A stretch of DNA of 64,000 nt, taken from the NCBI RefSeq assembly GCF_013363975.1, contig NZ_JABWGN010000009.1, forward strand, positions 310,001 through 374,000, read 5' to 3'. The notes under the pieces are model-generated. The model was not told the DNA's origin, searched no databases, and saw nothing but the letters and a program-made list of their open reading frames with translations. The translations under genes were made by a program, and so were the position numbers. This DNA comes from Nonomuraea montanisoli (lineage in GTDB: Bacteria > Actinomycetota > Actinomycetes > Streptosporangiales > Streptosporangiaceae). How positions within the stretch are numbered: position 1 is the stretch's first letter; the number at the start of each line of letters is the position of its first letter. Positions 1 through 64,000 of the stretch are shown here, piece by piece.

Positions 1-1541
1 GGGACTTGGGTGGAGCGGTAGTAGTTGGTCTTGCGGATGCTCCATCGGGGGCCCTGGGCCCCCAGGCGGGTGCTGAAGCTCTGCCAGTCATGGGTGGAGG
101 CGGGTGACCAGCCGATCTCAGCGATGGCGGCCAGGCGGGGGTTGGTCATGAACTCGGCGTCTTCGATGTTCGCGATGGTCTCGGTCCACAGCGGGGCTTC
201 GACTCCGCGGATGCTGGATTCGCTGACGCCGCCGATGACGGTGGCGGGGTCCCAGCCGTAGGCCTTCTGCACCTCGATGTAGCCCGCCCAGTCGAGGCCG
301 AGCGGGGTGTTCTGGTTGTATTTCATGTCGAGGTAGGCGTTTCCGGGAGGTGAGAACACCAGCTTCCCGCCCTGCGCCACGACGCTGTTGGCGTGGGTCG
401 CGGAGCCCCAGTACTGGCCTGTGGCGTCGGTGGGAAGGGTGGCCTGGCCGATCTCCTGCCAGCCGACCAGCTTCTTGCCGTGAGCCGCGACGGTTTCGCC
501 GACGCGTTTGACGAACGCCATGTAGTCGGGCTTGGCGGTGTTGTGGGCCTCGTCGCCGCCGATGTGGAGGTAGGGGCCGGGCGTCATCGCCGCGAGTTCG
601 CGGATGACGTCGTCGACGAACCTGTACGTGATCTCCTTCGAGATGCAGAGCGAGCTGTAGCCGACCGCGGTGTCGGTGCGCAGGGGTGGCGCCTGGCCGT
701 CGCAGTTGAGCTCGGCGTAGGAGGCGAGGGCCGCGTTGGTGTGTCCGGGCATGTCGATCTCGGGAACGACGGTCATGAACCGGTCTGCCGCGTAGCGGGT
801 GATCTCCGCGTAGTCCTGCTTGGTGTAGTGGCCTCCGGGGCCGCCGCCGACCTCGGTGCTGCCGCCGTAGGTGGCGAGCCTGGGCCAGCTGTCGATCTGG
901 ATGCGCCAGCCCTGGTCGTCGGCGAGGTGCAGGTGCAGGACGTTCACCTTGTACAGCGCCGCCTGGTCGATGAAGCGCTTGACCTCGTCGACGGTGAAGA
1001 AGTGGCGCGCCACGTCGAGCATGACGCCTCGCCAGGCGAATCGCGGCTGGTCGGTGATCGAGACACCGTCGATCGTCCAGGGGCCCGCCTGGACGGTGGG
1101 GCTCTCCACCTTCGGCGGGAGGAGCTGCCGGAACGTTTGCACGCCTCGCAGCAGCCCTTCCTGGGTGCGCGCGGTGATGGTGACCCCTTGGGCGGTGACG
1201 TCGAGCCGGTAGGCCTCCTGGGCCATGGTCGCCGGCCCGGACAGGGAGAGTGTGATCCCGGAGCCGGAGGTCGTGATCGGGAACGGGAAGCCGGTGGAAC
1301 GCCGCAGGACACCTGCCAGATACTCGGCCACGAAGCCCGATCCGACGATCGCCGTGCTCTGCGTCAAGGAGAAGGACGTCCCGGCGGTGATGGTGAGCGA
1401 CGCCGGGACGGGGACGATCCGTGGCGGGTCACCGGGCGCCGCGACGGCGGTCGCAGTGTTCAAGGTCGCAGTACTCGAGAGGGCGAGCAACACCGCCGCG
1501 GTCGCGATCACGGCCAGCCGTCGTAAACGGGTCGCTTCCAT
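1..1541 (-). CDS. Secreted GH20 beta-N-acetylhexosaminidase (C-terminus outside window)
   Basis: Open reading frame of at least 513 codons that runs off the left edge, so the C-terminus is missing. It starts at ATG 1541 with GGGAGG six or seven bases upstream. The first ~35 residues form a signal peptide (Arg-rich, then an Ala/Leu/Val stretch ending in a small-residue site). A GH20b-like N-terminal domain is followed by the GH20 barrel. The hallmark HIGGDEAH gives the catalytic Asp-Glu pair at about residues 330-331. GH20 enzymes release terminal GlcNAc/GalNAc from chito-oligosaccharides and glycans by substrate-assisted catalysis; export suggests action outside the cell. The upstream promoter (1667-1696) shares its sequence with three others in the window. 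The family is certain; exact substrate is not. Confidence 0.93.
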   Translation of the reverse strand, partial: MEATRLRRLAVIATAAVLLALSSTATLNTATAVAAPGDPPRIVPVPASLTITAGTSFSLTQSTAIVGSGFVAEYLAGVLRRSTGFPFPITTSGSGITLSLSGPATMAQEAYRLDVTAQGVTITARTQEGLLRGVQTFRQLLPPKVESPTVQAGPWTIDGVSITDQPRFAWRGVMLDVARHFFTVDEVKRFIDQAALYKVNVLHLHLADDQGWRIQIDSWPRLATYGGSTEVGGGPGGHYTKQDYAEITRYAADRFMTVVPEIDMPGHTNAALASYAELNCDGQAPPLRTDTAVGYSSLCISKEITYRFVDDVIRELAAMTPGPYLHIGGDEAHNTAKPDYMAFVKRVGETVAAHGKKLVGWQEIGQATLPTDATGQYWGSATHANSVVAQGGKLVFSPPGNAYLDMKYNQNTPLGLDWAGYIEVQKAYGWDPATVIGGVSESSIRGVEAPLWTETIANIEDAEFMTNPRLAAIAEIGWSPASTHDWQSFSTRLGAQGPRWSIRKTNYYRSTQV

Positions 1542-1666
1542 CTCGTGCCTCCCACGTAGGTGTCGATGCGATCGACGAGCGTGTGCCGGCCGGAGCGTTT
1601 GACGGCTTCGAGGGTGTGGCGGGGTTCGGTCTCCGACTCGGGGCCTCACAACCCTCGTTTCGCTGG

Positions 1667-1696
1667 ATGTTAAGCCTTGATTACGTCGATCGTCAA
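1667..1696 (-). promoter_or_regulatory. Promoter of GH20 gene with shared GCTTGAC block
   Basis: Read on the minus strand: TTGACG (-35), 18-base spacer, TAACAT (-10). The -35 is embedded in CTTATGCTTGACGATCGA, almost the same as blocks at 11496, 21576 and 22892. Conservation extends well beyond the hexamer, so an operator overlapping the -35 is likely. Transcript leader would be about 120 bases. Confidence 0.6.
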
Positions 1697-1915
1697 GCAT
1701 AAGTTCGATTTTCAACGACATAACCGATGCGTGCCCGCCCTTTCGGCCTGGCCGCCGATGACCCTCCGAAGATCTGGTAAAAGCGCGTAATGACCCTGGT
1801 GTCCAGGAACTCTCTCAAGACGGGGGTGCTGTCCGCGCGTGGGAGCGTTCGGGCGTCCTGGAAGGGCATCTGATGATCGACAGGCGCAATTCTGATTTCT
1901 ATCGACGAAACATGC

Positions 1916-1944
1916 TGGACTTCGGTGCACATCGTGTCTAAATT
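1916..1944 (+). promoter_or_regulatory. Possible weak promoter for the 1988 gene
   Basis: TGGACT, 17-base spacer, TAAATT, ending about 43 bases before the start codon. The sequence ATGCTGGAC resembles the ATGCTTGAC block of the other four promoters but is degenerate. The rest of the 446-base gap between the divergent GH20 gene and this gene shows nothing else recognisable. Confidence 0.3.
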
Positions 1945-1987
1945 CGGGTGAAACTCGGCGCAAACTCCTCGGAATCAAGGACGGCGC

Positions 1988-4900
1988 ATGTTTCCCCACA
2001 CCCCCCGCTGGCTCGCTCGCTTGAGCGTCTTGGCCCTGGCCGTTTCCGGCATGACGACCTTGACCCTGCCGGCGCGAGCCCACGACACCATCGATCCAGC
2101 CGACTACCAGACCGTGACACTGGCCCACGGCAGCGCTGAGACAGGCGAGCCCATGAGCATCGCCGTGCTGCCGGATCTGTCGGTGCTCCACACCTCGCGC
2201 GACGGGACGCTTCGCCGTACCGACAAGACCGGAAACACCAAGGTCACCGGCACCCTCCCGGTCTACAGCCACGACGAGGAGGGCCTGCAGGGAGTGGCCG
2301 CCGACCCGGGCTTCGCCACCAACAGGACCATCTACCTCTACTACGCGCCCAAGCTGTCGACCCCGGGCGGTGACGCACCGGTCACCGGCGCCGACTGGAG
2401 TGCCTGGCAGGGCGTCAACCGGTTGTCGCGCTTCACGCTGAAGGAGGACTGGACCCTCGATGTGGCAAGCGAGAAGAAGGTCCTGGACGTCCCGGCGGAT
2501 CGGGGCATGTGCTGTCACGTCGGCGGCGACATCGACTTCGACGCCCAGGGCAACCTCTACCTGTCGACCGGCGACGACACCAACCCCTTCGACTCCGCCG
2601 GCTACGCGCCCATCGACGAGCGGACCGACCGCAACCCCGCCTACGACGCCCAGCGGAGTGCGGCCAACACCAACGATCTGCGGGGCAAGATCCTCCGGAT
2701 CAAGGTGAATCCCGCCGACGGGTCCTACACGGCGCCGTCGGGCAACCTGTTCCCGCCGGGCACGGCGAAGACCCGGCCCGAGATCTACGCCATGGGCTTC
2801 CGCAACCCGTTCAGGATGAGCGTCGACAAGAAGACCGGGGTCGTCTACGTCGGCGACTACGGTCCTGACGCGGGCGGGACAAATCCCGATCGTGGGCCGT
2901 CAGGACAGGTGGAGTTCGACAAGGTCAGCCAGGCGGGCAACTTCGGCTGGCCCTACTGCACGGGGACCAACACGCCCGCGGAGACCTACAACGAGTACAC
3001 CTTCCCCTCCGGACCGTCCGGAGCCAAGTACGACTGCGCCGGAGGCCCGACCAACAACTCCTTCCGCAACACCGGCCTGGCCAAGCTGCCGCCCGCGCAA
3101 CCGGCCTGGATCAGGTACGGCGGCGACGCGGGCAGCCCGCCCGAGTTCGGCACGGGGTCGGAGTCGCCGATGGGCGGCCCCGCCTACCACTACGACCCGG
3201 ATCTGCAGTCGGAGGTGAAGTTCCCTCAGGGACTGGACAACATGGTCTTCCTCGGCGAGTTCGGCCGCCGCTGGATCAAGGCCGTCAGTCCGGCCGACAA
3301 CCACATCATGAACTTCCCGTGGAGCGGCACCCAGGTGATGGACCTGGCCTTCGGCCCCGACGGCGCGCTCTACGTGCTGGACTACGGCACCGGCAGCTTC
3401 GGCGGCGACGAGAACTCCGCGCTCTATCGCATCGAGTACATCAAGGGCCGCGACCGGAGCCCGACCGCGAAGGCGTCGGCGGACAAGACGTCAGGACAGC
3501 CACCACTGACCGTCGCCTTCTCTTCCGAGGGCTCGGCCGACCCCGACGGCCAGGCGCTGAGCTACGCATGGGACTTCGGCGACGGCGGCACCTCGACCCA
3601 GGCCAATCCCACCCACACCTACACCGCCAAGGGCGAGTTCCAGGCGAAGCTCACCGTGAAGGACCCAGCCGGCAACTCGGGCACGGCAGGCGTGCCGATC
3701 ACCGTGGGCAACACCGCGCCGACGATCACCTTCCAGACGCCGCGCGAGGGTCAACTGTTCGAGTGGGGCGACAAGGTGCCCTTCAAGGTGACCGTGACCG
3801 ACCCCGAGGACGGCACGATCGACTGCGCAGCCGTGAAGGTGACCTACGTCCTCGGTCACGACAGCCATGGTCATCCCATCACCTCCACCAACGGCTGCGA
3901 GGGCACGCTGACCATCCCCAAGGACGGTGAGCACGACAGCGCGGCCAACATCTTCGCGGTGTTCAACGCCTCCTACACCGACAAAGGCAAGCTGACCGGC
4001 AGCAAGGAGCTCATCCTGCAGCCCAGGCACCGGCAGGCCGAACACTACGCCGCCGCCTCGGGCGTCCAGAAGGTGGACAAGCAGGCAGCGGAGGGTGGCA
4101 AGACGGTCGGGTACATCGAGAACGGCGACTGGATCTCCTTCAAGCCCTACGAGCTCAGCGCCGCCAAGTCCGCCCGTTTCCGGATCTCCTCAGGAGGCGC
4201 GGGCGGGAACATCGAGATCCGCACCGGCTCGCAGAGCGGGCCGGTGGTGGGCAAGGTGGCCGTGCCGACGACCGGCGGGTGGGAGACCTTCAAGGACGTC
4301 GAGACCGCGCTGACCGGCGTCACCACCAAGACCGACAGCCTGTTCCTGGTGTTCACCGGAGGGGCGGGCTCGCTGTTCGACGTCGACTCCTTCACCCTGT
4401 CGTCCGAGGCCGGGACGCAACCCGTCACCGGGCCGATCGGCGGCCCCGGCGGCGGCTGCGTCGACGTCGCAGGAGGAAACACCGCCGACTCCACCAAGGT
4501 GCAGATGTACGCATGCAACGGCACCAACGCCCAGAAGTGGACGGTGGACGGTGCCGCCGGCACGATCAAGGCGTTGGGCAAATGCCTGGACGTCAAGTGG
4601 GCCGACACCGCTGACGGCACCAAGGTGCAGATCTACACCTGCAACGGCACCAACGCCCAGAAGTGGACCGTGGACAGTGCCGCCGGCACGATCAAGGCGT
4701 TGGGCAAATGCCTGGACGCCGCTGACAAGACGCAGTTGGTCATACGCACCTGCGACGGGGGCGCCAACCAGAAGTTCAGCCCACCGGGCGGCGGCGACGC
4801 CGTCGGCGACGGTGACGTCCTGGTCTTCAGCCGCACGACGGGATTTCGGCACGACTCCATCGCCGCCGGCATTCAGGCGATCAAGAACATGGGGTTCAAG

Positions 4901-6406
4901 GTGACCGCCACCGAGGACCCCGGCGCCTTCACCACGGCGAATCTGGCCAAGTACAAGGCGGTGACCTTCCTCAACACCACGGGTGACGTGCTGAACGCCG
5001 ACCAGCAGGCGGCCTTCGAGTCCTACATCAAGGCGGGCGGTGGTTACGCAGGGGTCCACGCGGCGGCCGACACCGAGTACGACTGGCCGTTCTACGGCGA
5101 ACTCGCCGGGGCCTGGTTCTCCAGCCACCCGGCGACGCAGCAGGCCACGATCAAGGTGGAGGATCGGGCGAACCCGGCCACCGCTCACCTGGGCGCCACC
5201 TGGACCAGGACCGACGAGTGGTACGACTACAGGTCCAACCCGCGTGCCACGGCGCACGTCCTGGCCACGGTGGACGAGTCCTCCTACAGCGGCGGGAAGA
5301 TGGGGGCCGACCACCCGATCTCGTGGTGCAAGACCTACCAGGGCGGCCGATCGTTCTACACCGGTCTCGGCCACACCCCTGAGACCTTCTCGGAGCAGGC
5401 ATTCCTGCAGCACCTCAAGGGCGGCATCGCGTACGCCATGGGGACCGCTCAGGCCGACTGCCGTCCGGAGACCGGTTACACCGCGCTCTACAACGGCTCG
5501 ACCACCGGCTGGGAGCAGGCCGGGCCCGGCAGCTTCACCAACGCCGACGCGACGCTGACCTCCACCGGCGGCATGGGCCTGTACTGGTACAAGGCCAAGG
5601 AGTTCACCAAGGGCTACTCGCTCAAGCTCGACTGGAAGGCGGCCGGGGACGACAACTCCGGGATCTTCATCGGCTTCCCGCCCTCCACCGACCCCTGGTC
5701 GGCGGTCGGCAAGGGCTACGAGATCCAGATCGACGCCACCGACGCGGCCGACAAGACCACCGGCGCGATCTACGGCTTCAAGTCGGCCGACATCGCCGCG
5801 CGCGACAAGGCGCTCAACCCGCCGGGCCAGTGGAACGCCTTCGAGATCAGGGTCGAGGGCGAACGCGTCCAGGTGCTGCTCAACGGCGTCAAGATCAACG
5901 ATTTCACCAACACCGATCCGGCGCGCTCGCTGAAGGACGGGCACATCGGCCTGCAGAACCACAGCGACGGCGACACCGTCTCCTTCCGCGACATCCGCGT
6001 CAAGGAACTCGGCGCGCCCACCGGCGACTCCGTCATCCAGGCGGAGAACTGGTCCCAGGCCAACGGCGTCCAGACCTACCCGCACACCCCGGCACACGGC
6101 GGCGCCGTGCTCGGCTTCGTCAACCCGGGCGACTGGGCGGCCTACGACGAGGTCGACCTCACCGGCGTCACCTCCTTCACCGCCCGCGTCGCCTCGGTCG
6201 ACCCGACCGGGGGCTTCGAGATCCGCACGGACTCGCCGACCGGACCGGTGCTCGGCCGCGTGACCGTGCCCAACACGGGCGGGTGGGAGTCCTACCAGGA
6301 CGTCTCGACCCCCCTGACCAACGTGCCGGACAAGCCCGTCCGGCTCTACCTCACCTTCAACGGCTCGAATCTGGACGTGGACGACTTCACGCTTCGCCGC
6401 GCCTGA
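1988..6406 (+). CDS. Giant secreted multidomain protein: sugar dehydrogenase-PKD-CBM6-ricin-ThuA-DUF1080-CBM6
   Basis: 1472 residues; ATG 1988 follows AAGGA with good spacing. Signal peptide to about residue 31 (ends ARA). Modules in order: glucose/sorbosone-dehydrogenase-type beta-propeller (~40-487), PKD (~488-574), an unassigned beta-sandwich with a DPEDGTIDC signature (~575-680), CBM6-like (~683-805), ricin/beta-trefoil (~818-932, QKW repeats), ThuA-like glutamine-amidotransferase fold (~941-1152), DUF1080 laminin-G-like domain (~1163-1341), and a second CBM6-like module. The propeller family oxidises sugars with PQQ; ThuA and DUF1080 families are associated with 3-keto-sugar metabolism. 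The ricin and CBM modules presumably tether it to polysaccharide. The next gene is a paralogue with reordered modules and is likely co-transcribed. Domain names are confident; the catalytic outcome is not. Confidence 0.9.
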   Translation: MFPHTPRWLARLSVLALAVSGMTTLTLPARAHDTIDPADYQTVTLAHGSAETGEPMSIAVLPDLSVLHTSRDGTLRRTDKTGNTKVTGTLPVYSHDEEGLQGVAADPGFATNRTIYLYYAPKLSTPGGDAPVTGADWSAWQGVNRLSRFTLKEDWTLDVASEKKVLDVPADRGMCCHVGGDIDFDAQGNLYLSTGDDTNPFDSAGYAPIDERTDRNPAYDAQRSAANTNDLRGKILRIKVNPADGSYTAPSGNLFPPGTAKTRPEIYAMGFRNPFRMSVDKKTGVVYVGDYGPDAGGTNPDRGPSGQVEFDKVSQAGNFGWPYCTGTNTPAETYNEYTFPSGPSGAKYDCAGGPTNNSFRNTGLAKLPPAQPAWIRYGGDAGSPPEFGTGSESPMGGPAYHYDPDLQSEVKFPQGLDNMVFLGEFGRRWIKAVSPADNHIMNFPWSGTQVMDLAFGPDGALYVLDYGTGSFGGDENSALYRIEYIKGRDRSPTAKASADKTSGQPPLTVAFSSEGSADPDGQALSYAWDFGDGGTSTQANPTHTYTAKGEFQAKLTVKDPAGNSGTAGVPITVGNTAPTITFQTPREGQLFEWGDKVPFKVTVTDPEDGTIDCAAVKVTYVLGHDSHGHPITSTNGCEGTLTIPKDGEHDSAANIFAVFNASYTDKGKLTGSKELILQPRHRQAEHYAAASGVQKVDKQAAEGGKTVGYIENGDWISFKPYELSAAKSARFRISSGGAGGNIEIRTGSQSGPVVGKVAVPTTGGWETFKDVETALTGVTTKTDSLFLVFTGGAGSLFDVDSFTLSSEAGTQPVTGPIGGPGGGCVDVAGGNTADSTKVQMYACNGTNAQKWTVDGAAGTIKALGKCLDVKWADTADGTKVQIYTCNGTNAQKWTVDSAAGTIKALGKCLDAADKTQLVIRTCDGGANQKFSPPGGGDAVGDGDVLVFSRTTGFRHDSIAAGIQAIKNMGFKVTATEDPGAFTTANLAKYKAVTFLNTTGDVLNADQQAAFESYIKAGGGYAGVHAAADTEYDWPFYGELAGAWFSSHPATQQATIKVEDRANPATAHLGATWTRTDEWYDYRSNPRATAHVLATVDESSYSGGKMGADHPISWCKTYQGGRSFYTGLGHTPETFSEQAFLQHLKGGIAYAMGTAQADCRPETGYTALYNGSTTGWEQAGPGSFTNADATLTSTGGMGLYWYKAKEFTKGYSLKLDWKAAGDDNSGIFIGFPPSTDPWSAVGKGYEIQIDATDAADKTTGAIYGFKSADIAARDKALNPPGQWNAFEIRVEGERVQVLLNGVKINDFTNTDPARSLKDGHIGLQNHSDGDTVSFRDIRVKELGAPTGDSVIQAENWSQANGVQTYPHTPAHGGAVLGFVNPGDWAAYDEVDLTGVTSFTARVASVDPTGGFEIRTDSPTGPVLGRVTVPNTGGWESYQDVSTPLTNVPDKPVRLYLTFNGSNLDVDDFTLRRA

Positions 6407-6543
6407 CTCCGCGACGGAGCCGGCGCGACCTGACGCACGGCCTGACGCACGGCCTGACCATGCTCGAACGGCCTCGCCCGCTCGCACACCTGTGACACCT
6501 CCGCCGAGGCGTCGCACACCCCCCTCACCCCAGGAGAATGACC

Positions 6544-9500
6544 TTGCGAAGGTTACTCACCGTCCTCGTCATGCCCATGCTCTTATTCGCCCTGTCCGCG
6601 GGCCCCGCCGCCCAGGCGGGCGCATCGGCGCAGAAGACCCGCACGGCCGCGGCCAAGTTCCGCGCCCTGCTGTTCACCGAAGGCGGGAACGCCTGGCACA
6701 GCGCCGCCCTGCCGGCCGGCATCAAGATGGTGCAGGAACTGGCCGCCGCCAACGACTTCGAGGTGGTGCAGTCCGACGACTCGTCGGTGTTCAACGACGC
6801 CAACCTCGCCACGTACAACGTGCTGATCATGCTGCAGAACTACGGCATGGTCTGGGACAACGACGCCCAGCGGCAGGCGCTGGAGAAGTTCGTCGACTCG
6901 GGCAAGGGCGTCGTGGCCATCCACAACGCCGTCGACATGGAGATCGACAGCCAGTACCCCTACTGGGACAACCTGGTCAACGGCGGCTCGCACATGCCGG
7001 GGCATGCCGCCAACGGCCAGCAAGCGCAGGTCACGGTCGCCGACCGGGTGCATCCCTCCACCAAGAAGCTGCCGGAGCAGTGGACGCACACGGAGGAGTG
7101 GTACAACTTCGCCCCCAACCCGCGCGGCAAGGTGCACGTGCTGATGACCGTGAACGAGAAGACCTACAACCCCGGCCAGTACGCGATGGGCGTCGACCAT
7201 CCGATCTCCTGGTGCCGTCAGGCCGGCGCCAAGGGAGAGGCCCGGGTGTGGGCGACCGCGCTGGGCCACAACGCCGCCGCGTACTCCGATGCGAACTTCC
7301 GCGAGCACGTGCGCGGCGGCATCATGTGGGCCGGCGGCGCCGAGCAGGGCGACTGCGGCGGCACGGTCGAGTCCAAGTTCCAGAAGGTCCCCCTGGACAC
7401 CAACGTCACCAAGCCGAAGAACCTCGACATCACTCCCGACGGGCGGGTCTTCTTCACCGAGAAGGCAGGCACGGTGAAGCTGATCCATGATCACAACGGC
7501 CAGTACGAAACGCACATCGCGGCCAAGCTGAACGTCTATTCCGGAGGTGAGGACGGACTGAACGGCATCGCGTTCGACCCTGGCTTCACCACCAACAAGT
7601 GGGTGTACCTCTTCTACGCGCCCGCCGGCACCGAGGAGATCAACCGGGTCTCCCGGTTCAAGGTCAACGGGGACACCATCGACCTGGCCACCGAGCAGAA
7701 GATCATCGATGTCCCCAACTATCGCACCACCGACGAGCCCGGCCACACCGGTGGAGCCCTGGTGTTCGGCCCGGGCGGCAACCTGTACATCGGCACCGGC
7801 GACGACGTGAACCCCGGGGGCGAGTCCGGCGGTTACGCGCCGATCGACGAACGGACCGGCCGCTGGCGCTTCGACGCCCAGCGAACCGCTGCCAACACCA
7901 ACAGCCTGAGCGGCAAGATCCTGCGGGTCAAGCCCAAGGCCGACGGTCCGGGCTACGACATCCCGCCGGGCAACATGTTCCCGCCCGGCACCGACAAGAC
8001 CCATCCCGCGATCTACGCCATGGGCTTCCGCAACCCGTACCGCTTCGCCGTCGACCCGGTCACCGGCTGGATCTCCGTGGGGGAGTACGCCCCCGACGCG
8101 AGCGCGTCCAACCCCAGCCGCGGACCGGCGGGCATCGTCGAATGGAACCTGGTCAAGGGGCCCGGCAACTACGGCTGGCCCTACTGCATCGGCAACAACG
8201 TGCCGTACAACGACTACGACTTCGCGACGAAGCAGAGCGGGGCGAAGTTCGACTGCTCCGCCCCGGTCAACAACTCCCCGAACAACACCGGGTTGACGAC
8301 CCTGCCCGCCGCCAAGCCCGCGAATCTCTGGTACGGCGGCGGCACCACGGACTTCCCCGAGATGGGCGCCTCGGGCGGCCTGGCCCCGATGAGCGGCCCG
8401 TTCTACCACTACGACGCGGCCAACCCCTCGGAGCGCAAGTTCCCCGAGTACTACGACAAGGCGGTGTTCTTCTTCGAGTGGAGCCGCAACTACATCAAGG
8501 AGTTCAGGCTCGGCTCCACCGGCACCCTGCTGCAGGTCGACCCGTTCGTCGCCAAGCCCGGCCCGCAGGCGCCGCACGACATGAAGTTCGGCCCTGACGG
8601 CGCGATGTACCTCCTCGAATGGGGCAGCGGCTGGGCGGACAGCCAGTCGGGCGGCGGCATCTACCGGATCGAGTACGTCGCGGGGAACCGCTCACCCGTG
8701 GCCAAGGCGACCGCCACCCCCGACAGCGGCAAGGCGCCGCTCACCGTCGCCTTCTCCTCGGCCGGCTCCTCCGATCCCGAGGGCAGCGCGATCACCTATG
8801 CCTGGGACTTCGACGGCAACGGCACGACCGACTCCACCGCCGCGAACCCCAGCCACACCTACGACACCAACGGCACCCCCAGCGCCCGGCTGACCGTCAA
8901 GGATCCCGAGGGGAAGACGGGCAGCATCACCGTGCAGATCACCGTCGGCAACACCCGGCCCACCGTGAAGATCACCTCGCCGCCGATGGGCGGACATGCG
9001 GCGATCGGTGACCTGATGTCCTACGCGGTCACCGTCACCGACCCCGAGGACGGCACGATCGACTGCTCCAAGGTCAAGGTGACGTTCGCGTCAGGGCACG
9101 GGGAGAGCCCCGGCAAATGGCACGCGCACGACATAGGCTCCGCGAGCGGCTGCACCGGATCGGTCACGCTCTCCGACTTCCACCAAGGGGACCTCGGCGT
9201 CGACGGCTTCTTCTCCATGGAGGCGACCTACGTCGACAGCGGCGGGTTGAACGGCTCGACGTTCGCCAACGTCCGGTGGAAGCACCAGCAGGCGGAGTTC
9301 TTCGACAGCAGCCAGGGGATCAAAACCGTCAACCAGCAGGGCGCCGAGGGCGGCAAGCGCATCGGCGGCATCAGCGACGGCGACTGGATCGCCTTCGACG
9401 ACCGGAACATGACCGGACTCGACTCGGTCTCCTTCCGAGTCTCCTCGCCGAGCGACAGCGGCGGCTCCGTCGAACTGCGTGCGGATTCGCCGACCGGCCC

Positions 9501-10146
9501 GCTGATCGCCTCGACCCCGGTGCCGTCCACCGGCGGCTGGGACACCTATGTGTCGCTGCCGGCCGTGAAGGTCACCGACCCCGGCGGGACCCACAAGCTC
9601 TACGCGGTCTTCAAGTCCCCGGGCGCGGATCCGTTCGACCTGGACTCGTTCACCTTCAACGGCAAGGGCGTCGCCTCGGGGTCCGGCACCGGCCTCCCGG
9701 CCGGCACCTACACCATCACCGCCCAGCACAGCGGCAAGAACGTGACCACGGAGGGCGCGTCGACCGCCGACAACGCCAAGATCGTCCAGATGGGGTCCAC
9801 GAGCGATCCCATCCAGCGGTGGCAGGCGGTGCCACTGGCGGGCGGCGGCTACCAGCTCAAGAACGCCGGCAGCGGCAAGTGCCTGGACGTCCCGAACGGC
9901 TCGACCACGAACGAGACCCAGCTGGTCCAGTGGACGTGTCACGGCGCGACCGCCCCGGACCTGAAGAACCAGCGCTTCACCGTGAATCCCACGATCGAGG
10001 CGGGCGTCTACACGATCACGCCGTCCTTCAACGGACTGTGCGTCGATGTCAAGTGGGTGAGCCAGGCCGACGGCTTCCCGGTGATCCAGTACACCTGCGT
10101 GAACAGCGCCCCCAACCAGAAGTTCCGTTTCACCAAGGTCGGCTGA
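6544..10146 (+). CDS. Giant secreted multidomain protein: ThuA-sugar dehydrogenase-PKD-CBM6-ricin
   Basis: About 1200 residues. An in-frame ATG at 6538 lies one base after AGGAG, too close to be used well; TTG 6544, seven bases after AGGAG, is the better start. Signal peptide (~1-27), ThuA-like domain (~37-275), glucose/sorbosone-dehydrogenase propeller (~276-714), PKD (~715-800), the same DPEDGTIDC beta-sandwich as the upstream gene (~801-910), CBM6-like (~914-1039), ricin lectin (~1049-1200). It shares the propeller-PKD-sandwich-CBM6-ricin block with the preceding protein, but ThuA sits at the N-terminus and DUF1080 is absent. The 131-base gap upstream holds two tandem 12-base repeats (6429-6452) and no clear terminator, so an operon is likely. 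It ends before a strong bidirectional hairpin. Confidence 0.9.
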   Translation: MRRLLTVLVMPMLLFALSAGPAAQAGASAQKTRTAAAKFRALLFTEGGNAWHSAALPAGIKMVQELAAANDFEVVQSDDSSVFNDANLATYNVLIMLQNYGMVWDNDAQRQALEKFVDSGKGVVAIHNAVDMEIDSQYPYWDNLVNGGSHMPGHAANGQQAQVTVADRVHPSTKKLPEQWTHTEEWYNFAPNPRGKVHVLMTVNEKTYNPGQYAMGVDHPISWCRQAGAKGEARVWATALGHNAAAYSDANFREHVRGGIMWAGGAEQGDCGGTVESKFQKVPLDTNVTKPKNLDITPDGRVFFTEKAGTVKLIHDHNGQYETHIAAKLNVYSGGEDGLNGIAFDPGFTTNKWVYLFYAPAGTEEINRVSRFKVNGDTIDLATEQKIIDVPNYRTTDEPGHTGGALVFGPGGNLYIGTGDDVNPGGESGGYAPIDERTGRWRFDAQRTAANTNSLSGKILRVKPKADGPGYDIPPGNMFPPGTDKTHPAIYAMGFRNPYRFAVDPVTGWISVGEYAPDASASNPSRGPAGIVEWNLVKGPGNYGWPYCIGNNVPYNDYDFATKQSGAKFDCSAPVNNSPNNTGLTTLPAAKPANLWYGGGTTDFPEMGASGGLAPMSGPFYHYDAANPSERKFPEYYDKAVFFFEWSRNYIKEFRLGSTGTLLQVDPFVAKPGPQAPHDMKFGPDGAMYLLEWGSGWADSQSGGGIYRIEYVAGNRSPVAKATATPDSGKAPLTVAFSSAGSSDPEGSAITYAWDFDGNGTTDSTAANPSHTYDTNGTPSARLTVKDPEGKTGSITVQITVGNTRPTVKITSPPMGGHAAIGDLMSYAVTVTDPEDGTIDCSKVKVTFASGHGESPGKWHAHDIGSASGCTGSVTLSDFHQGDLGVDGFFSMEATYVDSGGLNGSTFANVRWKHQQAEFFDSSQGIKTVNQQGAEGGKRIGGISDGDWIAFDDRNMTGLDSVSFRVSSPSDSGGSVELRADSPTGPLIASTPVPSTGGWDTYVSLPAVKVTDPGGTHKLYAVFKSPGADPFDLDSFTFNGKGVASGSGTGLPAGTYTITAQHSGKNVTTEGASTADNAKIVQMGSTSDPIQRWQAVPLAGGGYQLKNAGSGKCLDVPNGSTTNETQLVQWTCHGATAPDLKNQRFTVNPTIEAGVYTITPSFNGLCVDVKWVSQADGFPVIQYTCVNSAPNQKFRFTKVG

Positions 10147-10155
10147 TCCCGACCG

Positions 10156-10181
10156 CCGACCGGCTCCACGGAGCCGGTCGG
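10156..10181. terminator. Bidirectional hairpin terminator
   Basis: Perfect 11-base inverted repeat, CCGACCGGCTC / GAGCCGGTCGG, with a four-base loop, between two convergent genes and starting ten bases after the upstream stop. There is no U-tract, as is usual for actinobacterial hairpin terminators. Confidence 0.75.
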
Positions 10182-10210
10182 CCCCCGCCCGGCCGGCTGC
10201 GTCCACCGGG

Positions 10211-11422
10211 TCAGCGGAGCCGTACCGGAAGCGACTCCAGACCCCGCACGATGCCGCCGTTGTGGCGCCATCTCAACTCCTCCGGCGGGCAGGCGAGGGC
10301 GAGGCGGGGGAAGGCCGAAAGGAGCGACCCGAACGCGATCCGACCTTCCAGGCGGGCCAGCGGGGCGCCGACGCAGAAGTGGATGCCGTGCCCGAACCCC
10401 AGGTGGCGGTGGTTCCCCCGGGTGATGTCCAGCCGATCGGGCTCCGGGAACACGGCGGGGTCGTGGTCGGCGGCACCGAGCGAGACGTGCACCACGCTCC
10501 CCTTGGGGATCGGGGTGCCGGTGATCTCCAGGTCCTCCATCGCGATGCGGATCATCGCGCGGTCCACCGGCCCGTCGTAGCGCAGGAACTCCTCGATCGC
10601 CGACGGCAGCAGCTCGGGCCGGGCACGGAGCAGGGCGAGCTGTCCGGGATGGCGCAGCAGGGCGAGCACGCCGTTGCCGATCAGGTTCACGGTCGTCTCG
10701 TGTCCGGCGATGAGCAGCAGCGACAGCGTCGACAGCAGCTCGTCCTCGGTGAGCAGGGTGTCGTCGTCACGGACCGTGATGAGGGCGCTCACCAGATCGT
10801 CCTGGGGCGCCGCGCGCCTGTCGGCGATGACGGCCCGGAAGTAGTCCCGCATCGCGTGCGCGGCCTCCCTGCGCTCGCGCCTGGCCTCCTCCGAGAGGCC
10901 CGGGGTGATCAGTCGGCCGGACAAGGCGCGGAAGTCCGCACGATCCGCGGCCGGCACGCCGAGCAGCTCGCAGATCACGATGATGGGCAGGGGCAGGGCG
11001 AACTCGTCGATCAGCTCGGCCTCGTCCTTCACCGCCATCGTCGCGATGAGCTCCCGGGTGATCTGCTCCACGCGGGGGCGCAGGCCCTCCACGCGCCGCG
11101 CCGTGAACGCCTTGGAGACCAGGCGCCGCAGCCGGGTGTGGTCAGGCGGGTCGACGGTCAGCATCGTGGGGCTGAACACGATGTCGCCGCCTTCGGCGAG
11201 CTCACGATAGTAGTCGCCGGCGTTGCGCAGGTCCTTGGACAGCCGGGGGTCGTTGAGCAAGGCCCGGCCGTGCTCGTAGTCGAGGACCAGGAAGCCGCCG
11301 ACGCCCGGGGGCATGTCGATGGGGTGCACCGGGCCCTGCTCGCGGAGCGAGGCGTACACCGCGTACGGGTCGGCGCCGAACTCGGGGGAGAACAGGACCC
11401 CCAGGGGCAGTCTCGCGGACAT
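10211..11422 (-). CDS. Cytochrome P450
   Basis: 403 residues, full length for a soluble bacterial class I P450. ATG 11422 is preceded by GAGGAG. I-helix oxygen-activation motif AGHETT (about residue 240), K-helix ExxR in the EEFLRYD segment, and heme-binding loop HFCVGAP with the Cys ligand near residue 353. No ferredoxin or reductase gene is adjacent, so electrons must come from elsewhere. Best resemblance is the CYP105/CYP107-like group that hydroxylates small molecules; the substrate cannot be read from sequence. Its promoter shares the GCTTGACC block with the GH20, oxidoreductase/ABC and EBO-type operons, an unexpected link between a P450 and sugar genes. Confidence 0.92.
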   Translation of the reverse strand: MSARLPLGVLFSPEFGADPYAVYASLREQGPVHPIDMPPGVGGFLVLDYEHGRALLNDPRLSKDLRNAGDYYRELAEGGDIVFSPTMLTVDPPDHTRLRRLVSKAFTARRVEGLRPRVEQITRELIATMAVKDEAELIDEFALPLPIIVICELLGVPAADRADFRALSGRLITPGLSEEARRERREAAHAMRDYFRAVIADRRAAPQDDLVSALITVRDDDTLLTEDELLSTLSLLLIAGHETTVNLIGNGVLALLRHPGQLALLRARPELLPSAIEEFLRYDGPVDRAMIRIAMEDLEITGTPIPKGSVVHVSLGAADHDPAVFPEPDRLDITRGNHRHLGFGHGIHFCVGAPLARLEGRIAFGSLLSAFPRLALACPPEELRWRHNGGIVRGLESLPVRLR

Positions 11423-11471
11423 GGAGATCTCCTCGGCCAGACCACTGCGACCGCCGACGACGTATACGCGG

Positions 11472-11501
11472 ATGGTATGGCGGAGTTCTGTCGATGGTCA
11501 A
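11472..11501 (-). promoter_or_regulatory. Promoter of P450 with shared GCTTGACC block
   Basis: Minus strand: TTGACC, 18-base spacer, TACCAT, roughly 50 bases before the P450 start. The extended block TTTTGCTTGACCATCGA matches those at 1691, 21576 and 22892, indicating a common regulator. Confidence 0.6.
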
Positions 11502-11637
11502 GCAAAACGTGCTCTCTGGTCGGCTTAATGCAAGAGCTCACGAAGCCGCGTAATCCACTCCTGCGAACGGACTCCTTCCTGGTGAGAACGCTTGGGACGC
11601 AAGTGACGTTCCACGACAGACCAAGGAGTTCCCCCCG

Positions 11638-13254
11638 TTGAACCGCATCATCGCTGCCGGTGGCGTCCTCGCGACCGTCGGCCTGCTGTCCTCGACGTTC
11701 ATCTCCCCGGCCCACGCCGCTCCCGGCGGAGCCCCCGTGTCCGGAGAGCCGATCGCCGCCAAGGGCGCCTATGACGTCGTCTCGTTCTGGCTGGCCGGCA
11801 ACGCCAAGGCCCTGAGGGACGCCGAGGAGTACCACCCGGACTACAAGGTGGACACCCACACCGCCCGGCTGAAGTCCACGGGCGCTCCCGCGGCCGACGG
11901 CAAGCCCGGCGTCGTCCCCGCGATCGGCGACGAGAAGACGAAGACCGCCAGAGTCCGTAACATCAACCTGCCCAAGACCGTGGGCAAGGTGTTCTTCGTC
12001 CGTGACGGCAAGTCGTACTACTGCTCGGCCACCTCCGTGCAGTCCAAGTACCGCAACCTGGTGGCGACCGCCGGCCACTGCGCCTACGACACCGACGACG
12101 ACGGTCACGTCCTCGACCACTGGATGTTCGTCCCTGGTTACTACCAGGGCAAGGCCCCGTACGGCGTCTACGCCGCCAAGCAGGCCTTCACCCACCACGA
12201 CTTCGACGTGTACGAGGACTTCGACCGCGACTACGCGTTCGTCTCGGTGTACAACGGGCTCACGATCAAGCTGATCAACGAGTGCAGCAAGGCCCAGTAC
12301 GACGCCTACGACGGCCCGAAGTGGTCCCACAACGGCAAGTGGTACTACGCCGCCCTGCAGGACGCCGGTCGCCTGGGCGACGCCGTCGGCGGTCAGGGCT
12401 TCGCCTACAACATCACGCCGGGCAAGAAGGTCTACGCGTTCGGCTACCCGGCCGGTGAGCACCCTGACGGTGACAAGCCCTACACCGGCCTCACCCCGAA
12501 GTGGCTCTACGGCGCGACGGGCACGACCGTGGTCGACCCCGCCTTGAAGATCGAGGAGCAGATCGCCGTCAAGGGCGCGGTCACCCACGGCTTCGACGGA
12601 GGGCCCTGGCTGCTGAAGTACAGCAACACCAAGCGCCTCGGCTACGTCAACGGTGTCACCTCCACCTTCATCGACGCCGACAAGAACGGCCGCTACGACC
12701 AGATCGGCTCCCCGTTCTTCGACGGGGAGACCAACGGCGTCTACGCCGCCGCCGCCAACGTCTGGTCCGGCAGCATCCTGCCCAAGAACCTGAAGGTGCC
12801 GACCCCCACGGCGTCACCCACCCCCACGGCGTCACCCACCACCACGACGGCCCCGCCGTCATCGGGAACGGTCGGCACGCCGGAGGAGAACGAGGTCGTC
12901 CGCCTGGTCAACGCCGAGCGGGCCAAGGGCGGCTGCAAGCCGCTCGCGCACGACCCGCAGTTGCGCGCCGCCGCCTTCGGCCACTCCGACGACATGGCCA
13001 GGCAGAACTACTTCAGCCACGAGTCCAAGGACGGCCGCACCTTCGGGGACCGCGCCAAGGGGGCAGGGTTCACCGGATTCGCCACAGGTGAGAACATCGC
13101 CATGGCTCAGTTGACCGCCGCCCAGGTGATGGAGCGCTGGATGAACAGCCCCGGCCACCGCGACAACATCATGAACTGCCAGGCCACCCTGATCGGCGTC
13201 GGCATCGCCCACAACCACCCGAAATACTGGACGCAGGTCTTCGGCACCAAGTAA
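11638..13254 (+). CDS. Secreted trypsin-like domain fused to CAP (SCP) domain, catalytic Ser replaced
   Basis: 538 residues from TTG 11638, preceded by AAGGAG. Signal peptide ends near HAA. The chymotrypsin/V8-like domain spans roughly residues 90-380: the catalytic His is in TAGHC (His ~147) and an acidic candidate in the DRDYAFV region. The position expected to be GxSGGPW reads GFDGGPW, with Asp at residue 320 instead of Ser. The protease domain is therefore probably inactive, or uses another mechanism. A Pro/Thr linker with a duplicated TASPTP unit (12801-12836) leads to a C-terminal CAP domain (~415-538) with the SHESKDG and GENIA features of bacterial YkwD-type proteins. Extracellular; role unknown, perhaps binding. 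Monocistronic by context. Confidence 0.85.
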   Translation: MNRIIAAGGVLATVGLLSSTFISPAHAAPGGAPVSGEPIAAKGAYDVVSFWLAGNAKALRDAEEYHPDYKVDTHTARLKSTGAPAADGKPGVVPAIGDEKTKTARVRNINLPKTVGKVFFVRDGKSYYCSATSVQSKYRNLVATAGHCAYDTDDDGHVLDHWMFVPGYYQGKAPYGVYAAKQAFTHHDFDVYEDFDRDYAFVSVYNGLTIKLINECSKAQYDAYDGPKWSHNGKWYYAALQDAGRLGDAVGGQGFAYNITPGKKVYAFGYPAGEHPDGDKPYTGLTPKWLYGATGTTVVDPALKIEEQIAVKGAVTHGFDGGPWLLKYSNTKRLGYVNGVTSTFIDADKNGRYDQIGSPFFDGETNGVYAAAANVWSGSILPKNLKVPTPTASPTPTASPTTTTAPPSSGTVGTPEENEVVRLVNAERAKGGCKPLAHDPQLRAAAFGHSDDMARQNYFSHESKDGRTFGDRAKGAGFTGFATGENIAMAQLTAAQVMERWMNSPGHRDNIMNCQATLIGVGIAHNHPKYWTQVFGTK

Positions 13255-13438
13255 CCCTGCCCGAGCCGGGCGCGTAGGCGGCTCAGCTCGCCGAAAATCT
13301 TCCGGTAAGTCCGTAATCCACACGGGTGACGCGACTCCCTACTAGTGGTGCACGGAGCCCGGTCGGCGACGACCGCCAAGGGCATCGCCGTGACGCCGCC
13401 GCGCCGAGTCTCGGAGGGACGCACACATTCTTGATCAG

Positions 13439-14491
13439 ATGACGGAAGGCGGTACGTGCGAGGACGCGGCCCTGACCCAGCGGGTCAGGGCCGGCGACAG
13501 CCATGCCGCCGCCGAGCTGTACGAGCGGCATCACGCGGCTGTCCTCGCCTTCGCCCGCCGCCTGTCCCCGGATCCGAACGCGGCGGAGGACCTGGCCAGC
13601 GAGGCGTTCACCCGAACTCTGCGTACCGTCCGCACAGGGGCGGGAGGCCCGTCGGGTGGGTGGCGTCCCTATCTGTACGCGGTGGTACGCAACACAGCGG
13701 TCGAATGGGCGCGGATCGATCAACGTCTCATCCTGACGGACGAGTTCACGGCCGAGGCGTTCGCCGATCTGCCGGCGGCGGAGCCCGAGATCGCCGACGA
13801 TCTCGTCGTCCGCGCCTACCGCTCGCTGCCGCCGCGCTGGCAGACCGTGCTGTGGCACACCCTGATCGAGGAGGAGGACCCCGAGCAGGTCGCACGCATC
13901 CTCGGCATCACTCCCGGCAATGTGAGCGTGCTCGCCTTCCGCGCACGCGAAGGGCTGCGTAAGGCATACCTGGCCGCTCATGTCGCGGCCGGCTCGCCCG
14001 AGTGCCGGAGTTTCGCCGACCGGATGGCGGCGGCGGTCCGCAAGCCGGGCGGCCGCATGCCCCGCGCGTTGCGCGCGCATCTCGACACCTGCCCAAGCTG
14101 CGCACGGGCGCTCGTCGAACTGCGCGACCTCAACTCCACGCTGCGGGCCGCCCTGCCGATCGTGCTGCTGCCGCTCGCCCTGGGGAAGGCCACCACGGCG
14201 AAGGGGGCCGCCGGCCTGTCAGGCTGGGCGATCCCGGCGATGACGGCTGCGGCGGCGACCGCTGCCGTAGCGCTCGCCTTGACCCTGCCACCGGAGCCCG
14301 TGCCCTCGCCGGCCCCCCCATCCACAGGCGTCCGCGGCGTCGACGTGGAAGGCATCACCGTCATCCACGCCCACGCCGAAGCCGACCCCCAAGCCGAAGG
14401 ACACGCTGAAGTCGGACGCGGTGTCCACGGCGAGGAGGGCCTCACGCACGCTGATCGCCGATCCGGACCGATGCGCCGAGAAGGCGCATGA
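13439..14491 (+). CDS. ECF-type RNA polymerase sigma factor with C-terminal zinc-binding/TM tail
   Basis: Reads 350 residues from ATG 13439. Sigma region 2 (~15-85, ending RPYLYAVVRNTAVEWAR) and region 4 helix-turn-helix (~120-175) are clear. A HLDTCPSC motif (~215-222) resembles the zinc-binding anti-sigma domain, and a hydrophobic segment (~264-283) could span the membrane, so the protein may be its own membrane-held switch. After a Pro-rich stretch this frame turns into atypical sequence (from ~14320) while a lectin begins in the +1 frame. The crossover coincides with seven C's at 14313-14319. The best reading is one gene, sigma-ZAS-TM-linker-ricin, from 13439 to 14963, with an extra C. 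The Shine-Dalgarno GGAGGG lies unusually far (~20 bases) upstream. Confidence 0.85.
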   Translation: MTEGGTCEDAALTQRVRAGDSHAAAELYERHHAAVLAFARRLSPDPNAAEDLASEAFTRTLRTVRTGAGGPSGGWRPYLYAVVRNTAVEWARIDQRLILTDEFTAEAFADLPAAEPEIADDLVVRAYRSLPPRWQTVLWHTLIEEEDPEQVARILGITPGNVSVLAFRAREGLRKAYLAAHVAAGSPECRSFADRMAAAVRKPGGRMPRALRAHLDTCPSCARALVELRDLNSTLRAALPIVLLPLALGKATTAKGAAGLSGWAIPAMTAAAATAAVALALTLPPEPVPSPAPPSTGVRGVDVEGITVIHAHAEADPQAEGHAEVGRGVHGEEGLTHADRRSGPMRREGA

Positions 14492-14963
14492 CCGGGTCGT
14501 GGCTCGGTCATGCGCCACCCCGCGTCACGCCGTGACGACCGCCACGGCCCTGCCGGAGCCGATGACTCTGGGCACCGATCCCGTCGCGGCGAGCGCCCTG
14601 CGCAGTGTCGCCACCCAGCTGTGTCTCGATGTGCCCGAGGGCCGCCGCGACGACGTCGGGCAGCTCTGGGTCTACAGCTGCAACGGCACGAGCGCCCAGC
14701 AGTGGACCAGGACGTCCACCGGCCAGATCACCGTCTACGACGGCCTGAAGTGCCTGGGGGCCACGGAGTCGGGCACGGCCGACGGCACCGCGGTCGGCAT
14801 TCACGACTGCGACGGCGGAGATCACCAGAGGTGGGCCTTCCGTTCCGACGGCACGATCCGCGGAGTCGCCTCAGGCTTGTGCCTGGACGTGGACGTGCCC
14901 AGCTCCCGGGTCCAGCTCTGGTCCTGCCACGACGGCGACAACCAGAAGTGGCAGGCGATCTGA
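14421..14963 (+). CDS. Ricin-type lectin domain, likely the frameshifted C-terminus of the sigma factor
   Basis: This frame contains a full beta-trefoil: three repeats with QQW, HQRW and NQKW motifs and CLDV cores, ending at TGA 14961. Upstream, the same frame is open from 14283 and encodes a STPTPKPTPKPK-type linker, characteristic of a joint between a TM segment and an extracellular domain. There is no convincing ribosome-binding site or signal peptide, so independent expression is doubtful. A +1 shift at the C7 run 14313-14319 joins it to the sigma factor TM segment, giving an extracytoplasmic sugar sensor on the sigma protein. It could be a genuine mutation, a sequencing error or, less likely, programmed frameshifting. 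Confidence 0.7.
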   Translation: MSTARRASRTLIADPDRCAEKAHDRVVARSCATPRHAVTTATALPEPMTLGTDPVAASALRSVATQLCLDVPEGRRDDVGQLWVYSCNGTSAQQWTRTSTGQITVYDGLKCLGATESGTADGTAVGIHDCDGGDHQRWAFRSDGTIRGVASGLCLDVDVPSSRVQLWSCHDGDNQKWQAI

Positions 14964-14989
14964 CGAGGCCCCGGCTGCCCGGCCGGCCG

Positions 14990-15823
14990 TCAGAGGGTGC
15001 GCAGGTAGGCGAGGCCGTCGACGGCCAGCGCGTCCTGGCTCCCGGCGAGCGGCCGCCAGATGGAGGCCGCGGTGGCGATGGTCTGGTTGTGCGCGGTGAA
15101 GGACTCGATGACCAGCGGCCCGTCATAGCCGGCGTCGAGCAGGGCACGGGTGAAGCCGGGCCAGTCGAAGCGGTCGGCCCCCGGGGTGCCGCGGTCGGTG
15201 CCGCACACCTGCACGTGCGCGATCCGGCCGGCCGCGGCCCGGACCGCCTGGGCGGGGTCCTTCTCCTCGATGTTCAGATGGTAGGTGTCGAGTGCCAGCC
15301 GGCAGTCCTCGGGCAACGCGTCGAGGGCCTGCTCGACGGTGTTGATGAGGCTGGTCTCGTACCGGTTGAGCGGCTCGACCGCGAGCGTGATCCCGCGGCC
15401 GGCCGCGTGGTCCAGGACGGGCCGCAGGTTCTCGCGCAGTTCGGCGTAGGCCGCATGGCGCTCGTCGGGTGACAGCCGCCAGGTACGGCCGACCGAGGCG
15501 TACGCCGGCCCCCCGATCGTCGGGGAGCCGACGGTCACCGCCACGTCGACGCAGTGCCGCAGGTAGTCCTGGGTGTCGCGGACCGTCTGCGGAGAGGCGG
15601 ACACGAGCTCGCGCCCGGGCGGCATGACCAGCACCACGGACGCGGCCAGCCCATGCTCGGCCAGCACCGCCGCGGCCTTGCCGGGGTCCCAGTCACCCGG
15701 CTGCTCGACCGGCAGCTCGATGACGTCGAAGCCCCACCCCGCGATCCGTGGCGCGAGCCGGACCAGCTCGTCGTCGGTGAGCGGGGAGACCCAGACCCAG
15801 GTGTTCACTCCGATGGAGAACAT
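14990..15823 (-). CDS. Sugar isomerase/epimerase, TIM barrel (tagatose/psicose 3-epimerase-like)
   Basis: 277 residues, last gene of the minus-strand operon starting at 21543, 36 bases after the binding-protein gene. ATG 15823 has GAGGGA upstream. Xylose-isomerase-like TIM barrel with the metal-ligand pattern of the D-tagatose 3-epimerase group: Glu in AVEPLNRYE, Asp and His in LDTYHLN, and a late Glu in VIESF. Cytoplasmic; likely interconverts a ketose or 3-keto sugar produced by the operon's Gfo/Idh oxidoreductase or imported by its ABC transporter. Inosose isomerase or hydroxypyruvate isomerase activity cannot be excluded. Confidence 0.88.
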   Translation of the reverse strand: MFSIGVNTWVWVSPLTDDELVRLAPRIAGWGFDVIELPVEQPGDWDPGKAAAVLAEHGLAASVVLVMPPGRELVSASPQTVRDTQDYLRHCVDVAVTVGSPTIGGPAYASVGRTWRLSPDERHAAYAELRENLRPVLDHAAGRGITLAVEPLNRYETSLINTVEQALDALPEDCRLALDTYHLNIEEKDPAQAVRAAAGRIAHVQVCGTDRGTPGADRFDWPGFTRALLDAGYDGPLVIESFTAHNQTIATAASIWRPLAGSQDALAVDGLAYLRTL

Positions 15824-15859
15824 GCGTCCCTCTTCGTCATCGGTCGGTGGAAGGGGCGG

Positions 15860-17068
15860 TCAGCTCTTCTTCCCGCCCCAGGCCTCCGGGAACCCGGGGA
15901 GGGTTTCGCAGCCGCACAGCGCGTAGTGCAGCGGCGGCATGTTCGGCTTCAGGTAGGTCGACAGGTTCTCCGAGGTGACCTTCGGCTGCGGCAGGTTCCA
16001 CGCCTTGGGCACCTCCTCGCCCTTGAGGATCTTCAGCGCGGCGATGACCGGCGTACGCCACTGGTAGGTCGGGTAGGTCGGCGCGACGGCGGTGAGGTTG
16101 GCGTCCTTCCACTTCTGCAGGAAGTCCTGCTGGTCCTCGCCGTTGATCGGCGGAACCGGCAGGCCCGCGTCCTCGAACGCCTCGATCGCCGCCACCGCCG
16201 TGGCCCCCGCGTCCATCCACACGCCGTCGATCTTGCCGTACCGCTGGATGTAGTCGCTGACGATGCTCTTGGTCTTGGCCGCGTCGCCGTCGGTGAACTC
16301 CACCCCCACGACCTGGACCTTGCTCTTGTCGAACGTCATCTTCGCCGCCGACCAGCGGGTCTCCAGCACGTCCACCCCGGGCAGGATGCGCAGCGCGAGG
16401 ACCTTCCCGCCGGCCGGCACCTTCTCGACCAGGAACTCGGCGGCGTCGGCGCCGAAGGCGTAGCCGCCGATGGGCTTGATGAACGTCACCGGGCAGTCGG
16501 TCTCCACGCCCCGGTCGAACACGATGACGGGCACCTTCCCGCACGCCGCCGTCACGGCCGGGGTGAGCGTGGCCGTGGTGTTGGGCGAGACGATCAGCGC
16601 GTCACAGCCCTTGGCCTGCAGCTCGGCGATGTCGGAGATCTGCTTGTCGTCCTTGCCCTCGGCGTCCAGGGTGGTGAACTTGGTGATCTCCTTGTGCAGG
16701 CCGACCTCGGCCTGCATGGTCTTCCAGCCGACCTGCCGCCACGGGTTGTTGACCGCGGCGTTGGAGAAGCACAGGTGGTACGGTCCGTCCTTCTTGTACT
16801 TGGCGGTGTCGGCCATCCTCGGGGCTATGGCCTGCTCCCACGGCTTGTCCGCGGGACCCTGCGGGGCCTGGGCGCGCATGGCGAGCTGCGCGTCGAAGTC
16901 CGCCTGCACGAAGAACTTCGACTGCTCGCCCGTGCCCGAGCCCTCGGCACTCCGACTGGCGCTCGAGGTGGGTGCGGCGGGCTGGGTGGTGGCCGTCGGC
17001 TTGTCGGTGGTGCAGCCCGCGACGACGAGCACGGCGAACACGGCGACTGTCGCCTTATGACGCGGCAT
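15860..17068 (-). CDS. Sugar-binding lipoprotein of CUT2 ABC importer
   Basis: 402 residues from ATG 17068 after AAGGAG. The N-terminus is a lipoprotein signal with lipobox VAGC and acylated Cys near residue 19, followed by a Ser/Thr/Ala-rich tether. The body is a periplasmic-binding-protein type I fold related to ribose/xylose-binding proteins. The coding start overlaps the upstream permease by 14 bases, fixing it in the operon. It captures the sugar outside the membrane for the two permeases and the double ATPase encoded upstream. It is longer than RbsB (~300) because of the tether and insertions. Ligand unknown. Confidence 0.9.
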   Translation of the reverse strand: MPRHKATVAVFAVLVVAGCTTDKPTATTQPAAPTSSASRSAEGSGTGEQSKFFVQADFDAQLAMRAQAPQGPADKPWEQAIAPRMADTAKYKKDGPYHLCFSNAAVNNPWRQVGWKTMQAEVGLHKEITKFTTLDAEGKDDKQISDIAELQAKGCDALIVSPNTTATLTPAVTAACGKVPVIVFDRGVETDCPVTFIKPIGGYAFGADAAEFLVEKVPAGGKVLALRILPGVDVLETRWSAAKMTFDKSKVQVVGVEFTDGDAAKTKSIVSDYIQRYGKIDGVWMDAGATAVAAIEAFEDAGLPVPPINGEDQQDFLQKWKDANLTAVAPTYPTYQWRTPVIAALKILKGEEVPKAWNLPQPKVTSENLSTYLKPNMPPLHYALCGCETLPGFPEAWGGKKS

Positions 17069-18005
17069 GTGCGTCTCCTTTTCGGGGGGTGAACATCCGG
17101 GGCAGGTGGACGGCTCCCGCCGCCACCGCGGCGATGATGATGACGCCCTGCACGGTGAACTCCAGCGCTCCCGAGATCCCGTACAGGTTGAGCAGCGTGA
17201 ACAGGGCCTCCAGCGTGAAGGCCCCGGCCATGGCGGCGAGCACGGAGCCGCGGCCGCCGCCGAGCACCACGCCGCCGAGCACGACCGCGGTGATGGCGGA
17301 GAACTCCAGTCCCTGACCCACCTGGGCCGAGACGCCGGCGAACCCGCCGAGCAGGATCGCCGCGACGGCCGCGGCCAGGCCGGAGAGCATGAACGCGATG
17401 ATCTTGGCCCGGTCGACGCGGACCCCGGACAGCGCTGCGGCGCGCTCGTTGTCGCCGGTGGCGATGAGGGTCTTGCCGAAGTCGGCCCGCATGAGCCAGA
17501 TCGCCGCCGCGCCCACGGCCAGCAGGATCAGCACCGACCACGGCACCGGTCCGAGCCCGCCGCGGCCGAAGGCACGGAAGCCCTCCGACAACGCGCCGCG
17601 CGGCGCGCCGCCGGTCCACAGGAACACGGCTCCGGACAGGATGAGCAGCATGCCGAGCGTCACGATGAACGACGGCACCCGCAGCTTGGTGGTGACCACG
17701 CCGTTGACCAGCCCCACGAGCAGCCCGATGACGATCAGCAGGGCGATGACCGGCCACGTGGCGGATCCGTCGCCGTCGATGAGCCGCGCGGCGATCACGA
17801 CCTCGGCCGTCACCAGCGAGCCGACCGACAGGTCGAACTCGCCGGAGACGATGACGAAATACTGCCCGGCGGCCAGGATCACCAGCGGAGCGGCCCGCTT
17901 GAGGAACGCCAGGAACCCGGCGGGCTCCAGGAAATGGGGGTTGGCGATGGCGATCGCGGCCAGCAGCACCATGAGGACCGCGAGGATCGGAAGGGTCCGC
18001 TTCAT
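17055..18005 (-). CDS. CUT2 sugar ABC permease (RbsC-like)
   Basis: 316 residues, about ten hydrophobic segments, family features such as the ISGEFDLSVGS-type loop early in the protein and the VVLGGVVLGGGRGS loop near the C-terminus. ATG 18005 overlaps the stop of the preceding permease by four bases (ATGA). Together with the neighbouring permease it forms a heterodimeric channel, whereas many ribose systems use one homodimeric permease. Confidence 0.92.
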   Translation of the reverse strand: MKRTLPILAVLMVLLAAIAIANPHFLEPAGFLAFLKRAAPLVILAAGQYFVIVSGEFDLSVGSLVTAEVVIAARLIDGDGSATWPVIALLIVIGLLVGLVNGVVTTKLRVPSFIVTLGMLLILSGAVFLWTGGAPRGALSEGFRAFGRGGLGPVPWSVLILLAVGAAAIWLMRADFGKTLIATGDNERAAALSGVRVDRAKIIAFMLSGLAAAVAAILLGGFAGVSAQVGQGLEFSAITAVVLGGVVLGGGRGSVLAAMAGAFTLEALFTLLNLYGISGALEFTVQGVIIIAAVAAGAVHLPRMFTPRKGDAHAAS

Positions 18006-19015
18006 ACTGACCGCCCCTTGATACGCCGGGCGTAGACGGCCACCGCGACGACGATGACCACGCCGCGGACCACGTCCTTGACGAAGGAGTTGACCTCGAG
18101 CTGGTTGAAGATGGTGTCCAGGACGGCCAGCAGCAGGACCCCGCCGACCGTCCCGGACACGCCTCCCTTGCCGCCGGCCAGCGCGGTCCCGCCGAGCACG
18201 ACCGCGGCGATGGACTCCAGGTCGTAACCGCCGTCGGTGCCGACCGTGGGCGCGCCGGCGCCGAGCCGGCTGGCCAGCAGCAGCCCCGCGATTCCGGCGC
18301 AGACCGAGCAGAGCACGTGCGTGAGCACGATGGCCCGGCCGGTGCGGATCCCGGACAGCCGGGCGACCTCCTCGTTCCCGCCGACCGCGTAGACGCGGTA
18401 GCCCAGCCGGGTCCTGCTCAGCAGGAACCAGGCCACGACCGCCACGCCGGCCCAGAGCACAGCGGAGACGGGGATCGGCCCGATCCGGGAGTAACCGAGC
18501 AGCTGGAACGACTCGGGCACCTTGCCCGCCGGGCCGTCGTACAGGTGATCGACGACGCCCTTGATGATGAGGGCGACGCCGAGCGTCGCGATGAAGGCGT
18601 GGACCCGGAGCCTCGTGATGACCAGCCCGTTGACCAGCCCCACCAGCGCGCTGACGCCGAGCACCGCGGCGACCGCCGGCAGGACGTTCCCGTCCCGGCC
18701 CGCCATGATCTCCGCCGCGACCAGCGAGGTCAGGCTGATCAGGTAGGCCACGGACAGGTCGAGCGACCCGGCCAGGATCGCCAGCGTCTGCCCGATCGCC
18801 ACGATGCCCAGCGCCGCCGAACGCTGCTGGATCCCGACGACGCTCTCCATGGTCAGGAACTGGCCTCCGTCGAGCGCGACGAGGACCCAGCCGAGGGCGA
18901 TCAGAGCGAGCAGCGCGAGGAACACCACCTGCGTGGGCTCACGTAACCGGGCCGCCAGGCCGCCTCGTGCCTCGCTGCGGGGAGCGGGACGGCGGGCGCG
19001 TGAGAGCGTGTTCAT
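18002..19015 (-). CDS. CUT2 sugar ABC permease (RbsC-like)
   Basis: 337 residues, multi-spanning. Carries the AGSLDLSVAYL and AVVLGGTALAGGKGG loops that mark the BPD_transp_2 permease family. Its ATG directly follows the TGA of the ATPase gene, with GAGAGG upstream, so translation is coupled. First of two permeases of the importer. Confidence 0.92.
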   Translation of the reverse strand: MNTLSRARRPAPRSEARGGLAARLREPTQVVFLALLALIALGWVLVALDGGQFLTMESVVGIQQRSAALGIVAIGQTLAILAGSLDLSVAYLISLTSLVAAEIMAGRDGNVLPAVAAVLGVSALVGLVNGLVITRLRVHAFIATLGVALIIKGVVDHLYDGPAGKVPESFQLLGYSRIGPIPVSAVLWAGVAVVAWFLLSRTRLGYRVYAVGGNEEVARLSGIRTGRAIVLTHVLCSVCAGIAGLLLASRLGAGAPTVGTDGGYDLESIAAVVLGGTALAGGKGGVSGTVGGVLLLAVLDTIFNQLEVNSFVKDVVRGVVIVVAVAVYARRIKGRSV

Positions 19016-20455
19016 TCAGGCCACCTCTCCCGCGGCCAGGCGCATGATGGCCTCCTCGGAGGGGGCGGCCGGCAGCGTGCCGGCGATCCGGCCGTCCCGC
19101 AGGACGACCATGCGATCGCTCATGCCGATGAGCTCGGGCAGCTCGGAGGAGATCATCATGATGGCCATGCCGTCGTCGGCCAGCTCGCGCATCAGGTCGT
19201 GAATGGCGGCCTTGGCGCCGACGTCGACGCCCCGGGTCGGTTCGTCGAACAGCAGCACGCGCGGCGCCATCGTCATCCACTTGGCGAGCACGACCTTCTG
19301 CTGGTTGCCCCCGGACAGGTAGCGGACCTCCTGTTCCTGACGCGGAGGCGAGAGACGTACCCGTTCGAGCAGGTCGCGGACGCCGTCGCGGCTTCTGGCG
19401 CCCACCGCGCGGGCCACCAGCAGAGCGTTGTCGCGCACCGACTGGCGCAGAGCGAGCCCTTCGGCCTTGCGGTCCTCGGTCACGAGGCCGATGCCCAGGG
19501 CCACGCCTTCCCGGACCGAGCGCGGGCGGGAGGGGGTCATCTCACCCGTGGTGAACGGTTCCGCGCCGAAGATCGCCTTGGCGAGTTCCGACCTGCCGGA
19601 TCCCTGCAGGCCCGCGAGGCCCACGATCTCCCCGGCCCGTAACTCCAGGTCGATGTCGTGGAGCTTGTGGTTACCGGCTCGGCGCAGGCTGAGCCGTGCC
19701 TCGCCGATCGCGGACGACCGTGGCGGAAAGTAGGTGCCGAGATCGCGGCCGACCATCAGCCTGATCAGCTCGTCGGAGGACACCTCGCTGATCGGGACCG
19801 TGGTGACGAGCGCGCCGTCCTTGAGCACGGTGACCCGGTCGGCGAGGTCGAACACCTCCCGCAGGCGGTGGGAGATGTACACGACGGCGACGCCGCGCTC
19901 CCGCAGCCGCCCGATCAGCTCGTAGAGCAGCTCGACCTCGTGCTCGGCGAGCGCCGCGCTGGGCTCGTCCATGACGACGAGCCGGGCGTTCACCGACAGC
20001 GCCTTGACGATCTCCACCACCTGCTGCTGGGCCACCGACAACCGCTTGACGGCATCACGAGGGCCGAAGGAGTCCTCGCCCAGCTCGTCGAGCAGCCGCG
20101 CGGTCGCCTCCTCCATCGCCGCCCGGTCGACCAGGCCGCGCCGGACCGGCTCGCGCCCCAGGAAGACGTTCTCGGCGACGGTTCGCTCGGGCAACAGGTT
20201 GAACTCCTGGTAGATGATCGCGATGCCCGAACGTTGCGCGTCGAGGGGGTGGCCGAAGGAGACCGGCCGCCCGTCGATCTCGACGGTGCCGTCGTCCGGC
20301 GGGTGCACCCCACAGATGATCTTCATGAGGGTGGATTTGCCGGCTCCGTTCTCGCCGACGACGGCGTGGACCTCACCGGCCGTCACCTCGAGGTCGATTC
20401 CGGAAAGCACCCGCACGCCGAGGAAGCTCTTGCCGATGCCGCGCATGCTCAGCAC
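19016..20455 (-). CDS. CUT2 sugar ABC importer ATPase, tandem ABC domains (RbsA-like)
   Basis: About 479 residues. GTG 20455 lies eight bases after GGAGG and overlaps the stop of the oxidoreductase gene (GTGCTGA); ATG 20446 is an alternative. N-terminal ABC domain with Walker A GENGAGKST and Walker B VVMDEPSAAL; its signature segment is the variant LSVAQQQ. C-terminal domain has a degenerate P-loop (GLQGSGRSEL), but an intact signature LSGGNQQK and Walker B LLFDEPTRGVD. One degenerate and one canonical nucleotide site is usual for this family. Powers import through the two downstream permeases. Confidence 0.94.
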   Translation of the reverse strand: MLSMRGIGKSFLGVRVLSGIDLEVTAGEVHAVVGENGAGKSTLMKIICGVHPPDDGTVEIDGRPVSFGHPLDAQRSGIAIIYQEFNLLPERTVAENVFLGREPVRRGLVDRAAMEEATARLLDELGEDSFGPRDAVKRLSVAQQQVVEIVKALSVNARLVVMDEPSAALAEHEVELLYELIGRLRERGVAVVYISHRLREVFDLADRVTVLKDGALVTTVPISEVSSDELIRLMVGRDLGTYFPPRSSAIGEARLSLRRAGNHKLHDIDLELRAGEIVGLAGLQGSGRSELAKAIFGAEPFTTGEMTPSRPRSVREGVALGIGLVTEDRKAEGLALRQSVRDNALLVARAVGARSRDGVRDLLERVRLSPPRQEQEVRYLSGGNQQKVVLAKWMTMAPRVLLFDEPTRGVDVGAKAAIHDLMRELADDGMAIMMISSELPELIGMSDRMVVLRDGRIAGTLPAAPSEEAIMRLAAGEVA

Positions 20456-21543
20456 TCCGTCCACCTCCCGGTCCGCGCCGAGGTGAGGACGGCCTCGCAG
20501 ATCGCGGCCGCACGGGCCCCGTCCGCGAACACCGGCAACCCGTCGCGGTGCTCGCCGCGGAACGCGGCGTAGGTGTCGGCGACGAAGGCGTCGAAGCAGT
20601 CGTGGTAGCCCTGCGGGTGTCCGGCCGGGAGGGGCGAATAGGACCGGGCCGCCTCCGACAGGATCGCCGGGTCGCGCATGAGCGTCCGTGATCCGTCGCG
20701 ATCGCCGACCCAGAGCAGCTCGGGCTGTTCCTGGTCGAAGGCGAGGCTCGCCTCGGTGCCGGAGATCTCGAGGAACAGGCGGTTCTTGCGGCCGGGGGAG
20801 ACCTGGCTGGTGGCGAGTGTGCCGACGGCGCCGGAGGCGGTCCGGAACTGGACGGTGGCCATGTCCTCCGTCACGACGGGCGCGTTCGTCGCCCGCCTGG
20901 ACTGGACGATGGCGGTCTGCGCGCAGACGCTGACGATGCGGTCTGCGGTGACGAACTCCGCCAGGTCGCACCAGTGGGAGCCGATGTCGGCGAACGCCCT
21001 GCTGGGCCCGCCGAGCTCGGGGTCCACCCGCCAGTTGTCGTCGTCCGAGCGGAGCAGCCAATCCTGGAGATAGCTTCCCTGGATCAGGCTGATCCTGCCG
21101 ATGTCGCCGCGGGCGACCCGCTGCCGGGCCTCCCTGACCATGGCGTGGAAGCGGTACACGAAGGGCACCGTCGCGACCAGTCCCGCCTCGGCCGCCCGGC
21201 CCGCCATGAGTGCGGCGGTCATCGCGTCGCCGGCCAGGGGTTTCTCGCAGACGACGGCCAGCCCGGCCGACAGCGCCTTGAGGACGAACGGCGCGTGGAG
21301 ATGGTTGGGGGTGCAGATGTGCACCAGATCGATCTCGCCCGACTCGATGAGCTCGTCGGCGGAGGCGAAGGCCCTGGCGGCGCCCAGCCCGGCCTGCTGC
21401 GCCTTCTCCCATCGCGACCCGGCCACCCCGGCGATGACAGCCCCGGCCGCGCGTGCGGCGCGGGCATGCACCCGGCCCATGAAACCGGTGCCGACGATCC
21501 CTACCCGCGGAGCATCGTCCGGTTTCCGGCTTATGTCCTTCAT
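20449..21543 (-). CDS. Gfo/Idh/MocA family NAD(P)-dependent oxidoreductase
   Basis: 364 residues. N-terminal Rossmann fold with GIVGTGFMGRVHA (about residues 15-27), then the CEKPLAGD motif whose Lys is the usual catalytic residue of the family. C-terminal alpha/beta substrate domain. First gene of the ABC operon. ATG 21543 lacks a Shine-Dalgarno sequence and lies about two bases after the predicted transcription start of promoter 21552-21581, so the mRNA is probably leaderless. Family members include inositol 2-dehydrogenases and glycoside 3-dehydrogenases. With a TIM-barrel epimerase in the same operon, oxidation of a sugar or cyclitol hydroxyl is the likely reaction; the substrate is unknown. 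Confidence 0.92.
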   Translation of the reverse strand: MKDISRKPDDAPRVGIVGTGFMGRVHARAARAAGAVIAGVAGSRWEKAQQAGLGAARAFASADELIESGEIDLVHICTPNHLHAPFVLKALSAGLAVVCEKPLAGDAMTAALMAGRAAEAGLVATVPFVYRFHAMVREARQRVARGDIGRISLIQGSYLQDWLLRSDDDNWRVDPELGGPSRAFADIGSHWCDLAEFVTADRIVSVCAQTAIVQSRRATNAPVVTEDMATVQFRTASGAVGTLATSQVSPGRKNRLFLEISGTEASLAFDQEQPELLWVGDRDGSRTLMRDPAILSEAARSYSPLPAGHPQGYHDCFDAFVADTYAAFRGEHRDGLPVFADGARAAAICEAVLTSARTGRWTEC

Positions 21544-21551
21544 GTTGCTGG

Positions 21552-21581
21552 ATGCTAGATCGCACTTATGACGAGGGTCAA
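21552..21581 (-). promoter_or_regulatory. Promoter of oxidoreductase/ABC operon with shared GCTTGACC block
   Basis: Minus strand: TTGACC, 18-base spacer, TAGCAT; the -10 ends eight bases before the ATG, implying an almost leaderless transcript. The extended block TTTTGCTTGACC matches three other promoters in the window. On the other strand of the same gap a CATAAT (21604-21609) could be the -10 of the divergent ROK gene. Confidence 0.65.
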
Positions 21582-21660
21582 GCAAAAGTTTAAGCGTAAA
21601 TGGCATAATGGCGGATGAGGGATCATAGGAAGTGTGTATCGCCCGACGGATGGAGCGCTG

Positions 21661-22854
21661 TTGACTGAGAGCATGCTGACCGGCACAAGCACCGCGGCGG
21701 CCGGAGCGGGGGCTCTGCTCTCGATCCTGCGTGACGGGCAGGCCCGCACCCGCGCCGAGCTGGTCGAGCTCACCGGCCTGGCGCGGTCCACGGTCTCCCT
21801 CCGCCTCGACGCACTGCTGAGTCAGCGCTGGGTGGTGCCGGGCGATGACGTGATCTCCTCGGGCGGTCGCCCCGCGACGGCGTTCACCTTCAACAAGAGT
21901 GCGCGGATCGTGCTCGCGGCCGACCTGGGGGCGACGCACGCCCGGCTCGCCGTGACCGACCTCGCGGCCACGACGCTGGCCGAGCGCGAGGCCGAGATGC
22001 CCATCGGCCGCGGTCCGGAGGCCGTCCTGACCTGGCTCGTGGACACCTTCCGCGAGCTCCTCGACGAGTGCGGCCGGCGTCTGGCCGACGTGTGCGGCGT
22101 CGGCGTCGGGCTGCCCGGGCCGGTGGAGCATGACACCGGCAAGCCGGTCAACCCGCCGATCATGCCCGGCTGGGACGGCTTTCCGGTGCCCGACTGGCTC
22201 GGCGCCCGGCTCGGTGTCCCCGTGCTGGTCGACAATGACGTGAACATGATGGCGCTGGGTGAGTACTGGGCCGGACGCTCTCAGGTCGAGCACCTCGTCT
22301 ACGTCAAGATCGGCACCGGCATAGGGTGCGGCATCATCAGCGGCCGCCGCCTGCACCGCGGTGCGCAGGGCGCGGCGGGTGACATCGGCCATATCCGGGT
22401 GCCCTCGTCCGACGAGAACGTGGCGTGCCGCTGCGGCAACATCGGCTGCCTGGAGGCGGTGGCGGGCGGCGCGGCACTGGCCGCGCGCCTGCGCGCGGCG
22501 GGCCACGAGACCGCCGACACCCGCGACGTCGTACGTCTGGTGCGGGCCGGCAACACCGAGGCCATCCAGATGATCCGGCAGGCCGGCCGGGAGGTCGGCG
22601 TCGTCCTGGCCTCCATCGTGAACTTCTTCAACCCCGCCATGATCCTGATCGGCGGCGACCTCGCGGGAGCGGGCGAGCACCTGCTCGCGGGGCTTCGAGA
22701 GGTGATCTACAGCAGGTCCCTGCCCCTGGCCACCCAGCATCTGAGCGTTCGCGTCAGCGAGCTCGGCGACCGGGCGGGGGTGGTCGGCGCGGCGGTGATG
22801 ATCATCGAGCACATGTTGTCGCCCGAGGCCGTGGACCAGGCGTTGTCGGCCTGA
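21661..22854 (+). CDS. ROK-family transcriptional regulator
   Basis: About 397 residues. TTG 21661, five bases after GGAG, is chosen; GTG 21634 (SD three bases away) and ATG 21673 are alternatives. An N-terminal winged helix-turn-helix (segment with RAELVELTGLARSTVS) precedes a ROK sugar-kinase-like domain with DLGATHARL and the zinc-binding CRCGNIGCLE motif (GxCGxxGCxE type). The kinase-like fold usually senses a sugar. Divergent from the oxidoreductase/ABC operon and upstream of the EBO-type operon, both carrying the shared GCTTGACC block, so it is the obvious candidate regulator of that set. Binding is inferred, not shown. Confidence 0.9.
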   Translation: MTESMLTGTSTAAAGAGALLSILRDGQARTRAELVELTGLARSTVSLRLDALLSQRWVVPGDDVISSGGRPATAFTFNKSARIVLAADLGATHARLAVTDLAATTLAEREAEMPIGRGPEAVLTWLVDTFRELLDECGRRLADVCGVGVGLPGPVEHDTGKPVNPPIMPGWDGFPVPDWLGARLGVPVLVDNDVNMMALGEYWAGRSQVEHLVYVKIGTGIGCGIISGRRLHRGAQGAAGDIGHIRVPSSDENVACRCGNIGCLEAVAGGAALAARLRAAGHETADTRDVVRLVRAGNTEAIQMIRQAGREVGVVLASIVNFFNPAMILIGGDLAGAGEHLLAGLREVIYSRSLPLATQHLSVRVSELGDRAGVVGAAVMIIEHMLSPEAVDQALSA

Positions 22855-22891
22855 TCGGCGCCGCTTACGGCGAATTTCGGCAGACTTATGC

Positions 22892-22920
22892 TTGACCATC
22901 GATAAAAGGACTCTTACGAT
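22892..22920 (+). promoter_or_regulatory. Promoter of the EBO-type operon with shared GCTTGACC block
   Basis: TTGACC, 17-base spacer, TACGAT; start of transcription expected near 22927. Extended block CTTATGCTTGACCATCGAT is nearly identical to that of the GH20 promoter and similar to those of the P450 and ABC operons. Confidence 0.65.
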
Positions 22921-22967
22921 CCGCGTAATCGCATACCGGTATGTCCACTCCATACCGGTATACGCGG
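22921..22967. promoter_or_regulatory. Paired 12-base palindromes / hairpin at EBO operon transcription start
   Basis: CATACCGGTATG (22932-22943) is a perfect palindrome and recurs as CATACCGGTATA (22951-22962), 19 bases centre to centre. CCGCGTA (22921) and TACGCGG (22961) extend the pairing outward, so the segment can fold into one long hairpin with a small bulge. It lies just after the -10 and before the AGGAG of the first gene. This suits a dimeric repressor acting at the start site, or an RNA structure in the leader. Confidence 0.55.
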
Positions 22968-22984
22968 AATGAACAGGAGTCCCC

Positions 22985-24136
22985 ATGCGCAAGCTCGGTG
23001 TCTGGTTCATCGGAGCACGCGGATCCGTGGCGACCACCGCGACCGTCGGCGCCGCGGCGGTCAAGTCGGGCACGTCACCGCCCCAGGGATGTGTCACCGA
23101 GTCTCCCGACTTCCCGGTGGGGCTGGTTCCGATCGCCGACCTGGTGTTCGGCGGCCATGACATCACTGAATGCCCCTTACGGAAGCGCGCGGAACAGCTG
23201 AGCAGGGCGGGAGTGGTGCCGGCGGGCCTGCCCGGACTGCTCGCCCAGGAGCTCGACGCCGCCGACGCGGAGATCAGACGGGGCCATGTTCCCGGCGACG
23301 GCACCCAGGAGGCGGCCGCGGCCCGCCTGGCCGGCGACATCGCCGGCTTCCGCGACCGGCACCGGCTCGCCCGGGTGGTCGTCGTCAACGTCTCGTCGAC
23401 CGAGCCCCCCGCCGCCCCACGCCCGGAGTTCCAGCACCTGGCCGCCCTCGAAGAGCGGCTCGCCGCGGGCGACGACGTGCTGCCGACAAGCTCGCTCTAC
23501 GCCTACGCGGCGTTCCGCGCCGGCTGCGGCTACGTGGAGTTCACCCCGTCGACCGGCCCTGCCCTGCCGGCCTTGGCCGAGCTCGCCGAGTTGCGGGCCC
23601 TGCCGTATGCGGGGCGCGACGGGAAGACCGGCGAGACCCTGGTCAAGAGCGCGCTCGCGCCCATGTTCGCGCAGCGGTCGCTGCGGGTCCGCTCGTGGTC
23701 CGGGCTCAACCTTCTCGGCGGGGGAGACGGAGCCACCCTCGCCGACCCCGCGGCCCGATCGAGCAAGACGCTCTCCAAGGAACGGGCCGTCGCCGGCATC
23801 CTCGGCACCCCCGTCGAAGGAGAGACGCACATCGACTACGTCGAGGATCTCGGGGAGTGGAAGACCGCCTGGGACCACGTGACCTTCGAGGGGTTCCTCG
23901 GCGTGCGCATGAGCCTCCAGTTCACCTGGCAGGGTTGCGACTCGGCGCTCGCCGCGCCGCTCGTCCTGGATCTGGCCCGGTTGGTGGCCCGCGCACACGA
24001 GTGCGGGCGGTACGGCGTGCTGGCGGACCTCGCCTTCTTCTTCAAGGACCCGCTGGGCACGGATGAGCACGCCCTCGCCGCCCAGTACGCCCGGCTCCAC
24101 GCGTTCGCCGCGGACCTGGCCGGGGACGCCTCGTGA
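22985..24136 (+). CDS. Myo-inositol-1-phosphate synthase family protein of EBO-type cluster
   Basis: 383 residues; ATG 22985 with AGGAG five bases upstream. NAD-binding N-terminus (FIGARGSVA), then family segments such as NVSSTEPP, FTPSTG, GKTGETLVKSALAPMF, and a C-terminal domain ending in the TWQGCDSALAAPLVLD region typical of inositol-3-phosphate synthases. The classical enzyme cyclises glucose 6-phosphate to inositol 3-phosphate. First gene of a seven-gene operon, overlapping the next by four bases. Described EBO clusters encode a dehydroquinate-synthase-like cyclase (EboD) that is absent here, so this unrelated sugar-phosphate cyclase may take that role (inference). A simple housekeeping role in inositol supply is the alternative. 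Confidence 0.88.
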   Translation: MRKLGVWFIGARGSVATTATVGAAAVKSGTSPPQGCVTESPDFPVGLVPIADLVFGGHDITECPLRKRAEQLSRAGVVPAGLPGLLAQELDAADAEIRRGHVPGDGTQEAAAARLAGDIAGFRDRHRLARVVVVNVSSTEPPAAPRPEFQHLAALEERLAAGDDVLPTSSLYAYAAFRAGCGYVEFTPSTGPALPALAELAELRALPYAGRDGKTGETLVKSALAPMFAQRSLRVRSWSGLNLLGGGDGATLADPAARSSKTLSKERAVAGILGTPVEGETHIDYVEDLGEWKTAWDHVTFEGFLGVRMSLQFTWQGCDSALAAPLVLDLARLVARAHECGRYGVLADLAFFFKDPLGTDEHALAAQYARLHAFAADLAGDAS

Positions 24137-25008
24137 AGGCGCTGCTCGAACTGGTCCGGGCCCCCGCCGCGCTCTCGGTGCCGGGGGACATGATGGCCGG
24201 GGCCGCCGCCGCCGGGCGGCGCGCCGCACCCGGGCTGGCCCTGTCCTCGGTGCTCGTCTACTGGGCGGGCATGGCGCTCAACGACTGGGCCGACCGCGAG
24301 GCCGACGCCGCCGAACGGCCGGAGCGCCCCATCCCCTCGGGCCGGGTGCGCCCGGGCACCGCACTCGGCATCGCGGCCGGGCTGACCGGCACGGGGCTGA
24401 TCGCCGCCGCGGTGTCCGGGGGGCGCCGTGCCCTGGGAGTGGCGGGCTTGCTGGCCGGTGCGGTGTGGGCGTACGACCTGGGACTCAAACGGACGCCGCT
24501 GGGGCCGGTCACCATGGCGACCTGCCGCGCGTTGGACGTGCTCCTCGGCGCCGGCCCGCAGGTCAGGGCCGCCGCTCCGATGGCGCTGGCGATCGGCGCG
24601 CACACCTACGGCATCAGCATCCTCGGCCGGGCCGAGGTGGCCGGGGCGACGGTGAAGACCGTGCGCGGCGCTCTCGCCGCCAGCACCGCCGCGGCCGGTC
24701 TGGCGGCTGTGTCCTGCCTGCGTGACGGCTCCTCCTCCAGCGGCTCCTCCTCCAACGGCGCCGCCGCGCGGGCGGGCGCCGCGCTTCTTCTCGCCGGCCA
24801 TCTCGCCGCGACCATCCCGGCCCAGGCCCGATTACGCGCCCGCCCCGATCCAGAACAGGTACGCAAAGCCGTCCAGGCGAGCATTCTCGGCCTGATCCCG
24901 CTGCAGGCGGCGGCGGTGGCGGGGCGCGGACGGCTGCCGGCGGCGGGAGCGCTGCTCGGCGCGCTGCCCGCGGGCAGGTGGCTCTCGGCCCGGATGGCCA
25001 CGTCGTGA
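24133..25008 (+). CDS. eboC: UbiA-family prenyltransferase (EboC-type)
   Basis: 291 residues, eight or nine hydrophobic helices. GTG 24133 overlaps the previous stop (GTGA). The first Asp-rich motif, NDWADREADAAERPERP, is the prenyl-diphosphate/Mg binding site of UbiA enzymes; the second is weaker (segment around RALDVLLGA). It would attach a polyprenyl group to an acceptor in the membrane. Matches the UbiA-like member of EBO clusters by position and neighbours. Confidence 0.86.
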   Translation: MKALLELVRAPAALSVPGDMMAGAAAAGRRAAPGLALSSVLVYWAGMALNDWADREADAAERPERPIPSGRVRPGTALGIAAGLTGTGLIAAAVSGGRRALGVAGLLAGAVWAYDLGLKRTPLGPVTMATCRALDVLLGAGPQVRAAAPMALAIGAHTYGISILGRAEVAGATVKTVRGALAASTAAAGLAAVSCLRDGSSSSGSSSNGAAARAGAALLLAGHLAATIPAQARLRARPDPEQVRKAVQASILGLIPLQAAAVAGRGRLPAAGALLGALPAGRWLSARMATS

Positions 25009-25943
25009 TCGGGACCGGCGGACAGGGGCGGCCCCTGAACTGGGCCTACTGCACCAACGGATTCTCCGGCCACCGACTCCACGAGGCTCTCGACCTCCTG
25101 TCCGAGCTGGGCTACACGGGCGCCGCCATCACCCTGGACCACGGCCATCTCGATCCCTACGCTCCCGGATTGAGCGCCCAGGTGAGCCGGATCGCGGGGC
25201 TGCTCGACCGGCTCGGCATGAACGCGGTCATCGAGACGGGCGGGCGCTACACCCTGGACCCCCGGCGCAAGCACCATCCCACCCTCATCAGCGACGGCGC
25301 CGACCGCCGTGCCGGGTTCCTGAACCAGGCCATGCGGGTCGCCGCCGACCTGGGCGCCCCCGTGGTGCACCTGTGGAGCGGGATCCGGCCCGAGGACCTG
25401 CCGGAGGAAGCGGCGTGGGCCCGGCTGGCCCGCCAGTGCGAGGGGCTCCTCGCCACGGCCGACCGCCTCGGCGTCACGCTCGGATTCGAGCCCGAACCCG
25501 GAATGCTCGTGGAGGACCTGAGCGGATTCGAGAGGCTGAGTGCCATGCTCGGCGGTCACCCCCGTCTCGGGCTCACCCTCGACGTCGGGCACTGCCGCTG
25601 CCTGGAGCCGGACGACCCGCCCGCCTGCGTCCGGCGAGCGCTGCCGTATCTCGTGCATGTGCAGATCGAGGACATGCGCCGAGGCGTCCACGAGCATCTG
25701 GAGTTCGGCGAGGGCGAGATCGACTTCCCGCCGGTGCTGGCCGCGCTGGCCGGCTACCGGGGACAGGTGGCCGTGGAGCTCGCCCGGCACTCCCACGCGG
25801 CGCCACAGGTCGCCCGCCGATCCATCGCCTTCCTGAGGAAGGCGCACGACGAACTCGGTGAGAAAGGAGCAGGTCGGCATGGGCGAGATCGGGCCGAGGG
25901 CGGGGGAGTGGCTGGCGTGGGCACTGTCGCGGGTGGAGGCTGA
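25005..25943 (+). CDS. Sugar isomerase/epimerase-like TIM barrel in EBO-type operon
   Basis: About 312 residues from GTG 25005, which overlaps the EboC stop (GTGA). The N-terminal LNWAYCTNGFSG resembles the AYCTN start of EboE two genes on, suggesting the two are distant paralogues. Metal ligands are visible: Glu in GFEPEPGM, Asp/His in LDVGHC, His in HVQIED, and a late Glu in VELARHSH. The C-terminal ~25 residues are Gly-rich and overlap the EboA start, so may be unstructured. Function within the pathway unknown; isomerisation or epimerisation of a polyol/sugar phosphate is likely. Confidence 0.82.
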   Translation: MIGTGGQGRPLNWAYCTNGFSGHRLHEALDLLSELGYTGAAITLDHGHLDPYAPGLSAQVSRIAGLLDRLGMNAVIETGGRYTLDPRRKHHPTLISDGADRRAGFLNQAMRVAADLGAPVVHLWSGIRPEDLPEEAAWARLARQCEGLLATADRLGVTLGFEPEPGMLVEDLSGFERLSAMLGGHPRLGLTLDVGHCRCLEPDDPPACVRRALPYLVHVQIEDMRRGVHEHLEFGEGEIDFPPVLAALAGYRGQVAVELARHSHAAPQVARRSIAFLRKAHDELGEKGAGRHGRDRAEGGGVAGVGTVAGGG

Positions 25944-26394
25944 CCATGGCGCGGTCCACCTGCTCTTCCCCCAGGCTGAACGGCGGGGCGGCACCGGTGC
26001 GCGGCGCGCGCTGCTCGCGGCCCTGCACGCCGACGAGGCGACGATACGGACGCTCTACGAGCGCGGCGACACCGGTGAACGGCTGACGATCCTGACCGCC
26101 CTGCCCGAGCTCGGCCTCGGCGCGGCGGCGATCCCACTGGTCGAGGACGCGCTGCGCACCAACGACGCGCGGCTGGTGGCCGCGGCCCTCGGGCCGTACG
26201 GCGCGCGGTGGCTCGACGACCACGCCTTCCGCCAGGGCGTGCTCAAGTGCGTCTTCATGGAGATCCCGCTGGCCTCCGTCTCCGGCCTCGACCGGCGGAC
26301 CGACGCGGAGCTGACGCGCATGCTGTCGGACTACGCGACCGAGCGGCGGGCGGCCGGACGCCCGGTTCCCCACGACATCCTGGAGAGGATCTGA
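25879..26394 (+). CDS. eboA: EboA-domain protein
   Basis: About 171 residues, all-alpha. ATG 25879 is chosen because AAAGGAG lies nine bases upstream; GTG 25858 is possible. It starts inside the preceding gene (65-base overlap), so translation is coupled. The C-terminal segment with VFMEIPLASVSGLDRR and DAELTRMLSDYA is the recognisable EboA signature. No biochemical activity is known for the family; its constant co-occurrence with EboB, EboC, EboE and EboF supports a structural or accessory role in metabolite processing or export. Confidence 0.85.
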   Translation: MGEIGPRAGEWLAWALSRVEADHGAVHLLFPQAERRGGTGARRALLAALHADEATIRTLYERGDTGERLTILTALPELGLGAAAIPLVEDALRTNDARLVAAALGPYGARWLDDHAFRQGVLKCVFMEIPLASVSGLDRRTDAELTRMLSDYATERRAAGRPVPHDILERI

Positions 26395-27236
26395 TGCGCA
26401 TCTTCGACCCGCACATCCACATGACCTCCCGGACCACCGACGACTACCAGCGGATGCACGACGCCGGGGTCCGCGCAGTGGTCGAACCGGCCTTCTGGCT
26501 GGGCCAGCCCCGCACCAACATCGGCAGCTTCCTCGACTATTTCGACGCGCTGCTCGGCTGGGAACCGTACCGGGCCGCCCAGTACGGCATCCGCCACCAC
26601 TGCGCGCTCGCGCTCAACCCGAAGGAGGCCAACGACCGGCGCTGCGCGGAGGTGCTGGCCGAACTGCCGCGATACCTGCTCAAAGACTCCGTCGTCGCGG
26701 TCGGCGAGGTCGGATACGACTCGATGACCCCCGAGGAGGAACGCGCCTTCGAGGCCCAGCTCGCGATGGCGGCGGAGAACGACCTCCCGGTCCTGGTCCA
26801 CACCCCGCACCGCGACAAGGTCGCGGGAAGCCGCCGCAGCCTCGACGTCGTCAAGGCCGCGGGCATGCCGCCCGGACGGGTGCTCGTCGACCACCTCAAC
26901 GAGCCGACCGTCGGCCTGGTCGCCGATTCGGGTTGCTGGATGGGATTCTCGATCTACCCCGACACGAAGATGGATCCCGGCCGGATGGTGGCGATCCTCA
27001 AGGAGTACGGCACCGCCAGGATGCTGGTGAACTCGGCCGCCGACTGGGGGCGCAGCGATCCCCTGAAGACCCGCGAGGTCGGCGACGCCATGCTCGCGGC
27101 CGGCTTCGGCCAGGACGAGGTGGACCAGGTGCTCTGGCACAATCCGGTCGCCTTCTACGGGCAGAGCGGCCGGCTCGATCTGGGGACCGGCTCAGCCGGC
27201 CTCGACTACGCCGGCAACACGATCAGACGGGGATGA
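26394..27236 (+). CDS. eboB: TatD-family metal-dependent hydrolase (EboB)
   Basis: 280 residues; ATG 26394 shares one base with the upstream TGA. TatD/amidohydrolase barrel with N-terminal metal motif FDPHIHM, Glu in AVGEVGYDS, His in LVHTPHRDK and in VDHLNE, and a late Asp in SAADWGRSD. Probable metal-dependent hydrolase of a small substrate; the EBO-specific reaction is unknown. Confidence 0.87.
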   Translation: MRIFDPHIHMTSRTTDDYQRMHDAGVRAVVEPAFWLGQPRTNIGSFLDYFDALLGWEPYRAAQYGIRHHCALALNPKEANDRRCAEVLAELPRYLLKDSVVAVGEVGYDSMTPEEERAFEAQLAMAAENDLPVLVHTPHRDKVAGSRRSLDVVKAAGMPPGRVLVDHLNEPTVGLVADSGCWMGFSIYPDTKMDPGRMVAILKEYGTARMLVNSAADWGRSDPLKTREVGDAMLAAGFGQDEVDQVLWHNPVAFYGQSGRLDLGTGSAGLDYAGNTIRRG

Positions 27237-28351
27237 CGATGCGGCTGCGCCATCCGGACGGCTCGACCGTGCACCTGGCCTACTGCACCAACGTGCACCC
27301 CGCCGAGGATCTCCCCGGCATCCATGGACAGCTCTCAGGCATCGCGGCGCGGGTCAGGAAACTGCTCGGCGCCGAACGCCTCGGTCTCGGCCTGTGGCTG
27401 TCGCAGCACGCCGCCGCGGACCTGCTCGCCCGGCCCGGCGAGCTCGCCGGTCTGCGTGATCGGCTGGCCGTGCTCGGGATGGAGGTCGTCACTCTCAACG
27501 GGTTCCCGTACCGCGGCTTCCACGAGGAGATCGTGAAGTACCGCGTCTACACCCCTGACTGGGCCGACGCGGAGCGGCTGCGCCACACCCTGGGGCTCGC
27601 CGAGATCCTGGCCGCGCTGCTGCCCGACGACCTCACCGAGGGAACGATCTCCACGCTGCCCCTCGCCTGGAGGACCGGCTGGACGGCGCAGAAGGCGGCG
27701 GCGGTCGCGGCCAACCTCGGCCTCGTCGCCCGCGGACTGCGCGAGCTGGCCGAGCGGACCGGCAAGACGATCCGGCTTGGCTTCGAACCAGAGCCGGGCT
27801 GCATCGTCGAAACCACTGCGCAGGCCACGCGCCTGCTCGCCGACGCCGACCGCGACCACCTCGGCGTATGCCTGGACGCCTGCCACCTGGCCGTGGGTTT
27901 CGAGGAAGCCGCCGCGGCGGCCGGGCTCGGGCTCCCCATCGTCAAGCTCCAGGCATCGTGCGCCCTGGAGGCGCCGCCCGGCACCCAGGACGCGCTGAAG
28001 GCGTTCGACGAGCCGCGCTTCCTGCACCAGACGCGCTCGCGGAGCGGATTCACCGACGATCTGGGCGAGGCGCTGGCCGGCGGCCTGCCCGTGGGGGAGC
28101 GCTGGCGGGTGCACTTCCACGTGCCGCTGCACGCCGCACCACCGCCACCGCTCCGCACCACCGCGCCCCACCTGCGGGAGCTCCTGGACGCCCTGCTCGG
28201 CGGGCCCGCCCCGCTCACCCGGCACATCGAGGTGGAGACCTACACCTGGAACGTGCTCCCCGGCGCGCCGCCGGACCTCGCCGAAGGCATCGCCGCCGAA
28301 CTCGACTGGACCCGGCGGCAGCTCGCCGCGCTCGGGCTGAAGGAGCTGTGA
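27233..28351 (+). CDS. eboE: EboE metabolite-traffic protein, TIM-barrel
   Basis: 372 residues from ATG 27233 (ATGA overlap). Begins with the characteristic AYCTNVHPAEDL segment and includes LNGFPYRGFH, Glu in GFEPEPGCIVE, Asp in VCLDACH and the late HIEVETYTWNVLP motif seen in EboE. Xylose-isomerase-like fold with probable metal site. In cyanobacteria EBO genes are needed for export of scytonemin monomers to the periplasm; the actinobacterial substrate is unknown. Confidence 0.88.
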   Translation: MTMRLRHPDGSTVHLAYCTNVHPAEDLPGIHGQLSGIAARVRKLLGAERLGLGLWLSQHAAADLLARPGELAGLRDRLAVLGMEVVTLNGFPYRGFHEEIVKYRVYTPDWADAERLRHTLGLAEILAALLPDDLTEGTISTLPLAWRTGWTAQKAAAVAANLGLVARGLRELAERTGKTIRLGFEPEPGCIVETTAQATRLLADADRDHLGVCLDACHLAVGFEEAAAAAGLGLPIVKLQASCALEAPPGTQDALKAFDEPRFLHQTRSRSGFTDDLGEALAGGLPVGERWRVHFHVPLHAAPPPPLRTTAPHLRELLDALLGGPAPLTRHIEVETYTWNVLPGAPPDLAEGIAAELDWTRRQLAALGLKEL

Positions 28352-29676
28352 TGGCGCCACTGGTCGTGATCAACGTCGTCGGGCTCACCCCGCGCCTGCT
28401 GGCGCACATGCCCAACGTGGCGAGGGTGGGCCGGGCCGCCCGCCTGCGCCCGGTCCTGCCGGCCGTCACCTGCTCGATGCAGGCCACACTGCTCACCGGC
28501 ACACCGCCACGTGAGCACGGCATCGTGGGCAACGGCTGGTACTTCCGCGACCTCGGCGAGGTGCTCCTGTGGCGTCAGCACAACGCGCTCATCCAGGGCG
28601 ACCAGCTGTGGAGCGCCGTGCCCGGCCTGCGCACCGCCAACGTGTGCTGGTGGTACGCGATGGGTGCCGCGACCGACCTGCTCGTCACCCCGCGCCCCAT
28701 CTACCACGCCGACGGCCGCAAGTCGCCCGACTGCTACACCCGCCCGCCCTCGCTCCACGACGACCTGGAGGCCGCTCTCGGCCCGTTCCCCCTGTTCACC
28801 TACTGGGGGCCGAACGCCGGGATCGCCTCATCGCGGTGGATCATCGCCGCCGCCCGCCGCATCCTCTCCCGCGAACGGCCCGACCTGCTGCTCGTCTACG
28901 TCCCGCACCTCGACTACGACCTGCAACGGCACGGCCCCGACGGCCCTGAGGCGATCGCCGCGGCACGCGCCGTCGACGCCGCGCTGGCCCCGCTCCTCCA
29001 GGAGGACGCCGAGGTGGTGGTGCTGTCGGAGTACGGCATCACGCCGGCCTCGCGCCCGGTGGACATCAACCGCGCGCTCCGCGGCGCGGGCCTGCTGGAG
29101 GTCCACACCCAGGCCGGGATGGAGTACCTCGACCCGTGGACCTCCCGTGCCTTCGCCGTCGCCGACCACCAGGTGGCCCACGTGTACGTACGTGATCCCG
29201 CCGACCTCGATCGCGCGCGCGACGTCATCGCCGCCCTGCCCGGCGTGGAAGAGGTGCTCGACCGGACGGGCAAGGCGAAGTACGGCCTCGACCACGAACG
29301 CGCGGGGGAGCTCGTCGCCGTGGCCGAGCCCGACGCCTGGTTCACCTACTACTACTGGCTCTCCGACGACCGGGCCCCGGACTTCGCGCGGCTGGTGGAC
29401 ATCCACCGCAAGCCCGGCTACGACCCCGCCGAGCTGTTCATGGATCCCCGGGACCCCTTCGTCAAGCTCCGCGCCGCCGCTGCGCTGGCCAGGAAGAAGC
29501 TGGGTTTCCGGTACACGATGTCCGTCGTGCCGCTGGACCCCTCGCCGGTGCGCGGCAGCCACGGCCGCCTCCCCGACGATCCGGCCGACGGCCCCGTCCT
29601 CATCGGCCCGTTCGACGGCGACGCCTATGCGGCGACCGAGGTCAAGGGCCTTCTCACCGCCCTCATCCGCCGGTGA
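28351..29676 (+). CDS. eboF: Alkaline-phosphatase/nucleotide-pyrophosphatase family protein (EboF)
   Basis: 441 residues; ATG 28351 overlaps the previous TGA by one base. Type I phosphodiesterase/alkaline phosphatase fold: early INVVGL metal site, nucleophile region VTCSMQATLLTG, HLDYDLQRHGP and EYGITP metal-binding segments and late ADHQVAHVY. No signal peptide, so probably cytoplasmic or membrane-surface. Last gene of the operon. Likely hydrolyses a phosphate or phosphodiester in the EBO intermediate. Confidence 0.87.
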   Translation: MAPLVVINVVGLTPRLLAHMPNVARVGRAARLRPVLPAVTCSMQATLLTGTPPREHGIVGNGWYFRDLGEVLLWRQHNALIQGDQLWSAVPGLRTANVCWWYAMGAATDLLVTPRPIYHADGRKSPDCYTRPPSLHDDLEAALGPFPLFTYWGPNAGIASSRWIIAAARRILSRERPDLLLVYVPHLDYDLQRHGPDGPEAIAAARAVDAALAPLLQEDAEVVVLSEYGITPASRPVDINRALRGAGLLEVHTQAGMEYLDPWTSRAFAVADHQVAHVYVRDPADLDRARDVIAALPGVEEVLDRTGKAKYGLDHERAGELVAVAEPDAWFTYYYWLSDDRAPDFARLVDIHRKPGYDPAELFMDPRDPFVKLRAAAALARKKLGFRYTMSVVPLDPSPVRGSHGRLPDDPADGPVLIGPFDGDAYAATEVKGLLTALIRR

Positions 29677-29775
29677 GCGCACTCGACCCCGAGTTGTCCG
29701 CCTCGCAACGCGGTTCCGCGGTGGCGGGCGGCGTCCACGAAGAACGCGCGGAGGTTCGTGATCAGGTGAGCGGCG

Positions 29776-29931
29776 GAGTCCACCATCGAGGACGCCCCTG
29801 ACCCGACGTCCGCACCTTCCGGACCGTCCACTCCGTCGTCCCGTGACCCGCAGCCCTACCTTTGCGCGGTCGTCCGGAACACGGCCTACGCCTGGGCGCG
29901 CAGTGAGGGGCGGAACGTGCTCACGCGCTTA
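29776..29931 (+). pseudogene. Remnant of ECF sigma factor region 2
   Basis: Frame beginning GAG 29776 reads through DPQPYLCAVVRNTAYAWAR (about 29845-29901), a close match to the RPYLYAVVRNTAVEWAR segment of the intact sigma factor at 13439. No start, no region 4 and no ricin part follow; beyond 29931 the sequence no longer resembles a sigma factor. It lies in the 590-base gap between EboF and the CUT1 operon, suggesting decay after insertion or deletion. Confidence 0.6.
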
Positions 29932-30064
29932 CCTCGCGGCTCGCACCACCACGATCACGGCGCACGAGTGATCATCGTTTCGCCGACCTCGGTCAACAGG
30001 TGGCCCGTACCCAGGAGCATGATGGTCCGGTCGAGCCGAAGTGAGGGCCCAGTGGACATGCTCA

Positions 30065-30270
30065 CCGCCTCTTGCGCACTGGCAATCTATGCGCTTAAGT
30101 GGTCTCCACAATTTCCGTATCTAAGCGCTTAAATGAACGTGTTCATGGGAGCCCGCGGCGTCGGGGGAGTGATTGGCGTGCGCTCGCACGCAGTTCTCGC
30201 CGCAGACGCCTGTCCAGATACGACGCCGTGATCCACGAGGTGGACGGCTCCACGAAAGGAAACAGCGATG
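30065..30270 (+). repeat. Promoter/leader repeat copy A (inverted relative to 36076-36280)
   Basis: 206 bases ending at the ATG of the sugar-binding protein. It aligns with the minus strand of 36076-36280: the first 36 bases differ at two positions, the promoter and both operators are kept, and scattered blocks (GGGAGCCCG, ACGACGCCGTGA, CCACGAA) continue to the start codon. Confidence 0.85.
30087..30132 (+). promoter_or_regulatory. LacI-type operators and promoter of CUT1 operon
   Basis: Two near-palindromes, CTATGCGCTTAAG (30087-30099) and CTAAGCGCTTAA (30121-30132), 34 bases apart centre to centre. A TTAAGT (-35, 30095-30100), 17-base spacer and TATCTA (-10, 30118-30123) lie across them. 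The core TAAGCGCTTA fits LacI-family sites, and the same pair occurs before the GH1 gene. The operators overlap both promoter boxes, so repression is expected. Confidence 0.7.
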
Positions 30271-31542
30271 AGTCGGACGAAGATCGCCGGACTGGCCGTC
30301 GTGACGGCTGCCGCGCTGGCACTGACCGCCTGCGGAAGGGGGAGTACGACCTCCTCGTCGGACCCGGTGGGATCGGCGCTCTCGTCGGGACCGGCCAAGG
30401 GCACCATCACCATGTGGGCGCAGGGCGCGGAGGGCGCGGCTCTTCCCTCGCTCGTGAAGGAGTTCGAGGCGGCCAATCCCGGGGTGAAGGTCAACATCAC
30501 GGCCATCCCCTGGGACGCCGCCCACAACAAGTACCAGACCGCGATCTCCGGCGGGACCACGCCGGACGTGGCCCAGATGGGCACCACATGGATGGCGGAC
30601 TTCTCCACCGCCTTCGACCCGACTCCGAAACAGGTCGACACCAGTGGCTTCTTCGAGGGGGCGAAGGCCGCCACCATGATCAATGGCGCGTCGCTCGGTG
30701 TTCCCTGGTACGTGGACACCAACGTCATCTACTACCGCACCGACCTCGCCGCCAAGGCGGGCTACACCTCACCCCCCACCAACTGGGCGGACCTGAAGGC
30801 GATGGCCAAGGCGATGCAGGAAAAGGCCGGCGCCAAGTGGGGAATGGCGCTGACTCCCGGAGGAGCCGACTCCTTCCAGCTCACCTTGCCGTTCATCTGG
30901 TCCAACGGCGCTTCGCTGATGAACGCCGACGGTACGAAGTGGACGTTCGACACGCCGGAGATGGCCGGCGCGCTGAAGTACTACCAGAGCTTCTTCACCG
31001 AGGGCATCTCCGACAAGAACCTCTCGACCGCCGCCGGCGCCAAGGAGTCGGCGTTCGTGAGCGGCGCCACGCCCATGCTCGTCAACGGACCGTTCGAGAT
31101 CGGCCAGCTCAATCAGGCCGGCGGCGCCGACTTCGACAAGAAGTACGGCGTCATGCGGTTCCCGAAGCAGAAGAGCTCGACCTCCTTCGTCGGCGGTTCC
31201 GCCCTGGTCGTGTTCAAGAAGTCCAAGAATCGCGACGCCGCGTGGAAGCTGATCCAGTGGCTCTCCAAGGCCGATGTCCAGGCCAAGTGGCAGAAGATGG
31301 TGGGCGATCTCCCCGCCGTCCAAGCGGCTTGGAACGATCCGGCACTGGCGGGTGACGAGAAGCTGTCGGTGTTCAAGGAGCAGCTTCAGGACGTCAAGTC
31401 CCCGCCGGCCAACACCTCATGGACTCAGGTCGGCGCCGCCGCGGACACCATGCTTGAGCAGATCGTGAAGGCGGGTACGGATCCCGCCGCCGCGCTCAAG
31501 GACCTGCAGGCCAAGGCCGACTCGATCGGTACGGGAGGCTGA
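30268..31542 (+). CDS. CUT1 sugar-binding lipoprotein
   Basis: 424 residues; ATG 30268 after AAAGGA. Lipoprotein signal with lipobox LTAC (Cys near residue 22) and a Ser-rich tether. Extracellular solute-binding protein family 1, with the FEAANPGVKV and YPXGDXXW-like landmarks of oligosaccharide binders. First gene of a three-gene importer under two LacI-type operators. The linked GH1 copies suggest beta-glucosides or cello-/laminari-oligosaccharides as ligand (inference). Confidence 0.92.
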   Translation: MSRTKIAGLAVVTAAALALTACGRGSTTSSSDPVGSALSSGPAKGTITMWAQGAEGAALPSLVKEFEAANPGVKVNITAIPWDAAHNKYQTAISGGTTPDVAQMGTTWMADFSTAFDPTPKQVDTSGFFEGAKAATMINGASLGVPWYVDTNVIYYRTDLAAKAGYTSPPTNWADLKAMAKAMQEKAGAKWGMALTPGGADSFQLTLPFIWSNGASLMNADGTKWTFDTPEMAGALKYYQSFFTEGISDKNLSTAAGAKESAFVSGATPMLVNGPFEIGQLNQAGGADFDKKYGVMRFPKQKSSTSFVGGSALVVFKKSKNRDAAWKLIQWLSKADVQAKWQKMVGDLPAVQAAWNDPALAGDEKLSVFKEQLQDVKSPPANTSWTQVGAAADTMLEQIVKAGTDPAAALKDLQAKADSIGTGG

Positions 31543-31544
31543 AC

Positions 31545-32459
31545 ATGGTCACCGCGACCCGCCTCGCGACCGGGCCCGTCAGGGCGCGGCGGCACAAGCA
31601 GACACTGACCGCGTGGATGTTCGCGTTGCCGTTCGTGCTCATCTTCGGTGTCTTCATGCTGCTCCCGCTCCTGTCATCGCTGGCGATGTCGTTCACCGAT
31701 TTCAGGAGCAGCGATGTGCAGACTCCGCTGGCCGTGGGCTTCGTCGGTCTCGACCAGTACCGTGCGCTGTTCGGTGACCCGCTGTTCCTCCGGTCCATGG
31801 TCAACACCGGGTATTTCGTTCTGGTCGGCATCCCGCTGACCATGGTCGTCGCCCTGACCTTGGCAGTCGCGCTCAACAGCGGCATCACCCGGTTCCGCAC
31901 CGCCTTCCGGGTGGGCTTCTACACACCGGTCGTCACCAGCATCGTCGCGGTCGCCGTCGTGTGGCGGTTCATCCTGCAACCCGATGGGTTGCTCAACGAT
32001 CTGCTGAAAGCGATGGGTGTCGACGGCCCGGACTGGCTCAACAGCACCAGTTGGTCGATGCCGGCGCTGATCCTGGTCGCGGTGTGGCGGAACATGGGGA
32101 CGTTGATGGTGATTTTCCTCGCGGGACTGCAAGCCGTTCCGGTCGAGGCCCAGGAAGCGGCCATGACCGACGGGGCGAACGCCTGGCAACGGTTCTTCAG
32201 GATCACCCTGCCGATTCTGCGACCCACTCTTCTGCTCGGCGCGGTGCTGTTGTCCGTCGCGTATCTGCAGCTCTTCGAGGAGTCCTTCGTCATGACCAAG
32301 GGCGGCCCGTTGAACTCGACGCTGTCGGTGACGTACTTCACGTACAACCAGTTCGGCTTCGGCAAATACGGATATGCGTCGGCAGCCAGCTACATCCTTT
32401 TCGTGGGCATCGTCCTGGTCAGCCTGGTGCAGTTCCGGGCCCTGCGGTCGAGGGTGTGA
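31545..32459 (+). CDS. CUT1 sugar ABC permease (MalF-like)
   Basis: 304 residues, six predicted TM helices and the EAA loop EAQEAAMTDGANAWQRFFRITLPIL that contacts the ATPase. Begins two bases after the binding-protein stop. No ATPase gene is in the operon, as usual for actinobacterial CUT1 systems that share a common MsiK-type ATPase. Confidence 0.93.
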   Translation: MVTATRLATGPVRARRHKQTLTAWMFALPFVLIFGVFMLLPLLSSLAMSFTDFRSSDVQTPLAVGFVGLDQYRALFGDPLFLRSMVNTGYFVLVGIPLTMVVALTLAVALNSGITRFRTAFRVGFYTPVVTSIVAVAVVWRFILQPDGLLNDLLKAMGVDGPDWLNSTSWSMPALILVAVWRNMGTLMVIFLAGLQAVPVEAQEAAMTDGANAWQRFFRITLPILRPTLLLGAVLLSVAYLQLFEESFVMTKGGPLNSTLSVTYFTYNQFGFGKYGYASAASYILFVGIVLVSLVQFRALRSRV

Positions 32460-33361
32460 CCGGGGCCATGCAGATCTTGCGAAATCTCCTTCCCGTCACA
32501 TCTTTGACGCGGCGGCGCGCGAACAGCTCCAGCAGCACCTCCGGGTGGCCTGTTCGCCGGCTGTGGACCTACACGTGGCTCACGGCGGCCGTGGCGATGA
32601 CGCTGCTGCCGTTCGCCTGGATGCTGCTCGGCTCCTTCAAGACGCAGGGCGAGATCCTGCACAGCCCCAACGGCTGGCTGCCTCATTCGCCGACACTGGG
32701 CAACTACAGGATGTGGTTCGGCCAGCTTCAGATCGGGGCCTATTTCGTCAACAGCGTCATCGTCGCCGTGCTCACGGTGCTCGGCAATCTGGCGTTCTGC
32801 TCCATGGTCGGGTATGCCCTCGCGAAGATGGACTTCCCAGGCAAGCGCCTTCTGTTCCTCATGGTCATGGCCACCCTCATGGTTCCCGGCGTGGTGACGT
32901 TCGTGCCGCTGTTCGTCCTGGTCACCAAGCTCGGGCTGGTGAACACCTATCCGGCCCTCATCCTGCCGTTCCTGACCTCGCCGCTGGGTGTGTTCCTGAT
33001 GCGCCAGTTCATGCAGGAAATCCCGGACTCGCTCCTCGAAGCGGCTTACATCGACGGCGCCGGCACGGTGCGGGTGTTCCGCAGCATCGTCCTCCCCCTG
33101 TGCAAGCCGCCACTGGCGACCCTGGCGATCCTGACGTTCCTCGGTTCCTGGAACAACTTCCTCTGGCCCCTGGTCGCGGCGCAGAGCCAGGACAAGTACA
33201 CGCTGCCCGTCGCGTTGTCCCTGTACTCCACCGGCCAGAACGCCACCGACTACGGGTTGCTCCTTGCCGGGGCGGTCCTGGTCATCACTCCCATCGTCGC
33301 CTTGTTCGTCTGCCTGCAGCGCTTCTTCACCCAGAGCATCGCCTCCACCGGGATCAAATGA
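32456..33361 (+). CDS. CUT1 sugar ABC permease (MalG-like)
   Basis: About 301 residues, six TM helices; EAA loop LLEAAYIDGAGTVRVFRSIVLP. GTG 32456 overlaps the upstream TGA (GTGA) and is chosen; ATG 32468 is equally possible, as neither has a good Shine-Dalgarno. Pairs with the MalF-like protein. Immediately followed by the remains of a GH1 gene, so the ancestral operon was binding protein-permease-permease-glucosidase. Confidence 0.92.
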   Translation: MTGAMQILRNLLPVTSLTRRRANSSSSTSGWPVRRLWTYTWLTAAVAMTLLPFAWMLLGSFKTQGEILHSPNGWLPHSPTLGNYRMWFGQLQIGAYFVNSVIVAVLTVLGNLAFCSMVGYALAKMDFPGKRLLFLMVMATLMVPGVVTFVPLFVLVTKLGLVNTYPALILPFLTSPLGVFLMRQFMQEIPDSLLEAAYIDGAGTVRVFRSIVLPLCKPPLATLAILTFLGSWNNFLWPLVAAQSQDKYTLPVALSLYSTGQNATDYGLLLAGAVLVITPIVALFVCLQRFFTQSIASTGIK

Positions 33362-33405
33362 CGGCACACGTCGGCCGTCTCTCTACTCCGAGGAGACACC
33401 GCGCC

Positions 33406-33640
33406 ATGACCGACGCAACCATGGATTATCCCGAGAGCTTCCTGTAGGTTGCGGCAACCGCCAGGTGGCGCGGATCGTCTCCGAGGGGGCGAGTGGGTGT
33501 GCACGATCAACGGTCCAACATCATGGTGGTGAACCGTGCCCTGGTGGAGGTGCACCGCCGATCCCGCGAGGTGTTCAGCTCCGTGCCGGCGATCGAGTCC
33601 GGGTGGGCGGTGGCGACGCAAGCGACCTTCACACGCACTG
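33406..33640 (+). pseudogene. GH1 beta-glucosidase pseudogene
   Basis: An ATG after GAGGAG starts MTDATMDYPESFL, aligning with the PADFLWGAATA start of the intact GH1 at 35876. The Trp codon of LWG is TAG here, yet AATA follows in frame. After a large deletion, EWVCTIN (from about 33489) matches the acid/base region, whose Glu is gone. A later frame gives SSVPAIESGWAVATQA, matching SSVPGVKSGWAVATQA of the intact enzyme. There are at least one nonsense codon, one deletion of over 100 codons and one frameshift. It occupies most of the 318 bases between permease and HIT gene. Confidence 0.85.
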
Positions 33641-33679
33641 TGAATGGTCTGACCAACCGACCAGGAAGCCTGCTCCAGG

Positions 33680-34180
33680 CTAGGCGTCCAGGGCAGCCCT
33701 TATTCTTGCGGCCAGAGCAGCTGCTTCCTCGGGCGTGTGCTCGACGACCCCGTTCTCCGCCATGAGCGCGTGGTACTGCTGCTGTTCATAGGGGACGCCA
33801 GGCGGCAGGGCGGCGATGTGCCAATGCAGGTGGGCGTTTCCCTGCTGACTGCCCAAGGACAGCAGGTACGTACGCTCGCAGGGCACGCTTGCCTCCAGGG
33901 CGAGAGCTACTCGACGCACCACCCGCATCACCGCAATGAACTGGTCCTCGTCAAGATCTCGCACGACATGCTCGACGTGGGCCTTTGGCGCCACAAGGAC
34001 ATATCCAGGCAGAGCCGCGAAGCGAGCGAGAAACCCGATGTGGTTGCCGTCGTCGTAGACGATCTCTTCCGGCTGACTGGGATCTCTGCTGACGATCGCG
34101 CAAATGAAGCACGGCCCGGTCCGGGAGCGACGGCTGTAGCTTTCCACATCAAACGGCACGCGCTTGATCGGGCCGGTCAT
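33680..34180 (-). CDS. HIT-family (histidine triad) protein
   Basis: 166 residues from ATG 34180, four bases after AGGAG; an upstream in-frame ATG at 34222 has no ribosome-binding site. Zinc-type CFIC near residues 23-26 (C-x-x-C) and the catalytic triad NAHLHWHIAAL. HIT proteins hydrolyse nucleotide-phosphate bonds (Ap4A, AMP-lysine type). It appears unrelated to the sugar locus around it, and base composition here is lower in GC than neighbours, consistent with insertion of foreign DNA between the two operon copies. Confidence 0.88.
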   Translation of the reverse strand: MTGPIKRVPFDVESYSRRSRTGPCFICAIVSRDPSQPEEIVYDDGNHIGFLARFAALPGYVLVAPKAHVEHVVRDLDEDQFIAVMRVVRRVALALEASVPCERTYLLSLGSQQGNAHLHWHIAALPPGVPYEQQQYHALMAENGVVEHTPEEAAALAARIRAALDA

Positions 34181-34577
34181 CACACTCCTCGTGGAACGCG
34201 AGGTCTTCATGTGATTGATCATCTTAGGCGTCGAGAAGGTAAAGCACTCCCCGGGGTCCAGCGGCTTCTATGACCACTTACCAGCATTTCTCCTGACCGT
34301 CAGACCAGATCACAGTGGCCATCCACCAGGAAATCTTCTTGTGCGCTCACAGTCACCTACGGACCAGCCGATGGTTCCCGCTCGGCGAGGGCCCTGCCCG
34401 CCATGTCCACGTCCCAGGCGCCCGGCGCAGCGGAAAGGGGCGCCGACACACCCACCGGCACCCGCCGCTCCGCCGAGTTCGCGCAGGTAGCGGTGAAGGC
34501 ACGTGGGGAGGCGAACTGCGTGGTCAGGTCGAAGGCGTGCGTGCACGTCCCCGGTGGTCCGGGTGTCGTTCCTCGGC

Positions 34578-34656
34578 AGCCCGGACCGGGTTCTGGCCGA
34601 CAATGCCTACTCTGGCAGAGTCGGCCGCACGTATCTGCGCCGGTGTGGGATCAAGG
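34578..34656 (+). mobile_element. IS5-type transposase remnant
   Basis: Reads SPDRVLADNAYSGRVGRT and onward to LRRCGIKA, matching the DRVLADKAYSSR...LRRRGIKA region of IS5/IS427-like transposases. Neither ends nor the rest of the gene were found. The remaining gap (34181-34577) shows nothing recognisable. Marks a past transposition beside the 3' end of GH1. Confidence 0.6.
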
Positions 34657-34679
34657 CCGGAGCCGGCTGGATGTCGATC

Positions 34680-35876
34680 TCATGCACGACCTTCGTCAGA
34701 ACGTACGTCCAGCCTGCCGTTTCTGGCGACTTCCCCCAGCCAGCGGGCGCTGGGCTTCACTGTCCGCCGGAAGCTCGTCCGATCGACCGCGATGAGGCCG
34801 AACGTGGGTCGGAAGCTGCCCCATTCGTAGTTGTCCAGAGCGGACCAGTGCAGGTATCCGCGCAGGTCGATGCCGTCCGTGAGGCACTCGTGGAGGGCTG
34901 CGAGCGAGTCGGCGGTGTAGTCGATCCGGCGCCGGTCGTCGGCGGTGGCGATGCCGTTCTCAGTGACCAGGACCGGAGTCGGCTGCGCATATCGCCAGGC
35001 GCTCCGGACGCCGAACGCCGCGGCTTCGGGGAAGTACTCCCATCCGGTGAGCGTCTTCTCCACGTCCGGGGCCGGGCCCCGAGGCCCTTCCGGTCCGATG
35101 AAGGTCCGGGTGTATGCCTGCACGCCGACGAAGTCATCACCTTTGGCCAGTTCGAGGAAGTGCTCGTCGCGGGGGTACCCGTAGTCGCGCCAGACGCTCT
35201 CGCATCCGGGCTCGACGTGGTAGGCCTGCGTCGCGACGGCCCATCCGGACTTGACCCCAGGTACCGATGACAGGATCGACCGGCTCGCCTGATGGGCTTT
35301 GAACAGCTGCTCGGTGAGAAACGCTCCGGACGCGACGCCTGCTCGCTTGAGGGGGTTGACGCCTGTGCCGCCCGGATAGGCGATTCCGTTGGGTTCGTTG
35401 ATGGTGCAGACCCATTCCACCCCGTCCGCGACAACGGGAAGCACCGCTTCGGTGTATCGCGCGAACAAGTCCGGCATGCTGCGGCTCCCCCATGCCCCCA
35501 GAGCCTCCACCCAGCGGGGCACGGTGAAATGATGCAGGGTGACCATGGGAGTGAGTCCGGCGTCGTGACAGGCGTCCACCATCCGCCGGTAGTGATCGAC
35601 TGCGGCGCGGGAGACGAAGCCCTGCTCAGGCTCTATTCGAGCCCATTCGATGCTGAACCGATAGGTGTTCAGCCCCAGACCGGCAAGCAGGCCGATGTCC
35701 TCCCGATACCGGTGGTAGCTGTCACAGGCGTCGCCGCTGGGTTCTTCCAGGTCGGTCTCCGGGTGGTGCTCCCGGTGCCACCAGTCGGAGTTGATGTTGT
35801 TTCCCTCGATCTGATGGGCGGCGGTGGCTGCACCCCAGAGGAAATCGGCAGGGAAGGAAAGACGGTGCGCGTTCAA
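34680..35876 (-). CDS. GH1 beta-glucosidase
   Basis: 398 residues, somewhat short for GH1 (~450). TTG 35876 lies five bases after AAGGA. N-terminal FLWGAATAAHQIEG, acid/base Glu161 in TINEPN and nucleophile Glu306 in VTENG are all present; the late LDNYEWG sugar-binding motif is also intact. No signal peptide, so it hydrolyses imported beta-glucosides in the cytoplasm. Lies on the opposite strand to the CUT1 operon but behind an inverted copy of the same promoter and operators, so both should respond to the same LacI protein. It is the functional partner of the pseudogene at 33406. Confidence 0.93.
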   Translation of the reverse strand: MNAHRLSFPADFLWGAATAAHQIEGNNINSDWWHREHHPETDLEEPSGDACDSYHRYREDIGLLAGLGLNTYRFSIEWARIEPEQGFVSRAAVDHYRRMVDACHDAGLTPMVTLHHFTVPRWVEALGAWGSRSMPDLFARYTEAVLPVVADGVEWVCTINEPNGIAYPGGTGVNPLKRAGVASGAFLTEQLFKAHQASRSILSSVPGVKSGWAVATQAYHVEPGCESVWRDYGYPRDEHFLELAKGDDFVGVQAYTRTFIGPEGPRGPAPDVEKTLTGWEYFPEAAAFGVRSAWRYAQPTPVLVTENGIATADDRRRIDYTADSLAALHECLTDGIDLRGYLHWSALDNYEWGSFRPTFGLIAVDRTSFRRTVKPSARWLGEVARNGRLDVRSDEGRA

Positions 35877-36075
35877 GTGAATCCTTCTGGAACGGAACGT
35901 GGCGGCAGCTCAAGGCAGGCTCCCGCCATGGTTGACGACTTCAGGCGACTGCTCGGCGGCTGCAGACCGGTCACGATGACCGGCGCCAGCGTGCGATCCT
36001 GCGTGGGTCGCCCGGTCTGTGATCAGCTCCATGGGCGGCGGCAACCCGTCCACAACGACGGGGCGCCTGCAGGAT

Positions 36076-36280
36076 CATCGATGTCTCCCTTCGTGGAAGC
36101 CGACCTCGTGATGCGTCACGGCGTCGTCTCTGGACGGGTGTCCGGGCGGGAGCTGCCCGCGACCACGCGTCAACTACTCCCTCGACCTGACGGGCTCCCG
36201 GGCGCGAGCGAGTTAAGCGCTTAGATAGTGAATGCGTGGGGACTACTTAAGCGCATAGATTGCCGGTACGCAAGAGGCGG
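36076..36280 (-). repeat. Promoter/leader repeat copy B, ending in an orphan start codon
   Basis: Minus-strand copy of 30065-30270, including both operators, promoter boxes, leader and an ATG at 36078 with GGGAGA upstream. After that ATG the frame bears no resemblance to a binding protein and stops after about 35 codons. Some 200 bases of unrecognised sequence (35877-36075) separate it from GH1. This looks like the scar of a deleted transporter. Confidence 0.8.
36213..36258 (-). promoter_or_regulatory. LacI-type operators and promoter upstream of GH1
   Basis: TTAAGCGCTTAG (36213-36224) and CTTAAGCGCATAG (36246-36258), arranged as before the CUT1 operon. TTAAGT, a 17-base spacer and TATCTA are conserved on the minus strand. 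Confidence 0.7.
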
Positions 36281-36340
36281 GATCGCTCTGCCGGGCGTGG
36301 CGGCTCGGAAACGCCGCAGGTGGCAGGGGAGCGCCCGCCG

Positions 36341-37444
36341 TCAGGCCGTCGAGCAGCCGCAGCTCTCCCGCAACACCAGACGTGCCGGCAACTGGATGCA
36401 GATGGGGGGCTCACTTCGGTGCTCGAGCCGGTCGATGAGGATGTCGACCGCGGCACGGCCCATCCGCTCCATCGGCTGGCGGATGGTGGTGAGCGCCGGC
36501 CGGGAGATGCGTCCGGCGACGATCCCGTCGAAGCCGGTGACGGCCACCCGTCCGGGGACCGAGATCCCGTTCTCGGCCAGCATGTCCATGAGGTCGAGGG
36601 CCAGGTCGTCGGTCACGCAGACCAGAGCCTGCGGCAGCCGGCCGCGCGCCAGCAGCTCGGCAACCAGGTTGCGCCCGTCCGACCTGGACTCCTGTGCCAG
36701 CGGCTTGCGCGGGACAGGCAATCCAGCGGCACGCAGCGCTGTACGGAACCCTTCGAACCGTGCCCCATTCTCGGGGAAGCGCGTGTCGCCGACGAACAGC
36801 AGATCGGTAAGCCCGTGATCCGCGATGAGGTGGCCGGTGAGGGCCTGCATCGCGGCGGCATTGTCGATCGTCACGTGACTCAGGTTGTCGTGGTGGGGCG
36901 ATTCGGACAGTGCCACGACCGGAATGCGACTGGCGATGCGGTCCAGGACGTCGTCGGGCACTGTGTGAGGGAAGACGGCCAACCCGTCGACTCGTCCCGC
37001 GACATCGGTGATGATCGCCCCGCTGTCGGCATGGCTTCCCCCGCCGATCAGCAACGCGTACCCGCGCTGCCGGCACTCCAGCTCGACGCCGCGCTGGACC
37101 TCGTCCACATACAGGGGGAAGGCGCGGAGGTTCTCCTCGTCGCCGTCCCGCACCACCTCGACCTCGCCCCCGCCTTCCGTGGAGGACATGTCCGCCGCCG
37201 GCGCTCCGGTCGGTTCTTCGGCCCTGAGGTAGTCGTACGAGAACAGCCCGAGAGCGCCCGTCCGGCCCTTGGCCAGGCCGCGGGCACTGGCGCTCGGAAC
37301 GTACCCCAACGCATGTGCCGCGGCCAGCACGGAATCGCGAGTCGTGGGCTTGACCTTCTCCGGCTGCCGGAAGGTGAAGGAGACCGTGGCGATCGAGACA
37401 CCCGCTCGCTGTGCCACGTCATATACCGTGGGGCGCTTCGCCAT
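36341..37444 (-). CDS. LacI-family transcriptional repressor
   Basis: 367 residues; ATG 37444 with GGAGG upstream. N-terminal helix-turn-helix TVYDVAQRAGVSIATVSFT with hinge helix region PSASARGLA, then a type I periplasmic-binding-like sensor domain. An unusual acidic insertion (about residues 85-105, Glu/Gly-rich) interrupts the first strand region of the sensor. Lies directly upstream of the GH1 promoter on the same strand. An operator-like site precedes its own start, so it likely represses the CUT1 operon, GH1 and itself, with a beta-glucoside as inducer. Confidence 0.92.
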   Translation of the reverse strand: MAKRPTVYDVAQRAGVSIATVSFTFRQPEKVKPTTRDSVLAAAHALGYVPSASARGLAKGRTGALGLFSYDYLRAEEPTGAPAADMSSTEGGGEVEVVRDGDEENLRAFPLYVDEVQRGVELECRQRGYALLIGGGSHADSGAIITDVAGRVDGLAVFPHTVPDDVLDRIASRIPVVALSESPHHDNLSHVTIDNAAAMQALTGHLIADHGLTDLLFVGDTRFPENGARFEGFRTALRAAGLPVPRKPLAQESRSDGRNLVAELLARGRLPQALVCVTDDLALDLMDMLAENGISVPGRVAVTGFDGIVAGRISRPALTTIRQPMERMGRAAVDILIDRLEHRSEPPICIQLPARLVLRESCGCSTA

Positions 37445-37486
37445 CTGTACCCCCTCCGATGCCCGAACAGCCCGGCCCTTCAGACA

Positions 37487-37499
37487 TTATGCGCTTAAC
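37487..37499. promoter_or_regulatory. Operator-like site before the LacI gene
   Basis: TTATGCGCTTAAC shares the ATGCGCTTAA core of the CUT1 and GH1 operators and lies 43-55 bases before the LacI start, suggesting autoregulation. Confidence 0.6.
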
Positions 37500-37901
37500 A
37501 ACGATCGGAAAGATCCCTAACGTACCAGCACCATTTGATGATCAGTTCTTGGCCCTGGAGAAGCTCTGGACGGCGCCGAGTGCCGACGTGAGGGCCCCGC
37601 GCTTCTGTTGCTAGACATCGGATGCAAAGCGTCTCGCAGGCTGCCGCATCGGGGCTTATGTCCTATATCTCCCGGCTGGGTTGTCGCCCGGCGAGTGATA
37701 CATAGGAGGTTTAGCCGGATCTGGTCTTCCGTTCAGACTCATCTCGATATATGTTCCCGTTCACAGCAACCAGTGGTTGTGGGTGGTGCGTACGCGCGCC
37801 TGTCTCCCCTACCACCGTGATCAGAAGTTTCTCTGGCCCTGAACAAGGGCCTCGTCAGGCCCGATCATCCCTGTCCCACGCCCCCCAGGAAGGGATCGTT
37901 C
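37500..37901. other. Gap between LacI and GH95 with no recognised gene
   Basis: About 400 bases, lower in GC than its surroundings. No coding remnant was recognised. It must contain the GH95 promoter, but no confident -35/-10 pair was found, and no copy of the TAAGCGCTTA operator lies near GH95. Confidence 0.5.
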
Positions 37902-40886
37902 ATGAAGATCCGGAAACGGCACGGGAAGGTCCTGGAAGCCACGCTCGACCCCCGGGGCGAGGGCCCGCACCTGTCCGGGAAGATGGGCGCCGCCACCATC
38001 CGTGGCATCCGGTCGACCATGCGACGACGCTGGCTCAACGCAGCCGCGTGCGTCGCCCTCGCCGCGTCCGGCCTTGCCGCACTGCAGCCGGTCGCCTTGT
38101 CCTTACCCGCCGCCGCAGCGGCCGGTGACCCCGACACCCTGTGGTACTCCCAGCCCGCCACCGCATGGGAATCGCAGGCCCTGCCCATCGGCAACGGCGC
38201 ACTCGGCGCCATGGTCTTCGGCGGCGTCGGTTCCGAGCAGGTGCAGTTCAACGAGAAGACCCTGTGGACCGGCGGCCCCGGCTCGCCCGGTTACGACTAC
38301 GGCAACTGGACCTCCCCGCGCCCCACGGCGCTCCAGGAGGTCGTCGACCAGATCAACCGGGACGGAACAGTCGCTCCCGCATGGGTGGCCGGGAAGCTCG
38401 GGCAGCCCAAGACCAACTTCGGCGCCTACCAGACGTTCGGTGACCTGCGGCTCGACATGGCCGAGTCCAATCCCGGCTTCAGCGGCTACCGGCGCTCACT
38501 CAACCTCCGCGACGCCGTCGCCGGCGTCACCTATTCCACGAGCACCGCCACCTTCACCCGCGAGTACTTCGCCAGTCACCCGGGGAACGTGATGGCGGGA
38601 CGGCTCGCGGCGAACCAGGCGGGCAAGATCTCCTTCACGCTCCGCTACACCTCGCCTCGCAGCGACTTCACCGCGACAGCTTCCGGCGGCCGGCTCACCA
38701 TCCGCGGCACGCTCGCCAACAACGGGATGAGGTTCGAATCCCAGATCCAGGTCAAGACCGACGGCGGAACCATCACCGACGGCAACGGCCAGGTGACCGT
38801 CACCGGCGCCGACAGCGCCACGTTCGTGATGAGTGCCGGAACCGACTACGCCCTGACCTATCCCACCTACCGGGGCGCGGACCCGCACGCCAAGGTGACG
38901 CAGGCCGTCGACGCCGCTTCGGCCAAGCCCTACACCGACCTTCGGGCCGCTCATGTCGCCGATCACCGCGCGCTGTACGACCGAGTCAGGCTGAACCTCG
39001 GCGGGGTGATGCCCGACAAGCCGACCGACCAGCTCCGATCCGCCTACACCGGCGGAAGCTCACCGGACGACCGCGCCCTGGAGCAGCTCTACTACCAGTA
39101 CGGCCGCTACCTGCTCATCGCCTCCTCCCGGCCGGGATCGCTGCCGGCCAACCTCCAGGGCGTCTGGAACAACTCCACGCAACCGCCGTGGAGCTCCGAC
39201 TACCACACCAACATCAACATCCAGATGAACTACTGGCCCGCCGCGCAGGCCAATCTCGCCGAGACCGCCGAACCGTACACCGCGTTCATCGAGAACCTGA
39301 AGGCGGCGGGCACCAAGTCCGCCACCGACATGTTCGGCGCGCCGGGCTGGGTCGTGCACAACGAGACCAACCCGTACGGCTTCACCGGCGTGCACGACTG
39401 GTCGACTTCGTTCTGGTTCCCCGAAGCCAACGGCTGGCTCGCGTCCCAGGTCTACGACCACTACCTGTTCACCAAAGACCCCGCGTTCCTGCGCGACCGG
39501 GCCTACCCGCTCCTCAAGGGCGCCGCCCAGTTCTGGCTCAAGAACCTGCGCACCGACCCCAGGGACGGCAAGCTCGTCGTCACCCCCAGCTACTCTCCCG
39601 AGCACGGCGACTTCACCGCCGGGGCCGCCATGGCCGAGCAGATCGTGGGGGGCCTGCTGACCGACACCCTCGCCGCCGCGAAGGAACTCGGCGTCGACTC
39701 GGCGCTCCAGACCGAACTCCAGACCACGCTCGGCAGGCTCGACCCCGGTCTGCGCGTCGGCCGCTGGGGCCAGTTGCAGGAATGGAAGGCGGACCTGGAC
39801 AGCCAGACCGACACCCACCGGCACGTCTCGCACCTGTTCGCCCTGCATCCCGGCCGCCAGATCTCCCCGGACACCACACCGTCGCTCGCCGCGGCGGCCA
39901 AGGTCACGCTCAACGCCCGCGGCGACGGCACCAGCGGAGACGTCACCGGCTGGAGCCTGGCCTGGAAGACCAACTTCTGGGCACGGCTGCACGACGGAAA
40001 CCACGCCCACACCATCCTTGCCAACCTGCTGAAACTTCGCACGCTGCCGAACCTGTTCGACACCCACCCGCCATTCCAGATCGACGGCAACTTCGGCGCC
40101 ACCTCGGGGATCACCGAGATGCTCCTGCAGAGCCACACCGGCGACATCCGGCCGCTCCCGGCCCTCCCTACGGCCTGGAGCGCCGGTTCCTACACAGGTC
40201 TCAGAGCCCGGGGCGACGTCACCGTCGACGCGTCCTGGAACGCGAGCGGATCAGCCGAGTTCACCCTCAGACCGAACCGTTCCGGACCGCTCTCCGCCCG
40301 CAGTCCGATGTTCACCGGAACCTTCACCCTCACGGACACCACGACGGGCCAGACCCTCACCCCCACGCGCGACGGGAACCGGATCACCTTCAGCGCAACC
40401 GCCGGCCATGCCTACAAGGCCACCGGAAAGCTGGCGACGTCGGACAACTTGGCTCTGGGGACGCCCGCCACCCAGTCGGGCACCGCGCACGGGGGTTCGG
40501 CGTCGCGGGCCGTTGACGGGAACCTCGACGGCGACTTCTTCCACGGCTCGGTCACCCACACCGCCGACCAGCCGTTGGGCGCCAACCCGTGGTGGCAGAC
40601 CGACCTCGGCTCCGCCCATCAGGTCAGCACGATCAGGCTGTGGAACCGGACCGACTGCTGCGCCGACCGGTTGAAGAAGTTCTATGTCTTCGCCTCCGAC
40701 TCGCCGTTCACCTCGAATGACCCGGAGGTCACGAAGAACCAGGCGGGTGTCTGGTCCACCTACCGGGAGGCCGAGGCGGGCACCTCGCTGTCCCTGCCGG
40801 TGGGCCGGTCGGCCCGCTATGTCCGGGTCCAGCTCGTCGGCTCCGACCGGCCGCTGTCCCTCGCCGAAGTACAGGTCTTCGGCTAG
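37902..40886 (+). CDS. Secreted GH95 alpha-L-fucosidase/galactosidase with F5/8C domain
   Basis: 994 residues. ATG 37902 is six bases after GGAAGGGA; an inner ATG at 38019 would give a conventional signal peptide, so the used start adds a basic ~39-residue extension before the hydrophobic core (ends AAAAA). GH95 N-terminal beta-sandwich begins WYSQPATAWESQALPIGNG, followed by the (alpha/alpha)6 barrel with NNSTQPPWSSDYHTNINIQMNYWP and the late DGNFGATSGI segment. C-terminal ~150 residues form a discoidin/fucolectin-like domain with paired Cys (DCCADR). Family members are inverting 1,2-alpha-L-fucosidases or alpha-L-galactosidases. Extracellular. Confidence 0.9.
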   Translation: MKIRKRHGKVLEATLDPRGEGPHLSGKMGAATIRGIRSTMRRRWLNAAACVALAASGLAALQPVALSLPAAAAAGDPDTLWYSQPATAWESQALPIGNGALGAMVFGGVGSEQVQFNEKTLWTGGPGSPGYDYGNWTSPRPTALQEVVDQINRDGTVAPAWVAGKLGQPKTNFGAYQTFGDLRLDMAESNPGFSGYRRSLNLRDAVAGVTYSTSTATFTREYFASHPGNVMAGRLAANQAGKISFTLRYTSPRSDFTATASGGRLTIRGTLANNGMRFESQIQVKTDGGTITDGNGQVTVTGADSATFVMSAGTDYALTYPTYRGADPHAKVTQAVDAASAKPYTDLRAAHVADHRALYDRVRLNLGGVMPDKPTDQLRSAYTGGSSPDDRALEQLYYQYGRYLLIASSRPGSLPANLQGVWNNSTQPPWSSDYHTNINIQMNYWPAAQANLAETAEPYTAFIENLKAAGTKSATDMFGAPGWVVHNETNPYGFTGVHDWSTSFWFPEANGWLASQVYDHYLFTKDPAFLRDRAYPLLKGAAQFWLKNLRTDPRDGKLVVTPSYSPEHGDFTAGAAMAEQIVGGLLTDTLAAAKELGVDSALQTELQTTLGRLDPGLRVGRWGQLQEWKADLDSQTDTHRHVSHLFALHPGRQISPDTTPSLAAAAKVTLNARGDGTSGDVTGWSLAWKTNFWARLHDGNHAHTILANLLKLRTLPNLFDTHPPFQIDGNFGATSGITEMLLQSHTGDIRPLPALPTAWSAGSYTGLRARGDVTVDASWNASGSAEFTLRPNRSGPLSARSPMFTGTFTLTDTTTGQTLTPTRDGNRITFSATAGHAYKATGKLATSDNLALGTPATQSGTAHGGSASRAVDGNLDGDFFHGSVTHTADQPLGANPWWQTDLGSAHQVSTIRLWNRTDCCADRLKKFYVFASDSPFTSNDPEVTKNQAGVWSTYREAEAGTSLSLPVGRSARYVRVQLVGSDRPLSLAEVQVFG

Positions 40887-40977
40887 TGCCTGGACCCTCA
40901 GTGGGCGGGAGGCCGTCAGTCGAGGCCAAGCTGGAGGAAATCGAGCACGCCCTGACCCGGCGAGGGAAGCCGCCGCG

Positions 40978-41466
40978 TCAGCCCTTGGTCGCGCCTCCGG
41001 TGAGCCCCTTGACGAAGTGCTTCTGCAGCAGCAGATAGAAGGTGAGGATCGGTAGCTTGCCAGGAACATGGGCGCGAACATGCCGCCGAAGTCGGCCGCG
41101 TACTGACCGAGCGACTTGGAGATGCCCGTCATGATCGTGGTGCCCTCGCGGGGACCGTAGATGATCAGCGGGCTGAGGGAGTCGTTCCAGATCCACACGC
41201 CGAGGTGAAGAAGATCAGCCAGAAGGTCTGCCGGCGGTTGGCCCCGTCGATCGCCGCCGCCTCCTCCAGCTCGCGCGGCACCCCCTTCATGAACCCGGAG
41301 AACACGAACACCCCGAACGGCATGTAGGAGCCGATGTTGAACAGCACCAGAGCCCCAGCGATCTGAGCACCTGGGTGACCGGAATGAGGGCCGGATAGTG
41401 GCCGAGCAGAGCCGACAGCAGCGGCGCGCTTGCCGTGGTCACGGGTCGGGTGCTTCTCCCGCGTCA
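40978..41466 (-). pseudogene. MalG-type ABC permease pseudogene
   Basis: Fragments in all three minus frames: HYPALIPVTQVLRSLGL, then LVLFNIGSYMPFGVF with EAA loop ELEEAAAIDGANRR, then WIWNDSLSPLIIYGPREG, and finally FYLLLQKHFVKGLTGGATKG, the typical MalG C-terminus, ending at TGA 40978. At least three frame changes, an internal deletion after FWLIFF and a missing N-terminal half. Just outside it (40920-40980, plus strand) a short open segment VEAKLEEIEHAL was seen but not identified. Confidence 0.85.
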
Positions 41467-41492
41467 TGACGGTGTTGAGTGGGCGGACCTGC

Positions 41493-43235
41493 TCAGTTGT
41501 TGTCGAGGAAGCGCTGGGCGAGGGTCCTGCCGAGGGTCACGGCCTGGCTGTGGTTCTCGATCGTGGAGACCTTGGTGCCCGTGCCGGTGAACACGATGTA
41601 CGTGACGCCGCCGTCGGTGCCGCCGTTGCTCGGGTCGGGGTTGATGCCGAGGTCCGCCGCGGTCCGGTAGGACGCTTCGCCGATGATCCCGGACGGCCCG
41701 GTGTCGCCCATCACCGCGTACTCGACCTGGCCGTTGTACACGATGGCCACCACCGTGCCGCAGCCGATGCCCTTGCTCCGGTAGTCCCAGATCGAGCTGG
41801 GGCTGGGCACGACCATGTAGGGAAGCTGAGCCGCGTTCAGCGGAGTGTCCGAGGTGGTGTGGCAGAACGTGTCGGGCAGGAAGCAGCAGTCGGTGCTCTC
41901 GTTGCACTGGGCGGTGCGGACGCCGTCGCAGTCGATGTCCATGTCGCCCTTCCAGAACACGGCACCGGTCTTGTTGCACACCGCGACGGTCGCCGTGCTG
42001 ACGTCGGAGTCGGTCTTGTACTTGCCGTGGGAGATCTGGCTGCACGTGGTGACCTTGGCGAGGAGCTGGTCGGCGGTGGGACCGGAGGTGCCGCCGGACG
42101 CGGTGCCCGTGACGGCGGCACTGTGCCCGGACTCGTTGCCGGCCGCGTCGAGCGCGGTGATCGTGTAGGTGTGGGTGGACCCGGCCGCCAGCCCGGCGAT
42201 CGTGGCGGCGGCCGTGGGCGAGGTGGCGACCGTCGAGGTCCCCTCGTACACGCGGTACCCGGTGACGCCCACGTTGTCGGTGGAGTCGGTCCAGGCCAGT
42301 GAGATGCTCGTGGCGGACACACCGGTCACCTGCGGGTTCGTGGGCGCGGTCGGGGGCCGGCCGTCCGGGCCGGCGGGGCCGCTGACCGACAGCCGGTCCA
42401 CGTTCGGGCCGCCGTCGGAGCTCGTGGCGGTCGCGCGGACGGTGTTGACTCCCGCGTTCAGATCCACGGTGACACGGCTGTCCGCCCAGGTGTCCCAGCT
42501 CCCGGTGCCGGGAAAGGACATGCCGGTCGTGACGCCGTTGACCGCGATGTCCATCGGGCGGGTGACGGTGGTGCCGTTGGCGTACCGGAAGGTCAGCGTG
42601 TGGCCGCCGGCCTCGGCCACGTTGACCGACCACTCGATGGAGCCGCCGACCGCGTTGACGTAGTCGACGAATCCGCTGCCGGTGTAGCCGGTGTGGTTGG
42701 TGGCCACCGAGGCTTGCGACAGTGTCGCGGCCTCGGCCTGGTACTCGCTCGCCGGGATGTCGGCGGTCGTGACGTCGAGGTAGTCGAGGTTGGGGTTGCC
42801 GCCGGAGGAGGTGGCGGTGACACGGATCTTGTTGTCGCCCGCCTGGAGCGTCGCGGTGAGTGTGGAGGCGGTCCAGGTGTCCCAGTTCGCGGTCGGGCCG
42901 AACGAGCGCCCGGCTGACACGACCGTGCCGTTCACCGCGACGTCGGCGGTGCGGGCGGCGCCGGTGCCGTTGGCGTACCTGATGGCCAGCGTGGCGATGC
43001 CGGCCGCCGGGGCGTTGACCGTCCATTCGGTGTACGGGCCCGCGGCGTTGGCGCTGTTGACGAAGCCGGAACCGGAGAAGCCCAGGTGGTTGGCCTCGAC
43101 GACGCCCTGCGCGTTGGTGGCGTTCTCTGCCTCGTAGCGAGCGGTCGCGGCGCGGGCGGGTAGCGCCACGAGCGCGGAGACGGCCAGACAGGCGGCGGCG
43201 AACGGGATGACGGTGCGTAAGCGGGGCAGATGCAC
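41493..43235 (-). CDS. Secreted GH75 chitosanase with two CBM35-like modules and Fn3
   Basis: 580 residues from GTG 43235 after GAGGAG. Signal peptide ends PARAA. Two CBM35-like modules (each starting Y-E/Q-A-E and ending NLDYL/NVDRL), one fibronectin III domain (PPTAPTNPQVTGVSATS...), then the GH75 domain. GH75 marks: DMDIDCDG with the acidic pair, CNESTDCC, and GDTGPSGIIGEAS. GH75 endo-chitosanases cleave partially deacetylated chitosan by inversion. Likely promoter upstream of the GH27/GH29 group; gap to the next gene on the same strand is 17 bases, so it ends the operon. Confidence 0.88.
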   Translation of the reverse strand: MHLPRLRTVIPFAAACLAVSALVALPARAATARYEAENATNAQGVVEANHLGFSGSGFVNSANAAGPYTEWTVNAPAAGIATLAIRYANGTGAARTADVAVNGTVVSAGRSFGPTANWDTWTASTLTATLQAGDNKIRVTATSSGGNPNLDYLDVTTADIPASEYQAEAATLSQASVATNHTGYTGSGFVDYVNAVGGSIEWSVNVAEAGGHTLTFRYANGTTVTRPMDIAVNGVTTGMSFPGTGSWDTWADSRVTVDLNAGVNTVRATATSSDGGPNVDRLSVSGPAGPDGRPPTAPTNPQVTGVSATSISLAWTDSTDNVGVTGYRVYEGTSTVATSPTAAATIAGLAAGSTHTYTITALDAAGNESGHSAAVTGTASGGTSGPTADQLLAKVTTCSQISHGKYKTDSDVSTATVAVCNKTGAVFWKGDMDIDCDGVRTAQCNESTDCCFLPDTFCHTTSDTPLNAAQLPYMVVPSPSSIWDYRSKGIGCGTVVAIVYNGQVEYAVMGDTGPSGIIGEASYRTAADLGINPDPSNGGTDGGVTYIVFTGTGTKVSTIENHSQAVTLGRTLAQRFLDNN

Positions 43236-43252
43236 GATCGCTCCTCGGGGGG

Positions 43253-44965
43253 TCAGGTGAGCGTGATGCGGTCGAGATTGGGACCGCCGTACGCGGTGGC
43301 GCCGGTCAGGCGGATCGTGTTCGCCCCGGCGTTCAGCGTGACGGTGAGCGCGCTGTCGGCCCACGACGCCCAGCTCCCTGTCGGGCCGAACGAGCGGCCT
43401 GCCTGGGCCACGACGCCGTTGACCGTGAGGTCCATCGGGCGGTCGGCGGTGGTGCCGTTGGCATAGCGGACGGTCAGCGTCCTGGGGCCGCTCCGCGCGG
43501 CGTTCACCGCGAACTCCACGTACGAGCCCGCCACGTTGTCGGAGTTGACGAAGCCCGTGCCGGTGAAACCGGCGTGGTTGGACTCCACGGCGCCCTGGAA
43601 GATCGTCGCGTCCTCTGCCTCGTACCTGGGCGCCGCGGCGGCGGGACGGGCGCGGATGAGCCGTGTCTCGCCCGGGCGCAGCGTGGCCGTGTACGAGGCG
43701 GCGACCGTTCCCTCGGCGGCGCCCGACCACAGGTCGGTGACCTCCGCGGAACCGGTGAAACCGACCTGGGACCAGGTGACGCTCACCGTCGAGGTCCCGG
43801 ACGTGCCGGTGTTGTAGAGCGCGACGATGTAGTCGCCGTTCGGCTCCCGCTTGCGCCAGACCTGATTGACGCCGCTGTTGACGACCCGCTGCGCGGCGAC
43901 ACCGTCCTGGTCGACCGCGATGAGCCGCTCGTTGGTCAGCATGGCCAGGTCGGTGGCGGTCAGCGCGGTCAGGTCGGTGCCCAGCAGCAGCGGGCCGGCG
44001 ATCATCGCCCAGTGCGTCATGTGCGAGCGGCGCTGGTCGGCGTTCAGCCCCACCTGGTCGCCGTTGCCGATCTGCAGCGAGTCGTAGTCGTTCCACCCGC
44101 CGGGCCCGGCGTACTGCTGCCAGGAGGCGGCGGAGGTGAACCGGCTCACCACGTGCGCCCAGTCGGTCAGCGGGTAGCCGCTTCCGTTCGGGCCCGGACC
44201 GCAGTAGCACTCGACGTCGCCCTGGGTGCGCCAGCTGTTGGCCAGCCGCCGCCAGGTCGTGGCCTGTGCGACGGGCAGGTTGTTGGACAGCGCGAAGGTG
44301 ATGGGGCGACCGGTCTGGCGCAGGGCCCTGTCCCAGGCTTCGACGTCGGCGACGGTGGTCGCGTCCACGCCGTCGATCTTGAGGTAGTCGACGCCCCACG
44401 AGGCCATCTGGTTCGCCCAGGAGTTGATGAACGCCTGCGCGCCGGGATGGGAGTACTTCAGCCGGTACATGTTCTTGCAGTTGTAGTTCTTGTGCGTCTG
44501 GGTGGTGTCGGCGATGTCCTGGGCGTGGTAACTCGTGCCTTCGATCGGCTTGTTGGAGGTGACCGCGTTCTTGGCGATGCCGGGCGTGACGTAGAAGCCG
44601 AACTTCAGCCCCTTGGCGTGGACGTGGTCGGCCAGCGCCTTGATCCCGCCGGGGAACTTCGTCGCGTCCACCGCCCACCGGCCGAAGGAATCGACGACGA
44701 AGCCGTTGGCGTCGCACTTCTGGTAGAAGTCGTCGAGGTTGACGTACACATAGCCCTTGGCGGCCAGGCCGCTGCTGACCAGCGCGTCGGCCTGGGCCCT
44801 CATCTTGGTCTCGTCCGGCCAGCGACGGACGAAGCTCCAACTGCTCCAGCCCATCGCCGGCCTGATCGATAACCCGTTGTCCGAGGCCGGCGCGGGTGCG
44901 GCGGGCCCGACCAGCGCCGCCATACCGAGCACCAGGACCGTGCCGACCGCGCGCCACCGCTTCAT
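43253..44965 (-). CDS. Secreted GH27 alpha-galactosidase-like enzyme with CBM35-like module
   Basis: 570 residues; ATG 44965, signal peptide ending APAPAS. GH27 barrel begins RPAMGWSSWSFV; nucleophile Asp in DYLKIDGVD and acid/base region near NSWRTQGDVE. A beta-sandwich domain follows, then a CBM35-like module (~440-570) with the YEAEDATIFQG start shared across the island. GH27 enzymes are retaining alpha-galactosidases or beta-L-arabinopyranosidases; the KID in place of KYD may alter specificity. Only 17 bases precede the GH75 gene. Confidence 0.88.
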   Translation of the reverse strand: MKRWRAVGTVLVLGMAALVGPAAPAPASDNGLSIRPAMGWSSWSFVRRWPDETKMRAQADALVSSGLAAKGYVYVNLDDFYQKCDANGFVVDSFGRWAVDATKFPGGIKALADHVHAKGLKFGFYVTPGIAKNAVTSNKPIEGTSYHAQDIADTTQTHKNYNCKNMYRLKYSHPGAQAFINSWANQMASWGVDYLKIDGVDATTVADVEAWDRALRQTGRPITFALSNNLPVAQATTWRRLANSWRTQGDVECYCGPGPNGSGYPLTDWAHVVSRFTSAASWQQYAGPGGWNDYDSLQIGNGDQVGLNADQRRSHMTHWAMIAGPLLLGTDLTALTATDLAMLTNERLIAVDQDGVAAQRVVNSGVNQVWRKREPNGDYIVALYNTGTSGTSTVSVTWSQVGFTGSAEVTDLWSGAAEGTVAASYTATLRPGETRLIRARPAAAAPRYEAEDATIFQGAVESNHAGFTGTGFVNSDNVAGSYVEFAVNAARSGPRTLTVRYANGTTADRPMDLTVNGVVAQAGRSFGPTGSWASWADSALTVTLNAGANTIRLTGATAYGGPNLDRITLT

Positions 44966-44978
44966 GGAACTCTCCTCT

Positions 44979-47174
44979 CTAGCCGATCGTGATGCGGTCG
45001 AGGTCGGGGCCGCCGCCCGCCGTGGCGGCCGTGGCGATCTCGAGGTAGTCGAGGTTGGGGTTGCCGTTCGCGGTCGTCGCGGTCGCCCTGATCGTGTTCG
45101 CGCCGGCGGCGAGCCGCACGGTGAAGGTGTCGCTCACCCACGTGCTCCAGGCGCCGGTGCCCGGGTGATCGCGTGACGGGTACGCGGTGACGCCGTTCAC
45201 GGTGATCGCCGAGGGCCGGTCGGCCGTCGTGCCGTTGGCGAAGCGCAGGGATACGGTCGCCGGGCCCGCGCTGCTCGCCTGGATCGGCCATTCGACGTAC
45301 GAGCCGGTCACGTTGTCGCCGTTGACGTAGCCGGTGCCGCTGTAGCCGGCGTGGGTGTTCTCGAAGACGCCCTGGGAGATCGTCGCGTCCTCGGCCTCGT
45401 GGCGGCCCGGGGGAGGGGCGCCGCCGACGGCGTACCGGGCGCCGATCCACGCCTCGTCCACCCGCCAGCGGGCGACGCCGTGATGGCCGGTCTTGGTGAG
45501 CCTGACGAAGCGGGCGGTCGTCGCGGGGAGGTCGATGATCTGCACGCCCCTGGCGTTCGGCACGGTGCCGGTCCTGATCGCACCGCCCCAGGACGAGCCG
45601 TCGGCGCTGACGTGCACCTGGTAGCCGGAGATGCGCGCGGAGCCGGACGACGGGTGGACCGTGGAGTCCTCGCGCTGGTTGAACGCCACGTACTGCACCC
45701 GCTTGGCCGCGCCGAGGTCGAACGTCAGCGTCGCCGGCTCGGCCGCGTCGCTGTCCCAGTAGGTGAGGTAGTCGCTGTCGCCGGCCGCCGCGGCCGGGTG
45801 CCCGCTGGTGGACGAACCGGCCGACAACGTCACGCCGGTGTGGATGCCCTCCCGCCCGCTGGTGATGACCTTGAACACCGTGTCGTACGGGTCCCAGCCG
45901 GAGAGCCCGCTCAACGTGAGCGTGCCGCCCGCCTGACCGAACGTGACCGGGACGCCGGTGCGCAGGTTCGTCACCGAGGTGACGGCGTAGCCGTTGTCGC
46001 GCACCGACAGCGTGCTGCCGGACGGCGGGGTGATCACGTGGATGTAGTGCCGGTTCGGGTCGTTCCTCGCGATGGTCGTCACGCCGTGGGCGCCGTCGTT
46101 CCAGAACCCCGGCTTCAGCCCGCCGTGCAGGTACCCGCCGCCCTCGGTGCCGCCGAGTGACTCCCAGATCTGATCGAGGTAGGTGGCGGCGAAGGTGTTG
46201 AAGTTCGCCTGCTGCGCCGGCAATCTGCCGTTGACCATGGCGGTCTCGGCCATGAGCGCCTTGATCGACGATCCGGCGTTGGTGATGAGCCTGCCGAGCG
46301 TGAGCCCGCGGTCCACGGCCTGGTCCGATCCGCCGTACCACCAGGGGCCGCCGGTCGGGAGCTTGAAGTCGGCCTCGATCAGGCGTGGCAGCGCCGTGTA
46401 GACCGCCTGCGGGTAGTCGTAGGACGGCGTCATCCCGGTCTTCTGCTCGTTGCTGATCATGTCCATGATCGGCGTGTCTTCGTTGTTGTTCGACAGCGTC
46501 ATGTCCGGGCGCTGCTGGTAGATCTTGGCGTAGAGGTCGTTGCGTTCCCAGTAGGCGTTGTCGTTGTCGATCCAGAACCCGGCCAGCTTCGGGTAACGCC
46601 GCATCTGCTCGAAGAACTGCAGGTAGCTGAACTCGCCGAAGCCGTCGCGGGTGGTCAGGTCCACGTTGTGCCCCACGTACGCGGAGAAGGCCGCGGAGTC
46701 GAGCCACGAGCCCGAGGGCAGACCCTCGGCGTGCCACTGGGGGTCGTCCGTCATGTAGTGGATGACCTTCAGACCCTGCGCGTCGGCGGCGTCGATCAGC
46801 TCGCCGAGGAAGTCACGCGTGGTGCGGCACGAGCCGGGGATCTGCGACGGGTACGGTCTGGCGTAGCCGAGCCTGCTGTGGAACGTGGCCAGGACCAGGT
46901 ACTGGGCGTGCAGCTTCCGGGCCTCGTTCACCCAGTAGCCGGCGTTCCAGCCGCCGTTGGTCACGTCGGACTCCCACGCGGAGCAGCTCGTGTGCTGGGG
47001 CGAGGTGCGCATGCCCCAGTGCAGGAACAGCCCGGCGACCGAGCCGCGCAGGAACGCCTGTCGCGGATGCTGCAGGTCGGCCCGCGCGGCAGGTGCGGTG
47101 AGCAGGCCGAGCAGAAGTGCGAGCACGGCAGTGATGACGGCGGTGATCGCCGTTCGCGACGACGCACGGGACAT
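44979..47174 (-). CDS. Secreted GH29-like alpha-L-fucosidase family protein with F5/8C and CBM35-like modules
   Basis: 731 residues; ATG 47174, signal peptide ending AARA. The catalytic part resembles GH29 (LFLHWGMRTSP near the start, HYMTDDPQWH, and GFWIDNDNAYW at the position of the GH29 nucleophile Asp). A C-terminal beta-sandwich precedes an F5/8C-like domain (~460-590), then a CBM35-like module (~605-731). Divergent from classical fucosidases, so activity is uncertain. Likely co-transcribed with GH27 and GH75: gaps are 13 and 17 bases. Confidence 0.72.
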   Translation of the reverse strand: MSRASSRTAITAVITAVLALLLGLLTAPAARADLQHPRQAFLRGSVAGLFLHWGMRTSPQHTSCSAWESDVTNGGWNAGYWVNEARKLHAQYLVLATFHSRLGYARPYPSQIPGSCRTTRDFLGELIDAADAQGLKVIHYMTDDPQWHAEGLPSGSWLDSAAFSAYVGHNVDLTTRDGFGEFSYLQFFEQMRRYPKLAGFWIDNDNAYWERNDLYAKIYQQRPDMTLSNNNEDTPIMDMISNEQKTGMTPSYDYPQAVYTALPRLIEADFKLPTGGPWWYGGSDQAVDRGLTLGRLITNAGSSIKALMAETAMVNGRLPAQQANFNTFAATYLDQIWESLGGTEGGGYLHGGLKPGFWNDGAHGVTTIARNDPNRHYIHVITPPSGSTLSVRDNGYAVTSVTNLRTGVPVTFGQAGGTLTLSGLSGWDPYDTVFKVITSGREGIHTGVTLSAGSSTSGHPAAAAGDSDYLTYWDSDAAEPATLTFDLGAAKRVQYVAFNQREDSTVHPSSGSARISGYQVHVSADGSSWGGAIRTGTVPNARGVQIIDLPATTARFVRLTKTGHHGVARWRVDEAWIGARYAVGGAPPPGRHEAEDATISQGVFENTHAGYSGTGYVNGDNVTGSYVEWPIQASSAGPATVSLRFANGTTADRPSAITVNGVTAYPSRDHPGTGAWSTWVSDTFTVRLAAGANTIRATATTANGNPNLDYLEIATAATAGGGPDLDRITIG

Positions 47175-47199
47175 GACGCGTGCTCCTCGGGCTTCTTGG

Positions 47200-47421
47200 T
47201 GGGGTCGCTACGTGGAGGTGTTCGAGGTCGGGGCCGGAGTCGTCGGCGGTGGTCGGCGCGGCGGACCGGCTGTTGTGGCCCGCCACGACGCTGACGTACG
47301 AGCCGCCCGAGGCCGCGGGGTCGCTCCAGACCCGCATCGGCCCGGTGAGCATGCCGGACTCCGCCTCGGCGTAGCGGGTGACCGGGTTGCCGGGGACGGA
47401 GGTGGAGTTCACGGCACGCAC
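47200..47421 (-). pseudogene. CBM6/35 fragment
   Basis: Reads VTRYAEAESGMLTGP, then PAASGGSYVSVVAGHNS, and jumps to SGPDLEHLHV, the last strand of such modules. The middle ~60 residues are missing. No catalytic domain is attached. It sits between the interrupted dehydrogenase gene and GH29, a relic of a lost or rearranged enzyme. Confidence 0.6.
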
Positions 47422-47440
47422 CCGCCGGCGCTGGGGGTGA

Positions 47441-49855
47441 TCACTGGATGGTGGAGCGCCGGATCGTGTCGGCCGAGCCGTCGCCGTTGTTGTCGGAGTT
47501 GGTGGAGCCGAACCAGATGGCGCTGGCGCCGGGCACCTTCTCGACGGCGCGGAGCCGGCCGTACGTTCCGTTGAAGTACGAGTTGACGGTCGAGACGTTC
47601 TCGCCGTTCAGCACGATGCGCCACAGCCGCTGGCCGCGCAGCGCCGCCATGAACACCGTGTTGTTGACGATGGCGATCCCGCTCGGCGAGGCCTCGGAGA
47701 CGCTCCAGGTGTACTTCGGGTTCGTCATGCCGGAGGTGCCGCAGGTGCCCTCACAGGTCGGCCAGCCGTAGTTCTTGCCCGGCTGGATGAGGTTGAGCTC
47801 GTCACGCGAGGAGTTGCCCAGCTCCGACGACCACAGGCGGTCGGCGGAGTCCCAGGCCAGGCCCTGCGGGTTGCGATGGCCGTAGCTGTAGACGCGGGTG
47901 CCGAACGGGTTGCCGGGCGCGGCGGCGCCGGTCCTGGTGATGCGCAGGATCTTGCCGTTGAGCGAGGCGAGGTCGGGCGCGTTGCCGGACTCCTGCGCGT
48001 CGCCGGTGGTGACGTACAGGTAGCCGTCGGGGCCGAACCTGATCCGCCCGCCGTTGTGGTAGCGGTTCTTGTCGATGCCCTGGAGGATGCCGGCGTACCC
48101 GCTGAGCGCGGTGCCGTTGAAGTTCATCTTCGCGACCCGGTTGCCCTCGGCGGCGGTGTGCATGAAGAACACCTCCTGGTCGGTCGTGCCGTTCCAGGTG
48201 GGCGAGAAGTCCAGGCCCATGAGGCCGCCCTCGCCGCCGGTCGTCTGCACGTCGGGCACGGTGCCGACCTGCGTCCGCGTGCCCGACGGGGTCACCTTGA
48301 ACACCTTGAACGTGTCGCGCTCGGTCACCAGCGCGTACGAGCCGTCGGGCGCCCAGGAGATGTCCCACGGCACGTCCCAGCCGCCCGCGACGTTGGTCGG
48401 CGGCTGCGGCACGGTGCCGCAGCCGCCCGTGGTGAACGGCGCGGACGGCGCGCTCGGCGTCGAGAGCTGGTTGGCGCTGTCACGTGCGACGACGTGCACC
48501 TGGTACGTGTGCGCGCATTCGAGCGGCACTCCGGCCGTGGTGGCGGGCGGGGTCCCGGTGACCGTGGCGAGCACGGCGTTGGTGGCGTTGTCGCGCACCA
48601 GGTAGGCGCGCACTCCGTTGTCGTCCGTGGAGGCGCCCCAGGTCACGGTCGCCGAGGTGGCCTGCACGCCGCTGACGGTGGGCCGCCCCGGCTGCGACGG
48701 CGGGTCGTCGGCGGGCGCGAGCAGCGTCCGGCAGTTCGCCTCGGGGCTGCTCAGCGACACGTTGCCGGAGGCGTCGCGGGCGAAGACCGACAGCTGGTAC
48801 GAGAAGTTCGGGTTGAGCCCGGTCAGCCGGTACGGCGGCGCGGCCGCGGTCGCGATCTGCTGGCCCTGGTGGTAGATGTCGTACGCGACGACGCCGATGT
48901 TGTCGGTGGACGGCGGCCAGTCCAGGGTCAGGGCGTTGGACGAGATGGCGGAGCACGCCGGCTGGCCCGGCGAGGTCGGCTTCTCGGTGTCACCCGGGCC
49001 GCTGACCCGCAGCCGGTCGAGGTTGGGCCCGCCGTTGGCGGTGGTGGCCGTGGCCCTGATCGTGTTGGCGCCCGCGTCGAGCGTGGCGTTGACACTGATC
49101 TCGTTCCAGGTGCTCCAGGCTCCGGTGCCGGGGAAGGATCGGCCGGCGGCGACGGTGACGCCGTTGACCGTGATGGCCATCGGCCGGTCGGTGGTGGTGC
49201 CGTTGGCGTAGCGGAAGGTCAGGCTCTGCGCTCCGGCAGCCGAGGCGCTGGCGGAGAACTCGACGTACGAGCCGGTCACGTTGTCGTAGTTGACGAATCC
49301 GGAGCCGGTGAACCCGGCGTGGTTGGACTCCACCACGCCTTGCGAGATCGTCGCGGTCTCCGCCTGGTAGTCGGTGAAGTCGTCGGACTGGACCTCGGCG
49401 TCGAGGTAGTCCCAGTTGGGATTGCCGCCGGCGGTCGCGGCGGTGGCCCTGATCGTGTTGGCGCCCGCGTTGACCTGAGCCGTCAGCGTGACCGTCGCCC
49501 ACGTCGACCAGCTCGCGGTCGGGTCGAAGGCTCGTCCGGCGGCCACGACCGAGCCGTTGACGGCGATGTCACTGGGCCGGTTCGCCGTGGTGCCGTTGGC
49601 GTAGCGCAGGGCCAGGGTGGCGGTGCCCGCCGTGGGAGCGTTGATCGTCCATTGGACGTAGGAGCCCGCGAGGTTGTCGCCGTTGACGAAGCCGGTGCCG
49701 GAGTAGCCGGTGTGGTTGGATTCCACGACGCCCTACGAGATCGTCGCGTTCTCGGCCTCGTACCGGGTGGGCGCTGCCGCGGCGGGACCTGCGGGGACGG
49801 TGAGCATGCCCGCGAGCAGCACGAGCACGCCTGATCGGGATTTCCGCGATCTCAT
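47441..49855 (-). pseudogene. Secreted sugar dehydrogenase (two CBM35-like, Fn3, GSDH propeller) interrupted by TAG
   Basis: Starts ATG 49855 after CAGGAG and encodes a good signal peptide (ending AAAA) and the first residues of a CBM35-like module (RYEAENATIS). The next codon is TAG (49733-49735), where sister modules have CAG in ISQGVVESN. The frame is then open and intact for 760 codons: two CBM35-like modules, two Fn3 domains and a C-terminal glucose/sorbosone-dehydrogenase propeller. The single C-to-T change would truncate the product after about 40 residues; restart at GTG 49726 would lose the signal peptide. Either a recent null allele, a sequencing error, or readthrough. Otherwise it would be an extracellular PQQ-type aldose dehydrogenase. 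Confidence 0.85.
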
Positions 49856-49932
49856 CGGTCGCTCCTGGGGGGTGAGGGCGGCTTGTCAACGTGTTCCCAC
49901 AAGGAGTCATGGTCGTCAACAAGTAAACGATC

Positions 49933-49946
49933 TTGGAGCGCTCCAA
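49933..49946. promoter_or_regulatory. LacI-type palindromic operator
   Basis: TTGGAGCGCTCCAA, a perfect 14-base palindrome resembling the cellulose-repressor (CebR) type TGGGAGCGCTCCCA. It is in the gap between divergent secreted-enzyme genes and could control both. Confidence 0.6.
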
Positions 49947-49949
49947 ATT

Positions 49950-49966
49950 TTAGGAAACTTTCCTAA
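49950..49966. promoter_or_regulatory. Perfect palindrome next to the LacI-type site
   Basis: TTAGGAAACTTTCCTAA: eight-base arms around one base, only three bases from the preceding palindrome. Probably a second regulator's site; the regulator is not identifiable from this window. Confidence 0.55.
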
Positions 49967-50089
49967 CTCGGCTCGGAGATACATCGGAGGTGCCGTCCGC
50001 GCTGGACAGAAGTTTGTGGCAGATGTATGCCTCGAAAGGGAGATGAGATCGGATCTATGCTCAACTTCCCTCCATGGGAGGAGACGGCT

Positions 50090-51664
50090 GTGTCCCTCAG
50101 AGTCCGACACCGGGCGGCCCTCGCCACCGCCGCCGGCGTCCTGCTTCTCCTGCCGATCGCCGCGCACGCGGGCACATCCCGGGCGGGGGAGTCCGCCTCG
50201 GTACGGTACGAGGCGGAGAATGCGGCGATCTCCCGAGGAGCCGTCGAGTCCGACCACGCCGGCTATACCGGCACCGGCTTCGTGAACTACGACAACGTCG
50301 TCGGCTCCTCCGTCGAGTTCCAGGTCACCGCCGCGACGAGCGGACCGCACGGCCTCGTCCTCCGCTTCGCCAACGGCACCACCGCCGACCGGCCGATGAG
50401 CGTCGCGGTCAACGGCGTCACCGTCACCCGGTCGTTCCCCGGCACCGGCGCCTGGACGGCCTGGGCGTCGGTCACCGTGCGGGCCATGCTGGACGCGGGC
50501 GTCAACATGGTGCGCGCGACCGCCCTCACCGCCGACGGCGGGCCCAACCTCGACGCGCTGACGGTCGACGACGGAGCCCAGACCACCGACTGGTCGCGGG
50601 CGGTGGTCGACTCGACCATGGCCGGCTACACACCGGGCACGCTGGGCGGCTGGAGCTACACCCGCGGTCTGTACCTGTGGGGCCAGTACCTGGTGTGGCG
50701 GCGCACCGGCGAGGCCCGCTATCTGACCTACATCAAGGACTGGGCCGACCGGTTCGTCGACCCCTCCGGCGGCATCTCCCAGAGCTTCGACAACCTGGAC
50801 AGCATGCAGGCGGGCAACGTCCTGCTGGCCCTGTACCGGGAGAGCGGGCAGGCCCGCTACCGCATCGCGGCGGCCAAGATCAGGAATCGGCTGAACACCT
50901 ACCCGCGCACGTCCGACGGCGGCTGGTGGCACTCGACCTCCGACTCGCGCCAGGGCCAGCTCTGGGGCGACGGCGTGTACATGGTGGACCCGTTCCTGGC
51001 CAGATACGGAGCATGGGTGTCAGCCGACTCCTTCACCGGCACCGAGCCGGCCAGGCAGCTCGAGGTGTACTGGAGCCACCTGCGCCGCACCTCGGGGACG
51101 GCGGCCGGGCTGCTCCACCACGCCTACGACGAGCCGGGCGGCCTGACGGCGCCCTGGGTCAAGCCGCAGCTCGGCAACACCAACGGCGTCTCCTGGTGCC
51201 GGGCGATGGGCTGGTTCGGCATGGCCGTCGCCGACATCCTGGACATCATCCCGGCCACTCACCCCCGGCGGGAGGCGCTGATCGGCATCCTGCGCGAGCT
51301 CGTGCCCGCCTACGCCCGCTGGCAGGATCCCGCGACCGGCCGCTGGTGGCAGGTGGTCACCGAACCGGCCAGCCCCGCCAACTGGACCGAGACCTCATGC
51401 TCGGCCATGTACACCTACACCATCTCCAAGGCGGTCGAACACGGATATGTCGACGCCTCCTACCAGTCCAACGCCGAGCGCGGCTATCAGGGCGTACTGG
51501 CCGAACTGTCGGTGGGCGCGGACGGCAGGACGGACATCGCCGGCATCAGCGAGGGCACGAACGCCAGCGACTCGCTGAGCTACTACTTCGGCCGTGGCAG
51601 GCCGCTCAACGACTTCCACGGTCTGGGCGCGTTCCTCATCATGAACGAGCAACTCCGCCGCTGA
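50090..51664 (+). CDS. Secreted GH105 unsaturated glucuronyl/rhamnogalacturonyl hydrolase with CBM35-like module
   Basis: About 524 residues from GTG 50090, six bases after GGAGGAG. Signal peptide ends AHAG. N-terminal CBM35-like module (~40-165), then the (alpha/alpha)6 barrel of GH105/GH88 type with Asp in SFDNLDSMQAG, GQLWGDGVYMVDPFLARYG and SWCRAMGWFGMA. These enzymes remove delta-4,5-unsaturated uronic acids produced by polysaccharide lyases. Most characterised GH105 enzymes are intracellular, so a secreted, CBM-bearing version is notable. Divergent from the dehydrogenase gene across the two palindromes. Confidence 0.87.
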   Translation: MSLRVRHRAALATAAGVLLLLPIAAHAGTSRAGESASVRYEAENAAISRGAVESDHAGYTGTGFVNYDNVVGSSVEFQVTAATSGPHGLVLRFANGTTADRPMSVAVNGVTVTRSFPGTGAWTAWASVTVRAMLDAGVNMVRATALTADGGPNLDALTVDDGAQTTDWSRAVVDSTMAGYTPGTLGGWSYTRGLYLWGQYLVWRRTGEARYLTYIKDWADRFVDPSGGISQSFDNLDSMQAGNVLLALYRESGQARYRIAAAKIRNRLNTYPRTSDGGWWHSTSDSRQGQLWGDGVYMVDPFLARYGAWVSADSFTGTEPARQLEVYWSHLRRTSGTAAGLLHHAYDEPGGLTAPWVKPQLGNTNGVSWCRAMGWFGMAVADILDIIPATHPRREALIGILRELVPAYARWQDPATGRWWQVVTEPASPANWTETSCSAMYTYTISKAVEHGYVDASYQSNAERGYQGVLAELSVGADGRTDIAGISEGTNASDSLSYYFGRGRPLNDFHGLGAFLIMNEQLRR

Positions 51665-51707
51665 CCGGGCCAGTCGCCCGGATTCGATCGTCTCGCGGGT
51701 CGCCCCT

Positions 51708-52373
51708 TCACCGACGAGATTCCCCGCGATCGAGCCGGTACGTGGACAGGAGACTCCAGGAAGGCACCTCGTCCTCGACGACCAGCACGTGACACCCCGC
51801 GGCGGTGGCGGCGGCGATCCCCGCGGGGCTGTCCTCCAGCGCGACGCAGCGGCGCGGGTCGGCCTCCAGGAGGCGGGCGGCCTCCAGGTACGGCTCGGGG
51901 TCCGGCTTGCCGCGCGGCGTGTCCTCGGCGGCGACGACGACGGCGAACCGGTGGTCGAGCGAGGGCAGCACGAGCTCCACGATCGACCGCGGGGAGGCGC
52001 TGACCAGGGCGGTGGGGACGGCCTCGGCGGTGAGCGCCCGCAGCAGCTCGGTGGCGCCGCGGACGAGGCGGACCCCCCGCCTGATGCGGTCGGCGAACGA
52101 CGCGGTGAGCCGCCCGGCGACCGCGTCGAGCGGTTCCTGAACCTGCCCGCTCCGCAGGTGAGCGCGAGCGGGCAGGAGGTGCGCGGCCGTGTCCTCGACC
52201 GTCCGGCCGAGGACGTACGGCACGTCCGCGGGGCCCAGCACCCGCCCGAGCGAGGCGGCGACGTCGGCCGTGGCCTCCCACCACAGGCCCTCGGTGTCGA
52301 CGAGCGTGCCGTCCATGTCGAACAGGACGGCCTCGAAGGGAAGGAGGGCCGGCGGGGCGGAGTCAGACGGCAC
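51708..52373 (-). CDS. HAD-superfamily phosphatase, beta-phosphoglucomutase-like
   Basis: 221 residues from GTG 52373, overlapping the ATPase gene by 11 bases. Motif I FDMDGTLVDTEG (nucleophile and acid/base Asp), motif II VSASP, motif III Lys in PRGKPDPEPYL and motif IV LEDSPAGI. Last gene of a five-gene operon. Dephosphorylates a small phosphorylated metabolite; it lacks the FDWAGT motif of phosphonoacetaldehyde hydrolase, so it is not PhnX. Confidence 0.88.
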   Translation of the reverse strand: MPSDSAPPALLPFEAVLFDMDGTLVDTEGLWWEATADVAASLGRVLGPADVPYVLGRTVEDTAAHLLPARAHLRSGQVQEPLDAVAGRLTASFADRIRRGVRLVRGATELLRALTAEAVPTALVSASPRSIVELVLPSLDHRFAVVVAAEDTPRGKPDPEPYLEAARLLEADPRRCVALEDSPAGIAAATAAGCHVLVVEDEVPSWSLLSTYRLDRGESRR

Positions 52374-53442
52374 CGGCGGGATCCTTCGCGGGGGCCGGCG
52401 ACGGCGTCTCGGTGCTGCGCGGCGCCACCAGGACGGGGCGTTCGACCAGGCGGACGCTCCCGCGCGTGCCCGGCGTCAGCCGGCCCGCCTCGTGCCCGGG
52501 GACGTCGGCGAGGACCTCGCCGCCCTCCAGCGACACCCGCAGCCTGACGGACGCGCCGCGGAAGGAGGCGGCGATCACCTCGGCCCGCCCGTCCTCGGTG
52601 GGGGTGACGAGCACGGCCTCGGGCCTGACGAGGACGTCCACGTCGGTGCCCTCGGCGGCCCCGTCGACCGGCAGGAGCTGGCCGAACACCGTCACCTGGT
52701 CGCCCGAGACGCGTCCCGGCAGGTGGTTCATGGTGCCGACGAACTCGGCGACGAACGGCGTGGCCGGCCGGTCGTAGACCTCCGCGGGCGCGCCGCACTG
52801 CTCCAGCCGCCCGGCACGCAGCACGGCGACCCGGTCGGCGATCGACAGCGCCTCCTCCTGGTCGTGCGTCACGAAGATCGTGGTGATGCCCAGGTCGAGC
52901 TGCAGGCGGCGGATCTCCTCCCTGAGGGCGACCCGGACCTTGGCGTCCAGCGCGGACAGCGGCTCGTCGAGCAGCAGCAGACGCGGCGAGAGCGCCAGCG
53001 CGCGAGCCAGGGCGACGCGCTGCTGCTGGCCGCCCGACAGCTGGTGCGGGTAGCGGTCGGCGTGCGTGGGCAGGCCGACCAGTTCGAGCAGCTCCAACGC
53101 GCGCTGCCGGCGCGCGGCGGGCGGCGTCTTGCGGACCCGCAGGCCGAAGGAGACGTTCTCGGCCACGTTGAGGTTCGGGAACAGCGAGTACGACTGGAAC
53201 ACCATGCCCGCGTCGCGCTTGTTGGCCGGCACGCGCGTGATGTCCTTGCCGTCCACCAGCACCGCGCCCTGGTCCGGATGCTCGAACCCGGCCACGCAGC
53301 GCAGCGCGGTCGTCTTGCCGCAGCCCGACGGGCCGAGCAGGGCGACCAGCTCGCCCGGCTCGACGGTGAGGTCGAGGCCGTCGAGGGCGACCGTCCTGCC
53401 GAAGGTCCGGCGCAGGCCCTGGAACTCAAGCCGAGCGGTCAC
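52363..53442 (-). CDS. ABC transporter ATPase (polyamine/phosphonate type)
   Basis: 359 residues; GTG 53442 after GGAGGA. Walker A LLGPSGCGKTT, signature LSGGQQQR, Walker B LLLLDEPLSALD and a C-terminal TOBE-like domain, as in PotA/FbpC/PhnT. Overlaps the permease gene by 17 bases. Energises the importer encoded upstream. Confidence 0.93.
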   Translation of the reverse strand: MTARLEFQGLRRTFGRTVALDGLDLTVEPGELVALLGPSGCGKTTALRCVAGFEHPDQGAVLVDGKDITRVPANKRDAGMVFQSYSLFPNLNVAENVSFGLRVRKTPPAARRQRALELLELVGLPTHADRYPHQLSGGQQQRVALARALALSPRLLLLDEPLSALDAKVRVALREEIRRLQLDLGITTIFVTHDQEEALSIADRVAVLRAGRLEQCGAPAEVYDRPATPFVAEFVGTMNHLPGRVSGDQVTVFGQLLPVDGAAEGTDVDVLVRPEAVLVTPTEDGRAEVIAASFRGASVRLRVSLEGGEVLADVPGHEAGRLTPGTRGSVRLVERPVLVAPRSTETPSPAPAKDPAGAV

Positions 53443-54286
53443 GGCTTCCTCCCGAGATAGTGAGCAGCAGCAGCCAGGTGAGCAGGAGGCTGAGCACCGA
53501 AGCGGCGACGGACAGCTGGCCCTTGGCGCCCGAGATCGTGACGATCCAGACGGCGAACGGCTGGTAGCCGAGGATGCTCGCCACCGTGTATTCGCCGAGG
53601 ACCAGGGCGAGCGTGAGGAACGCGGCGCTGGCCAGCGCCGAGCGGAGGTTGGGGACGATCACCCTGAGCATCACGTGCGGCCACGACGCCCCCAGGTTCC
53701 GCGCCGCCTCGACCAGGGTGCGCACGTCCATCGTGCGCAGCCCCGCGTCGAGGGAGCGGTAGACGAACGGCAGGACGAGGATGACGTAGACGAACACCAG
53801 CACCAGCGGGAAGTCCTGGTTCTGGAGCGCGATCAGCGTGGCCCAGAACGGGGTGGGCGCCAGCACCTCGCCACCGGCCTGGAGTGACTTGCCGACCCCG
53901 GCCACCAGCGTGATCGGCGGCACGACCAGCGGCAGCGTGCAGATCACCTCCATGACGGTACGCAGCCGCGGCGCGGACAGCCGTACCGTGATCATGGCGG
54001 GCAGCGTCAGCAGCAGCACCAGCGCGATGGTGGCCAGGGCGAGCCCGAAGGACAGCAGCAGGCTCGTCAGGAAGCCCTCCGCCGTCCACAACTCCGCGTA
54101 CGGGGCGAAGGAGAGGCCGGTGGCCTCGTTGTGGACCGTGTACCAGAACGACGCGGCGAGCGGCACCAGGAAGTACAGGGCGGCCAGCGCGAGGACGACC
54201 GCCCGCCAGAGGCGCGGCCTGCCTCGGTGGCGGGGCGCGACCGGCACGGTCTCGGGGACCGGCGCGACGGGCGCGAGCGCGGTCAT
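53426..54286 (-). CDS. ABC transporter permease (PotC/PhnV-like)
   Basis: 286 residues; ATG 54286 preceded by GAGGGGGA. About six TM helices, with an EAA loop LVEAARNLGASWPHVMLRVIVP. Second permease of the importer, ten bases after the first permease gene. Confidence 0.91.
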   Translation of the reverse strand: MTALAPVAPVPETVPVAPRHRGRPRLWRAVVLALAALYFLVPLAASFWYTVHNEATGLSFAPYAELWTAEGFLTSLLLSFGLALATIALVLLLTLPAMITVRLSAPRLRTVMEVICTLPLVVPPITLVAGVGKSLQAGGEVLAPTPFWATLIALQNQDFPLVLVFVYVILVLPFVYRSLDAGLRTMDVRTLVEAARNLGASWPHVMLRVIVPNLRSALASAAFLTLALVLGEYTVASILGYQPFAVWIVTISGAKGQLSVAASVLSLLLTWLLLLTISGGSRDRSA

Positions 54287-54296
54287 GGCATCCCCC

Positions 54297-55109
54297 TCAC
54301 TGGAGCCATCGGGTGCTCCTTCTCTGCAGCGGCAGGTAGACCGCCATGACCAGCGCGGCGACCAGGACCATGTCGAGGCTGAGGGCCAGGCCGACGTTCT
54401 CGAAGCCGGTCTGCACGTCACCGGAGAGTGCGGCGGCGATCTTCAGGGTGACCAGCGGCAGCACGGTGCCCGCGCCCATCGCCGAGGCGGTGGCGTAGGC
54501 GGCGAACGCCGCGCCGAACAGCAGCACCACGCCGCCCAGCAGGCCGGGGGTGAGCACCGGCAGGGCCACGTACCGCCAGTACTGCCAGGACGTGGCGCCG
54601 TTGTTGGCGGCCGCCTCGCGCCACTGCGGGCGCAGGCCGTCCAGGGCGGGCGCGATGACCAGCACCATGAGCGGCACGGAGAAGTACAGGTAGACCAGCG
54701 CCAGGCCCCAGAAGGTGAACAGTGTGCCGGACGGCAGGCCGAGCAGGTGGCTGATCACGCCCGAGTTGCCGAGCGTGGCCACCCAGAAGAAGGCCAGCGG
54801 CACGCCGCCGAAGTTGGCCAGCACGCCGGAGGCGGTCAGCACGGCCTCGCGCAGCGCCCGGGAGCGGGAGGTGACCACGGCCTGGGCGAGGAAGGTCCCG
54901 AGCACCGCCCCCAGCACCGCCACCACGGCCGACAGCTTCACGCTGTTGCCGAGCGCGAGCAGGTAACCGCCCCGCATGGTGAGCGCCAGGTTGCCGAACC
55001 CCGGCGAACCCTCGACGGTGAAGGCCCCCGCCACCATGGCGACGGCGGGGATCCCGAAGGCCAGCGCGACGAAGGCGAGCAGCGGCAGCGCGCCGAGCAT
55101 GCGTGTCAT
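54297..55109 (-). CDS. ABC transporter permease (PotB/PhnU-like)
   Basis: 270 residues; ATG 55109 shares one base with the upstream stop. Six TM helices; EAA-type loop QWREAAANNGATSWQYWRYVALPVL. First permease of the importer. Confidence 0.91.
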   Translation of the reverse strand: MTRMLGALPLLAFVALAFGIPAVAMVAGAFTVEGSPGFGNLALTMRGGYLLALGNSVKLSAVVAVLGAVLGTFLAQAVVTSRSRALREAVLTASGVLANFGGVPLAFFWVATLGNSGVISHLLGLPSGTLFTFWGLALVYLYFSVPLMVLVIAPALDGLRPQWREAAANNGATSWQYWRYVALPVLTPGLLGGVVLLFGAAFAAYATASAMGAGTVLPLVTLKIAAALSGDVQTGFENVGLALSLDMVLVAALVMAVYLPLQRRSTRWLQ

Positions 55110-56251
55110 CAGCTCGCCACAGCCGCGTCCCAGGTCTTGGCCAGGTCGTCCTTGGCCTTGTTGACCTGGGCCTCGCTCGGGAACTTCGGCTCACCCTGGA
55201 CCGGCGGCAGCTTCTCGGCCAGCGCCTTGTCGATGGTGCCGTCGGCGACCATCGAGGGCATCAGCACGGGGCGGGCGCCGCCCTTGAGCCACAGGTTCTG
55301 CCCCTCGGTGCTGTAGAGGAACTCCATCCACAGCCGCGCGGCGGCGGGGTGCGGGGCGTCCTTGTTGACGGCCTGCACGTAGTACTGGGCGTAGACGCCG
55401 TCGGTCGGCACCGCCACCTGGAAGTCGAGGCCCTTGGGCAGGAACTGCTCGCGGTATCCGGCGTTCAGGTAGTCCCAGTCGATGCTGATGGGCGTCTCGC
55501 CCTTCTCGACCGTGGCGGGCGTGGACTCGACGGGGTTGTAGTTGCCGGCGTCCTTCAGCTTCTTGAAGAACTGCACGCCGGGATCGATGTCGTCGAGCGA
55601 GCCGCCGTCGGACAGCGAGGCCGCCCACACGCCGGCGAAGGCCGAGCCCGACTTGTTCGGGTTGCCGTTCAGCGCGACCTTGCCCTTGTACTCGGGCTTG
55701 AGCAGGTCGGCGAAGGTCTTCGGGCACGTGGTGATCTTCTTGGCGTCGCAGCCGATGGAGACGTAGCCGCCGTAGTCGTTGACCCAGAGGCCGTTCGGGT
55801 CCTTCTGGCCCTCGGGGATCTTGTCCCAGCTCTGCACCTTGTAGGTCGCGTACAGGCCCTCCTTGGCACCGCTGAAGCCGAAGGCCTGGCCGACATCCAG
55901 CACGTCGGGCGCGCGGTCCTGGCCCTTGCGGGTCTTCACCGCGCTGATCTCGTCGGCGCTGGAGGCGTCGGGGTTCTCGCTCTCGACCTTGATGCCGTAC
56001 TTCTCCTGGAACTTCTTGATGATCTCGCCGTAGTTCGCCCAATCCGGCGGAAGGGCGATGACGTGCAGCTTGCCCTCCTTCTTGGCCGCCTCGACGAGCT
56101 TGTCGAGACTCCCGAAGTCGGCGGCGGAGGTCGCCGTCGCGGCGTTCACCCCACCTGTCGTCGTCTGTGTCCGGGTGGCCGGGGCGGCGCCGCACGCCGC
56201 GGTCACTACCGTTAGAGCTGCGATCAAGCCTGCGATGCGAGGTGCGGACAC
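55109..56251 (-). CDS. ABC substrate-binding lipoprotein (spermidine/iron/2-aminoethylphosphonate type)
   Basis: 380 residues from GTG 56251, four bases after GGAGG. Lipobox TAAC with Cys near residue 18. Type II periplasmic-binding fold (PotD/PhnS/FbpA group). The gene order binding protein-permease-permease-ATPase-phosphatase with a divergent GntR regulator resembles 2-aminoethylphosphonate import loci, but no phosphonatase or transaminase follows. Phosphonates, polyamines or a phosphodiester are possible substrates. Confidence 0.88.
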   Translation of the reverse strand: MSAPRIAGLIAALTVVTAACGAAPATRTQTTTGGVNAATATSAADFGSLDKLVEAAKKEGKLHVIALPPDWANYGEIIKKFQEKYGIKVESENPDASSADEISAVKTRKGQDRAPDVLDVGQAFGFSGAKEGLYATYKVQSWDKIPEGQKDPNGLWVNDYGGYVSIGCDAKKITTCPKTFADLLKPEYKGKVALNGNPNKSGSAFAGVWAASLSDGGSLDDIDPGVQFFKKLKDAGNYNPVESTPATVEKGETPISIDWDYLNAGYREQFLPKGLDFQVAVPTDGVYAQYYVQAVNKDAPHPAAARLWMEFLYSTEGQNLWLKGGARPVLMPSMVADGTIDKALAEKLPPVQGEPKFPSEAQVNKAKDDLAKTWDAAVAS

Positions 56252-56291
56252 GTCGCCTCCACTCTCTGGGGTGTGGCTAAAGGTAGGGGAA

Positions 56292-56305
56292 CTTGTACAA
56301 ACAAG
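56292..56305. promoter_or_regulatory. GntR-type operator
   Basis: CTTGT-ACAA-ACAAG inverted repeat in the 110-base gap between the divergent binding-protein and GntR genes, 57 bases before the GntR start. Confidence 0.5.
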
Positions 56306-56361
56306 GCCAGAGGTAGTTAGTCGCATGAACATTGCTATTTCATGAACAGGAGGGCTCGCGG

Positions 56362-57090
56362 ATGGCTGCGCGCTATGAACAGATCGCCGCTGAGCTGCGT
56401 GACGAGATCCTGACCGGTGTTCACCCGGTGGGATCCCAGTTGCCCTCGGAGGCTGAACTCGCTGCGCGCTATTCGGCCGCCCGCGGCACCGTACGGCAGG
56501 CCGTGGCGATCCTCGCCGCCGAGGGGCTGATCGGCTCACGGCAGGGCGCGCGGCGCATCGTGCTGGGCGGCGAGCGCAGCCAGAGCTTCGCCGAACTGCA
56601 CAGTTTCGCCCAGTGGGCCAGATCCAAGGGGCATGTGGTGGGCGGCGAGGTGCTCGCCCAGCGCCGGCGCGGCGCCGGGCCGGCCGAGTCGGTCAGGCTC
56701 GGCACCGCCGAGGTGCTCGAGGTGCTCAGGCTGCGCACGCTGGAGGGCGAGCCCGTGCTGCTGGAGCGGACCGTCTACGCCGCGTGGATCGCGCCCGCTG
56801 TCGAAGAGCTGCCGCGTGACTGCGAGTCGGTCACCCAGGCGCTGTACGACAAGGTCGGCCTGGTCTTCGCCTACGGGGAGCACCTCATCGACGCGGTCGC
56901 CGCGAGCAGCGAGGACGCCCGCCTGCTCGGCGTGCGGCGGGGCAGCCCGCTGCTGCGCCAGCGCAGGATCACCACCACTCAGGAGGGGCGTCCGGTGGAG
57001 TGGTCGGACGATCGTTACCGGGCCGGCAGCGTCGCCTTCAGCATCCGCAACTCGATCGGCGCCAACCCCCTGGCCCGGCTGGCGCTCTGA
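56362..57090 (+). CDS. GntR-family (HutC/UTRA) transcriptional regulator
   Basis: 242 residues; ATG 56362, eight bases after GGAGG. N-terminal winged helix with LPSEAELAARYSAARGTVRQAV; C-terminal UTRA effector domain. Divergent from the ABC operon and likely its repressor through the CTTGT/ACAAG site. The ligand would be the imported compound or a derivative. Confidence 0.92.
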   Translation: MAARYEQIAAELRDEILTGVHPVGSQLPSEAELAARYSAARGTVRQAVAILAAEGLIGSRQGARRIVLGGERSQSFAELHSFAQWARSKGHVVGGEVLAQRRRGAGPAESVRLGTAEVLEVLRLRTLEGEPVLLERTVYAAWIAPAVEELPRDCESVTQALYDKVGLVFAYGEHLIDAVAASSEDARLLGVRRGSPLLRQRRITTTQEGRPVEWSDDRYRAGSVAFSIRNSIGANPLARLAL

Positions 57091-57121
57091 TCGCTTCGAA
57101 CGCGTGCTGCCGGGCCGCGGC

Positions 57122-57940
57122 TCAGCTGTTCGCGCGGATGGTCTTGTCGATCCAGTCGCCGTAGGCGGGCACGTTGGTGTAGAGGCCGGGGCCCTGCTCG
57201 CAGGAGGGGCTCTTGGCGCCGGGGCCGGAGGTGACGCCGATGAGCTCCCAGCGGCCGCCGCGGCCGCGCCGGATCTGCGGGCCGCCGGAGTCGCCGTTGC
57301 AGGCCATGGCCTTGGGCTTGCGGCTGATCGTGCACAGGCGGGTGTCGTCGGCGAAGCCGGGGCCGCACTCGGAGGCCGCGCCGCGGCGGGTGTCGAGCTG
57401 GCGCAGCTTCGCGGTCATCTTCCAGCCGGCCGGGTCGGTGCTGGACTTGGTGACGCCGAAGCCGAGGATCCGGGTCGGCGTGCCGGGCTTGCCCGCCTGG
57501 TCGGCGATCGTGATGGGCCTGATGCCGACCGGGCGGTCCAGGCGGATCAGCGCGATGTCGTTCTTGTTCGGCGAGTTCTGGGCGTAGTCGGGGTGCAGGA
57601 ACGCCTGTGCGATCTTGCGGACGGTGCCGCCGGACTTCCGGCGGTCGCTGCCGACGCGCACCGTGCCCTTCGGGATCGAGCCGATCTCCATGTCGAGGCA
57701 GTGCGCCGCGGTCACCACCCACCGCGGGTCGATCAGGGCGGCGCCGCAGTTGCCGTCCGTGAGGCCCATCAGAGGGGCCGTGGTCGGGATGCTCGCCATG
57801 AAGGGGTAGGACTCGGTGGGCTCGGAGCCGTTGATGATCGCTCCGGCGCTCCCCGCGGTGATCGCGAGGCAGGCCGCGCCGGCCAGCGCGACGACGGCGG
57901 AGCGGGAGACGATACGGCGGAACGAGGTGGTGCCGGACAC
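57122..57940 (-). CDS. Secreted trypsin-like serine protease
   Basis: 272 residues from GTG 57940 after AAGGG. Signal peptide (~1-34) leads almost directly to IINGSEP, equivalent to the mature trypsin N-terminus, so there is little or no propeptide. Triad complete: His80 in TAAHC, Asp128 in NDIALI, Ser218 in GDSGGP. Six Cys could make three disulfides. In contrast to the 11638 protein, this one should be active. Convergent with the GntR gene. Confidence 0.92.
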   Translation of the reverse strand: MSGTTSFRRIVSRSAVVALAGAACLAITAGSAGAIINGSEPTESYPFMASIPTTAPLMGLTDGNCGAALIDPRWVVTAAHCLDMEIGSIPKGTVRVGSDRRKSGGTVRKIAQAFLHPDYAQNSPNKNDIALIRLDRPVGIRPITIADQAGKPGTPTRILGFGVTKSSTDPAGWKMTAKLRQLDTRRGAASECGPGFADDTRLCTISRKPKAMACNGDSGGPQIRRGRGGRWELIGVTSGPGAKSPSCEQGPGLYTNVPAYGDWIDKTIRANS

Positions 57941-58067
57941 GGGTGAAGCCCTTCATCGGATGGTTGCGATGTCATGAAACTAGGTGTCCGGCTTGATCGG
58001 GGCCATCATGTCAGCAGGCCATCACGCGGTAGGGAGGACCCCACCCGACGTGCCCGCCTGACGGCCG

Positions 58068-58089
58068 CCCCGGCCGGGTGCGGCCGGGG
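58068..58089 (-). terminator. Hairpin terminator after the M14 gene
   Basis: CCCCGGCCG / CGGCCGGGG, perfect nine-base arms with a GGTG loop, about nine bases beyond the M14 stop on the minus strand. Confidence 0.65.
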
Positions 58090-58097
58090 ACGGACGA

Positions 58098-59417
58098 TCA
58101 GGAAAGGTGCGCCCGCCTCACGGAGTCCGCGGCGAGCAGCGCCGCGCCGAGTTGCACGGCGACCAGCGAGCGGAGCGGGATCGGCGTGCCCGTCGCCTCG
58201 GCCTCGGCCTCCTCGAACCACTCGTCGAAGCGCGCCCCGAGCCGGGCGCGCTCGGCCCGGACGGCAGGCGTCAGGTTGCCCGCGGCCAGCTCGGCGTCCA
58301 GCATGCGCAGGTAGGTGCCGCAGTACCTCAGCCGCATGAGGTGCACGAGCTGCCGGCCGCCGACCACCTCGGCCACCGTGGCCGGGCGGTCGGTGCCGGG
58401 GAGGCTCTCCCAGTCGGCGATGAACTCGTCGTGGGTGCCGACGAAGTCCTCCAGCGCCCGGCGGAAGGGCGAGTGAACCGTCAGGTCGCCCTTGACGCGG
58501 GTGAGGGAGGCGGCCAGCTCGGCGATCAGGGCGCGCTGCCCGTCCAGGGAGTCGCGGATCACCGCGCCGTACTCCTGATCGGCGGGGGTCTGGTCGGCGA
58601 CGCGGGGGTCGGCCCAGTAGGGCAGCTCGGTGACCAGGTGCAGGGCGCCGAAGCGATCGGCGTAGTCGACGCTGCCGCCGCCGATGCCGTACGCCGCGGC
58701 GAGCTCGGACCCCCGCGGGGTCAGGTAGGCCGCCGGGCCGATCCGGACGGCGCTCGGCACCTCCGGCGGGCCCATGTGCAGGGGCAGCCCCTCGGCCGCG
58801 GCGAGGGCGGTCAGGCGGGCGGCGAGCGCGGGGTCGTCCTGGCTGAGGTAGTAGAACGCGCCCTGGAGCTCGCCGTTGTGCAGGGAGTAGACGAAGGCGG
58901 GCCTGACCTCGTCCATCAGCCGCATCAGCGCCGCGGTCTCCGGCAGCGTGCGGTCGAAGAAGTAGTCCTCGCCGGTCAGCGGGAAGGTCCATTCGACCTG
59001 GTCGGCCTCCGCCGGGCGGTAGAAGTGCTCGGCGTAGGCGCGGCGGTCGCTCGGGCGGGCGTACCAGCCCTCGTTGAGCCGGGCGCCGTCGGGGTCGGCG
59101 CACGGGAGGAGGTGCCAGCGGAAGCCGAAGTCCTCCCGCAGCGCGGTGTCCTCGACGAGCTGACGCAGCAGCGTGCTGACGGTGAGGGCGCCGATGGGCT
59201 CGTTGGGGTGGGGGCCGCCGATGATCACGGCGTCGTGGGGGCCGGCGCCGATGGTCGCCACGCGCAGCGGCTCACCCAGGCGGGACGTGCCGATGCGGCG
59301 CAGGCGTACCAGGTGGGGGTGGGCGGCGGCGAGGTCGTCGAGCTCGGCGTGCATCTGGTCCACCGTCGGGAACGCGGTGAAGTCGGGCACGCGGCTCATG
59401 GGGGAGGTGACATCCAC
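58098..59417 (-). CDS. M14-family zinc carboxypeptidase
   Basis: 439 residues from GTG 59417, seven bases after GGAGG. Metal-binding HPNE (about residues 70-73) and His in VYSLHNGE; no signal peptide, so cytoplasmic. The C-terminal ~150 residues are helical and not part of the standard peptidase. Divergent from a TetR gene across a palindrome. Cleaves C-terminal residues of peptides or peptidoglycan fragments; with the nearby D-aminopeptidase and beta-lactamase-like proteins, unusual or D-residue peptides are plausible substrates. Confidence 0.88.
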   Translation of the reverse strand: MDVTSPMSRVPDFTAFPTVDQMHAELDDLAAAHPHLVRLRRIGTSRLGEPLRVATIGAGPHDAVIIGGPHPNEPIGALTVSTLLRQLVEDTALREDFGFRWHLLPCADPDGARLNEGWYARPSDRRAYAEHFYRPAEADQVEWTFPLTGEDYFFDRTLPETAALMRLMDEVRPAFVYSLHNGELQGAFYYLSQDDPALAARLTALAAAEGLPLHMGPPEVPSAVRIGPAAYLTPRGSELAAAYGIGGGSVDYADRFGALHLVTELPYWADPRVADQTPADQEYGAVIRDSLDGQRALIAELAASLTRVKGDLTVHSPFRRALEDFVGTHDEFIADWESLPGTDRPATVAEVVGGRQLVHLMRLRYCGTYLRMLDAELAAGNLTPAVRAERARLGARFDEWFEEAEAEATGTPIPLRSLVAVQLGAALLAADSVRRAHLS

Positions 59418-59430
59418 TTTCGGGCCTCCT

Positions 59431-59464
59431 GATAATCTGGATTATTCTAGTAAATCAGATTATC
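59431..59464. promoter_or_regulatory. TetR-type operator palindrome
   Basis: GATAATCTG and CAGATTATC form perfect nine-base arms 16 bases apart in the 69-base gap between the divergent M14 and TetR genes. AT-rich against a GC-rich background. Position suits repression of both genes. Confidence 0.7.
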
Positions 59465-59486
59465 TTTACGGCATGCAGGAGATGTC

Positions 59487-60098
59487 ATGCGGCTGACCAG
59501 AGCGGAAAGCAAGGCCGCCAACAAGCGCGCGCTGATCGAGGCCGCGCGCGAGATCGTCGGCCGGGACGGCTCGAAGGCGAAGCTGGAGGACATCGCCGAG
59601 CTGGCCGGCCTGACCACGGGCGCGGTCTACTCGCTGTTCGGCGGCAAGAACGGGCTGATGGCCGCCATGGTCGAGGACTATGTCGGCCCGCTCGACCTGC
59701 GCGCGGCCGAGACCGGCGGGTCCGGCGCGCGGCTGGAGGAGGCCGTGGCCGAGATCGCCCGCCGTTTCCTGCGCATGTCGGCCGACCCGCAGGCCGGCGG
59801 CAGGCTGCTGTTCGAGACGCGCGTGCTCGACCTCGTGCTCAACGACCCCGACCTGCGCGGCAGGCTCAACGCCTCGATCAGGTCGACCGAGGTCGCGCTC
59901 GCCGAGCTGTTCACCGGTCGCGAGCACGACGGCGGCGCCGTCACGGGCGAGCAGGCGCTCCGCCTGGCCCGCGCGCTGAAGGCCCTGCTGTCCGGGCTCG
60001 GCCAGGACGTCGTGCTCGGCGCCCACGAGGCCGACGAGGAGTTCTTCGTCCGGACCGCCCAGGCGCTGATCACGTCGAGGGTGCTCGGGCCGGCCTAG
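59487..60098 (+). CDS. TetR-family transcriptional regulator
   Basis: 203 residues; ATG 59487 five bases after GGAG. Helix-turn-helix KLEDIAELAGLTTGAVYSLFGGK, then an all-helical ligand domain. Probably controls the M14 gene and the downstream MFS/M55 genes through the palindrome at 59431-59464. Confidence 0.93.
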   Translation: MRLTRAESKAANKRALIEAAREIVGRDGSKAKLEDIAELAGLTTGAVYSLFGGKNGLMAAMVEDYVGPLDLRAAETGGSGARLEEAVAEIARRFLRMSADPQAGGRLLFETRVLDLVLNDPDLRGRLNASIRSTEVALAELFTGREHDGGAVTGEQALRLARALKALLSGLGQDVVLGAHEADEEFFVRTAQALITSRVLGPA

Positions 60099-60161
60099 AT
60101 CACGGCCGGGGTTCGGGGGGACCACACGGCCGCACGTCACCCCACCCCGAAAGGCAGAACC

Positions 60162-61595
60162 ATGTCCAGATCCGGCTTCGGCGTCATCGGCGCGCCGGTG
60201 TTGTTCATCGGCGTCCTCCAGGCCATGGAGATGACGCTCTCGCCCGCGCTCCCGCTCGTCCAGCGGGACCTGGCGGCCTCGCCCGGCGCGCTCGCCTGGA
60301 TCTTCACCGGCTCGCTGATCACCTCGGCGATCAGCACCCCGATCGTCGGCCGCCTGGCCGACATGTACGACAAGCGGCGCCTGCTGCTCGTGCTGATGGC
60401 GATCAGCGGAGCCGGGGTCCTTCTCGCCGGCCTGGCGCCGAACGTCACCGTGCTGATCACGGGCATGGCGGTCGAGGGCGTCTGGCTGGGCGTGCTGCCC
60501 CTGACCGTGGGCCTGTTCCGCGACACCCTCACGCCCGAGCGCGCCGCCACCGGCAACGGCCTGGTCGTCGGCGTCGCCGCGCTGGCCAGCGCCCTCGGAC
60601 TCATCCTGGCCGGGCCGATCAGCTCGGCCCTCGGCTACCGGTGGCTGTTCCTGCTCGCCGTGGCCGGTGTGGCGGCGGCGTGCCTGTGGGCGTGGTACAC
60701 GGTGCCGGCCACCCCGCGCGCGGCCGGGGGCCGCGTCGACTGGGCGGGCGGGCTGCTGCTCGGCGGCGGCCTCGCCCTGCTCATGCTGGGCCTGACCACC
60801 GCCTCCGCCTGGGGCTGGACGGCCCCGGCCACCCTCACGCTGTTCGCCGCCGCCGCGCTCACGCTGGGTCCGTGGGCGGTCGTCGAACTGCGCGTCGCCG
60901 ACCCGCTCGTGGACCTGCGGCTGCTGGCCGGCCGCACCCCGGCCGGGGTGACGGCGATGGCGCTCGTGTTCGGCTTCGCCTCCTTCGGCCTCATCGTCGC
61001 CCTGCCGATGATGCTGGCCGCGCCCGTCGAGACCGGCTACGGCCTGGGCGCCGACACCCTGTGGATCGGGATCTACATGTTCCCCATGGGCGTGGCGGGC
61101 ACCCTGGTCGCGCCGCTGGTCGGGCCGATGAGCAGGCTGCTCGGACGGCGCGCCGTGCTGGTGCTCGGCAGCGCGCTCGTCTGCGCCGGCACCGGCCTGC
61201 TGGCCCTGTGGCACTCCTCCCCGTGGCAGGTCGTGGCCGGGGTGACGATCATGGGACTGGGCGGCTCGGTCGGCCTCACCGCGGGGCTCAACGCCGTGGC
61301 CTCCGACGTGCCCGCCGACCGCGCCGCCGGGGTCAGCGGCGTGGTCTTCGTCGCCAAGAGCGTCGGCGGCACGTTCGGGGCACAGCTCGGCGCCATGGTG
61401 CTGGCCTCCGGCGCGGTGGCGGGGGTGCCCACCGAGCGCGGCTTCGTCGAGACCTACCTGCTCTCGGCGGCGCTCGGCCTGCTGGCCGTCGCCGCCGCCT
61501 TCGTGATCCCCGCCGTTGTGCGGGAGGCGCAAGCCCGGGCCGCCGTTTCTGCCCCGGCGACGAAGCCCGCCGTACGCCCCGGTGAAAGCCTGTGA
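60162..61595 (+). CDS. MFS transporter (DHA2-like exporter)
   Basis: 477 residues, about 14 TM helices. Motif A-like GRLADMYDKRR between helices 2 and 3. DHA2 members are proton-driven drug or metabolite exporters. 63 bases after TetR; its stop overlaps the M55 gene start (GTGA), so export and peptidase are coupled. Confidence 0.91.
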   Translation: MSRSGFGVIGAPVLFIGVLQAMEMTLSPALPLVQRDLAASPGALAWIFTGSLITSAISTPIVGRLADMYDKRRLLLVLMAISGAGVLLAGLAPNVTVLITGMAVEGVWLGVLPLTVGLFRDTLTPERAATGNGLVVGVAALASALGLILAGPISSALGYRWLFLLAVAGVAAACLWAWYTVPATPRAAGGRVDWAGGLLLGGGLALLMLGLTTASAWGWTAPATLTLFAAAALTLGPWAVVELRVADPLVDLRLLAGRTPAGVTAMALVFGFASFGLIVALPMMLAAPVETGYGLGADTLWIGIYMFPMGVAGTLVAPLVGPMSRLLGRRAVLVLGSALVCAGTGLLALWHSSPWQVVAGVTIMGLGGSVGLTAGLNAVASDVPADRAAGVSGVVFVAKSVGGTFGAQLGAMVLASGAVAGVPTERGFVETYLLSAALGLLAVAAAFVIPAVVREAQARAAVSAPATKPAVRPGESL

Positions 61596-62452
61596 CGATG
61601 ACCGACGTCTACATCTCCATCGACATGGAAGGCGTGGCCGGCATCGCCACCATGGACCAGGTCTCCCGCGGCGGCCACGGCTACGCGCGGGCGCAACGCC
61701 TGATGACCGCCGAGGCCAACGCCGCCATCGAGGGCGCCTTCGCGGCCGGGGCCCGCAGCGTCCTGGTCAACGACAGCCACGGTGCCATGGACAACCTGCT
61801 GCACGAGGAGCTCGACCCGCGCGCCCGGCTGATCTTCGGCACGCCCAAGCTCGACTGCATGGCCGAGGGCATCTCGGCCGAGCACGACGTGGCCCTGTTC
61901 CTCGGCTACCACGCCGCCGCCGGATCGCCGGGCGTGCTCGCCCACACCTTCTCCTCGCACTTCCCCGAGGTGCGCCTCAACGGCGCGATCGTCTCGGAGG
62001 CCGAGGTGAACGCCCTTCAGGCGGCCGCCGTCGGCGTGCCCGTGGGGCTGCTCACCGGCGACGACGTCATCTGCGGCGTCGCCGGCAAGGCGCTGCCCGG
62101 GGTACGCACGGTCGCCGTCAAGATCGCTCACGGGCACACCGCGGCCGACAGCCTCTCGCCGGTCGCGGCGCGGCGGCTGATCAAGGAGGCGGCTGCGGAG
62201 ACCGTGCGCTCGGCCGGGGGGCTGCGGCCGGTCGAGCTGCCCGGCGTGCTGGAGCTGGAGATCGACATGCCCACCACGCCCGCCGCCGAGCTGGGCGAGC
62301 TGGTGCCCGGCGTGCGCCGGATCGCCGACAAGACCCTCGCCGCCACCTTCGCCACCCCCAGGGAGGTGCTCGGGTGCGTGACGACGTGCTCCCACCTGGC
62401 CGCCGACGCCATGATCGCCAGGATGGCCCTGTACGGCAGGCCAACCCGGTAG
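61592..62452 (+). CDS. M55-family D-aminopeptidase (DppA-like)
   Basis: 286 residues from GTG 61592 (GTGA overlap); ATG 61598 is an alternative. M55 marks: N-terminal SIDMEGVAGI and NDSHGAMDN metal-binding motifs, and HTFSS. DppA-type enzymes are zinc D-aminopeptidases acting on D-Ala-type peptides. Cytoplasmic. Confidence 0.92.
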   Translation: MTMTDVYISIDMEGVAGIATMDQVSRGGHGYARAQRLMTAEANAAIEGAFAAGARSVLVNDSHGAMDNLLHEELDPRARLIFGTPKLDCMAEGISAEHDVALFLGYHAAAGSPGVLAHTFSSHFPEVRLNGAIVSEAEVNALQAAAVGVPVGLLTGDDVICGVAGKALPGVRTVAVKIAHGHTAADSLSPVAARRLIKEAAAETVRSAGGLRPVELPGVLELEIDMPTTPAAELGELVPGVRRIADKTLAATFATPREVLGCVTTCSHLAADAMIARMALYGRPTR

Positions 62453-62511
62453 CCCGCAGGTTTGCCGCTCCGGACAATCGTTTCGAACCCGGACGACCAG
62501 ATACTCGGACG

Positions 62512-64000
62512 ATGGATTTCGAGCAGGTAGAACGCGCCCTCGACGCCCTTCCCGGCCTCCGCCCCGACGGGCCGGGTCTGGCGGTCGGGGTCTACGCCGA
62601 CGGCAAGGCGCTGCACACCGCGGTGAGGGGCGTGGCCACGGTCGAGTTCGGCGTCCCCATCGACTCCCGCACCCGCTTCGACATCGCCTCCATCAGCAAG
62701 CAGTTCACCGCCGCGTGCCTGCTGCTGCTGGAACGCGACGGCAGGCTGAGCCTGTCGGACGACATCCGTGAGCACGTCCCCGAACTGCGGCTCGGCGTCC
62801 CCGTCACGATCGACCAGTGCCTGCGGCACACCGGCGGCCTGCCGGAGTGGTACGGCCTGCAGGCCGTCACCGGCGTCCCGTTCCACCTGATGGACGAGGA
62901 ACGCCTGCTGAAGGTGCTGGCGGGCGTGCGCCGGACCGCCTTCGAGCCCGGCACCCGCTTCTCCTACTCCAACACCGGCTATGTCCTGGCCGCCGTCGTG
63001 GTCCGGCGGGTCACCGGCCGGTCGGTGGCCGCCTTCGCCCGCGAGCGGCTGTTCGGCCCGCTCGGCATGGACGACACCGTCTTCCGCGACGACGCCTCCG
63101 TCCCGCTGCCGCGGATGGCCTACGGCTACGACGGCGCCGGCGCGCGGGCCGACACCCAGGAGAGCGCGGTCGGCGACGGCGGCCTGGTGACCGGCGTCGC
63201 CGACCTCGCCCCCTGGTTCGGCTTCCTTGCCGACGGCCGGGTGCTGGGCGCCGACGTGCGCGCCGCGCTGCTGGAACCGACCGTGCTCGCCGGCGGCGCC
63301 GTCCTGCGCTACGCCCGAGGCATCTGCCACCTGGCCGCCGGCGACCTCGGCGACCTCGGCGGGTACGGCCACGCCGGCGGCATGCACGGCTACGTCGGGA
63401 ACCTGCTCCATCTGCCGGAGCCCGGCCTCGGCGTGGCCGTGCTGACCAACCACAGCGGCCTGGACCCCGTCGGCCTCAGCATCCGCCTGGCCCGCGCCCT
63501 CGCCGGCCGGGAACCGGCGCACCGGCCCGCGCCCGCCGGCCGGGCGGGCGGCGAGGCGGCGCGGACCGCGCTGCTCGGGCACTGGCACGACGCGGAGACC
63601 GACGCCACGCTCACGCTCGATCCCGCCGCCGACGGCGGGATCGCCATGACCGGCCCCTTCGACGCGGTGCTCGCCCTCGGCGACGACGGCCGCTGGCGCG
63701 GGCAGGCGGGCTCGGCGGAGGTCTGGCTCGCGCCGGAGGGCGGCCGGCTGCTGCTGGGCCACGCCGGGTCGATCCGGTGGCCCCACGCGTACGAGCCGTG
63801 CGACCCGCCGGGGGAGGGGCCCGTCCCGCGGGGCGCCTGGCTCAACGACGAGACGGGTGTGCTCGCCGTGCTCGACGAGGGGGTGCTGCGCGTCGGCCTG
63901 ACGTTCCAGGCCACGGTCACCCCGGCACCCGCCGGAACGTGGCGGGCGGGCCCGTTCACCCTGCGCCTCGGCGCGGACGGCGACCTGCTGCTCAGCGGCT
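62512..64000 (+). CDS. Serine hydrolase, class-C beta-lactamase/DD-peptidase-like (cut by right edge)
   Basis: At least 496 codons from ATG 62512; the C-terminus is outside. Motif 1 SISK (Ser60, Lys63), motif 2 YSN (Tyr152), and HAGG as motif 3 in place of KTG, usual for this family. No signal peptide, so cytoplasmic or non-classical. A C-terminal beta-rich extension beyond ~350 is present. Esterase, D-aminopeptidase or amidase activity is likelier than antibiotic resistance. Follows the M55 gene by 59 bases. Confidence 0.9.
   Translation, partial: MDFEQVERALDALPGLRPDGPGLAVGVYADGKALHTAVRGVATVEFGVPIDSRTRFDIASISKQFTAACLLLLERDGRLSLSDDIREHVPELRLGVPVTIDQCLRHTGGLPEWYGLQAVTGVPFHLMDEERLLKVLAGVRRTAFEPGTRFSYSNTGYVLAAVVVRRVTGRSVAAFARERLFGPLGMDDTVFRDDASVPLPRMAYGYDGAGARADTQESAVGDGGLVTGVADLAPWFGFLADGRVLGADVRAALLEPTVLAGGAVLRYARGICHLAAGDLGDLGGYGHAGGMHGYVGNLLHLPEPGLGVAVLTNHSGLDPVGLSIRLARALAGREPAHRPAPAGRAGGEAARTALLGHWHDAETDATLTLDPAADGGIAMTGPFDAVLALGDDGRWRGQAGSAEVWLAPEGGRLLLGHAGSIRWPHAYEPCDPPGEGPVPRGAWLNDETGVLAVLDEGVLRVGLTFQATVTPAPAGTWRAGPFTLRLGADGDLLLSG

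Follow-up and report, generated by a model that had tools for sequence, protein, structure and literature searches.

A myo-inositol-phosphate synthase in place of EboD in an ebo-type gene cluster of Actinomycetota

The window (the whole stretch of 64,000 nucleotides of Nonomuraea montanisoli DNA that was analysed) contains seven codirectional genes on the forward strand at 22985-29676. Based on open reading frames and profile searches, their order is myo-inositol-phosphate synthase (MIPS), prenyltransferase, TIM barrel, EboA-domain protein, EboB-like protein, EboE, and EboF-like protein (Table 1). All seven occurred where a sequence-only reading had placed an ebo-type cluster, on the same strand and with matching families. 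Successive genes overlap, in order, by 4, 31, 86, 1, 4, and 1 bases at the ORF starts listed; the overlaps described in that reading (1–65 bases) are real, though the maximum is 86 and the smaller value fits a later EboA start. By profile scores the cluster contains the EboE, EboA domain, EboB, and EboF that characterize ebo clusters in the sense of PMC5133447 and PMC6282210, while two further marks in that sense, a match to the EboC equivalog model and an EboD, were not found in the cluster. The same seven genes in the same order were present at 48 of 80 named loci with EboE (42 without further matches, 6 with additional ROK matches), indicating that the arrangement is not due to chance. MIPS was present at 53 of the 80, and EboE loci without the full order were mostly cut by contig ends or MIPS-less.

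Table 1. Coordinates of the ebo-type cluster and its upstream neighbours in the window
Feature	Position	Strand	Basis
Ribose-type sugar ABC importer (binding protein, two permeases, ATPase), associated	15860..20455	-	PF13407, PF02653 x2, PF00005
Importer binding-protein ORF	15860-17068	-	PF13407
Gfo/Idh/MocA oxidoreductase, associated, start approximate	20452..21507	-	PF01408/PF22725 over cut-off
ROK-family regulator, adjoins cluster upstream, associated, not core	21634..22854	+	PF00480, 222 bits
ebo-type MIPS	22985..24136	+	PF07994/PF01658 above cut-off
UbiA-superfamily prenyltransferase, SCO3242 family, EboC counterpart	24133..25008	+	NF045897
Extra xylose-isomerase-like TIM barrel	24978..25943	+	PF01261
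EboA-domain protein, predicted helical repeat	25858..26394	+	NF035938, AlphaFold
EboB-like, TatD-like metal-dependent hydrolase	26394..27236	+	PF01026
EboE, xylose-isomerase-like TIM barrel	27233..28351	+	NF035939, AlphaFold
EboF-like phosphodiesterase/phosphatase	28351..29676	+	PF01663

The cluster MIPS exceeded the cut-offs of PF07994 (155 bits) and PF01658 (111 bits) in the profile search, and its nearest solved relative is the MIPS of Archaeoglobus fulgidus (1u1i, E 2.3e-67), an archaeal enzyme, unlike the actinobacterial cluster MIPS. Four lysines (K261, K265, K293, and K354), which we take to be the MIPS active-site set, align with the A. fulgidus enzyme at equal spacing and are unchanged in an alignment of 16 cluster copies; the chains 3qvw and 3qvx have alanine at the positions aligned to K265 and K354. 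To our knowledge, A. fulgidus MIPS is not part of any prenyltransferase cluster. More weakly related is 6k96, a synthase of a five-membered cyclitol phosphate, so that the MIPS reaction cannot be deduced from the fold alone. Against the mycothiol-type equivalog (TIGR03450) the cluster MIPS scored 33.6 bits, below the cut-off of 638, and a separate mycothiol-type MIPS occurs on contig 55 of the host genome, ruling out a housekeeping role for the cluster copy and making it dispensable for mycothiol.

The second gene, previously read as UbiA/EboC, does encode a UbiA prenyltransferase, but its score with the NCBIfam EboC model (NF035940; 120.6 bits) is under the cut-off of 250 and the SCO3242 family model was matched instead (NF045897; 324.5 bits, cut-off 260). 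The DxxDxxxD motif at 51–58, Y43, and R132 are invariant in an alignment of 20 sequences (A5), and profile comparison gave digeranylgeranylglyceryl phosphate (DGGGP) synthase (6m31) as the nearest solved relative. UbiA-297, the prenyltransferase of a flavobacterial ebo cluster, is likewise a UbiA enzyme with DxxDxxxD, Tyr, and Arg (PMC9235831), and its Tyr56 and R145 are 89 residues apart, as are Y43 and R132 here. It differs in its assayed substrates, quinoline derivatives that it farnesylates, and in its own cluster, described with EboD. The family is named after SCO3242, a putative transferase of Streptomyces coelicolor; the adjoining gene number, SCO3243, is a myo-inositol phosphate synthase. 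The passages of PMC3610822 consulted list the two only among the CDA cluster genes, with no link to ebo. The Asp of the prenyltransferase RxLD motif was considered as diagnostic for MIPS-type clusters and dropped, as Nostoc EboC is reported with Arg142 and Asp145 too.

The extra TIM barrel (PF01261, 123 bits) has conserved E171, D202, H205, and E267, with Q229 replaced by His in 2 of 16 sequences (alignment A4), and EboE (NF035939, 389 bits, cut-off 250; AlphaFold pLDDT 93) has conserved E185, D215, H218, Q240, and E335 (alignments A1 and A7). The EboA domain matched NF035938 (155 bits, cut-off 50), while the narrower EboA_family model NF035937 gave 71 bits, under its cut-off of 320; a fold search with the predicted structure (pLDDT 94.5) returned no match below E 0.8. 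The EboB-like (PF01026, 52 bits, cut-off 27) and EboF-like (PF01663, 193 bits, cut-off 23) proteins share 40–58% identity with proteins of six EboD-type loci, and the best PDB relative of the latter is phosphonoacetate hydrolase (52.6 bits). The extra barrel tracks MIPS, occurring at 45 of 45 MIPS-lineage loci vs 0 of 6 EboD-type loci, and belongs to the MIPS/EboD swap. It overlaps EboA by 86 bases in the window and is fused to EboA at locus L042; PMC5133447 describes the same pair from actinobacteria, with EboA and a xylose-isomerase-like domain in a single fusion, and does not use the word “inositol” in its main text.

Clusters with EboD (also termed EDB) are described from cyanobacteria, Bacteroidetes, Deinococcus, proteobacteria, and others, and, like this locus, combine a UbiA prenyltransferase with an EboA domain, EboB, EboE, and EboF; the locus also matches the EboE model (PMC5133447, PMC6282210). 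Compared to those clusters, MIPS and the extra TIM barrel stand here in place of EboD, and the prenyltransferase, under the EboC cut-off, is on the other side of the tree. An EboD query against the host genome reached 127.7 bits, compared to 482–989 bits for true EboD; EboD was not found elsewhere in that genome, where the sole dehydroquinate synthase is AroB. Across 24 genomes, EboD-level scores were limited to G381 (989 bits) and G615 (482 bits), with the other 22 at ≤135.4 bits. EboD was detected in none of the 20 MIPS-type genomes searched, nor at E 1e-60 in any of 394 genomes of the class.

A survey of MIPS and EboD co-occurrence, as proposed in the sequence-only reading, was run on 396 Actinomycetota genomes. 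EboE was found in 19 and cluster-type MIPS in 17, all among the 19, with the two genes <6 kb apart in every case (17/17); the two EboE genomes without cluster-type MIPS have an EboD-type cluster and a broken cluster, respectively. MIPS of any type (1e-30) occurred in 79 of the 396, mostly at ≤321 bits. The claim that MIPS takes the place of EboD is upheld by its presence in the cluster, the failure to find EboD in the genome, and this linkage. The outcomes set against it, a separate EboD, a housekeeping need for this MIPS, or a lack of MIPS-ebo linkage, were not seen. The cluster had also been termed a variant, which is correct with respect to the swap but not as a local feature: co-occurrence in 17/17 and the 48/80 loci rule out a peculiarity of this strain, and the MIPS-type cluster is the common ebo form among the Actinomycetota genomes sampled. 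EboD-type and MIPS-type clusters split once (SH-aLRT 100) in a tree without an outgroup root, and even among relatives the cluster occurs patchily (24/59). The ebo genes of an actinobacterium, Saccharomonospora, have been compared with EboD-type clusters (PMC9235831); no description of a MIPS-type ebo cluster was found in the open-access literature searched.

Newly described here are ebo copies of Streptomyces that lack MIPS, along with a sugar-importer/3-keto-glycoside operon linked to ebo. Among genomes with a MIPS-less copy, 13 of 14 carry cluster-type MIPS elsewhere. At two of the 14 MIPS loci from such genomes (L171 and L172, two Streptomyces genomes outside the 396-genome sample), MIPS is located in a sugar operon with no adjoining ebo genes, the sole ebo trace being an EboF remnant beside MIPS at L171; MIPS may therefore serve the sugar operon too. 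An inositol-monophosphatase-family gene, found in only 8 of 14 MIPS-less loci, was rejected as proof of inositol chemistry, as the histidinol-phosphatase model ranks first (128.7 bits, under 275) and the inositol-1-monophosphatase model scores 76.5.

For the genes upstream of the cluster, ROK matches occurred at 11 of 42 MIPS-type loci vs 0 of 20 control stretches, and the Gfo/Idh/MocA gene was detected at 8 of 42; its nearest NCBIfam models are levoglucosan dehydrogenase (153, cut-off 650) and IolG (110, cut-off 355). A crude count of export signals (TatTIM, 46/49; GSDH, 35/45; ThuA, 16/22; EboB, 0/98) is only a hint, as it also flags 49 of 68 MIPS through their NAD-binding start. The genes scanned around the cluster encode sugar importers and enzymes of glycoside oxidation, with no exporter found among them. 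In S. camelliae, a ScyD/ScyE-family gene (243 bits, cut-off 80) adjoins MIPS.

That a cyclase of another kind occupies the position of EboD suggests a pathway requirement for a carbocycle, with a ring-shaped sugar alcohol as the core of the ebo product. For the MIPS-type clusters of Actinomycetota we infer that the EboD route is replaced by a dedicated route through inositol phosphate, leading to a prenylated cyclitol lipid derived from inositol, a proposal we regard as evenly balanced between right and wrong. MIPS would cyclise glucose 6-phosphate, and the resulting inositol 1-phosphate would provide the ring that comes from EboD elsewhere; the EboD substrate is itself a guess (sedoheptulose 7-phosphate; PMC5133447). 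The two products cannot be identical, as the MIPS ring stays phosphorylated while sugar phosphate cyclases release phosphate (PMC5133447). The membrane prenyltransferase would attach a prenyl chain to this cyclitol or to a compound derived from it. As metal-dependent barrels, EboE and the extra TIM barrel may isomerise or dehydrate an oxidised form, and EboF may remove or hydrolyse a phosphate group, with EboB a putative hydrolase and EboA a putative helical scaffold that stays with the extra barrel. The ebo papers examined give no product for the cluster; in Nostoc punctiforme the cluster is reported to take part in transferring a metabolite from the cytoplasm to the outside (PMC6282210), and Klicki et al. 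proposed a lipid carrier for the cyanobacterial cluster. The prenylated lipid may likewise serve the neighbouring exported enzymes, for example as such a carrier.

The 17/17 linkage with EboE, the EboD searches, the single split on the tree, the occurrence of the extra barrel with MIPS, and the 13 of 14 genomes with MIPS apart from a MIPS-less copy support this route. The alignment to A. fulgidus MIPS and the proximity of the prenyltransferase to DGGGP synthase are consistent with it, as are the polyprenyl synthases adjoining some MIPS-type clusters, a gene for type-2 IPP isomerase that follows EboF at L030 (an EboD-type locus), the carrier proposal of Klicki et al., and the ScyD/ScyE neighbour. 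Weighing against it, the relative 6k96 leaves the MIPS reaction unproven, the MIPS and EboD products differ, UbiA-297 takes quinolines, not cyclitols (PMC9235831), MIPS at L171/L172 is in a sugar operon, polyprenyl synthase neighbours are few (5/42 MIPS-type loci vs 1/20 control stretches), and the cluster is patchy. The aminocyclitol pathway of hygromycin A has neither ebo genes nor a UbiA step in the abstract of PMC10949010.

Alternatively, the locus may be catabolic, with the importer, the Gfo/Idh/MocA enzyme, a relative of 2-hydroxy-3-keto-glucal hydratase, a ThuA/3-keto-disaccharide hydrolase, and exported GSDH proteins degrading a glycoside and with MIPS and ebo as accessories. At least two of ten neighbour families occurred within ~10 kb at 30 of 42 MIPS-type loci vs 0 of 20 control stretches, a comparison that is partly circular because these loci also served to define the families. 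For the TIM90 neighbour, SCO6571 (2zds) scored 690 bits and the hydratase 8ro4, a more distant match, 133 bits, and the MIPS genes of L171 and L172 also point to sugar metabolism. However, 12 of 42 loci have the core genes with fewer than two such families, the copies at L128 and L133 adjoin unrelated biosynthesis-like genes, SCO3242/SCO3243 are placed in the CDA cluster (PMC3610822), and MIPS and prenyltransferases are biosynthetic families, making this reading rather unlikely.

Unlikely as well is aromatisation of the cyclitol before prenylation, in which the Gfo/Idh/MocA enzyme would form an inosose, the TIM barrel and EboE would dehydrate it in the manner of 3-dehydroshikimate dehydratase, and a polyhydroxybenzene would be prenylated to a quinol-like lipid. 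Both barrels have, by sequence, the Glu, Asp-xx-His, Gln, Glu pattern of QuiC1/QsuB, whose listed residues include Glu134, Asp165, His168, Gln191, and Glu239 (PMC7442255), with Gln where the aligned UlaE has His. Further, inosose yields 1,2,3,4-tetrahydroxybenzene on acid dehydration (PMC11467972), and UbiA-297 prenylates aromatic quinolines (PMC9235831). Against this, His replaces the Gln in two of the 16 TIM sequences, the Gfo gene was detected at only 8 of 42 MIPS-type loci, and the inosose precedent is chemistry, not an enzyme. In the Foldseek search with EboE, epimerases, isomerases, IolI, IolE, and AsbF all appeared alike, with epimerases first and AsbF 32nd; AsbF and IolE were absent among the 50 matches listed in a second fold comparison. 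An improbable extension would be a novel type of redox-active prenyl lipid whose head group derives from inositol. Inositol 1-phosphate would be freed and oxidised to an inosose, which the two barrels, acting like 3-dehydroshikimate dehydratase, would dehydrate to a diketone or polyhydroxybenzene before prenylation at the membrane; exported enzymes of carbohydrate oxidation would use this lipid, and a heptose-derived analogue would come from the EboD-type module. Equally improbable, despite the frequency of MIPS in the phylum (79/396 at 1e-30) and its location away from ebo genes at L171 and L172, is that MIPS only makes more inositol available for mycothiol or for inositol lipids, co-travelling with ebo without a shared pathway, given the separate mycothiol-type MIPS of the host, the 17/17 co-occurrence with EboE, the 4-base overlap with the prenyltransferase gene, and the MIPS carried elsewhere in 13 of 14 genomes with MIPS-less copies.

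Under the proposed inositol-phosphate route, inositol 1-phosphate is a candidate ebo precursor suited to feeding, labelling, and tracing in laboratory Streptomyces, and the exported proteins, the 3-keto-glycoside operon, and the one ScyD/ScyE-family neighbour (as in scytonemin producers) offer partners for probing the proposed traffic role.

The seven genes that the sequence-only reading had recognised as an ebo cluster with MIPS in place of EboD are present in the window as overlapping reading frames, and profiles assign them to a myo-inositol-phosphate synthase (MIPS), a UbiA-superfamily prenyltransferase, a xylose-isomerase-like TIM barrel distinct from EboE, an EboA-domain protein, a TatD-like EboB, EboE and a PF01663 EboF. 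All of the genes overlap by at least 1 base, as had been noted, though the computed maximum is 86 bases rather than 65 (successively 4, 31, 86, 1, 4 and 1 bases). The prenyltransferase scored above the cut-off of the NCBIfam SCO3242 model (324.5 bits; cut-off, 260) and below that of the EboC model (120.6 bits; cut-off, 250).

Coordinates and context of features in the window and in fetched loci (L numbers)
Feature	Position	Context
ROK regulator		upstream of the cluster, same strand as the cluster
Gfo/Idh/MocA gene and ribose-type sugar importer		beyond the ROK regulator, divergent
Seven-gene ebo cluster	window 22985-29676	one direction
Second sugar ABC importer and GH95 glycoside hydrolase	window 30268-33361 and 37902-40883	downstream of the cluster
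Lone EboE relative	L045:9148-10272	host contig 55
Decayed ebo cluster	L044:6642-11643	genome G279
Type-2 isopentenyl-diphosphate isomerase	L030:12574-13659	EboD-type cluster, directly after EboF
ScyD/ScyE-family gene	L133:3221-4423	Streptomyces camelliae, immediately precedes MIPS

The proposed exchange of EboD for MIPS is real and widespread in the phylum. EboE was detected in 19 of 396 Actinomycetota genomes, while an alignment of the cluster MIPS matched 79 of the same genomes at 1e-30, 17 of them at 566–620 bits and all others at ≤321 bits. All 17 high-scoring genomes have EboE on the same contig, <6 kb from MIPS. The two EboE genomes without cluster-type MIPS were G381, with an EboD-type cluster, and G279, with broken ebo genes (EboE in two pieces, the prenyltransferase as a fragment only, and no MIPS match in the decayed cluster). 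The co-occurrence survey suggested beforehand was run on named genomes with EboE. Of at least 590 loci the 80 best were kept, with MIPS in 53 and EboD in none; among the 27 loci lacking MIPS, 14 are truncated at their start by a contig end lying within the cluster (L072 and L078 among them) and 13 have room for the gene.

EboD was likewise absent at E 1e-60 from 394 genomes of the host's class, among the matches listed and with at most four candidates scored per genome, and the single DHQ-synthase gene in the host genome (9.76 Mb, 82 contigs) is AroB, adjoined by genes that read as aroC and aroK. Against 24 chosen genomes, the EboD query scored at the level of a true EboD in just two, G381 (989 bits) and G615 (482 bits); the remaining 22 (20 with a MIPS-type cluster, G279, and G406, in which MIPS lies apart from the ebo genes) gave ≤135.4 bits, with no match in G318. 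MIPS was absent from six EboD-type loci (L030, L129–L132, L156). In the class of G381, EboE occurred in 6 of 299 genomes, at two EboD-type loci (L030, L156), two loci with MIPS (L159, L160), one cluster truncated by the end of its contig downstream of the TIM barrel (L158), and a solitary EboE (L157 of G599; 414 bits, over its cut-off) with no other ebo genes matched in 19 kb. The MIPS type has a patchy distribution in the host's relatives, being present in 24 of 59 (host counted). The host also has a lone EboE relative (41% identical; 207 bits, under the cut-off of 250), with no other ebo genes matched within 19.5 kb.

A combined EboB-EboE-EboF tree of 51 selected rows (35 MIPS, 10 MIPS-less and 6 EboD-type), built by a quick method, ties the swap to a single split. 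The labels require two changes, the minimum, one separating the EboD-type rows (SH-aLRT 100) and the other a MIPS-less clade nested in the MIPS lineage (SH-aLRT 100); because the root was placed at the EboD-type rows, the tree does not tell which way the swap went. The window cluster has Microbispora sp. H11081 (Streptosporangiaceae) as its neighbour in this tree, which points to a host in the Streptosporangiaceae. Loci L042 and L130 form long branches, and both types occur in family f43. All 45 MIPS-lineage loci and none of the 6 EboD-type loci had a homologue of the additional barrel (E 1e-10), and thus this protein goes with MIPS. A different isomerase lies nearby in Ketogulonicigenium. At L042 a single protein combines the TIM barrel with EboA, the same arrangement as the fusion reported for actinobacteria (PMC5133447).

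The MIPS-less Streptomyces form consisted of 13 clusters and locus L027. In eight (L051, L053, L054, L056, L066, L069, L071, L027), a gamma-glutamyltransferase gene lies upstream together with an inositol-monophosphatase-superfamily gene and one for an FAD oxidoreductase; several MIPS-less clusters are followed by a P450 gene. A search of 14 genomes, those of the 13 clusters plus the source of L072 (a cluster cut at its start by a contig end), located a cluster-type MIPS elsewhere in 13. In G404 this gene is split in two on a short contig, and the sole exception is the draft genome of S. alanosinicus. Nine of the 14 fetched MIPS loci held MIPS with the TIM barrel, EboA, EboB and EboE, three were cut off by the end of a contig, and in the other two (L171 of G401, L172 of G406) MIPS stood in a sugar operon without ebo genes, except for an EboF remnant beside MIPS in L171.

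The closest solved relative of the cluster MIPS was that of Archaeoglobus fulgidus (1u1i; 231 bits), whose lysines align at the same spacing with K261, K265, K293 and K354 of the window protein. Chains 3qvw and 3qvx, which are presumably designed active-site mutants, have alanine at the positions aligned to K265 and K354. All four lysines are invariant in an alignment of 16 cluster copies and common to the second host MIPS on contig 55, which shares 23% identity with the cluster copy and reads as mycothiol type. Judged by sequence, the cluster MIPS seems competent, with its exact reaction predicted, given a weaker relative that is a five-membered-cyclitol-phosphate synthase (48.6 bits).

The closest profile to the window prenyltransferase was DGGGP synthase (62 bits), which prenylates a glycerol-phosphate ether, so that a phosphorylated cyclitol is a reasonable candidate for the prenyl acceptor. 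The DxxDxxxD motif is kept, and Y43 and R132, 89 residues apart, are spaced like Tyr56 and R145, proposed for acceptor binding in UbiA-297, which farnesylates quinolines (PMC9235831). Alignments of EboE and the extra TIM barrel contain a Glu, Asp-xx-His, Gln, Glu set that is among the residues given for QuiC1/QsuB (PMC7442255); His occupies the aligned position of Gln in UlaE and in 2 of 16 TIM sequences. EboE was predicted as a confident TIM barrel (pLDDT 93) with epimerases as its nearest folds (Z 24.4; 2.7 Å over 260 residues), and EboA as a helical repeat for which a fold search gave no significant match.

The simplest reading is that the cyclitol step is performed here by MIPS. From what is known of the protein families, and from the carrier that Klicki et al. 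proposed for the cyanobacterial ebo cluster, the candidate product would be a prenylated derivative of inositol, working together with exported enzymes. The word "inositol" is missing from the main text of four ebo papers (PMC5133447, PMC6282210, PMC6092422, PMC9235831), and no MIPS-type ebo cluster was described in titles or abstracts found in the open-access literature. Parts of the cluster are already named, without being joined, in the NCBI annotation of plasmid records, and one paper lists SCO3242 and SCO3243 in the CDA cluster (PMC3610822).

A frequent order in Streptomyces was RbsC, RbsB, Gfo, TIM90, GSDH and ThuA/3-keto-disaccharide hydrolase, then the seven ebo genes and, downstream, a TIM barrel whose N-terminus is twin-arginine-like; TIM90 matched SCO6571 (2zds; 690 bits) and, more distantly, 2-hydroxy-3-keto-glucal hydratase (133 bits). 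Within ~10 kb, at least two of ten neighbour families occurred at 30/42 MIPS-type loci, which were analyst-chosen and in some cases supplied the family queries, versus 0/20 control stretches of surveyed genomes (at least one family, 31/42 versus 1/20). Several of these families were also found at L159 and L160, from the other class and fetched after the families had been defined. The neighbours scanned included importers; an exporter linked to the cluster was not among them. A polyprenyl synthase occurred at 5/42 MIPS-type loci versus 1/20 controls, and the one scanned reached 305 bits, under the NCBIfam cut-off of 600. The isopentenyl-diphosphate isomerase of L030 scored 319.7 bits over a cut-off of 281.3. 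At L076, L084 and some 30 further loci, a putative oxalate set (OFA-type transporter, which the model scan covered, with a presumed CoA transferase and decarboxylase) adjoins the cluster on the opposite strand. In S. camelliae (L133), aromatic prenyltransferase, methyltransferase and multicopper oxidase genes lie 3' of EboF.
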